NCBI GenBank assembly: GCA_020057085.1
Contig: JAGVGO010000254.1
Coordinates: 1-33,842 of the forward strand
Reading direction: 5' to 3'
DNA length: 33,842 bases
DNA from: Planctomycetota bacterium
GTDB taxonomy: Bacteria > Planctomycetota > Uabimicrobiia > Uabimicrobiales > JABWCH01
This document shows, piece by piece, positions 1 through 33,842 of the stretch. The position numbers and the translations under genes were made by a program. The notes beneath the pieces were generated by a model. That model was not told the origin of the DNA, ran no database searches, and saw only the letters and a program-made list of their open reading frames with translations. How positions within the stretch are numbered: the first letter of the stretch is position 1; every line of letters begins with the position of its first letter.

Positions 1-190
1 ATTGATTGTGAACCGAAATAATGAGTTTTGAGCGGAAAAGCTCATCGGCAAGACTGATGGCTAACGATGACTTCCATTTTTGTGGAAGGCGGGGCGTGCT
101 ATGCCCGATATCGGATTGTCTATCGAATTATGGCAGGTAAAGCGGTCTTTTGGATCAGTGCCCTGGGCAGGCAATAATCGCCCGCTTCTA
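1..190. other. Non-coding left edge
   Basis: I see no convincing gene here. A short open frame runs in from about position 80 on the plus strand, but it extends across arfB on the opposite strand and has no recognisable protein. A small 6-bp stem (CTTCCA/TGGAAG, about 71-88) is present but has no T-tract, so I do not call it a terminator. Confidence 0.5.
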
Positions 191-628
191 TTATTCCCTA
201 TCGCAATCCACCTTGCCACGCATCTTTTTTTTGGCGGTGGTTTTCTTCTTCTCCTCGTGGTAGTACTCCTTGACGCTGCGCGGGACGCGCGTGCGGCGCC
301 GTTTTTTCTCCGGCAGTAAAGCCTGTTCTACCACGTTTTGTAATTTTTCCACACAATCTTCGAGGTTACGGCCCTGGCTGCGAAAACGCGCCGAAGACAG
401 CATGAGATCCCCTTCGCCGGTGAGATACTGCGCACCGTGCATCTGAATTTTATCGCGTAGTGTTGGCTGGATTTGTTGGCGTTGCGACAACTTCCAGCGC
501 AGCCACACCTTGGTGTTGACCTTGTTGACATTTTGCCCACCAGGCCCACCGGCGCAAGCGAAAGAAACTTCCAGTTCATCCTCGGGAATGGTAAACTGCT
601 CATTGATGACAATGGCTGACAAAGACAA
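191..628 (-). CDS. arfB: Peptidyl-tRNA hydrolase ArfB (YaeJ-type ribosome rescue factor)
   Basis: This 145-residue protein is a codon-independent release factor: it enters stalled ribosomes and hydrolyses peptidyl-tRNA. The class I release-factor motif GGQ is at residues 30-32, inside the conserved context GGPGGQNVNK. The C-terminus (about residues 107-140) is a Lys/Arg-rich tail; in the ArfB family this tail sits in the empty mRNA channel. Length matches the family (about 140 residues) and excludes full-length RF1/RF2, which carry extra codon-recognition domains. The start is TTG, chosen because a strong AGGAGG lies 6 nt upstream and the family N-terminus begins there. It lies downstream of the GH1 gene on the same strand but is separated from it by an inverted-repeat element, so it probably forms its own unit. 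Confidence 0.93.
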   Translation of the reverse strand: MSLSAIVINEQFTIPEDELEVSFACAGGPGGQNVNKVNTKVWLRWKLSQRQQIQPTLRDKIQMHGAQYLTGEGDLMLSSARFRSQGRNLEDCVEKLQNVVEQALLPEKKRRRTRVPRSVKEYYHEEKKKTTAKKKMRGKVDCDRE

Positions 629-659
629 GCGATGCCTCCTGACAAAATTACTTGGTTAG

Positions 660-820
660 TCGCTGTAAAAAAATAACTATTACAACTCGCTTGATCTTTT
701 AGCCAATAGCGTCGTCGCTCCCTCAGTTACATAACTACGGCTATGCGCCTTCGCTCGCTTCTCGCCCTTGGCTAAAATCTCCGCGCGAACTTGTAAAACT
801 TATATTTTTACAGCTCCTTA
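660..820. repeat. Imperfect long inverted repeat (MITE/REP-like) between GH1 gene and arfB
   Basis: The left arm (about 660-711) and right arm (about 763-820) are imperfect reverse complements. Each contains, in order, CTGTAAAAA, an A/T stretch with TTACAA, and TTTTAGCCAA. The roughly 50-nt centre includes the palindrome AGTTACATAACT and the phrase GGCTATGCG. The right arm runs into the stop codon of the GH1 gene. It could be a short non-autonomous element, a REP-like repeat, or a bulky terminator for the GH1 gene; sequence alone does not decide. Confidence 0.6.
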
Positions 821-2125
821 CTGAAAAATACTCAGTTTGTCAAGTGAATTATTTATAATGCCGTTGGCCTTACAGATACGGCTGTAAAGTTCGCCGCTCG
901 CTTTCAGCTTACGCTCTTGTGTCTGCGGGTTCAGTTGTATCAGACCGAAAGGAGTGGACCACCCTTGCGCCCATTCAAAATTGTCTAGCAGTGACCAGTG
1001 AAAATAGCCTCGGACATCGGCGCCGGCAGACATGGCACGATGCACTGCCGCAATGTGATCGAGCAAGTATTTGGGGCGTACCGTGTCCGTATTGTCATAG
1101 ACACCATTCTCTGTGACATAGAGCGGCACGTCGAGTCGGCTCAGGCGCAACAACTGGTGGTAAATGCCACGTGGTGCGATCTGTCCCCAGTCGCTCGATT
1201 CGGTGCGCACGGACGGCTCCTGCACATGGTTGCCGAACATAAGAGACACGGCCTTGAGATCAAAGCGCACAGCATAGCGGCCGTAGTAATTGAGGCCGAG
1301 AAAATCAAAGCTGCGGTAGACACTTGGCGTATGGCACGGAAAAAACGTAAGCGGCGGCATGAGCCAGCCACTCTTGAGTGCGTGCAAGATGACACCCGTG
1401 AGCAGCCAGTCTTGAGCTTTTGTCACTGCCGTGTCGAGGATTGACGCAGGGCGCGCCGGTTCGAGCCAGGGCATATTGAGTACGAGACCTACCTGCGCTT
1501 TGCCGCATACCTGGTGCAATGCATGGTAAGCCGCGGCGTGGGCGAGCAAGAGCTGGCGCAGGGCACAAAACCCTTGTGGAATACTGCCATGACCCGGCGG
1601 CCACACCGTTCCGGCATAAGCAAGGTAGGCCAGGACCGCAGGCTCGTTGATGGTACACCACAAGGGCACCAGATCGCCCAACTGTTTTGCACATTCATGG
1701 GTAAATTGGCGGAACTGACCGACCAGCGCCGGATTGGTCCACCCACCCATTTTCGTCGCCCATAGCGGAAGCGTAAAATGGTATACCGTCACCATCGCTG
1801 TCAATTTGAGCTTGTGCATAAGTTCAAGCAGCTTACGGTAACGGGCGAATGCTGCCTTGTCGTACACACCTGGCATGGGTTCCAGGCGGCTCCATTCCAG
1901 GCTCAAACGATGCGCATTTTGTCCCAACTCGGCGGCATAGGTGAGATCTTGCTCCGCTTTTCCTTCCCACCAGCCGCAGGCCGCTGCGGCTGGCAAACCA
2001 TCACGGATGTGGCGCGGGCTCTGCTCCCACTCCCACCAGTCATTATTCTGGTTGCCACCCTCTACCTGATGGGAAGATGTGGCGGTGCCCCATAAAAAAC
2101 CTGCGGGAAAGAAAATATCGTTCAT
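818..2125 (-). CDS. Glycoside hydrolase family 1 beta-glycosidase
   Basis: This 435-residue TIM-barrel enzyme hydrolyses terminal beta-glycosidic bonds by the retaining mechanism. Both GH1 signatures are visible: the acid/base Glu161 in TINEP and the nucleophile Glu339 in VTENG. The N-terminal FPAGFLWGTATSSHQVEG and the C-terminal SLLDNFEWAQGW segments are also family-typical. There is no signal peptide, so it acts in the cytoplasm. Length is slightly under the usual 440-480. The preferred sugar (glucoside, galactoside or phospho-sugar) cannot be read with confidence. The start lies 13 nt after the phasin stop, and its AAGGA ribosome-binding site overlaps the end of the phasin gene, so the two are probably co-transcribed from the promoter at 2572-2600. 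Confidence 0.93.
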   Translation of the reverse strand: MNDIFFPAGFLWGTATSSHQVEGGNQNNDWWEWEQSPRHIRDGLPAAAACGWWEGKAEQDLTYAAELGQNAHRLSLEWSRLEPMPGVYDKAAFARYRKLLELMHKLKLTAMVTVYHFTLPLWATKMGGWTNPALVGQFRQFTHECAKQLGDLVPLWCTINEPAVLAYLAYAGTVWPPGHGSIPQGFCALRQLLLAHAAAYHALHQVCGKAQVGLVLNMPWLEPARPASILDTAVTKAQDWLLTGVILHALKSGWLMPPLTFFPCHTPSVYRSFDFLGLNYYGRYAVRFDLKAVSLMFGNHVQEPSVRTESSDWGQIAPRGIYHQLLRLSRLDVPLYVTENGVYDNTDTVRPKYLLDHIAAVHRAMSAGADVRGYFHWSLLDNFEWAQGWSTPFGLIQLNPQTQERKLKASGELYSRICKANGIINNSLDKLSIFQ

Positions 2126-2138
2126 GCCAGACGATTCC

Positions 2139-2522
2139 TTACGAAGGCAGTTTTTTGCTGAGTTCTTCCACTTTCGCGCTCAGTTGCTCCATTTTTTTGC
2201 TCAACTCTTCGACTTGTGTTTTGGTAGGGATATTCAACTTGGCGAGAATACCATCCCAGTTTTCCAGTCTGCCTTCAATGGTATGCACTTTGTCTTTGGT
2301 CTGGTGATAATATTTTTCCATGAACTCCTTGAGCCATTTACGGCCATCCTGTTCGGCAAGGGCGCCTTTTTCCACCAGGCGATGCACCAACTTTGCCATC
2401 TCCTCTTCGGCAATGGACACAGCACCCAGGCCGGCGAGAAACACTTTTTTGAACTGTAGCCGCCAATTTTCTTCCTCGGCATTTACTACAGTCTGGTTTG
2501 GGTTCAGCAAAGGTTCTGTCAT
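2139..2522 (-). CDS. Phasin family protein (PhaF/PhaI-type)
   Basis: This 127-residue, mostly helical protein resembles polyhydroxyalkanoate granule-associated phasins. The family-like core is about residues 26-70: FLAGLGAVSIAEEEMAKLV, then LVEKGALAEQDGRKWLKEF. The C-terminal 30 residues are a heptad-like Leu/Lys/Glu coiled coil (EELSKKMEQLSAKVEELSKK). Phasins coat PHA granules; some members of this fold act instead as small chaperone-like or membrane-associated proteins, and no PHA synthase lies in the window. The start is well supported by AAGGAG 7 nt upstream. It is first in a two-gene unit with the GH1 enzyme and has a strong promoter with an embedded palindrome. Confidence 0.8.
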   Translation of the reverse strand: MTEPLLNPNQTVVNAEEENWRLQFKKVFLAGLGAVSIAEEEMAKLVHRLVEKGALAEQDGRKWLKEFMEKYYHQTKDKVHTIEGRLENWDGILAKLNIPTKTQVEELSKKMEQLSAKVEELSKKLPS

Positions 2523-2571
2523 GGTTGATCTCCTTAAGTAAAAAAATGAGAAGTGTCGGTAAGTTTTTTAA

Positions 2572-2600
2572 ATTATAACGCGATGCGTTATGAAAATCAA
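2572..2600 (-). promoter_or_regulatory. Sigma70-type promoter of phasin-GH1 unit with embedded operator
   Basis: Read on the minus strand, the -35 is TTGATT (2595-2600), the spacer is 17 bp, and the -10 is a perfect TATAAT (2572-2577). A perfect 7-bp inverted repeat with a 3-nt centre, ATAACGCGATGCGTTAT (2575-2591), fills the spacer and overlaps the -10. That is the classic position for a dimeric repressor site. The repressor is not identifiable here. Confidence 0.7.
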
Positions 2601-2715
2601 GAAAAAAAATTTGTTTTTAAAATTTTAAAATTTTACGTGTATTTACGATATACATATGGCAAAATTGTTTTTATGTTATTCTTTCTTTTGACAAAAAAAA
2701 TATTCCGAGGAAATT

Positions 2716-3465
2716 ATGAAAGCAATCCTTTTGGCAGCAGGCCGTGGTACGCGCCTTGGCCCGCATACTGCCGACAAACCGAAAAGCCTCATCAAACTGG
2801 GTGGCATCACCTTGCTCGAACGTTGCGTCGGCAATCTGAAACGAACAGGTTTTGAAAAAGTGGTAATCGTTGTCGGCTACCGCCACGAAATGATAGAGGC
2901 GGTGCTGGCACAAAACTTTCCCGCCAGTTTCTACAAGGTAATTATGAATCCCGACTATACGCGCGGCAGCGCCTCTTCTCTAATGTGTGCACACACCGAG
3001 ATGGATGGCGAAGTGTTGACGGTAGAGTCGGATTTGCTCTATGATTACCGTATTCTGTTACGCATGAAACCTGCCACGGCAGGTAATGCCATGGCTATGG
3101 GGTATTTTAATCATGGTCGCAAAGAGGTCAAGGTCTATCTGGACCAGGGCAACCACATCAAGCGGGCAGCATGGGCAGAAGCCAGTGATACCGAGGCGGC
3201 CGGCGACTGGGTGGGTTTTACACGTTTTTCGGCGCCGGCAACGGCAGCCTTACGTAAAATGATCGAAGAAACCGATCTGGAAAAGGGCAAAGAACTGGGT
3301 TATGAGGAGTTTGTCTTTAAACTCATTCCTCAATTCTCGTTCCAGACTATGTACATCCAGGATCTGCCGTGGATCGAGATTGATAACGAAACTGACCTCA
3401 ACCGTGCAGAAAAAGAAGTGTGCCCCAAGATTGATAATTTTGCTGCGGTTGGCAATGTGTTCTAA
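2716..3465 (+). CDS. Nucleotidyltransferase (sugar-1-phosphate / choline-phosphate cytidylyltransferase-like)
   Basis: This 249-residue protein has the Rossmann-like NTP-transferase fold, with the nucleotide-binding signature LAAGRGTRLGPHTADKPKSL at residues 6-25. Later come the family blocks VVIVVGYRHEMI and, around residue 96, VESDLLYD, where the acidic residues probably bind the metal. Such enzymes couple NTP to a phosphorylated sugar or amino-alcohol with release of pyrophosphate. The size and the convergent CDP-alcohol phosphotransferase suggest a LicC-like CTP:phosphocholine or phosphoethanolamine cytidylyltransferase, but a sugar-phosphate substrate is possible. The start has a GAGGAAATT ribosome-binding site. 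The upstream 190 bp are very AT-rich and shared with the divergent phasin gene. The stop codon overlaps that of the next gene by 4 nt. Confidence 0.85.
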   Translation: MKAILLAAGRGTRLGPHTADKPKSLIKLGGITLLERCVGNLKRTGFEKVVIVVGYRHEMIEAVLAQNFPASFYKVIMNPDYTRGSASSLMCAHTEMDGEVLTVESDLLYDYRILLRMKPATAGNAMAMGYFNHGRKEVKVYLDQGNHIKRAAWAEASDTEAAGDWVGFTRFSAPATAALRKMIEETDLEKGKELGYEEFVFKLIPQFSFQTMYIQDLPWIEIDNETDLNRAEKEVCPKIDNFAAVGNVF

Positions 3466-4466
3466 TTTTTCTTCTGTGGCCCTGGCAAATAGCGTACGGC
3501 ACGCACGAGATCACAAATCATGGCCACCATCAACAACAATGCCAAGGTATACAAGAGGCACGCCTTGGGCATTATTGCAAACAACCACGCCGCTGCCTGC
3601 GGTATAAGCAGGGCAAGTGCCACGACCGCCAGCACACTCGCCACCCAGGTACGATATGGGGAAGCCTGGTGCGCCAGGCGGTCTAATAGCAACGGCCCGG
3701 CGAAGAGTGTATTGCTCAACAGGATAATGAGCGCCGCCAACGGAAAGGACAGATTGTCACGCCAGGCATGTCCCAAGGTAGCTGCGAGTATCAAGACGAG
3801 CGGCAAAAAACCGGCCACGTGGCTACGCACCCGCCAGAGAGTACCCAACACAGTCACCGCACATGTTAAAAGCGAAAGAACGATCAGCACCATAGCGAGT
3901 GTAATTTTGTCTGCCTGATATAAAAGCCAAGGGGCTTGTGGCGCAAAACAGAGCAAAAAATAAAGGGCAACGATCAACAAGAGACCTTCGTTGGTGCCCA
4001 GGCGTCCGCTATGGAAAACACCGGTATGATGATGTTCCCAGATCGTGGCGAAAAAAGCGAGAGCCACTGCTGCCATCAGTACTGGTAACAACCATCCTTC
4101 CAGGTGCAAAGAAAAAGCCAGGCACAAATTCACCATCACCGAGTTGAGGGAATCCAGCCAGTGATCGAGGAATTCGCCTAGCTTGGAAGACTGGCCAGTA
4201 CGTCGGGCATGTGACCCATCTATATTGTCGCCGGTCATATACAAAAAAACAAACAAGGCAGCCCCGGCAAAAGCCCAGCTCGTTTTGTTGAGAGCGAGCC
4301 AGACGCAAGCGACACTGATGCCCATGCAACAAAAACCTGCGCATGTAATAGTGTTGGGCGTGAGCGAGGCCGGCAGGCGGTTGACGATGGGTGTCCACAG
4401 ATATTTCAACAAAAAATCTTGCGTCAGAGATTTTTCTACTACTTTATACTGATAAGGTTCAGCCAT
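3462..4466 (-). CDS. CDP-alcohol phosphotransferase family integral membrane protein
   Basis: This 334-residue membrane enzyme transfers a phospho-alcohol from a CDP-activated donor to a lipid (or the reverse pairing). The diagnostic motif is complete: DG at residues 82-83, then AR, G and two Asp in DGSHARRTGQSSKLGEFLDH plus a further D, which bind the metal and CDP. Several hydrophobic helices surround it. The size and multiple helices after the motif resemble eukaryote-type choline/ethanolamine phosphotransferases more than small PgsA. Together with the convergent cytidylyltransferase this suggests a Kennedy-pathway-like route to a zwitterionic or sugar phospholipid; that is an inference. 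An AAGGA motif precedes the ATG. It lies 46 nt downstream of the ClC gene on the same strand and may be its operon partner. Confidence 0.88.
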   Translation of the reverse strand: MAEPYQYKVVEKSLTQDFLLKYLWTPIVNRLPASLTPNTITCAGFCCMGISVACVWLALNKTSWAFAGAALFVFLYMTGDNIDGSHARRTGQSSKLGEFLDHWLDSLNSVMVNLCLAFSLHLEGWLLPVLMAAVALAFFATIWEHHHTGVFHSGRLGTNEGLLLIVALYFLLCFAPQAPWLLYQADKITLAMVLIVLSLLTCAVTVLGTLWRVRSHVAGFLPLVLILAATLGHAWRDNLSFPLAALIILLSNTLFAGPLLLDRLAHQASPYRTWVASVLAVVALALLIPQAAAWLFAIMPKACLLYTLALLLMVAMICDLVRAVRYLPGPQKKN

Positions 4467-4498
4467 ATTTTATTCCTTACATTAGTTTATTTGCCAAT

Positions 4499-4516
4499 GT
4501 GACCATGTCCGGTCAC
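4499..4516 (-). terminator. Weak hairpin at the end of the ClC gene
   Basis: GTGACC and GGTCAC form a perfect 6-bp stem around a 6-nt loop, overlapping the ClC stop codon. No T-tract follows on the minus strand, so it is at best a weak or attenuating terminator. Confidence 0.25.
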
Positions 4517-6876
4517 GACGACTTAATTTCCGATTGGAAATAGGCTGCCTGGGGAAATTGCAGCAATTCGGCAATATTTTTGGAAGAGCTACGACCGCGT
4601 AATTTTTCTGCCAATTTTTTCTGAGTGAAAGCGAGTGCCAACGTGCGCATTACAGTTTGGTGTATCTCTGCACCGCTACACAGCACGAAACAAACGATGT
4701 CTACTGGCTTGCCATCGAAAGCGCCGAAATACATCGGTTCGTGCAACACAGCGATGACGATATCTGAGCCGTTGATGTCGAGTCTGCGGCGCGGATGGGG
4801 GATGGCGATGCCGTCACCGATAGTGGTGGTTTCCATCGCCTCCCGCTCTAAAATCTCGCGGACGATTTTCTGGCGGTCTTCGTTGCTGTATTGCGGTAAT
4901 AAGTTGACAAAAAAATGGAACAGCGCACTCTTGTCAGGCATCTCAAGATCATAAAACAGGCCGGCGAATTGAACCTCGCGGGTGGCTTTTTTCCAGGCTT
5001 CAGCGGGTGGCTCAGCCTTTAGCAAAGTAATGCGTTGCGTGCGCTTCATTTTCGGCAGCACCTTGGTTTCTTCCTGGCGCATGCGTCGGTCGTAGCAATC
5101 AATGATATCGTGGCGATTCAACAGACCGATAGGCCGGCCGTTGTCGAGAATGAACAGTTCGTCATGGCCTGAAGCGATCATCTGTTTGATGGCGGTACGC
5201 AGCGTATCGTCGAGCTTGAGTCCAGGCACCGAAAGCAAGAGATCCAAGGCTTCAATCGGTTGATCCAGATTTTTTTCGCGCACGTGACGGCGCACCGCGG
5301 CCTGGTCAATCACACCGAGAAACAGCCCGTCTTTGTTGACCAGCGGATAATGCTTCTGATATGCGTGGTGGAAGGTATCAACGACCTCTCGTAGTTGCTG
5401 ATGTTCGCGTACCGCAAAAAATTCCTGTTGTGGCTTGCGCCGGTAAACCTCGCTCACTTTCATCCGCACCAGCATTTCTGCCATCATCTCACCCAGTTTG
5501 GCCGGGGCATCGAAACGAGTGGGGAGCTGCTTCTGGAACAGTGTCATACTGCGGTTGAGCAGGAAAGAGAGGATGCACACCCACATGGTCGGCACCAACA
5601 GATGGTAGCCACCGGTAATCTCGCACACCATGACTATGGTAGAAATCGGCGTCCTGGCAGCGGCGGCAAAAAAACCGGCCATGCCGAGCATGATAAAGGC
5701 CCCCTGTTGCAGCGGCATCGACGTGAACCGCTCAAACGCAAGTCCGATCGCGCCGCCCAGGCAACCGCCGATGACAAGCGATGGGCCAAAAACGCCACCA
5801 CTGCCGCCCGAACTTAGTGTGAACGTCGTGGTAACCATTTTGGCAAAGGCCACAGCCGCCAATAACCACAGTGTCACTCCGCCGCTAAATGCCTCCTGGA
5901 CAATACCGTAGCCTTCGCCCAGGGCATCGGGCACAAAGAAACCAACGCTACCGACAAGCAAGCCGCCGATGGCAGGTTTGATATAGAGCGGCAGGCGCAG
6001 TTCTTCAAAACAGGCATGCACGCGATAGAACATCCAGATAAAGAGGCGGGCACACTGCGAAACCACAATGGCTACTATCGTATAAGGGATGAGTTCTAGT
6101 ACATTACGAAAAACCATGTCGGGAACGGCGAAGAGCGGTTCCCAGCCGAAATACATGGCAAATAGTGCATAGGCGATGATCGAGGAGATGATCGAGGGGA
6201 CTATCACCTCCTCCTCGATGTCGAGGTCGCGATATAGCACGTCGGCGGCGAACAGAGCGGCGGCGAGCGGTGCACGGAATACGGCACCGATACCGGCAGC
6301 AAGGCCGGCCATCATCAGGATACGCACCTCTTTTTTGTGCAGTGAAAAAGTTTTGGCGATGGTCGAGGCAATGCCTGCACCGATTTGTGATATTGGCCCC
6401 TCCTTGCCTGCCGAGCCGCCAGTGCCTATAGTGATGGCAGATGCCACCGCTTTTATGAGCGGCACAATGGGGCGAATTTTACCTCCCTGATGATGGTAGG
6501 CGTCAATTACCCCATCGGTGCCGTGCCCTTTGGCTTCCGGCGCTAAAAAGTAGACGAGAAGACCGCTCAAGAGTCCGCCCAGCATCGGCAGCAAAAGTAG
6601 CATGTAACGCCGCAGAGAGGTGCTGGTTTCGGCAAATAGCTTAGGGGCGCCAGCCGCTTCTGTCGGATAGTAGCCGGCGATTAAGCCGAGAAATAAGTGT
6701 TTGCTTCCTTCCACCATCCAGTAAAAGATGATGGCGCCCACTGCTACGATGAGTCCGACGAGGGCACTCAGCAAGACCATTTTCATGGTCGTGCGAGTGT
6801 ATTCGTCCATGGTGAAAGGGGAATGTACTAGCTGGTGCAGTCTGTGTTTTATAGTTTGCAGCAACTTGTAATTCAT
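4513..6876 (-). CDS. ClC-family chloride channel/transporter fused to CBS pair and PTS EIIA type-2 domain
   Basis: This 787-residue membrane protein has three parts. Residues about 30-450 are a ClC anion channel/transporter core, with GKEGP (gating Glu159) and GVFGPSL. Residues about 465-605 are a pair of CBS domains, which usually bind adenine nucleotides. Residues about 640-785 are a PTS EIIA type-2 (fructose/nitrogen class) domain with the phospho-accepting His694 in GIAIPHPRR. Aligned by eye with E. coli ClC-ec1 through FxAPLAxxLF, the internal proton glutamate (E203) becomes Val213, as in ClC channels rather than H+/Cl- exchangers. The EIIA domain suggests control by phosphorylation, perhaps linking ion flux to PTS status. 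The start ATGA overlaps the VWA stop codon, indicating translational coupling. Confidence 0.92.
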   Translation of the reverse strand: MNYKLLQTIKHRLHQLVHSPFTMDEYTRTTMKMVLLSALVGLIVAVGAIIFYWMVEGSKHLFLGLIAGYYPTEAAGAPKLFAETSTSLRRYMLLLLPMLGGLLSGLLVYFLAPEAKGHGTDGVIDAYHHQGGKIRPIVPLIKAVASAITIGTGGSAGKEGPISQIGAGIASTIAKTFSLHKKEVRILMMAGLAAGIGAVFRAPLAAALFAADVLYRDLDIEEEVIVPSIISSIIAYALFAMYFGWEPLFAVPDMVFRNVLELIPYTIVAIVVSQCARLFIWMFYRVHACFEELRLPLYIKPAIGGLLVGSVGFFVPDALGEGYGIVQEAFSGGVTLWLLAAVAFAKMVTTTFTLSSGGSGGVFGPSLVIGGCLGGAIGLAFERFTSMPLQQGAFIMLGMAGFFAAAARTPISTIVMVCEITGGYHLLVPTMWVCILSFLLNRSMTLFQKQLPTRFDAPAKLGEMMAEMLVRMKVSEVYRRKPQQEFFAVREHQQLREVVDTFHHAYQKHYPLVNKDGLFLGVIDQAAVRRHVREKNLDQPIEALDLLLSVPGLKLDDTLRTAIKQMIASGHDELFILDNGRPIGLLNRHDIIDCYDRRMRQEETKVLPKMKRTQRITLLKAEPPAEAWKKATREVQFAGLFYDLEMPDKSALFHFFVNLLPQYSNEDRQKIVREILEREAMETTTIGDGIAIPHPRRRLDINGSDIVIAVLHEPMYFGAFDGKPVDIVCFVLCSGAEIHQTVMRTLALAFTQKKLAEKLRGRSSSKNIAELLQFPQAAYFQSEIKSS

Positions 6877-8600
6877 CGTTTGGATATTTCCTGAGCCTTC
6901 TTGACCAGTTGCAGAAATTCGGCGCGGTAACCGCCCTTATCTTCACCTTTGGCCTCTGCGGCCAGTTCCCACACCAGATCGAGAGTGCCGTTTCCTTTGT
7001 ATTTGGAATCACGTAAAATCATGCCAAACAATGCTACCGCAGCGGCAAAACGGAAGTCTTGCGACGATTGGGTCAACTTTTTCATCTGCTCCTGTACTGG
7101 GAACTCAAGTGGTTTGCTGGTGTCACCGGTCGGTTCTTTGTAACGTATGCGTACGGTCAACAGTTCGCCACTTTTGGCCGCTTCGGTCACTTGCCCCTGG
7201 CTTTGGTATTTCGATGGGTCAACATCAGGCAACGACATGGGTTTACCTGCGGGGACGATTTCATAGAGTGCGGTCACGGTGTGGCCGGCACCTATCTCGC
7301 CGGCATCCTTGGTGTCGTCCTTGAAATCTTCGGCACGTAGCATGCGATTCTCGTAACCAAGCAAACGATAGGCCTGCACCAGGGCGGGGTTGAAATCTAC
7401 CTGGATTTTCACATCCTTGGCAATGGTAATGAGGGTGCCGCTCATCTGCTCGACGAGCGATTTACGTGCTTCGGAAATCGTATCAATGTAAGCATAGTTG
7501 CCGTTGCCTTTGTCTGCCAGTTTTTCCAGTGTAGAATCTTTGTAGTTGCCCATGCCAAAGCCCAGCACGGTGAGGAATACCCCGCTTTTGGCTTTTTCTT
7601 CAATGAGACGTAAAAGCGACCCTTGGTCGGTGGCGCCAACATTGAAATCGCCGTCGGTAGCGAGGATAATACGGTTGGTGCCACCCTTGATGAAATTTTC
7701 GATGGCCACGCGATAAGCCAATTCAATGCCTTCACCGCCGTTGGTTGACCCGCCCGCAGCCAGTTCTTCCATGGCGGCGAGAACTTTTTCCTTGTGGCTG
7801 CAAGTGGTAGACGGCAGCACCAGCCCCGAAGCGCCGGCATAGACAACGATGGCCACACGATCGTTTTCGCCGAGCTGATCAACCAACAGTTTGAGCCCAC
7901 TTTTGAGAAGAGGCAGTTTGTTCGGGTCTTCCATCGAGCCGGAGACATCGAGCAAAAATACCAGATTGCTGAGTGGCCGCTTGTCCATGACAATTTCACG
8001 TCCTTTTAGCGCGATGCGCACCAGACGATGCTCCACATTCCATGGACATTGCGTAATCTCTATGTGCGAGGCAAAAGGTGTGTTGTCTTGCGGCGGTTGG
8101 TAATCATAGGTAAAATAGTTTATCAGCTCCTCCAGCCGCACAGAATCTTTGGGCGGCATGGTGTTTTGTGTAAGAAAACGACGCATGTTGGCATACGAGG
8201 CGGTATCAACATCAATGGAAAATGTTGATAAAGGGTTTTGCGCTGCAGCCAAGAAGGGATTCTCGTAGATACGATCGTAGGCTTCGGTATGGAACTCTTC
8301 CGTTTTTTGCTTGCCGGGTTCGGGCAGTCCAGTAACGGGAGCCGGCACAGGTTGTGGCTGCGGCGCATTGCCAGGAACCTGTCCAGCTTGCTGCGGTACT
8401 ATCGTCATCACGTCGGCCGAGAATGTTTCTTTCTCAAGATGCTGAGACTCTGCCGGTGAGGCAGGCGCTATCATAGCCATACGTGACGGTTGAACCGATG
8501 GTTTGGCCTGGCTATATTCTGCAGACTTGGCCGAGTGGGAACCACCGCACCCGCTGCATATTGCTACAGCCCACACGAATAAGAGTAGCCACTTATACAT
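6873..8600 (-). CDS. VWA-domain (YfbK-like) predicted lipoprotein
   Basis: This 575-residue secreted protein belongs to the YfbK-like family. An N-terminal hydrophobic segment (residues 2-16) ends in ICSGC, an imperfect lipobox, so membrane anchoring is likely but not certain. A Pro-rich linker follows, then the YfbK N-terminal block (NPFLAAAQNPLSTFSIDVDT), then a von Willebrand A domain with an intact metal site: DVSGSM, the Thr in GGSTNGGEG and ATDGD. The C-terminal region with KYKGNGTLD and ELAAEAKGEDKGGYRAEFL matches the family's DUF3520. The ATG at 8600 has AAAAGGAGC upstream; the longer in-frame start at 8651 has no such site and would bury the signal peptide. VWA proteins bind protein partners through Mg2+; its target is unknown. 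It is coupled to the ClC fusion by a 4-nt overlap. Confidence 0.9.
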   Translation of the reverse strand: MYKWLLLFVWAVAICSGCGGSHSAKSAEYSQAKPSVQPSRMAMIAPASPAESQHLEKETFSADVMTIVPQQAGQVPGNAPQPQPVPAPVTGLPEPGKQKTEEFHTEAYDRIYENPFLAAAQNPLSTFSIDVDTASYANMRRFLTQNTMPPKDSVRLEELINYFTYDYQPPQDNTPFASHIEITQCPWNVEHRLVRIALKGREIVMDKRPLSNLVFLLDVSGSMEDPNKLPLLKSGLKLLVDQLGENDRVAIVVYAGASGLVLPSTTCSHKEKVLAAMEELAAGGSTNGGEGIELAYRVAIENFIKGGTNRIILATDGDFNVGATDQGSLLRLIEEKAKSGVFLTVLGFGMGNYKDSTLEKLADKGNGNYAYIDTISEARKSLVEQMSGTLITIAKDVKIQVDFNPALVQAYRLLGYENRMLRAEDFKDDTKDAGEIGAGHTVTALYEIVPAGKPMSLPDVDPSKYQSQGQVTEAAKSGELLTVRIRYKEPTGDTSKPLEFPVQEQMKKLTQSSQDFRFAAAVALFGMILRDSKYKGNGTLDLVWELAAEAKGEDKGGYRAEFLQLVKKAQEISKR

Positions 8601-8654
8601 ATTTTTGCTCCTTTTAAACAAACGGGCGCCCCGCGAGACGGAGGTTTGCATAAA

Positions 8655-8687
8655 TACAAAGCCTAGCCGAGGCGGCTAGGCTCTGTA
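8655..8687 (-). terminator. Rho-independent-type terminator after the acidic protein gene
   Basis: AGCCTAGCC and GGCTAGGCT form a perfect 9-bp stem around GAGGC; the loop's outer G and C can pair to make 10 bp. Outside a single mismatch, TACA and TGTA extend it by 4 bp. On the minus strand the stem is followed by TTTGTATTTA, a modest T-rich tail. It lies just downstream of the gene ending at 8698 and upstream of the VWA gene, so it separates the two minus-strand units. Confidence 0.7.
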
Positions 8688-8697
8688 TCAACAACAA

Positions 8698-9066
8698 TTA
8701 GCATTTGCGACGACGTGGCGGTTTGTCCTTTGCATCCTCCTCCTCGTACTCTTCATCATCGTCCTCGTACTCTTCGTCATCATCTTCTTCATCATCGTCA
8801 TCATCTTCGTACTCTTCATCATCGTCATCGTACTCTTCATCGTCGTCATCATACTCATCATCGTCGTCCTCGTCGTCATCGTACTCTTCTTCGTCGTCTT
8901 CCTCCGGCTTTTCTTCCGGCTCTTCCTTTTTCTTTCTGCCCAGATCCCAGGGTTGCACGTCTGGGGCAAAAGAATCTGTAAAACTACAAATAGAGGCAAA
9001 GTTAGCAACGATGGCGAATTCTTCTTCCAGAGTCTTTGGCTTTTTGAGTAAAGTGACTGACTCCAT
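8698..9066 (-). CDS. Small Asp/Glu/Tyr-rich acidic protein, function unknown
   Basis: This 122-residue protein has an ordinary N-terminal part (residues 1-45, including TLEEEFAIVANFASICSF), a Lys/Glu stretch, and then about 65 residues composed almost only of Asp, Glu and Tyr, with a Tyr every 7-10 positions. It ends in a basic KDKPPRRRKC tail. I do not recognise a family. The ATG at 9066 has GAAAGG upstream; a longer frame from 9183 would overlap the outer-membrane protein gene and has no better site. Such acidic tracts can bind cations or basic partners, but that is only inference. It is the last gene of the tolC-like/outer-membrane-protein unit and is followed by a terminator. Confidence 0.7.
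   Translation of the reverse strand: MESVTLLKKPKTLEEEFAIVANFASICSFTDSFAPDVQPWDLGRKKKEEPEEKPEEDDEEEYDDDEDDDDEYDDDDEEYDDDDEEYEDDDDDEEDDDEEYEDDDEEYEEEDAKDKPPRRRKC
8735..8910. repeat. Trinucleotide-type low-complexity tract
   Basis: The plus strand is built of TCA/TCG/TCC/TCT triplets, with TACTCTTC recurring, and encodes the Asp/Glu/Tyr tract on the minus strand. In-frame length change by slippage is plausible because the unit is three bases. Confidence 0.75.
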
Positions 9067-9101
9067 GCTGTACCTTTCGCAAAAAAAATTTCTACCCATG
9101 C

Positions 9102-9113
9102 ACCCACGTGGGT
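9102..9113. promoter_or_regulatory. Perfect 12-bp palindrome ACCCACGTGGGT
   Basis: This perfect palindrome sits 36-47 nt upstream of the acidic gene start, in the gap after the outer-membrane protein gene. It could be a regulator site, but I see no promoter around it, and one site alone is weak evidence. Confidence 0.3.
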
Positions 9114-9142
9114 AACATGGAAACAGTTTGACGAGATAGTCT

Positions 9143-10291
9143 TTAACTTCTTGGTCCCAAGCGATGGCCGAGTTGGAACCCAAGTTCTATCATGAAAATA
9201 TCGTTGTCGGCGCGATCGTTTCTTTGTTCCCAGGTGCGGAAATAGGAAAAACCTACCACTTCGGCCACACTCACACGCACACCACCGCCCAGGACATGGC
9301 CATGATCAGCACGTGCATAGCCGACGCCGAAGGCCGGTTCCACCGTGACAAAATTTTTTTCTTGTTCCGACATCAACAACGGGATATTGATGTCTATCGG
9401 AATGGCGACAGCCTTTACATACAGGACAGAAAGGATGTAACTCGATTGCGCCGGTTTGTCTGGCACCACCTGAGTGCCTAGCGGCGCCAAGAAACTGCCG
9501 TCGCCAAAGACATCGACAAATTCAGGATAATTCAATTTGGAGGTGATTTCGACCGGCCCTGTGCGGTAGTTGCTAAAAACGGTGACGGATATGCCGGACA
9601 AGAAATTGCGCTCGCTCATCCAACTGATACCGAAAAAGATATCAAGCCCTGTTTCTTGCTGGTTTGAGAAAACGCTGCCCGATAACGGTTCGAGCGCCGG
9701 ATTAATGTCTAACAATTCTTGAGGAACCGGCAGCAACACATCAGGGGCGAAAAGTCGCGTGTCGGCCCAGTAATGTCCGATTTCCAAGCTTATCTGCAGA
9801 CCGGCAGAGGGTAATGCCCATAGCATGGACACTCCTGCTGTCACCGGAATATCGCGACTTTTGACCAGGGTGTGGAAATTGTTGACATAGCCAAGCGGCA
9901 GATCGGTTTTACCTTCGAGATTGAAGGCGTCGAAGGTGATATAGCCGCCGATGGACATAAACGAGTCACCGAGACGCAGCAAGACAGGACGGAAAAAGAA
10001 GTAGCCGCCGGCATGTAATTCGTCAAATTTGTTTTCATCGCGTAGACTAATAAAGCGAAAGCCACCGCCGAACGGCGACTGGACTGGCGTCCAGTAGCTG
10101 TAATCGGTAATAGCACAGTCGTCAAATGTCTCGGCAGGTAATTGCCACGCCCATTGGAAAAAATGTGCCTCTTGGGCGACGGGTTTGGCGGCGTTCTCGT
10201 TATTGTCTACCGATTCGGCAGAGAGCGGAAGCACACCTGACAACAGGGTGCAAACCGACACCAGCAACAGATAAGATACGGTTCGTTTCAT
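9143..10291 (-). CDS. Predicted outer-membrane beta-barrel protein, family unknown
   Basis: This 382-residue protein starts with a clear Sec signal peptide: MKRT, a hydrophobic core, and a likely cut after LPLSA near residue 25. The mature part alternates hydrophobic and polar residues in many short strands rich in Gly, Tyr and Phe, such as GGGFRFISL, GGYFFFRPVLL, VGYARADHG and IMIELGFQLGHRL near the C-terminus. This is what outer-membrane barrels look like, but I cannot name a family. The ATG has AGGTGAGG upstream. It begins 6 nt after the stop of the tolC-like gene, so the two are surely co-transcribed, which suggests a role in the outer envelope or in a shared export system. Confidence 0.7.
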   Translation of the reverse strand: MKRTVSYLLLVSVCTLLSGVLPLSAESVDNNENAAKPVAQEAHFFQWAWQLPAETFDDCAITDYSYWTPVQSPFGGGFRFISLRDENKFDELHAGGYFFFRPVLLRLGDSFMSIGGYITFDAFNLEGKTDLPLGYVNNFHTLVKSRDIPVTAGVSMLWALPSAGLQISLEIGHYWADTRLFAPDVLLPVPQELLDINPALEPLSGSVFSNQQETGLDIFFGISWMSERNFLSGISVTVFSNYRTGPVEITSKLNYPEFVDVFGDGSFLAPLGTQVVPDKPAQSSYILSVLYVKAVAIPIDINIPLLMSEQEKNFVTVEPAFGVGYARADHGHVLGGGVRVSVAEVVGFSYFRTWEQRNDRADNDIFMIELGFQLGHRLGPRS

Positions 10292-10297
10292 CGAGCC

Positions 10298-11857
10298 TCA
10301 CCTTTCTTTGTTGATTTTATAATATTCCTGGGTATATCGGGATTCGGCCAGCTTCAGGCGAACTACGGCGATTTTGTAGTCAAGCATGGCCTGTAATTGA
10401 ACCAAGTAAGCTTCGGTCAGTTTAAATTCAGCATCTTGTAGAAAGAAAATAAAGTTCAGATCACCGGCCAAAGGTTTTTCATACCTTCTTTCGAGGCTGG
10501 CCAAGCTTTTCTCCGATTCATCGAGCGTAGCCTGGCTTTTCGCATATTTGGCTTGCGCCGCTGTTACTTCGTGCAGTGCCTCACGTACTTCCAACATGAT
10601 GTCGTACTGTGCCTTGTGTAGCTCTGACTCGGTCTGGGCCAGCTGGGATTGGGCACGTTGCCGTTCGCTTTTAGCCGCCAGGTTGCCAAGTGGGATTTCT
10701 ACACTCACGCCGACGCTCCAGCGATAATGGTCGCCATTGAAATTTTTGCTGAAGGCCGGGCCTGGGCCGCCTTGCTCTTCCCCAAGGAAAGTCACGCCGC
10801 CGTTTACGTCAACAGCGGGCAACAACTGATTCTCGCTGCGCTCGACGAGTAAAGCAAAGCTTTGTTTTTTCGCTTCGAGCTGCCGGATTTCCGGGCGTTG
10901 TTTAATGGCATCACTCATGTTGGCTGTGACATTAGCGATCTTCTCAAATTCCGTCTTGGCAGCCTCTGCCGGTACAATCTCTTTGTCCCAATCCATCTGC
11001 AATGGATTTTGCGCGTTGAAGGCAAAAACCTGCCGTTTCAACCGGTCTTGCGCGAGACGCCATTCTTTTTCAATGGCTATCACGCGGTCTTCGCGATTGT
11101 AGATATTGACGTTGGCATCGTTGATATCGCTCGGTAACACACCGCCCACGCGCCCGGATTGTGGTTCGACGAACTCTTTGTATTTTTTCGCTTTGGCCAC
11201 CGATCTTGCCAACTGTTCCTTACTTTTGATGGTAAAAATCCAGGTCCAGTAGGCAATCTCGATTTGCGCCAGGCTGGCATTGACTTGACGTTCGATCTCG
11301 TATTCGGCTATCTCTTTCTGTTTTTGTGCGGCCTGAATCAACGCTTCATTGGGACGGCCAAAACCGAAATTGCGCAATAATGGCTGACTAGCCTTGAGCG
11401 TAATCCCTGAAGTCCACAATTTCTTGATATCGCTGGCACGATCATAGAAAGTAGGGTCAAAATTTTGGGCAATGAAGGCGTTTATTTCACGCACATCGTC
11501 AAATTCCGAACTGCGGCGATATTGCAGGTCATAACCCAAAAACAAGCTAGTACCGGTGATAAAACGCTTGCTGACACCCAGGCTGAAAATTCCGGTCTGT
11601 TCCTGCAGTAGACGTGAATCGAGTTTATTGTATTCGTAGCCGCCGGTCACGAACAAATCATACGGGCTTTCTGCCAGCATTACATCGGCTTGGGCAATAT
11701 CCGGCAAATGACGGGAGACACTGATGTCAATATTGTTTTGTACACCTAGACGCAGGCACTGCTCCAGGGAAAGGACTTCTTGTGCTTGCAAGGTAAAACT
11801 TAAGGTGGCTAAAGCACAGAGTGCACATACCATGTGTTTGAGTTTGCTAAGAGCCAT
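10298..11857 (-). CDS. TolC-family outer-membrane efflux protein
   Basis: This 519-residue protein resembles TolC/OEP outer-membrane exit ducts of efflux pumps and type I secretion systems. It has a signal peptide (MALSKLKHMVCALCALATLSFTLQAQ) and two long helical, Gln/Ala/Glu-rich repeats of the OEP domain. The second contains NQLLPAVDVNGGVTF and the characteristic SQLAQTESELHKAQYDI and YEKPLAGDLNFI blocks. I chose ATG 11857 because AAGGAGATG precedes it and the signal peptide then starts cleanly; the frame itself runs open to 11947. No membrane-fusion protein or inner-membrane pump is adjacent, so the cognate pump is elsewhere. The gene is transcribed from a promoter at 11985-12012 and continues into the outer-membrane protein gene. 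Confidence 0.88.
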   Translation of the reverse strand: MALSKLKHMVCALCALATLSFTLQAQEVLSLEQCLRLGVQNNIDISVSRHLPDIAQADVMLAESPYDLFVTGGYEYNKLDSRLLQEQTGIFSLGVSKRFITGTSLFLGYDLQYRRSSEFDDVREINAFIAQNFDPTFYDRASDIKKLWTSGITLKASQPLLRNFGFGRPNEALIQAAQKQKEIAEYEIERQVNASLAQIEIAYWTWIFTIKSKEQLARSVAKAKKYKEFVEPQSGRVGGVLPSDINDANVNIYNREDRVIAIEKEWRLAQDRLKRQVFAFNAQNPLQMDWDKEIVPAEAAKTEFEKIANVTANMSDAIKQRPEIRQLEAKKQSFALLVERSENQLLPAVDVNGGVTFLGEEQGGPGPAFSKNFNGDHYRWSVGVSVEIPLGNLAAKSERQRAQSQLAQTESELHKAQYDIMLEVREALHEVTAAQAKYAKSQATLDESEKSLASLERRYEKPLAGDLNFIFFLQDAEFKLTEAYLVQLQAMLDYKIAVVRLKLAESRYTQEYYKINKER

Positions 11858-11984
11858 TGCGCAACATCTCCTTTTGTAGAGTGAACAATAACGATAGTCG
11901 CCACCCTGGAACGCTTGGGGACAAGAACGGCGATGGCAACCATCCATTTTTTGATCAAAATGCAGTCTCGACCAAATTTCATGC

Positions 11985-12012
11985 AGTATACCATGTTTCT
12001 TGTGGTTGGCAA
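11985..12012 (-). promoter_or_regulatory. Sigma70-type promoter of the tolC-like unit
   Basis: On the minus strand the -35 is TTGCCA (12007-12012), the spacer is 16 bp and the -10 is TATACT (11985-11990). The start point would be near 11978, giving a leader of about 120 nt to ATG 11857. Confidence 0.6.
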
Positions 12013-12053
12013 GCAGAAAATAGGCGGCGCAGTCAGACGTATAAAAGAAAGCC

Positions 12054-12082
12054 TTGCATAATTACAGACTATATGCTAAAAT
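12054..12082 (+). promoter_or_regulatory. Sigma70-type promoter of the kinase gene
   Basis: The -35 TTGCAT (12054-12059), a 17-bp spacer and the -10 TAAAAT (12077-12082) match the consensus well. Transcription would begin near 12089, about 70 nt before the ATG. The 301-bp divergent gap thus contains back-to-back promoters. Confidence 0.6.
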
Positions 12083-12158
12083 AATTCGATAGTTATTCTC
12101 AAACATCCATTTCTCGGACGCGTGGAGATCGAAGAGTCAAACAGAGTAGGAAAGTGCA

Positions 12159-15100
12159 ATGCAGTTTGAAGAAGAACTCCTATTTAGAAGAATTGCCAGC
12201 GAAGGACAGCTCATCACCTCAGAACAATTGGAAGAGTGTCTGGAGATTCAGCGCAACAACCCACATGCCACATCTCTATTTGTGATTATGATTGAAAAGG
12301 GGTACATCACTCATAAAAATATGGCTATAATTCTCAAGAAAATTCCGCCTCAGGTGAGTGAGGCGATGCCCCTTTTCACCAATGCCAATAAAAAATTCGG
12401 CGAGATGTGCGTTGAAAAAGGCTTTGTCAGCACGGTGCAAGTAGCGGAATGCCTCTCTACCCAGGAAAAACTGAAGGCAGAAGGTCGTCATTTCCGCATC
12501 GGCCAGATTTTAATGGAGAAAAAATTTCTGACCGTACATCAGGCGCAGACGGTTTTGGAACTCCAGGGCAAAAAGATTTTGCGTTGCCCCACCTGCGAAA
12601 CCAAGTTCAACATCCGCCACTATCAGCCGCACAAGAAATACCTGTGTCCGAAATGCAACGGCGAACTCAATGCCTTTGAACAGGGTAGCGCCTCGCTTGG
12701 CGTGGACCGCAGCGTGATGACACGGGAAACGGTGGAAGTGGACGATGAAACTCTCAACCTGATCAACAAAAAGGTCGGTGACTATACCATCACTGAACTT
12801 CTGGGTGAAGGCGGTATGGCCAGCGTTTACAAAGCTGTAAGCCCGTCACATTCGCGGCCGCGGGCTCTCAAGATCATGAAGTCGCAAGGTGGCGTCGAGC
12901 GTTTTACCCGCGAATTCGAGAGCGCTTCGGCACTGCGTCATCCGAATATCATACGAGCCTATGAAAAAGGCACTTTCGACAGCAAACCTTATTTTTTCAT
13001 GGAATATATTGACGGCGGCACGCTGTCTAAGCGTATCGAGAAGATGGGCGTAATACCACTTACAGAAGGACTTAATATCTTGCGTCAGGTGGCTATGGGT
13101 CTCAAATATGCCCATGAAAACAACATCGTCCACCGCGACATCAAACCCAGCAATATCATGCTATCATGGGACAGCAACAAAAAAGTGATTGCCAAGATCA
13201 CCGATTTTGGTATCGCGCGTGCAGTGAGCGACAGTCATATCACCATGACAGGCCAGCTCGTCGGCACATTCAAATATATGTCACCCGAATACATCAAAGG
13301 TGTCGGCGTGGATGGCAAAAACGACATCTTCAGCCTTGCCGTCGTGGCTTACGAAATGTTTACCGGACGCGAGCCGTTCAATGTTGACGGGCCGGTAGGC
13401 TACCTCTTCGTCAATATCAAGGAAACACCGCCGCCCATCCACCAGCTCAACCCTGATTTGCCTAAAGAATTTGCTCTCGTCGTTAACCAGATGATGGCCA
13501 AAGATCACCAAAAACGCTACGATGCTGCCTCTCTACTACGCGACCTCGACCGTTTTCTCAGACATCTGCGAGACAACACTCCGCTTATCGAGCCAGAGGA
13601 TAAAACTTCGGCCTTTTATGCCAGATCTGCCCTCACGACGCTGAAAGGTCTGTGGGACAAACTAGCGCAACGTTTTTCTCCGCTCGACAGCGAAGCGGCG
13701 GACAAGCCCATCGAGACTGAGGAAGAGATGGAAAGTCCGGAAGGCGAAGAGATGGAGAGATTTTTCCAAACCCAGGAAGTGGGGAAAGAAGCCACCTGCC
13801 AAAAGGATTATGAATTTGCTCTCGAACTTCTCAAAAAAGGCAATATTGATGCGGCCAGAAAAAATCTGGAAGCGGTGATAGAGGTATTCCCCGGTACGGT
13901 ATGGGCGGCACGGGCCAAGAAAAAACTGGGCACGTTAGCATCTCCCGAGGCGCCGGCGAAGATACAGGATGCCCCGCCAGCCATGTTAGATGAGAGCATG
14001 ACGCGAAAAAAAAAAATCCCCCTGAGTAAAATCGTCCGCCAACAAGAGACGGCTCGCTTGACCTCGTTGCCAGCGACACAGAAGAAAGCAACGCAGACAG
14101 TCGAAGCAGCAGGTACCATCTCGTTGCCTAAACAAGAAAAAAAACGAGAGACAGAAAGTCGTCCGGATAAAAGACAACGAGACGACACAAAAGACCGGAT
14201 GGATAAGAGTCAACAGGTAGACAAGAAGAGAACTGCTACTCTGCAACCAATAGCTCCCCATGCCGAGTTTGAGGCAATCTCCTCGCCGAAACCAACAACC
14301 AAGCCTGAAACAAACGTGGCCTCTCTTGCTATGGGTAACACCATAGTAGCCAAGGCACAAGAATTTCTCGTATCGGTCAAGGCATTTATCAATGAGGTGC
14401 GCAGCATTGAGGAGTATGAACGCAAGCAGGTGTGGCTAGACGACGTGTTTTCATATGTCCGGCAACTACAATGGGATTTTGCCCGCGAAGAAATCTCGGA
14501 AATTTTATACAAGTGGGGCCGTTTTCTGCTGGACCACGGCAAATATAGCGAAGGGCTTGTGCGTTTTTGGGAATTGTACGAAAAATTTGCCAATACCCGT
14601 TGGTATCCGCAGGTTCTGGAAGAACTCGTCAGTTTCGAGCAGCCTAAGGATATGACTTTTATTGATGGCGGCAAATACACGATCGGCGAGGGTGACAACG
14701 AAACTGTGATACAGTTGGACCCCTATTTTATTGATATCTACCCTGTCACCAATGCCCAATACCTGGAATTCATCAAAGAAACAGGGTATCCGGTGCCGGT
14801 ACACTGGATCGGTGATATGTATCCGATCGGCAAAGGCAATCATCCGGTGGTATGGGTTTCGGCGGAAGATGCTTTTGTTTATGCCTGTTGGTGTAACAAA
14901 CGGCTGCCGGTTGAGCAGGAATGGGAAAAAGCGGCTCGTGGTCCACAGCGATTGCATTTCCCGTGGGGCAATGTTTACGAAACGCGTAAATGCAACTGCC
15001 GCGAATCAGGTATGGGCGACACGACACCTGTAGGTTATTATGAGGTGGGCAAATCTTACTACCATTGCTATGACATGGCGGGCAATATCTGGCAATGGAC

Positions 15101-15272
15101 CGACAGTTGGTATGACAACGGCAAAACACAACGTGTACTGCGCGGCGGTTCGTGGTTCTCCTATGAAACTTTCACTACCGCCACCTACCGTAATTTCGAT
15201 TTCCCCGGCGCGCGCAGCGGCCTCTACGGTTTCCGTTGTCTTAAATCATTCTGCCGGCCTAATAAAATGTAG
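12159..15272 (+). CDS. Ser/Thr protein kinase with zinc ribbon and C-terminal FGE-sulfatase-like domain
   Basis: This 1037-residue protein has a complex layout. Residues about 15-140 hold two similar helical repeats (LITSEQLEECLEIQ and FVSTVQVAECLSTQE), reminiscent of the N-terminal domain of GspE/MshE ATPases. Cys143, 146, 163 and 166 form a zinc ribbon. A Hanks-type kinase spans about 208-470, with GEGGMASVYKA, Lys238, HRD Asp327, DFG Asp349 and SPE, so it should be active. Residues 500-720 are charged and low-complexity with a TPR-like patch. The last 210 residues are an FGE-sulfatase-like fold ending in VLRGGSW. The cysteines of true formylglycine-generating enzymes are absent after RGGSW, so this part is probably a binding domain. 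I see no membrane segment. The ATG has TAGGAAAG upstream. Such multi-domain kinases are common in Planctomycetota and relatives. Confidence 0.9.
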   Translation: MQFEEELLFRRIASEGQLITSEQLEECLEIQRNNPHATSLFVIMIEKGYITHKNMAIILKKIPPQVSEAMPLFTNANKKFGEMCVEKGFVSTVQVAECLSTQEKLKAEGRHFRIGQILMEKKFLTVHQAQTVLELQGKKILRCPTCETKFNIRHYQPHKKYLCPKCNGELNAFEQGSASLGVDRSVMTRETVEVDDETLNLINKKVGDYTITELLGEGGMASVYKAVSPSHSRPRALKIMKSQGGVERFTREFESASALRHPNIIRAYEKGTFDSKPYFFMEYIDGGTLSKRIEKMGVIPLTEGLNILRQVAMGLKYAHENNIVHRDIKPSNIMLSWDSNKKVIAKITDFGIARAVSDSHITMTGQLVGTFKYMSPEYIKGVGVDGKNDIFSLAVVAYEMFTGREPFNVDGPVGYLFVNIKETPPPIHQLNPDLPKEFALVVNQMMAKDHQKRYDAASLLRDLDRFLRHLRDNTPLIEPEDKTSAFYARSALTTLKGLWDKLAQRFSPLDSEAADKPIETEEEMESPEGEEMERFFQTQEVGKEATCQKDYEFALELLKKGNIDAARKNLEAVIEVFPGTVWAARAKKKLGTLASPEAPAKIQDAPPAMLDESMTRKKKIPLSKIVRQQETARLTSLPATQKKATQTVEAAGTISLPKQEKKRETESRPDKRQRDDTKDRMDKSQQVDKKRTATLQPIAPHAEFEAISSPKPTTKPETNVASLAMGNTIVAKAQEFLVSVKAFINEVRSIEEYERKQVWLDDVFSYVRQLQWDFAREEISEILYKWGRFLLDHGKYSEGLVRFWELYEKFANTRWYPQVLEELVSFEQPKDMTFIDGGKYTIGEGDNETVIQLDPYFIDIYPVTNAQYLEFIKETGYPVPVHWIGDMYPIGKGNHPVVWVSAEDAFVYACWCNKRLPVEQEWEKAARGPQRLHFPWGNVYETRKCNCRESGMGDTTPVGYYEVGKSYYHCYDMAGNIWQWTDSWYDNGKTQRVLRGGSWFSYETFTTATYRNFDFPGARSGLYGFRCLKSFCRPNKM

Positions 15273-15295
15273 GCTCTGGCGAGAAGGCTATCTTT

Positions 15296-16417
15296 CTACG
15301 CCGCGGCCGCCTCGTTCCACTTGACGATGGTGTTTTTGAAAATCGGGTAGAGAATGAGGCCGCAGAAAAATCCGCCGAGGTGGGCCTGCCATGCCACATT
15401 GGTTTCCACTGCACTCAAGATAAATTGAAACGCTACCCAGACGAGGAAATAACCCCAGGCGGGTATCTTGAGCGGGTAGAAGAAAAACACTATGCCGATC
15501 TTCGCCTTGGGGCAGGCCAATAGATAAGCGCCCAAGATACCGGAAATGGCGCCGCTTGCCCCCACTACCGGCATGGTACTGCCATGTTGGATAATGATGT
15601 AAACGAGGCCAGCCACCAAACCGCAGATGAGGTAGAACGCCAGATATGCCTTGCTGCCCAGACGGTCCTCCACATTGTCGCCAAACACATAGAGAAAATA
15701 CATGTTGCCGACGATATGGCCAATGCCTGCGTGCATAAACATCGAGGTGAAAAAAGCATAGAGCTGGGCATGGGCCGGCACCAGTCCCCACACACTGGCG
15801 ACCTCGCGCGTAAGGTTAACGCCGATAATCAGGAAAACCACCACGTTGATGGCCAACAAAGCATACGTTACGAGCGGTGGTTTTTGCGGCGGGACGTTGA
15901 TTTCGATAGGTAGGCCAGTCAAGAAGTTGAACAGATACTCCTTGACCCCCAAATCTCGGTCCTCGGCGAATTTTTCGTAATATTCGTCACTGGTTATTTC
16001 ACCACGCAAGAGCTTCTGGTGCTCTTTTTCCAGATTTTCTTTGATAGAGGAAACCGGACGTCCCACCGTACCCTCTGGCTCTTTACTGGCCAAGGTTTTG
16101 CGTTTTTTCAACAATTTGAAATCAACGCCTTCGAGAAACATCGCCTTGCAGTCCGGGCAAAATTGCACGACAATTCGTTGATACTCGCCGTGTGTGCGCG
16201 CTTTTTGCAATGGTTTACGGCATGCCGGGCATTTCATGGCGAGCGCATCTCGCATGCGATGCGTCGTTTTCTTTTCGGCATCCTGGGCGGCATCGACGAG
16301 AAAACGGCAATCCTGGCCGCACTCCACCCACAAACCGCCGCAGCCACAACATACTTGCGCTTTGGCTTCCCCCCATTGTTGTTGCGCCATCGTAAAATGG
16401 CAATTTGGACAAAGCAT
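15296..16417 (-). CDS. Rhomboid-family intramembrane serine protease with N-terminal zinc ribbons
   Basis: This 373-residue membrane protein cleaves other membrane proteins within the bilayer. The catalytic dyad is visible: Ser288 in GASGAISG and His346 in AHLGGF. The HIVGNMYFLYVFGDNVED block (residues 234-251) and six or so hydrophobic helices (185-360) match the family. The first 100 residues are cytosolic and carry two zinc-ribbon-like clusters: CPNC (3-6) with CCGC (23-26), and CPAC (63-66) with CPDC (87-90). The latter resembles the zf-TFIIB type. The zinc modules may recognise a substrate or partner. The start has AAAGGA 5 nt upstream. The gene converges on the kinase gene with only 23 nt between the stops. 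Confidence 0.92.
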   Translation of the reverse strand: MLCPNCHFTMAQQQWGEAKAQVCCGCGGLWVECGQDCRFLVDAAQDAEKKTTHRMRDALAMKCPACRKPLQKARTHGEYQRIVVQFCPDCKAMFLEGVDFKLLKKRKTLASKEPEGTVGRPVSSIKENLEKEHQKLLRGEITSDEYYEKFAEDRDLGVKEYLFNFLTGLPIEINVPPQKPPLVTYALLAINVVVFLIIGVNLTREVASVWGLVPAHAQLYAFFTSMFMHAGIGHIVGNMYFLYVFGDNVEDRLGSKAYLAFYLICGLVAGLVYIIIQHGSTMPVVGASGAISGILGAYLLACPKAKIGIVFFFYPLKIPAWGYFLVWVAFQFILSAVETNVAWQAHLGGFFCGLILYPIFKNTIVKWNEAAAA

Positions 16418-16474
16418 AAATTTCCTTTAGTAAAAGACAAACCACAAACGATTCCCGATAACCTTCCATAAGCC

Positions 16475-16503
16475 ATCTTAACGCAAAACGAGAGACTACT
16501 CAA
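16475..16503 (-). promoter_or_regulatory. Sigma70-type promoter of the rhomboid gene
   Basis: On the minus strand the -35 is TTGAGT (16498-16503), the spacer is 17 bp and the -10 is TAAGAT (16475-16480). The leader to ATG 16417 is about 50 nt. Confidence 0.5.
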
Positions 16504-16622
16504 TAAAATTCTTGGACAGGCGACTATTGGAAAACGGTAACTTGTGGTTTGGGTTCATCAAATTTGCACATACTTTTTTCCTCCTTCGCAAAAAACAATT
16601 GCCAATCTTTGCGAAAAATTGC

Positions 16623-16651
16623 TTGTTTACCCAATGTGCCTCGTGTACAAT
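16623..16651 (+). promoter_or_regulatory. Candidate promoter of the lipid-synthase operon
   Basis: The -35 TTGTTT (16623-16628), a 17-bp spacer and the -10 TACAAT (16646-16651) give a plausible sigma70 promoter. A transcript from it would carry a roughly 300-nt leader that includes the whole hairpin element at 16684-16887. The 60 bp directly before pfaD are very AT-rich and could hold a second, weaker promoter. Confidence 0.45.
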
Positions 16652-16672
16652 ACACTCGTTAGCCGTAGCTCT

Positions 16673-16899
16673 GTCTATGCCCCAGGGTCATTTCATTCTC
16701 CAGAGCGAGTAGTAAAATCCACAATGAGCGCGGCAAATGCCTTCGTAACGAGGATCGGCTGTCCAGCCTACGCACACTCTGGTTGCAACCGTTCGTTGTT
16801 CCGATCATCGTGGAGAAGGCATTGCCGCGCGAAGATGGCAAAACACGGAGCGCGAAGATAGCAAAACATGGAGAATGAAATAGCCCTGGTCTATGCCCC
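16673..16899. mobile_element. MITE-like inverted-repeat element in the pfaD leader
   Basis: An identical 11-bp direct repeat, GTCTATGCCCC, lies at 16673-16683 and 16889-16899. Just inside are 18-bp terminal inverted repeats with two mismatches (16684-16701 and 16870-16887, core ATTTCATTCTCC). Further in, GCGCGGCAAATGCCTTC (16728-16744) pairs with 16815-16830, and GATCGG (16753-16758) pairs with CCGATC (16801-16806). The whole could fold as one long interrupted hairpin. It encodes no transposase. It may be a non-autonomous element with an 11-bp target duplication, or a conserved leader structure. Confidence 0.5.
16827..16872. repeat. Two tandem 23-bp repeats inside the hairpin element
   Basis: Units at 16827-16849 and 16850-16872 (GCGCGAAGATNGCAAAACA, then YGGA) match at 21 of 23 positions. 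They lie in the right arm of the element only, so the arms differ in length. Confidence 0.7.
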
Positions 16900-16961
16900 G
16901 ATTGTAAGTGACAATTTATGATTAAAATTTTTCATAATTTTATATATTTTAGTACGATTTT

Positions 16962-18620
16962 ATGGACTATATTTCATACAAATTTTCGAAGTTTTCACAT
17001 CATCCCATCGGATGGTGCGCTGAAAATATCTCTTACATTGAACAGGAACAAGATCTCAGGGAAGCCCTCTATCACATATACGATCCTCTCCATATCCTCC
17101 ACCAACAGGGTGCTCTGCTATTCTCCAAAGACCATGTTTCCCTCGTGGCTGAGCCTTCAGCTACAGCCTTAATGGGAACTATCCCGCCCTGCCCTCTGGA
17201 AAATATGGGAAACCAGGATTTTTGCGGGGATCACCATATTCGTTATGCCTATGTATCAGGGTCAATGGCAAATGGCATTGCCTCGGCAGAAATCGTAGAG
17301 ACCCTGGGAAGGAACGGGATGCTGGGCTTTTTCGGCGCAGCAGGGCTATCGTTGGAGAAGGTTGAACAGGCAATCGCTCGCCTTTCCAGCTCTCTCAGAG
17401 GTAAGCCTTATGGATTCAATCTCATCCATAGCCCATCCGAACCGGAACTGGAATCTGCCGTAGTGGATTTATACTTGCGTCGGCATGTACAGCTGCTAGA
17501 GGCATCCGCATATCTAGGGCTTACTTTGCCGCTGGTGCGTTACCGGGTACATGGCATCCAGCGCAATGAACAAGGGCAAATCATAACCCCCAATCGAGTA
17601 ATTGCCAAGGTTTCTCGCGTGGAGGTGGCAGCGCAATTCTTCGCACCGCCTCCCGAAAAATTTTTAAACGAGCTGGTGAACCGAAAAGAGATCACTGCCG
17701 AACAGGCTCAACTGGCAAGAAGTATCCCAGTAGCCCAAGATCTCACTGCGGAAGCGGATTCGGGAGGACATACGGACAATCGTCCGGCCATTGTCATTAC
17801 CCCACTGATGTTGAGTCTGCGAGACCAAATGCAAAGGCAATATGGTTATGCGCAGCCTCTACGCGTGGGCGCTGCAGGTGGAATCGCCACTCCGGCCTCT
17901 GCCGCAGCAGCGTTTTCAATGGGTGCCGATTATATTCTGACAGGCTCTGTCAACCAGTCGTGCTGCGAGTCGGGAACTTCGGACCTGGTACGCGATATGC
18001 TTGCCCAAGCCGAGCAGGCCGATATGGCCATGGCTCCTGCCGCCGACATGTTTGAACTGGGGGTAAAGGTGCAAGTGTTAAAAAGAGGTACAATGTTTGC
18101 CATGCGGGCGGCCCGACTTTATGATCTTTACCGTGCCTATAACTCTATTGAAGAAATCCCTCGAGCAGAGCTGACTAAAATAGAAAAACAGTTTTTTAAG
18201 GCTTCTCACCAGGAGATATGGGAGCAGACCAAAAAATATTTCGCCACACGCGACAGTTTCCAGATTGAGCAGGCGGAAAAAGATCATAAACATAAAATGG
18301 CCCTGATCTTTCGCTGGTATTTAGGGCTTTCGTCGTCCTGGGCAACCTGCGGCGATGAGAGTCGCAAGATTGATTATCAGATATGGTGTGGCCCGGCCAT
18401 GGGTGCTTTCAATCAATGGAGCAAAGGATCCTTTTTGGCATCGCCGGCCAACCGCCATGTGGACACGATTGCTTTCAACCTGCTTTTTGGGGCTGCTGTA
18501 ATTTTGCGCATGAATTGTTTGCGCTATTACGGCATTCAGGTTCCATCATCTCTGTATGCGTTTTCCCCCTTAGACAGGAACAAAATCGAAAATTATTTGC
18601 ATAAGGACGATAAACTTTGA
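16962..18620 (+). CDS. pfaD: PfaD-family trans-acting enoyl reductase of PUFA/secondary-lipid synthase
   Basis: This 552-residue flavoprotein of the nitronate-monooxygenase-like TIM-barrel fold is the separate enoyl reductase of PUFA-type synthases. It reduces selected enoyl intermediates held on the PfaA carrier domains. Family landmarks include FGAAGLS near residue 126, EADSGGHTDNRP (about 266-277), RVGAAGGIATPASAAAAFSMGADYI, TGSVNQSC, and the C-terminal KMALIFRWYLGLSS and GPAMGAFNQW. Length matches known PfaD (about 540). The ATG at 16962 lacks a clear Shine-Dalgarno sequence and sits in an AT-rich leader. It ends in a 4-nt TTGA overlap with pfaA, so translation is coupled. PfaD first in the operon matches the myxobacterial order pfa1-pfa2-pfa3 rather than the Shewanella order, where pfaD comes last. 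Confidence 0.93.
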   Translation: MDYISYKFSKFSHHPIGWCAENISYIEQEQDLREALYHIYDPLHILHQQGALLFSKDHVSLVAEPSATALMGTIPPCPLENMGNQDFCGDHHIRYAYVSGSMANGIASAEIVETLGRNGMLGFFGAAGLSLEKVEQAIARLSSSLRGKPYGFNLIHSPSEPELESAVVDLYLRRHVQLLEASAYLGLTLPLVRYRVHGIQRNEQGQIITPNRVIAKVSRVEVAAQFFAPPPEKFLNELVNRKEITAEQAQLARSIPVAQDLTAEADSGGHTDNRPAIVITPLMLSLRDQMQRQYGYAQPLRVGAAGGIATPASAAAAFSMGADYILTGSVNQSCCESGTSDLVRDMLAQAEQADMAMAPAADMFELGVKVQVLKRGTMFAMRAARLYDLYRAYNSIEEIPRAELTKIEKQFFKASHQEIWEQTKKYFATRDSFQIEQAEKDHKHKMALIFRWYLGLSSSWATCGDESRKIDYQIWCGPAMGAFNQWSKGSFLASPANRHVDTIAFNLLFGAAVILRMNCLRYYGIQVPSSLYAFSPLDRNKIENYLHKDDKL

Positions 18621-21600
18621 GCGATTCATTCTCTCCTATCGCCATTGTCGGCATTGGCTGCCTTTTTCCACAGGCACGAGATTTAGCCTCTTACTGGGCG
18701 AATATTAAAAACAAAGTGGATGCGATCGTAGAGATTCCGCACACCCACTGGACAATGCAGAATTACTATGACGCCGACCCCAAAAAACCGGATCATACCT
18801 ATGGCCACAAAGGAGGGTTTCTTCCCCATGTGGATTTCTCTCCTTTGGAATACGGCATTCTGCCCAACTCCATTGAAGCGACCGACACATCTCAATTGCT
18901 CGGGATGGTGATCGCCAAAGAAGCGATGGAAGATGCCGGGTACGGTGATGGCAAACCATTTGATCGCAACCGTACCAGTGTGATTCTAGGCGTTACAGGC
19001 ACACTTGAACTGGTGATTCCCCTGGGCGCAAGGCTAGGGCATCCTCTCTGGAGACAGGCACTGCGAGAAGAAGGAATCGAAGGAGAAGTGGCGGACGCCG
19101 TCATTGAAAGAATTTCCAATGCTTATGTGTCCTGGCAGGAAGCCTCGTTCCCAGGGCTTTTAGGTAATGTGGTGGCCGGCAGAATCGCCAACTATTTGAA
19201 TTTGGGAGGAACCAACTGCGTGGTGGATGCCGCCTGCGCCAGCTCGCTGGGCGCTCTGCATCTTTCCTCTCTGGAACTCTCCTCCGGTCAGGCTGATATG
19301 GTGATTTCCGGCGGTGTGGATACCTTCAACGATATTTTCATGTACATGTGCTTCAGCAAAACCCCTGCCCTCTCTCCTTCCGGACATGCCAGGTCGTTCG
19401 ACCACCAGGGCGACGGCACCACTCTCGGCGAAGGTATTGGCATGGTCGTCCTCAAGCGGCTCGAAGATGCAAAACGTGACCAAAATAAAATCTATGCTGT
19501 CATTAAAGGCATCGGCTCATCCAGTGACGGCAAAGGGCAGGCCATCTATGCACCGAGTGTCCAAGGTCAGGTAAAGGCATTGCGGAAAGCCTACCAGCTT
19601 GCCGGCATGAGCCCGGGCAGCATCGAGCTTGTGGAAGCTCATGGCACAGGCACTCGCGTCGGGGATACCATCGAAGTCAGCGCTCTTAGCGAAGTCTACA
19701 GTGCTGCGGAAAGAAAAGGATGCTGGTGCGCCATCGGTTCCGTCAAATCCAATATCGGCCATACCAAGGCCGCTGCCGGGGTTGCAGGTTTAATCAAGAC
19801 GGCGATGGCACTTCACCATAAAGTTTTGCCGCCCACGCTGAAAGTGGAAAAACCACTCCCTATGCTGGCTGCCGAAGAAACTCCCTTCTACGTCAATACC
19901 GAACCGAGGCCCTGGCTCACTTCTTCCCAGCCGCGCCGTGCGGCATTGAGCGCACTCGGCTTTGGCGGCAGCAATTTCCACTGCATTCTGGAGGAATTTG
20001 CATCTGCCAAAGCAAAACCGGACTGGGACGGCAGTGTCCAGATTCTCGCTTTTTCGGCGGATTCCAGTGACGGCATTCTGGCGCAGCTTGCCTCCGGTAC
20101 TGTTCCTTCGGCTCAAGGATTTCGGCGTTTTGCCTGGGACACAAGAAACCGTTTCAACCCGCAAGATACCTATCGTCTGGCAATGGTGGCGGAAAAATGG
20201 GATGAACTGGAAAAACTGTATGCTCAGGCCAAAGAAATGTTGTCCCAATGCCCGGAAAAACAGCACTGGAGCTTACCACAGGGGATTTATTTCAGCAGCG
20301 GCGCTAAACATAAAATAGCGTTTCTTTTTCCAGGACAAGGCTCTCAATATGTCGGCATGGGAAGAGACTTAAGCTGCCTGTTTCCCGAAATGCTGGATAC
20401 ATTGAGCCAGGCGGATCAAATCTTCGCGCAGACGGCTGAAAAAAATCAGCGGCTGAGTGATTTTATTTATCCGCATGCCGCTTTCGATGAGAAAAAACGA
20501 GAAGCACAGGAGATCGAGTTGCGCGCCACAGAAGTAGCCCAGCCGGCTATCGGTGCGGTCAGTCTGGGTATGGCCAAAGTGCTGCGACTTTTCAACCTCG
20601 TGCCGGATGCCGTGGCCGGTCACAGTTACGGGGAACTCAGCGCTCTTTGCGTTGCCGGCAGGCTCAACGAAAACGAATTTCATCGCCTTTCTTGCCTGCG
20701 CGGCAAACTCATGTCCCGCTCGGCAGGTCAGGAAGATAGTGGCTCGATGCTGGCGGTGCAGGCGGCGGAAGATCAGGTAGAAAAATTTTTAGAAGCAGAA
20801 AAACTGTGTTTGGTGATTGCCAACAAAAATGCGCCTTTGCAGATGGTCCTCTCGGGTGCCACCCAGGAAATCCAAAAGGCCTCGCAGCTATTCGCTCAAC
20901 AAAACATTAAAAGTACGCTGCTCCCCGTTTCTGCAGCATTTCACAGCCGCCTTGTCGAACAAGCAGCCATGCCATTTAAAGAGAAACTACAAACCATTGC
21001 GTTCATCGCCTCTTCCATCCCTGCGTATGCCAATCGCACAGCGAAAGCTTATCCCGATGATGCGCATGAGGCAAGAGAAGTGCTGGCGAGTCAACTGCCC
21101 CATCCGGTAGAATTTATCCAGGAAATCGAAAACCTATATGCTACGGAAGTTCGCACATTTTTAGAGGTCGGTCCTGGAAACCGCCTGATCGGGTTGGTCC
21201 AGGCAATTCTAAAAAATCGCGATCATCATGCCATTGCTATGGATGCTGCGAGCGGTTCTAAATCAGGAGTTGTGTCCCTGGCCAAAGCCTTGGCTCAGTT
21301 AGCTTCTTTGGGATTGCCCGTTTCACTGAAAACCTGGGATGAAAATCCATCTCTTCCCCTGGCAGTTCCTAAAGGGCATCTTACAGTTCCCATCTGCGGA
21401 GCCAACTATAGAAGCCCTAAAAAAAATAGTCCGCCAAAGGAATCTACACTTACCAAGGAATCTAAAGCAAAAATGAAATCTGCATCTGAACCCCCAAATT
21501 TTTCGGACAAAAATACAACGCCAATGCCTGCACATGCCTCGCCACAGCTATCTCCTTTCTGGAGTGAAGCATTGAAAGTGACCCAGGACAATTTGCTCGC

Positions 21601-24600
21601 TTTGCAAAAAATGCAGGAACAGACTGCCCATCTTCACAATCAATATTTGCAGGGTCAGGAAAAATCACAGCAAATCTTTTATCAGCTTTTTGAGCAACAA
21701 CAAAAATGGATACAGAACTGCATGGGAATCCCCGTTGCAGCCTTGTCGCCCGTTTTGGCTCCGGTTCCCGTTGCAGCTTTGTCGCCCGTTTTAGCTCCGG
21801 TTCCCGTTGCAGCTTTGTCGCCCGTTGCGGCTTTGCCTTCCATTCCCATTTCCATTGCTGCTTCCGTTGCTACTCCTGCTCTCGCTACGAGCAGGATAGA
21901 TTCTCAGCAAACGGAAAAATCTTTGTTGGAGATAGTCTCGGCTAAAACAGGCTACCCGCTTGAGATGATACAATTGACAATGGAAATAGACGCGGACCTT
22001 GGCATAGATTCCATCAAACGGGTCGAGATTTTTTCGGCGCTCCAGGAAAAAATTCCCGAAGCCAGCAAAATACAATCTCAGGATCTGGGTAAATTCAAAA
22101 CCTTGCAGGATGTCGTGAAGTTCTTAGCCACGCCTCTTGCGCCCAATACGAGTGCGACCATAGGCATAGATTCTCAGCCGGCCGTTTCCGTCGCTGCGCG
22201 CGCTACGAATACGACCAGCGGCATAGATTCTTGCCAAGCGGAAAAATCTTTGTTGGAGATAGTCTCGGCGAAAACAGGCTACCCGCTTGAGATGATACAA
22301 CCGACAATGGAAATAGATGCGGATCTTGGCATAGATTCCATCAAACGGGTCGAGATTTTCTCGGCACTCCAGGAAAAAATTCCCGAAGCCAGCAAAATAC
22401 AATCTCAGGATCTGGGCAAATTCAAAACTTTGCAGGATGTCGTGAGGTTCTTAGCCGCGCCCGCTGCTGTGGCCGCGCCCGCTGCTGTGGTTGCGCCCGC
22501 TTCCTCCAGCACGACATCGGGCATCCAACGTTGGCTTCCCATCATCAAAGAATGGAAGCCGCAACAGCAAAATTCCATCCATCTTGCCAAGGGAAGCAGA
22601 ATCTGGATCACACGGGAAAACAGCGGCCTTGGCGAAAAACTCAAAGAGAACCTGCAACACACCTATGCCGTGGAACTGATCTCGTTAGACGAATCTCGTC
22701 TGGGCGTACCGGTAGATCTGCGGGGGGTAATCATCCTGGCGTCTGCCCAAATAACGGACGACTTTTTGCAAAAATCTTTTCTGCTCGTCCAGCAACTCTT
22801 TTCGCTCAAAAAAACAATACCCGCGGCTGACCAGGCTCTCTTGTGCACGGTTTCCCGTATGGATGGCGCTTTCGGTTTTCGGAAATTCCCAACGGCGGCC
22901 GATCCTGTTGCTGGCGGACTTTCTGGGCTATTGAAGACAGCCGCAGAGGAATGGCCGCAACTGCACGGCAGAGCGTTCGACATTGCCTGCGATATGCCCC
23001 CGGCCATGGCCGCATACGAAATCGCCACAACTTTATTCCTGCAAGGGCCAAGAGAAATCGGGATTGCACACGACAAGAAATATTGGATAGATCTGGTAAA
23101 TTCCCCACTCGAATCTTGTGCATCTCATCCGCTTGAGAAAGACGATCTTGTCGTGATCACGGGCGGCGCGCGGGGTGTTACCGCAGACTGCGCAGTGGCG
23201 CTCGCGAAAAATTTTCAACCGACTCTTGCGCTCTGGGGAAGAACAATTTTGCAAAATGAGCCAGCCTGGCTGCGTACTCTGGAAAAAGAAGCCGATATCA
23301 AAAAAACTTTGCTGGCCCAGGGAAATGGCAAGATGACACCTAGGCTTTTGGAAGATGAATATCAAAAAATTGCGGCCCAGCGTGAGATACTCCGGAATAT
23401 CAGGAAAATGGAAGAAGCCGGCGCGAAAGTCATTTACCAGTCGCTGGATGTCTGCGCTACGGAAGCGATGAGCAAAGCCCTGACAGAGCTTGCATCTTTT
23501 GGCCCGGTGCGTGGCTTGCTGCATGGTGCCGGGGTAATTCATGACCGCTTGATTGAAGAAAAAACGCCGGACTCTTTTGCCAAAGTCTATGCCACTAAAG
23601 TCAGAAGTCTTCTAAATCTATTGCGCTTGTTAGATCTGTCGCAGCTCAAAATCATGGTACTCTTTTCTTCCACCACCGCCAGATACGGCCGCAAGGGGCA
23701 GGTTGACTACGCCATTGCCAATGAGGTTCTCAACAAGATCGCCCAGACTCAAGCGCAGACACTGCCCAACTGCAAAGTTCTCTCCATCAACTGGGGTCCA
23801 TGGGACGGCGGCATGGTGAATACATCTCTCAAAAAAATTTTTGCGCAAGAAGGCGTGCCATTGATTGCCAGAGAAAGCGGTGCCGCCTATTTGGCCCAGG
23901 AATTGTGCTCCTCTGCACAGGTGGTGGAAACCGTCATTTTAGGATGTTCGGAGCGCCAGGAAGTTTCTGGAACATTGCCAGCAGACGATATTTCCCTTTG
24001 TTTCCAAGAAAATCTCAGCCTCGAGAGCCATCCCTTTCTCACCTCGCATATTTTGCAGGGCAATCCTGTCCTTCCCGCAGCCATGCTGATGGAATGGATG
24101 GTCGAAGGAGTCTTGCAGCAGAACCCGGGACTACAATTTTGCGGACTGGAAAACTTCCGCATCTTAAAGGGGGTCATTTTAAAGGATGAGGTGGCTTATC
24201 CGCTTTCTATCTGGGCTGGCAAGGCAAGGACCGATGGCGATACTTTGCGTGTCGCGGTGGAAATCAGCGGGCAGGGAAAAAAAGGTGAAAAACTCCTGCA
24301 TGCCCAGGCCGAGGCTTTATTGAGTCAGCAAAAGCCATCTCCCAGGACGGCTAACCAGCGGCCCAGATGGAAACCTTATCGGGGTATCCAGGCGGAAATC
24401 TATAACGGCACACTCTTCCATGGCCCTCATTTCCAGGGAATCCAGGAGGTATTGGCATGTTCCGACGCGGGCATCTGTGGCTTCAGCCAGACTGCTCCGT
24501 TGCCTGCTGCATGGATGCAAAGCCCGTTCCACAAAGCCTGGAGCACCGACCCCATGGCTCTGGATGTGGCTTTCCAATTGATGATCCTCTGGAGCATAGA

Positions 24601-24844
24601 AAAATATTCTGCGCCGTCTCTGCCCTGCCGTGCAAAGCTCTACCGGCAGTATGGCACATTCTATTCCCCGGTGGAAATTCGCATTTACGTCTCTTCCCAC
24701 AATGATAAAAAGGCGCTTGCCGATGTGGAGTTTGTCAATAGCGATGGCAGCCTGGCCGCAGAAATCAAAGATTTCGAATGCACGATTTCCGCGACTTTGC
24801 AAGAGAAATTTCTCGTGAATAAAATTGCGGTAGAGAGGCAATAG
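18617..24844 (+). CDS. pfaA: PfaA-type PUFA/secondary-lipid synthase (KS-AT-ACP-ACP-KR-DH)
   Basis: This 2075-residue multidomain synthase performs chain extension and beta-keto reduction. Domains by residue: KS 5-450, with Cys207 in DAACASS and the His of EAHGTGT and NIGHTKAAAG; AT about 565-860, with Ser670 in GHSYGE; a Lys/Ser/Pro linker and Ala/Pro/Val repeats; two ACPs with pantetheine-bearing Ser1132 and Ser1241, each in LGIDSIKRVEI, the PUFA-synthase signature; KR about 1510-1760, with TGGARGVT and Tyr1698; and a C-terminal PKS-type DH, with His1811 in HxxxGxxxxP and Asp1983. Typical PfaA has five or more ACPs; two is low. The TTG start overlaps the pfaD stop, with AAGGA 8 nt upstream. 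The next lipid gene follows only after the inserted cassette at 24845-25762. Confidence 0.95.
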   Translation: MSDSFSPIAIVGIGCLFPQARDLASYWANIKNKVDAIVEIPHTHWTMQNYYDADPKKPDHTYGHKGGFLPHVDFSPLEYGILPNSIEATDTSQLLGMVIAKEAMEDAGYGDGKPFDRNRTSVILGVTGTLELVIPLGARLGHPLWRQALREEGIEGEVADAVIERISNAYVSWQEASFPGLLGNVVAGRIANYLNLGGTNCVVDAACASSLGALHLSSLELSSGQADMVISGGVDTFNDIFMYMCFSKTPALSPSGHARSFDHQGDGTTLGEGIGMVVLKRLEDAKRDQNKIYAVIKGIGSSSDGKGQAIYAPSVQGQVKALRKAYQLAGMSPGSIELVEAHGTGTRVGDTIEVSALSEVYSAAERKGCWCAIGSVKSNIGHTKAAAGVAGLIKTAMALHHKVLPPTLKVEKPLPMLAAEETPFYVNTEPRPWLTSSQPRRAALSALGFGGSNFHCILEEFASAKAKPDWDGSVQILAFSADSSDGILAQLASGTVPSAQGFRRFAWDTRNRFNPQDTYRLAMVAEKWDELEKLYAQAKEMLSQCPEKQHWSLPQGIYFSSGAKHKIAFLFPGQGSQYVGMGRDLSCLFPEMLDTLSQADQIFAQTAEKNQRLSDFIYPHAAFDEKKREAQEIELRATEVAQPAIGAVSLGMAKVLRLFNLVPDAVAGHSYGELSALCVAGRLNENEFHRLSCLRGKLMSRSAGQEDSGSMLAVQAAEDQVEKFLEAEKLCLVIANKNAPLQMVLSGATQEIQKASQLFAQQNIKSTLLPVSAAFHSRLVEQAAMPFKEKLQTIAFIASSIPAYANRTAKAYPDDAHEAREVLASQLPHPVEFIQEIENLYATEVRTFLEVGPGNRLIGLVQAILKNRDHHAIAMDAASGSKSGVVSLAKALAQLASLGLPVSLKTWDENPSLPLAVPKGHLTVPICGANYRSPKKNSPPKESTLTKESKAKMKSASEPPNFSDKNTTPMPAHASPQLSPFWSEALKVTQDNLLALQKMQEQTAHLHNQYLQGQEKSQQIFYQLFEQQQKWIQNCMGIPVAALSPVLAPVPVAALSPVLAPVPVAALSPVAALPSIPISIAASVATPALATSRIDSQQTEKSLLEIVSAKTGYPLEMIQLTMEIDADLGIDSIKRVEIFSALQEKIPEASKIQSQDLGKFKTLQDVVKFLATPLAPNTSATIGIDSQPAVSVAARATNTTSGIDSCQAEKSLLEIVSAKTGYPLEMIQPTMEIDADLGIDSIKRVEIFSALQEKIPEASKIQSQDLGKFKTLQDVVRFLAAPAAVAAPAAVVAPASSSTTSGIQRWLPIIKEWKPQQQNSIHLAKGSRIWITRENSGLGEKLKENLQHTYAVELISLDESRLGVPVDLRGVIILASAQITDDFLQKSFLLVQQLFSLKKTIPAADQALLCTVSRMDGAFGFRKFPTAADPVAGGLSGLLKTAAEEWPQLHGRAFDIACDMPPAMAAYEIATTLFLQGPREIGIAHDKKYWIDLVNSPLESCASHPLEKDDLVVITGGARGVTADCAVALAKNFQPTLALWGRTILQNEPAWLRTLEKEADIKKTLLAQGNGKMTPRLLEDEYQKIAAQREILRNIRKMEEAGAKVIYQSLDVCATEAMSKALTELASFGPVRGLLHGAGVIHDRLIEEKTPDSFAKVYATKVRSLLNLLRLLDLSQLKIMVLFSSTTARYGRKGQVDYAIANEVLNKIAQTQAQTLPNCKVLSINWGPWDGGMVNTSLKKIFAQEGVPLIARESGAAYLAQELCSSAQVVETVILGCSERQEVSGTLPADDISLCFQENLSLESHPFLTSHILQGNPVLPAAMLMEWMVEGVLQQNPGLQFCGLENFRILKGVILKDEVAYPLSIWAGKARTDGDTLRVAVEISGQGKKGEKLLHAQAEALLSQQKPSPRTANQRPRWKPYRGIQAEIYNGTLFHGPHFQGIQEVLACSDAGICGFSQTAPLPAAWMQSPFHKAWSTDPMALDVAFQLMILWSIEKYSAPSLPCRAKLYRQYGTFYSPVEIRIYVSSHNDKKALADVEFVNSDGSLAAEIKDFECTISATLQEKFLVNKIAVERQ
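21731..21826 (+). repeat. 36-bp tandem repeat coding an Ala/Pro/Val linker in PfaA
   Basis: Units at 21731-21766 and 21767-21802, plus a partial third to about 21826, encode VPVAALSPVLAP. They lie between the helical linker and the first ACP and give the carrier domains a flexible tether. Confidence 0.85.
21913..22463 (+). repeat. Near-identical tandem ACP-coding repeat (period 327 bp)
   Basis: The stretch 21913-22136 recurs at 22240-22463. I count about 10 base differences in some 216 aligned bases, most of them synonymous. The intervening linkers are less alike. This points to a recent duplication or to continuing gene conversion between the two carrier domains. Confidence 0.9.
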
Positions 24845-24866
24845 AGAAATTTCATGGAACAGAGTC

Positions 24867-25067
24867 AACACGCGTCTGATTGCTGACGTGGTCACTGGTA
24901 AGCTCGACGTGCGCGAGGCGAACGCATCAGCGGACTTGTCGGACGGGTCGGACCAGTCGGAATTGTCAGACTTGAACTTGTCGGACGGGCCTGTATTATC
25001 AGACTTGGGTGGGTCTGAATTGTCAGACTCGGATTCGTCGGACTCTTTTTTGGAGGAAACGCTATGA
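24867..25067 (+). pseudogene. 3'-terminal remnant of a type I restriction specificity (hsdS-like) gene
   Basis: Read in the frame whose codons start at multiples of three, this stretch encodes TRLIADVVTGKLDVREA followed by about 45 residues dominated by Ser, Asp and Leu, ending at TGA 25065-25067. The first motif is the characteristic C-terminal end of many HsdS proteins, the DNA-specificity subunit of type I restriction systems. The frame is closed just upstream by TAG at 24831 and has no ATG, so the rest of hsdS is missing and this piece cannot work as a specificity subunit. Its stop overlaps the ATG of the four-helix-bundle gene (ATGA), as expected of adjoining genes in an operon. The match to HsdS is from memory of the family and would need a search. 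Confidence 0.65.
24933..25049 (+). repeat. Degenerate 9-bp GAC-NN-GTCG repeats, upstream copy
   Basis: Repeated GACttGTCg-like units encode Leu-Ser-Asp or Gly-Ser-Asp in the remnant's frame. They are more degenerate than the downstream copy and include several insertions of 6-9 nt. Confidence 0.75.
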
Positions 25068-25738
25068 TCAACGACAACACGCCCATCCTTCCGCACGGGG
25101 GGTACCGCAAGCTGCGCAGTTATGCAGTGGCCGAAGCCGTCTACGACGCTACCGTGGTGTTCTGTCGCCGGTTCCTGGCGCAAGACTGGCGGATGAGCGA
25201 CCAGATGGTGCAAGCGGCGCGCAGCGGGGTACGCAACATCAGCGAAGGGAGCGGAGCTGCTGCGACTTCGCGCAAGACCGAAATGAAGCTCACCAATGTC
25301 GCCCGCGCCAGCCTGAACGACGAGCTGCTGCTGGACTACGAAAGTTTCCTGCGCCAAAAAGGGTTGCGTGTATGGTCCAAGGAATCGCCGGAGGCGCGGG
25401 CGATGCGCGAGCGGCTGCGGCACGACTACGTCGCCAACCTGCCACCCGCACCTCCAGGCTGTGTGCGACTGATCGGGCTCGCCGGACTGGCCGACTTCGT
25501 GGGCAAGGCCGCACCCGAATTTGCCGGCAACGCCATGGTCTGCGCCGTACATCAGGCGACTTATCTGCTCAAACGGCAACTCGCACGCCAGGCACAGGAT
25601 TTCATGGCAGAAGGCGGCTTCACCGAAAACCTGTACCGCCAGCGACAACAGGCGCGTGCCCGCGCGCCAAAGTCAGACAGGTCGGACAGGTCAGACAAGT
25701 CAGACAAGTTGGACATGTCTCAGGGAGGGAAGCCATGA
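25064..25738 (+). CDS. Four-helix-bundle (S23/avd-like) suffix-domain protein
   Basis: This 224-residue protein matches the four-helix-bundle family first known from 23S rRNA intervening sequences and related to the Avd proteins of diversity-generating retroelements. The N-terminal 100 residues carry the family pattern: YRKLRSYAVAEAVYDATVVF, DQMVQAARSGVRNISEGSG and SRKTEMKLTNVARASLNDEL. Residues 135-205 form the longer 'suffix' part, including ANLPPAPPGCVRLIG and CAVHQATYLLKRQL. It ends in a Ser-Asp-Arg/Lys repeat and MSQGGKP. The ATG has GGAGG 7 nt upstream. Long members like this are often encoded next to type I restriction genes, which fits the flanking hsdS remnant. The biochemical role is unknown; no retroelement or restriction gene is intact here. 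It is GC-rich relative to the lipid genes. Confidence 0.85.
   Translation: MINDNTPILPHGGYRKLRSYAVAEAVYDATVVFCRRFLAQDWRMSDQMVQAARSGVRNISEGSGAAATSRKTEMKLTNVARASLNDELLLDYESFLRQKGLRVWSKESPEARAMRERLRHDYVANLPPAPPGCVRLIGLAGLADFVGKAAPEFAGNAMVCAVHQATYLLKRQLARQAQDFMAEGGFTENLYRQRQQARARAPKSDRSDRSDKSDKLDMSQGGKP
25671..25720 (+). repeat. Ordered 9-bp GTCRGACAR repeats, downstream copy
   Basis: Five consecutive units (GTCAGACAG, GTCGGACAG, GTCAGACAA, GTCAGACAA, GTTGGACAT) encode Ser-Asp-Arg/Lys at the end of the four-helix-bundle protein. Each unit contains an imperfect GTC/GAC dyad, so the same Ser-Asp pattern also reads on the opposite strand. Confidence 0.9.
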
Positions 25739-25761
25739 CCACCGATCAAGTCGTTCAGTGA
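25735..25761 (+). pseudogene. Truncated start of a lost downstream gene (eight codons)
   Basis: ATGACCACC... overlaps the four-helix-bundle stop (ATGA) and is preceded by GGGAGG at a proper distance, so it looks like a real translation start. It reads MTTDQVVQ and then meets TGA at 25759. I interpret it as the 5' end of the next gene of the donor operon, cut off at the insertion boundary. The alternative is a chance mini-frame. Confidence 0.4.
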
Positions 25762-25784
25762 CGGTGATGTATAAAGGAAAAAAG

Positions 25785-28700
25785 ATGAAGATTGCCATTG
25801 TAGGAAGAGGAGGCGTTTTTCCTGGTGCTGCGAATTTAGAGGAGTTTTGGCAAAACATCGAGAGCGGCAGGGATATGGCGCAAGAGGCCCCTGCCGCAAG
25901 GTGGACGCTTCCCCTCGCAGATGTATATTCGCCTCACATCGAAGCCGACAAAGTCATCTCAAAGCGAGCCTGCTTTGTCAAAGATTTTTCTTTGGATTTA
26001 ACCGGCTGCAACCTCGGTGCCGATTTGCTCCGGCAACTGGATATTTCCGTGCAAATCCTTCTTGCCGCCGGTATCCAGGCATATAGAGACGGAGTCACTG
26101 CCGCTATTGACAAAAGCAGGATGGGCGTGATTGTGGGGAATATCGTTCTGCCCACAGAAAAAACATCGGCGTTGGCGGTAGAACAGTTCGCGCCAGCCTT
26201 TGAGCATAAGGTCTGGGGCACATCGGCCAGAGCGACAGCAAAGGTGCATCCTCTCAATGCCTTTTCGGCAGGGCTTCCCGCAGGACTGCTCGCGCAAACT
26301 TTAGGTTTGGGCGCGAGCTGCTTCACTCTGGATGCCGCCTGCGCCTCTTCTATCTATGCCATCAAACTGGCGGCCGAAGAGCTTCTTGCCGGCCGTGCCG
26401 ATGCTATGCTGGCCGGCGGCGTATCTCGTCCGGACTCTTTTTACACCCAGATGGGATTTTCCCAGCTCCAGGCTCTTTCTCCGAGCGGCAAATGTTCTCC
26501 CTTCGACCGCAAAGGAAACGGCCTGGTGGTAGGCGAAGGAGCCGGCATATTCCTGCTCAAACGCCTGGCAGACGCTCTACGCAGCGGAGATAGAATCTAT
26601 GCCACCATCGAAGGGATCGGGCTTGCCAACGATGTGCAAGGGACGCTGCTTTCTCCCGACAGCGAAGGGCAGCTCAGAGCCATGCGGCAGGCTTATCTGG
26701 AGGCGGGATGGATCCCCAGGGACGTAGAGCTGATCGAGTGCCATGCGACAGGAACCCCGCTGGGAGACCGTATCGAATTTGCAAGCATGCGTGAGCTGTG
26801 GCGGCAAGAAAGCTGGCAGCAGGGACAATGCGTGATCGGCTCGGTCAAGTCCAATATCGGACATCTCCTCACCGCCGCGGGTGCTGCCGGGTTGATGAAA
26901 ATTTTGTTCGCTTTAGAAAAAAAAGTCTTGCCGCCCACCGCCAATTTCGAATCCCCGGCAGAGAGCATATCTCTTCGAGAAAGTCCTTTTTGTGTACTAT
27001 CGCAGGCAAGGGTATGGGAGAGAACCAGAGCCGCCCAGCCACGACGCGCTGCAGTAAGCGCCTTTGGCTTCGGTGGCATCAACGGACACATGTTGCTCCA
27101 GGCATGGGAGGAACCTGTAAAAACTGGCGTCTCGTTCTCTTCACCACGAGAAAAAACAGACAAAGCAGACACAGTGGCAGCCCAATCGCCAATAGCCATT
27201 GCTATTGTAGGCATGGACTGCCAGGTCGGGCCATGGAAAGGTCTACGCGCTTTTCAAGAACAAGTTTTGGTCGGGAAAAACCATGAAGCTACCCTCCTGA
27301 CGCCTTTGTCGAGAGGGATAGAGCAGCTCAGTACCGGCGACAACAAAAAATTTTCCGGGCATTATCTTAGCAAAATCGAAATTCCGCCTGGCAAATTCCG
27401 CATTCCCCCTAAAGAACTCGAGGAATCGCTTCCCCAACAGATTCTTATGCTGGATGTCTCGCACGGTGCTCTGCAAGACAGCGGGCTGGAAATCGTCGGC
27501 CTGCGCTGTGGTGTTTTTATCGGCATCGCGTTAGATCTCAACACCACCAATTTTCATTTCCGCTGGCACATCCTGAACAGAGCCAGGCAAATGGCAGAAG
27601 AAAAAGGAATGTCGTCCGCAGAAGCGGCGAAATGGATCGCAAAGTCAGCCGATATGGCTGGCCCGCCTCTCACCGCCAACCGCACCATGGGTGCTCTGGG
27701 CGGGATCGTGGCCAGCCGGATTGCGCGGCAATTCCGCATCGGCGGCCCCAGTTTTACCATTTCGAGCGAAGACACTTCCGGATTAAAAGCAATGGAGGTG
27801 GCCATTCGCTTCTTAGAGAGAAAAGAGCTGGATTATGCCCTGGTAGGTGCGGTGGATTTTCCAGGCGACTGGCGCATGTTGACCGCCGCAAAATACCGGG
27901 CGTATGGCAACCCTGATGGCTGGAAGGTTGCGGAAGGTGCCGGGGCACTGGTGTTGCGCAGATTGGAAGATGCAAAGCGGGACGGCAACAAGATCTATGC
28001 GGTGATTGCCGGGATGGGAGCAGTTGCAGGCAAGAGCTATCCGGAAAATTTCGATACGGAGGCCTATTTCAGGGTTCTGCAGAAGGCATACCAGGAAAGC
28101 GGCAGCCACTCGGCAAGCGCAGGTTACTTAGAAGCGTCCGCGCTGGGGCTGCAAGATGCAGGAAAAAAAGAGCGAGAAATTTTGCAGAAATTTTTTGCGG
28201 CGGATGGATATTATGCGCTCGGAAATGTCAAAAAAGAGATTGGGCATGCCGGGGCCGCGAGCGGCCTAATGTCGCTGCTCAAAGCGGTTCTTGTTTTACA
28301 GCAAAATATGCTGCCTGGCTGGAAAGATGCCGACCGGCAGCCGATAGATATGCCCGACCGCTTCTACTTCCCGGCCGATTCGCAGTACTGGCTCCACAAC
28401 CGGGCCGCTGGACCTCGTCATGCAGGTGTTTCCTCTTTTGGGGTGGATGGAAATTATCTGCACGTGATTTTGCAGGAGTCTCCCCTTCCCGCTTTGGCAA
28501 AATCTTTGCTACAGCCATTGGGCGAGAGAACGGAAGTTTTACTCGCTCTTTCTGCCGCTTCTCTCCCCGAGATGCATGCTCTGATACAATACCTTGAACG
28601 CATCTGGGAAAGCCATGGCCAGTCATCTTTAGAAACGTTCGCCAGCATCTGGTGGCAGGAACATCAGGCACATTTTGCTTTGTCTTTAGCCATTCTATTA

Positions 28701-31700
28701 CGCAGAGGTGAAGACCTGCTGGCCAAAACCCGACTTATCCGCAACGCCCTCTCCAGCCCGAGCGAAGAGAATCTGAGCCTGCTACGCAAAGAAAGAATTT
28801 TTTATACGCCAGTACCTTTAGGTAAAGAAAGTAAAATCGCTTTTGTGTTCCCCGGCTCAGGGAATCACTACGTCGGCATGGGGAGAAATATCTCTGTGGC
28901 GTGGCCAGAACTCTTTCGTGAACACGAGCAAACCACTCTCTGGCTGCGCGAGCAATTCTGGAATTTTTCCAGGAATCAAGAGCCGGACTGCCAGTCATTG
29001 ATTTTTGGCCAGGTCGCTTTAGGCATTCTGTTGAGCGATCTCGTCAGAAAATTCAACATACACCCCCATGCAGTCATCGGTTACAGTCTGGGAGAATCCA
29101 CCAGCCTTTTTGCCATGCGGGTCTGGAGCGACAGGGATGAAATGTTCCGGCGCATGAAAAATTCCACGCTCTTTACCGAAGACCTCGCCGGACCTTGTAA
29201 AGCCATACGCAAAATATGGGGAGTCGCTCCGCAGGAAAAGATAGTCTGGGTCGTAGGCATGGTGGACAAAGGCGTAGCCGAAGTAAAAAAAGTTCTGTCG
29301 GGAAAACCGCGTGTCTATCTGTTGATTGTAAATACCCTCTCCGAATGTGTGATTGGTGGCGATGAGCGAGCGGTACAGGCAGCCGTAGCAGAACTGAAAT
29401 GCAATTATCTGCCTCTATCCGGAATTGCCACCGTCCACTGCGAGGCGCTGGAAGCCGTCAAGGAAGCTTACTGGCAGCTCCATTATTTCCCTCTGCATCT
29501 TGCCGCCGCCGTTGAACTCTACAGCGCAGCCTGGGCAATACCCTACGCAGCCACATCGGAAAAGGTTGCCGATTCCATTCTGGCCCAGGCTGTCAGCGGC
29601 TTCGATTTCCCCAAACTACTGGAGCATGCTTATGCACGAGGCTATCGCATCTTTTTGGAGATGGGGCCTGGCTACTCGTGCACTAGGGCTATCCAGAAGA
29701 TTCTGGCAGACAGGCCGCATCTGGCGGTCTCCGCGTGCTATAAAGAAACGGATGAGGCCTCCTCTGTCTTGGCATTGTTGGGAAATTTAATTGCCCAGGG
29801 CGTGAAGGTAGACCTGGGATTTCTCTACGGCGAACAAAAGCAAACGCAATGCCGGCAGGAAAAGCCTCGCCAGGAGGCAACGATTCGCATTTCCGTGGCA
29901 GGCCAACCTCTCCACGCAATTCCGCTACCAAAATATACAGAGCCGGTTTCTCTGCCTCTGCAACAAACGAAGTTGCCCGCTGTGCCTGCGACGATCGCGC
30001 ATAACCTGCTGCCCCATATTGCCTCGGCCCAGCAAGAGCATGCCCTGGCGCATGAGCGTTATCTGCAAATATCCCGGCAATTTACGCAAAATTTCGCGCA
30101 GGCTTTACTGTCGCAGATGAAGTTATTGGCACACATGGCGGCTGGCGGGGAGGTGAAGAAAGTCGCTTACGACCGCAGTATGTGCATGGAGTTTGCCGTC
30201 GGTTCGATTGCGAAAGTGTTTGGGGACAAATTTGCCGAGATCGTCCGGCACCCTACCCGCGTGCGCCTTCCTGCCGAACCGCTCATGCTGGTGGATCGAA
30301 TTTTGACTATCGAAGGAGAGCCTGGTTCCATGCTGTCCGGCCGCGTGGTCACCGAACATGACATCCATGATAACGCATGGTATCTGGATGAAGGGAAAAT
30401 TCCCACCTGCATTGCCGTCGAAGCCGGGCAGGCGGACCTTCTGTTGTCGGGCTATTTGGGGATAGATTTCCAAACCAAAGGCCTGGCCATGTACAGATTG
30501 CTGGATGCGGAAATCACGTTCCATCAATCTCTCCCCACGCCTGGGAAAACCGTACAGTACGATATTCATATCGCCCATTTTTTCAACCAGGGAGAAAGCC
30601 ACCTCTTTCGCTTCCGCTTTGAGGGCAGTGTGGATGGCAGGCCGCTCCTTTCGATGAAAAAAGGATGCGCTGGATTTTTCACCAGGCAGGCTCTGGATGC
30701 GGGTCAGGGGATCGTGCACAGCAAACTGGATCTCGAGCCAGCCCCCGGCAAACTGCCGGCGGACTGGAAATATCCTACCTCCATGGCCGTTGAATTTTAT
30801 GACGAAAAGCAAATTAAAGCTATTTATGCTGGAAATTTAGAGCATGCTTTCGGGCCGGCTTTTAAAAATTTCCCGAGCAAAAATCCTGTTACCCTGCCGC
30901 CAGGCTTTCAAAATTTAATCCACCGTGTCACGCATCTGGACCCTGCCGGAGGGCGCTACGGCATCGGCATCATTCGCTCGGAAGCCGACATTCGGCCCGA
31001 TGACTGGTTTTTGACGTGCCATTTCGTGGATGATATGGTGATGCCAGGCACTTTGATGTATGAATGTTGTATGCATACTCTCCGCATTTTCTTGTTGAGA
31101 ATGGGCTGGATCGCCGAGCGGGGGAAGGCGACTTATGAGCCAGTGCCAGGGGTTAGCAGTCAGCTCAAGTGCAGAGGCCAGGTAATTCCGTCCACCAGGC
31201 AAGCCGCTTATGAAGTGACCATCAAGGAGATGGGGTACAGGCCTGAGCCTTATGTTATTGCTGACGCCATCCTCTACAGTGACGGCAAGGCGATTGTCAA
31301 GATTACCAATATGTCTTTACAAATGAGCGGAGTTTCACAGGAAGAGATTCGTAATTTATGGGAAAAACAATCGCTTGCTGCGTCCGCACAATCTTCTACA
31401 GCCGCACCATATGCTCGCAAACCGGCGCTATTCGACAATGAAAAGATACTGGCCTTTGCGATTGGCAAGCCTTCGGCAGCGTTTGGCGAGCCCTACCAAA
31501 TATTCGATGCCGGTCGCGTCATTGCGAGATTGCCCGGTCCTCCCTACAAATTTTTAGACCGCATTACCGAGATTCATGCCCAAGCATGGAAGATGACGGC
31601 CGGCGGCAGTATCGAGGCGCAGTATGATGTGCCGCGCGCCGAGTGGTATTTCGATGCCAATGGCGGGCAAGGGATGCCTTTTGCCGTACTGCTCGAAATC

Positions 31701-32498
31701 GCACTACAGCCTTGCGGTTGGTTTGCTGCATATCTAGGCTCGGCCCTGATGAGTGAGAGCGACTTGTCCTTTCGCAATTTGGGTGGTCAGGCGGTCCAAT
31801 ATTTGGCAGTCCCACCGGAGATCGGCACGCTCACGACCAAAATCGAGGCTACCAATATCTCCCATTCGGGAGGCATGATTATACAACATTACGATATGGA
31901 GATGGCCGGTAAACAAGGGTTAATCTATAAAGGAAACACCTACTTTGGCTTTTTCTCCAAAGCGGCGCTCGCCAATCAAGTGGGACTTCAGGGAGTAAAG
32001 CTGTATGTTCCCAGCGAAACAGAGATGCAAGCGAAGCAAAGTTTTAGCTATCCCGCAAGTTTCCCCTTTCCGGAGCCGCAGCTGCGGATGGTGGATCAAA
32101 TCGACATTTTCCTGCCCAAGGGCGGCCCGCAGCAAATGGGCTTTATCCAGGGAAGCAAACTGGTAAATCCGACCGACTGGTTTTTTCAGGCACATTTTTA
32201 CCAGGATCCGGTGTGGCCTGGCTCTTTGGGGTTAGAATCCTGCCTGCAACTTTTAAAAGTGTGGGCTGCGCAAAGATGGGGAATTACGCCGCAAACCCGC
32301 ATGTCAACGGTAGCTCTAAATAAAAAACATACATGGGTTTACCGGGGGCAAGTCATTCCCAAAGACCATAAAGTCACAGTACAGGCGGTTATTACCCAGA
32401 TAAACGAAGCCGAACGCCTCATTCTTGCGGATGGGTATCTGGTGGTGGATAACAGAATCATTTACCAAATGAAAGATTTCAGTTTACAGATGCTTTAG
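25785..32498 (+). CDS. pfaC: PfaC/Pfa3-type PUFA synthase (KS-CLF-AT-DH-DH)
   Basis: This 2237-residue protein completes the synthase. Domains by residue: KS 1-440, with Cys186 in DAACASS, ECHATGT and SNIGH; CLF about 468-905, a second KS-like domain whose active-site Cys is replaced by Asp663 (SSEDTSG); AT about 1015-1340, with Ser1101 in GYSLGES; then four FabA-like hotdog folds making two DH didomains. Hotdogs 2 and 4 keep the catalytic His (His1746 in CHFVDDMVMPG, His2137 in AHFYQDPVWPG); hotdogs 1 and 3 lack it. The layout equals myxobacterial Pfa3 without its C-terminal acyltransferase, and unites functions that are split between PfaB and PfaC in Shewanella. ATG 25785 has AAAGGA 6 nt upstream; longer in-frame starts lie within the inserted cassette. 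Confidence 0.93.
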   Translation: MKIAIVGRGGVFPGAANLEEFWQNIESGRDMAQEAPAARWTLPLADVYSPHIEADKVISKRACFVKDFSLDLTGCNLGADLLRQLDISVQILLAAGIQAYRDGVTAAIDKSRMGVIVGNIVLPTEKTSALAVEQFAPAFEHKVWGTSARATAKVHPLNAFSAGLPAGLLAQTLGLGASCFTLDAACASSIYAIKLAAEELLAGRADAMLAGGVSRPDSFYTQMGFSQLQALSPSGKCSPFDRKGNGLVVGEGAGIFLLKRLADALRSGDRIYATIEGIGLANDVQGTLLSPDSEGQLRAMRQAYLEAGWIPRDVELIECHATGTPLGDRIEFASMRELWRQESWQQGQCVIGSVKSNIGHLLTAAGAAGLMKILFALEKKVLPPTANFESPAESISLRESPFCVLSQARVWERTRAAQPRRAAVSAFGFGGINGHMLLQAWEEPVKTGVSFSSPREKTDKADTVAAQSPIAIAIVGMDCQVGPWKGLRAFQEQVLVGKNHEATLLTPLSRGIEQLSTGDNKKFSGHYLSKIEIPPGKFRIPPKELEESLPQQILMLDVSHGALQDSGLEIVGLRCGVFIGIALDLNTTNFHFRWHILNRARQMAEEKGMSSAEAAKWIAKSADMAGPPLTANRTMGALGGIVASRIARQFRIGGPSFTISSEDTSGLKAMEVAIRFLERKELDYALVGAVDFPGDWRMLTAAKYRAYGNPDGWKVAEGAGALVLRRLEDAKRDGNKIYAVIAGMGAVAGKSYPENFDTEAYFRVLQKAYQESGSHSASAGYLEASALGLQDAGKKEREILQKFFAADGYYALGNVKKEIGHAGAASGLMSLLKAVLVLQQNMLPGWKDADRQPIDMPDRFYFPADSQYWLHNRAAGPRHAGVSSFGVDGNYLHVILQESPLPALAKSLLQPLGERTEVLLALSAASLPEMHALIQYLERIWESHGQSSLETFASIWWQEHQAHFALSLAILLRRGEDLLAKTRLIRNALSSPSEENLSLLRKERIFYTPVPLGKESKIAFVFPGSGNHYVGMGRNISVAWPELFREHEQTTLWLREQFWNFSRNQEPDCQSLIFGQVALGILLSDLVRKFNIHPHAVIGYSLGESTSLFAMRVWSDRDEMFRRMKNSTLFTEDLAGPCKAIRKIWGVAPQEKIVWVVGMVDKGVAEVKKVLSGKPRVYLLIVNTLSECVIGGDERAVQAAVAELKCNYLPLSGIATVHCEALEAVKEAYWQLHYFPLHLAAAVELYSAAWAIPYAATSEKVADSILAQAVSGFDFPKLLEHAYARGYRIFLEMGPGYSCTRAIQKILADRPHLAVSACYKETDEASSVLALLGNLIAQGVKVDLGFLYGEQKQTQCRQEKPRQEATIRISVAGQPLHAIPLPKYTEPVSLPLQQTKLPAVPATIAHNLLPHIASAQQEHALAHERYLQISRQFTQNFAQALLSQMKLLAHMAAGGEVKKVAYDRSMCMEFAVGSIAKVFGDKFAEIVRHPTRVRLPAEPLMLVDRILTIEGEPGSMLSGRVVTEHDIHDNAWYLDEGKIPTCIAVEAGQADLLLSGYLGIDFQTKGLAMYRLLDAEITFHQSLPTPGKTVQYDIHIAHFFNQGESHLFRFRFEGSVDGRPLLSMKKGCAGFFTRQALDAGQGIVHSKLDLEPAPGKLPADWKYPTSMAVEFYDEKQIKAIYAGNLEHAFGPAFKNFPSKNPVTLPPGFQNLIHRVTHLDPAGGRYGIGIIRSEADIRPDDWFLTCHFVDDMVMPGTLMYECCMHTLRIFLLRMGWIAERGKATYEPVPGVSSQLKCRGQVIPSTRQAAYEVTIKEMGYRPEPYVIADAILYSDGKAIVKITNMSLQMSGVSQEEIRNLWEKQSLAASAQSSTAAPYARKPALFDNEKILAFAIGKPSAAFGEPYQIFDAGRVIARLPGPPYKFLDRITEIHAQAWKMTAGGSIEAQYDVPRAEWYFDANGGQGMPFAVLLEIALQPCGWFAAYLGSALMSESDLSFRNLGGQAVQYLAVPPEIGTLTTKIEATNISHSGGMIIQHYDMEMAGKQGLIYKGNTYFGFFSKAALANQVGLQGVKLYVPSETEMQAKQSFSYPASFPFPEPQLRMVDQIDIFLPKGGPQQMGFIQGSKLVNPTDWFFQAHFYQDPVWPGSLGLESCLQLLKVWAAQRWGITPQTRMSTVALNKKHTWVYRGQVIPKDHKVTVQAVITQINEAERLILADGYLVVDNRIIYQMKDFSLQML

Positions 32499-32511
32499 TC
32501 AAGGTGTTTAT

Positions 32512-33645
32512 ATGACCACGTCACGTTATACGGAACAGGAGGAGGCAGCGCGCACTACTTTTCGCAGATTTGTCGAAAAGAAGGTGCTGCCCCAGGCAAA
32601 AGAGATTGATGAAGCCAAAGCGTTTCCCAGAAAACTCTTTGTCGAGGCCGGTGAGTTGGGCTTTTTCGGCATGCGCTATCCGGAAAAGTGGGGCGGCAAC
32701 GAAGCCGGAACGCTGGCTTATCTGTTAGCGGTGGCGGAGCTGGCCCGTGGCAATTTGTCACTGGCCGCCTGCTGCACCATGCAATCTTTGATGGGTACCT
32801 ATTTCATCTTTCGCTCAGGGCAGGATAGTCTGTGCGAAAGGTTTCTGGCTCCCGCCATTCGCGGAGACAAAGTCGGCACCATCTGCATGACCGAACCCAA
32901 TGCAGGCAGCGACCTGGATGCCATGACTACTACGGCCAAAGAGGATGGCCAATGCTTTGTCCTGAACGGCACCAAGACCTGGATCACCTCGGCCCCGGTT
33001 GCCGATTTTTTCACTGTGTTCGCCGTCACGGGCGACAAAAAAGAGTTGAGTATCTTTCTGGTCGAGAGCGGCACGCCAGGATTGATCGTCGGGAGGAGCA
33101 TCGAAAAGATGGGGCTGTGGGCTTCTCTCACTTCCGAAGTCATTTTCGACGGCTGCAAGATTCCCAAATCTCATCTTCTGGGAAACAAGAACCAGGGCCG
33201 GGACTATTTGCGGGAAATTTTGGCCAAAATCCGCCTGACCACCGCGGCTCTGGCCCTGGGCGTCGGGGAAATCGCTCTGGAAGAGGCGACCCGCTACGCC
33301 AACGAGCGGGTGCAGTTCGGCAAACCCATCGGCAAGTTCCAGGCGGTCAGTATGAGCCTTGCTGAACGGGCAACAGAGATGGAAGCAGCGCGACATCTCA
33401 TGGAATATGCTGCCTGGCGCGAAGACCAGAACCTCGCCAACATGAAAGAAGCCTCGATGGCCAAACTTTTTGCCAGCGAAACGGCGCTCAAAGCGTGTGA
33501 AAGCGCGGCGCGGGTGTTTGCCTCTTATGGCTATGCCATGGAATATCCAGTGCAAAGATACCTGCGCGATGTCCGCTTTACTTTGATCGGCGGTGGCACC
33601 TCGGAAATTCTGAAACTTGTCATCGCAAAAGAGATGGGACTGTAG
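32512..33645 (+). CDS. Acyl-CoA dehydrogenase family flavoprotein
   Basis: This 377-residue FAD enzyme belongs to the acyl-CoA dehydrogenase family, which normally makes a trans-2 double bond in acyl thioesters. Signatures include ICMTEPNAGSDLDAM (residues about 123-137), FVLNGTKTWITSAPVADFF, and RVQFGKPIGKFQAV; the C-terminal block is RYLRDVRFTLIGGGTSEIL. At the position of the usual catalytic Glu (YEGT in medium-chain dehydrogenase) it has Gly, as in long-chain and isovaleryl enzymes. However, the alternative helix-G Glu of those enzymes appears as Ile in KIRLTT. Either the base is elsewhere or the reaction differs. It starts 13 nt after pfaC with AAGGTG upstream, so it belongs to the lipid operon and may act on the synthase product or on a carrier-bound intermediate. 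Confidence 0.9.
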   Translation: MTTSRYTEQEEAARTTFRRFVEKKVLPQAKEIDEAKAFPRKLFVEAGELGFFGMRYPEKWGGNEAGTLAYLLAVAELARGNLSLAACCTMQSLMGTYFIFRSGQDSLCERFLAPAIRGDKVGTICMTEPNAGSDLDAMTTTAKEDGQCFVLNGTKTWITSAPVADFFTVFAVTGDKKELSIFLVESGTPGLIVGRSIEKMGLWASLTSEVIFDGCKIPKSHLLGNKNQGRDYLREILAKIRLTTAALALGVGEIALEEATRYANERVQFGKPIGKFQAVSMSLAERATEMEAARHLMEYAAWREDQNLANMKEASMAKLFASETALKACESAARVFASYGYAMEYPVQRYLRDVRFTLIGGGTSEILKLVIAKEMGL

Positions 33646-33842
33646 GCGTTTAGGCTCTGTCTAAAAATAAATTTACATTATTGTGGAGTAATTTTATCAA
33701 TATACGAGGCGCGACGAGCGCCGCATAGCCTGGCTCTGTAAGCGCTCACTTTTATACACGATTTTTACAAGTATAGTAGTAGCATTTTATTACAGACGAT
33801 GATATGCTAATAATTCGAGCGTAAATTTACGATTTGAGAATA
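33646..33842. other. AT-rich right edge, possible IS or MITE end
   Basis: No gene is visible. GGCTCTGTCTAAAAAT at 33651-33666 resembles the terminal inverted repeats of many IS5-like elements. The central GGCGC-GACGA-GCGCC hairpin and the phrase TAAATTTAC, which occurs twice (near 33669 and 33822), suggest a repetitive element continuing past the window. No transposase is seen. Confidence 0.3.

Follow-up and report, generated by a model that had tools for sequence, protein, structure and literature searches.

A four-helix-bundle suffix gene and its 9-bp repeats point to an undescribed partnership that spreads without a known transposase

Introduction

The nearest described kind of system to the gene and repeats treated here is REP/RAYT (REPINs). 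REP/RAYT (PMC2817692, PMC3116915) comprises short, dispersed, mostly non-coding repeats and a partner gene that is flanked by the same repeats, the type of repeat varying with the protein lineage. Genes of the TIGR04258 family resemble this arrangement, since many of them are flanked by the dispersed repeat of their own genome and their repeat type and protein lineage co-vary. However, their protein is an S23-type four-helix bundle in which no transposase domain was found, the transposase being what defines REP/RAYT. The repeat is also a run of about four 9-bp units instead of a 20-40 bp palindrome, and inverted pairs are rare.

A second comparison is with the S23/IVP proteins (PF05635) of the intervening sequences of 23S rRNA. 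These share the fold (PDB 2gsc) and a way of life, a small open frame carried within a host locus that is transcribed and remains functional. In contrast, TIGR04258 genes occupy gene junctions and not rRNA, and carry an extra suffix domain and 9-bp arrays, and the window protein scores below the PF05635 cut-off. The Avd protein of diversity-generating retroelements belongs to a related four-helix family (PMC10053308); no reverse transcriptase or pair of template and variable repeats was recognised among the neighbouring genes scanned. The TIGR04258 family model is silent on repeats as far as can be checked, and our literature search found no paper that names the family or prints these repeats, which is weak evidence given that most subscription journals lay outside the search. 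Taken together, the protein, the form of the repeat and the lack of a transposase match none of the systems tested. We therefore regard the gene-repeat system as new, a judgement that goes too far if the arrays prove to be the binding sites of a regulator.

Results

An insertion in a lipid-synthase operon

The window, a contig of 33,842 nucleotides from a planctomycetotal metagenome-assembled genome (MAG; G000), contains a pfa operon that is interrupted between pfaA and pfaC. Its relevant features are the following.

16962-18620: pfaD, host operon
18617..24844, + strand: pfaA, host gene left of the insertion (TIGR02813, omega_3_PfaA, 1508.9 bits; stop at 24844)
24869..24935, + strand: hsdS gene tail, TRLIADVVTGKLDVREANAS, brought in with the insertion; 13-15 residues identical to the HsdS tails of loci L084, L100 and L123
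24936..25050 (about), + strand: upstream 9-bp array, degenerate, with the unit GTC[GA]GACNN, which continues the reading frame of the hsdS tail (TRF and pattern search)
25064..25738, + strand: four-helix-bundle suffix gene, 224 amino acids (TIGR04258, TIGR02436)
25670..25714, + strand: downstream 9-bp array, GTCAGACAA/GTCGGACAG, within the 3'-terminal part of the four-helix ORF (TRF period 9, 4.4 copies; pattern search)
25735..25761, + strand: MTTDQVVQ and stop, 8 codons from ATG at 25735 to TGA at 25761; tentatively, the probable first codons of hsdR
25785..32498, + strand: pfaC-like gene, host gene right of the insertion (ATG 25785; ORF with KS domains and a FabA-like dehydratase)
32512-33645: acyl-CoA dehydrogenase, host operon

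The hsdS tail, the upstream array, the suffix gene with the second array in its 3' end, and the short MTTDQVVQ frame fill a gap of 940 bases between pfaA and pfaC. In seven relatives, including the same-order genomes L187 and L195, the pfaA stop and a conserved pfaC motif are separated by 14-142 bp without an extra gene. The segment is therefore an insertion, as the initial annotation had proposed, and it is not a common possession of related pfa operons. The same annotation had called the segment GC-rich; its GC content is raised, but modestly (0.57-0.58 vs about 0.51).

The edges of the insertion fall within the HsdS tail (24868/24869) and within the HsdR head (about 25746), both outside the arrays. 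A rule that insertion edges always coincide with arrays is thus ruled out in the window, though it holds in genome G159 (see below). The tetranucleotide AGTC is present at both edges (24862-24865 and the region of 25748-25751) and could represent a 4-bp duplication, microhomology or chance. These 4 bp are the only candidate microhomology at the edges, and the suggestion that the insertion was a product of repeat-guided recombination did not find support. Profile searches, including Pfam, detected no transposase gene in 24845-25784. A complete type I restriction operon (hsdM, hsdS, hsdR) is absent from the segment, which holds only the hsdS tail and the probable hsdR head, and no second TIGR04258 gene was found in the incomplete assembly of the window's own genome.

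Two further features of the window lie away from the insertion. A chloride-channel protein (4513-6876) combines CBS and PTS EIIA-2 domains, an unusual pairing, and a long low-complexity tandem repeat (8733-8927; period 21 and 9, TCATCATCG-like) lies in or beside a small minus-strand ORF.

Restriction-operon source of the slice

The frame 24870..25067 opens with the hsdS tail listed above and matches true HsdS tails in L123 (HTRLIAEVVTGKLDVREAA) and L100 (RTRLIADVVTGKLDVRAA), whose C-termini conform to [RH]TRLIA[DE]VVTGKLDVR.A, the same tail as in the window. The Methylase_S domain (PF01420) was found in the ORFs of L084, L100 and L123 that bear this tail, and DNA similarity between the window and L084 starts at 24869. 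The HsdS-like C-terminus that had been read from the upstream frame is therefore genuine. At the other end, the residues MTTD match the HsdR starts of L123 (MTTDTSERVLE) and L084 (MTTNTSEKGLE). The 8-codon start at 25735 is probably the head of hsdR, an assignment that is tentative because it draws on four residues and on position; the first codons of another gene had been correctly noticed, and it is their identity that is weak. ATGA overlaps join the upstream stop to the gene start at 25064 and the gene stop to the next ATG at 25735, as described earlier.

Locus L084, from a verrucomicrobial MAG, presents an HsdS tail, an array, a TIGR04258 gene, an array, the HsdR-type head and a second HsdS tail, in that order. 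Since L084 holds the same slice, the source was presumably an L084-like restriction locus, and the comparison suggests where the insertion in the window originated. These alignments show that the window slice comes from a type I restriction operon (hsdS end, array, gene, array, hsdR start), and edges of former neighbours, that of hsdS and probably that of hsdR, were carried along as had been supposed. In L084 itself (8821-9080) the HsdR head is fused to the second HsdS tail behind the four-helix gene, marking a recombined restriction locus.

The four-helix-bundle suffix protein and its relatives

The window protein passes TIGR04258 (four helix bundle suffix) at 60.9 bits against a cut-off of 40, which confirms the intact suffix gene of the initial annotation, and TIGR02436 at 27.6 bits against 24. 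Its match to PF05635 (25.3, cut-off 33.8) is below the family threshold and is the sole Pfam match; no nuclease or transposase domain was found in it with Pfam and TIGR profiles. An AlphaFold2 model (pLDDT 83) adopts a four-helix-bundle fold. The best PDB match of the model is the S23 protein 2gsc, with a Foldseek probability of 1.00 but an E value of 0.09, and its best chains give TM scores, normalised by target length, of 0.86-0.89. A HUH tyrosine transposase was absent by Pfam, and no such fold was recovered in the PDB search. PADLOC defence models assigned no family to three TIGR04258 members.

In scans of genome contigs a single-protein query gave no match, and an alignment query found the relatives. 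The closest are 66-75% identical to the window protein and group with it in a single clade of 12 rows (support 100/100) drawn from Verrucomicrobiota, Lentisphaerota, Planctomycetota and Thermodesulfobacteriota. Neighbours in this clade include CheB/CheR-PAS and histidine-kinase genes (L078 and L079, with L081 alike by sequence clustering); in L084 the gene sits between hsdS and hsdR, and other members lie elsewhere. Such a spread over four phyla and several gene contexts speaks for mobility. Among more distant members, hsdM, hsdS or hsdR adjoins the gene in about a dozen loci, and the cas7-cas4 junction of type I-C CRISPR operons hosts it in about 14 (Pfam checked in L127, the rest by sequence clustering), a placement unmentioned in the papers found. 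The type I-C loci include L103, L107, L121, L127, L130, L131, L139, L155, L049, L052, L053 and L058. No relatives were found in viral contigs, and a plasmid search returned one distant copy and no DNA match. Gene orientation showed no significant bias. Overlaps of the -4 ATGA type were only mildly enriched at gene joints (33/137 vs 15/113, p 0.036), so ATGA is not claimed as an insertion target. One locus, L068 (G094:C655), has two TIGR04258 domains, and its loop arrays of GTCCAT units reach 36-44 copies.

Arrays that accompany the gene

We surveyed about 110 TIGR04258 loci from many phyla, 80 of which, from genome contigs, were used for array density. The array unit is 9 bp, a 7-bp core beginning with GTC and two variable bases, and in many members arrays are found on either side of the gene, upstream and downstream, and within it, in the loop that precedes the suffix domain. 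In the window arrays, GTCNGACNNGTCNGAC matches eight times with at most one mismatch, where 0.02 matches are expected by chance. Both of the 9-bp repeats reported in the initial annotation are thus present, but the second forms part of the 3' end of the four-helix coding frame instead of following it, and encodes SDRSDRSDKSDKLDM within the protein.

Period-9 arrays are concentrated at the gene, with a density of 0.72 per kb within 400 bp of it and 0.046 per kb farther away. A GTC-type array occurs within 600 bp in 46 of the 80 loci, whereas only 2 of 26 four-helix genes without the suffix have an array even within 1.5 kb (Fisher p 7e-6); these controls come nearly all from the set of genomes that carry the suffix gene. 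Where a locus has both in-gene and flanking arrays, their core classes agree (24/25 loci; permutation p 5e-5).

Gene and 9-bp repeats turn up together as a unit in settings that are otherwise unrelated. Two adjacent copies of the gene in G159, in tandem, have an 860-bp block in common (88.7%). The block starts some 40 bp ahead of the outer upstream array and stops at the downstream one, and no other single case shows so clearly a unit whose limits are the repeats. The compact mobile unit that had been postulated finds support in these recurrences, though not in the window, where the edges lie outside the repeats.

Repeat class and protein lineage

Array cores were assigned to five classes: A, GTCNGAC; B, GTCNTAT; C, GTCNGAT; D, GTCCAY; and E, GTCCCW. 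The window arrays are of class A. On a tree of 107 proteins, whose rows are not independent events, the five classes require 5 changes, compared with a minimum of 4 and a shuffled mean of 33.5, and none of 200 shuffles was as low. Part of the protein is itself encoded by the in-gene array, and the test was therefore redone with the loop removed and with classes taken from outside the gene only; four classes then needed 3 changes, as few as possible, and shuffled labels 16.4 on average. The 7-bp array core therefore varies with the protein lineage. Host phyla are mixed within core classes, and for this reason common descent of the hosts does not by itself readily explain the pattern.

Solo arrays elsewhere in the genomes

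Typed three-unit patterns were sought in 33 genomes, and arrays were considered solo after matches within 1 kb of the gene had been removed. A pattern that ignored the unit, five GTC spaced 9 bp apart, proved too noisy and was dropped in favour of the typed patterns, as its reversed controls scored as high in many genomes; the reversed typed patterns gave no match in any of the 33. Solo arrays were present in 20 genomes and, by this strict pattern, lacking in 13. Their commonest class was that of the gene in 18 of the 20 (permutation p 5e-6), a count that is slightly soft because the off-gene status in two genomes (G159, G144) was judged from listed contig positions and TRF output supplied the class of some loci, L135 among them. 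Solo arrays thus share the core code of the TIGR04258 gene in the same genome. This lineage-specific code goes beyond anything in the initial annotation.

Detailed reading of 39 solo arrays gave a modal length of 4 units, and 6 of them had an inverted partner within 120 bp. The cultured Victivallis vadensis DSM 14823, a carrier of class A, has 19 matches to the array pattern. No conserved flank was seen around the solo arrays of G144. The window's genome holds an 80-bp element in about 23 copies, mostly between genes, in which conserved ends (GATGAAAC and GTTTCAT) enclose the array. Its layout is TTTTTTTCAAGATGAAAC, a GTCNGAC array and GTTCATGTTTCATAGAA, and copies lie on contigs C5, C38, C111, C114, C139, C225 and others (L198-L225). 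The pfa junction shows some similarity to the ends of this element (GAGTCGTTCA, TTTCATGGAA) that is too short to rely on. Beyond a typA/bipA-like gene, contig C130 of the same genome (L002) breaks off within a pure GTCCGACAA array, which makes it probable that arrays break the window's assembly.

Discussion

The results point to the gene and its 9-bp repeats as an undescribed partnership that spreads without a known transposase, and we infer that the four-helix protein moves the repeats. The explanation that we favour, and consider somewhat probable as a whole, is that the window received a recent slice of a restriction operon with a TIGR04258 gene and GTCNGAC arrays, and that recognition by the protein of its own array underlies the spread of the system. 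The protein would recognise the array as DNA or RNA, paired with it much as a RAYT protein is paired with REP sequences, and this recognition would lie behind the dispersal of solo arrays and, more rarely, that of the gene itself. Because the protein has no recognisable nuclease or transposase domain, it would need a partner enzyme, and a host enzyme or a reverse transcriptase may do the cutting and joining. The open frame and ATGA coupling would let the unit sit in operons without stopping downstream genes.

Several observations count against this explanation. No excision or polymorphic site was seen, the insertion in the window has its edges outside the arrays, and the window is a contig of a MAG that is 59% complete. 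About 40% of TIGR04258 loci have no detectable array within 600 bp, and half of the class A genomes (7/14) have none beyond the gene. The window copy has lost the C-terminal zinc ribbon, of topoisomerase type, that is present in relatives such as L078. Finally, G235 (L226-L228; 84% complete) carries GTCCCTCGC arrays on several contigs and gave no TIGR04258 match.

The main rival, which we regard as unlikely, holds that nothing is mobile: the four-helix protein would act as a regulator, either a repressor or an RNA binder; it would bind to the arrays, and those scattered over the genome would make up its regulon. Such a factor and its operators would explain why protein and core co-vary, and arrays do lie just upstream of the gene, with many solo arrays being intergenic (24/28 in the window's genome). 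But arrays are also found inside the gene and after its stop, solo arrays are not consistently at promoters, 19 of 32 sampled from other genomes are inside ORFs predicted with crude gene calls, and the S23 fold is no known DNA-reading fold. Quite unlikely, in our judgement, is that the arrays multiply by slippage or some unrelated mechanism and that the gene is cargo, moved by homologous recombination between arrays or together with defence operons. Array lengths vary, arrays could serve as recombination sites, and G235 has arrays and no detected gene, all as this account would have it. It leaves unexplained, however, why core class tracks the protein tree across phyla even with the loop removed, why suffix-less four-helix genes of the same genomes lack arrays, and why solo arrays have a modal length of 4 units.

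That a restriction-operon fragment was wrongly joined into the pfa operon during assembly or binning is very improbable. The MAG is fragmented and repeats break its contigs, as in C130, but the halves of the pfa operon continue in order on both sides of the segment, an artefact would take two false joins independent of each other, both edges fall outside repeats, and L084 has the same kind of slice.

The favoured explanation, recognition by the protein of its own array, can be extended into a more specific proposal that we advance tentatively and hold to be doubtful as it stands. TIGR04258 would be the specificity factor of a transposase-free system of dispersed repeats. Each lineage would read a 9-bp code, made up of a 7-bp GTC core and 2 variable bases, copy blocks of about 4 units to other sites in the genome, carry one block within its own gene and occasionally enter operon junctions, including those of defence operons, perhaps through RNA and a reverse transcriptase as with Avd. 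A block of about 4 units measures 36 bp, and the reading frame would therefore be kept.

If the favoured explanation is correct, bacteria would have a widespread class of dispersed repeats whose matched protein is something other than a transposase. It would extend over at least a dozen phyla, with frequent placement inside CRISPR type I-C and type I restriction operons. A function would be given to an unnamed protein family, and the 9-bp repeats of many genomes would be explained. The family would also supply natural pairings of proteins with repeats, whose recognition code may be read from alignments, and would be relevant to a long-standing question, the route by which the related S23 genes enter 23S rRNA genes.
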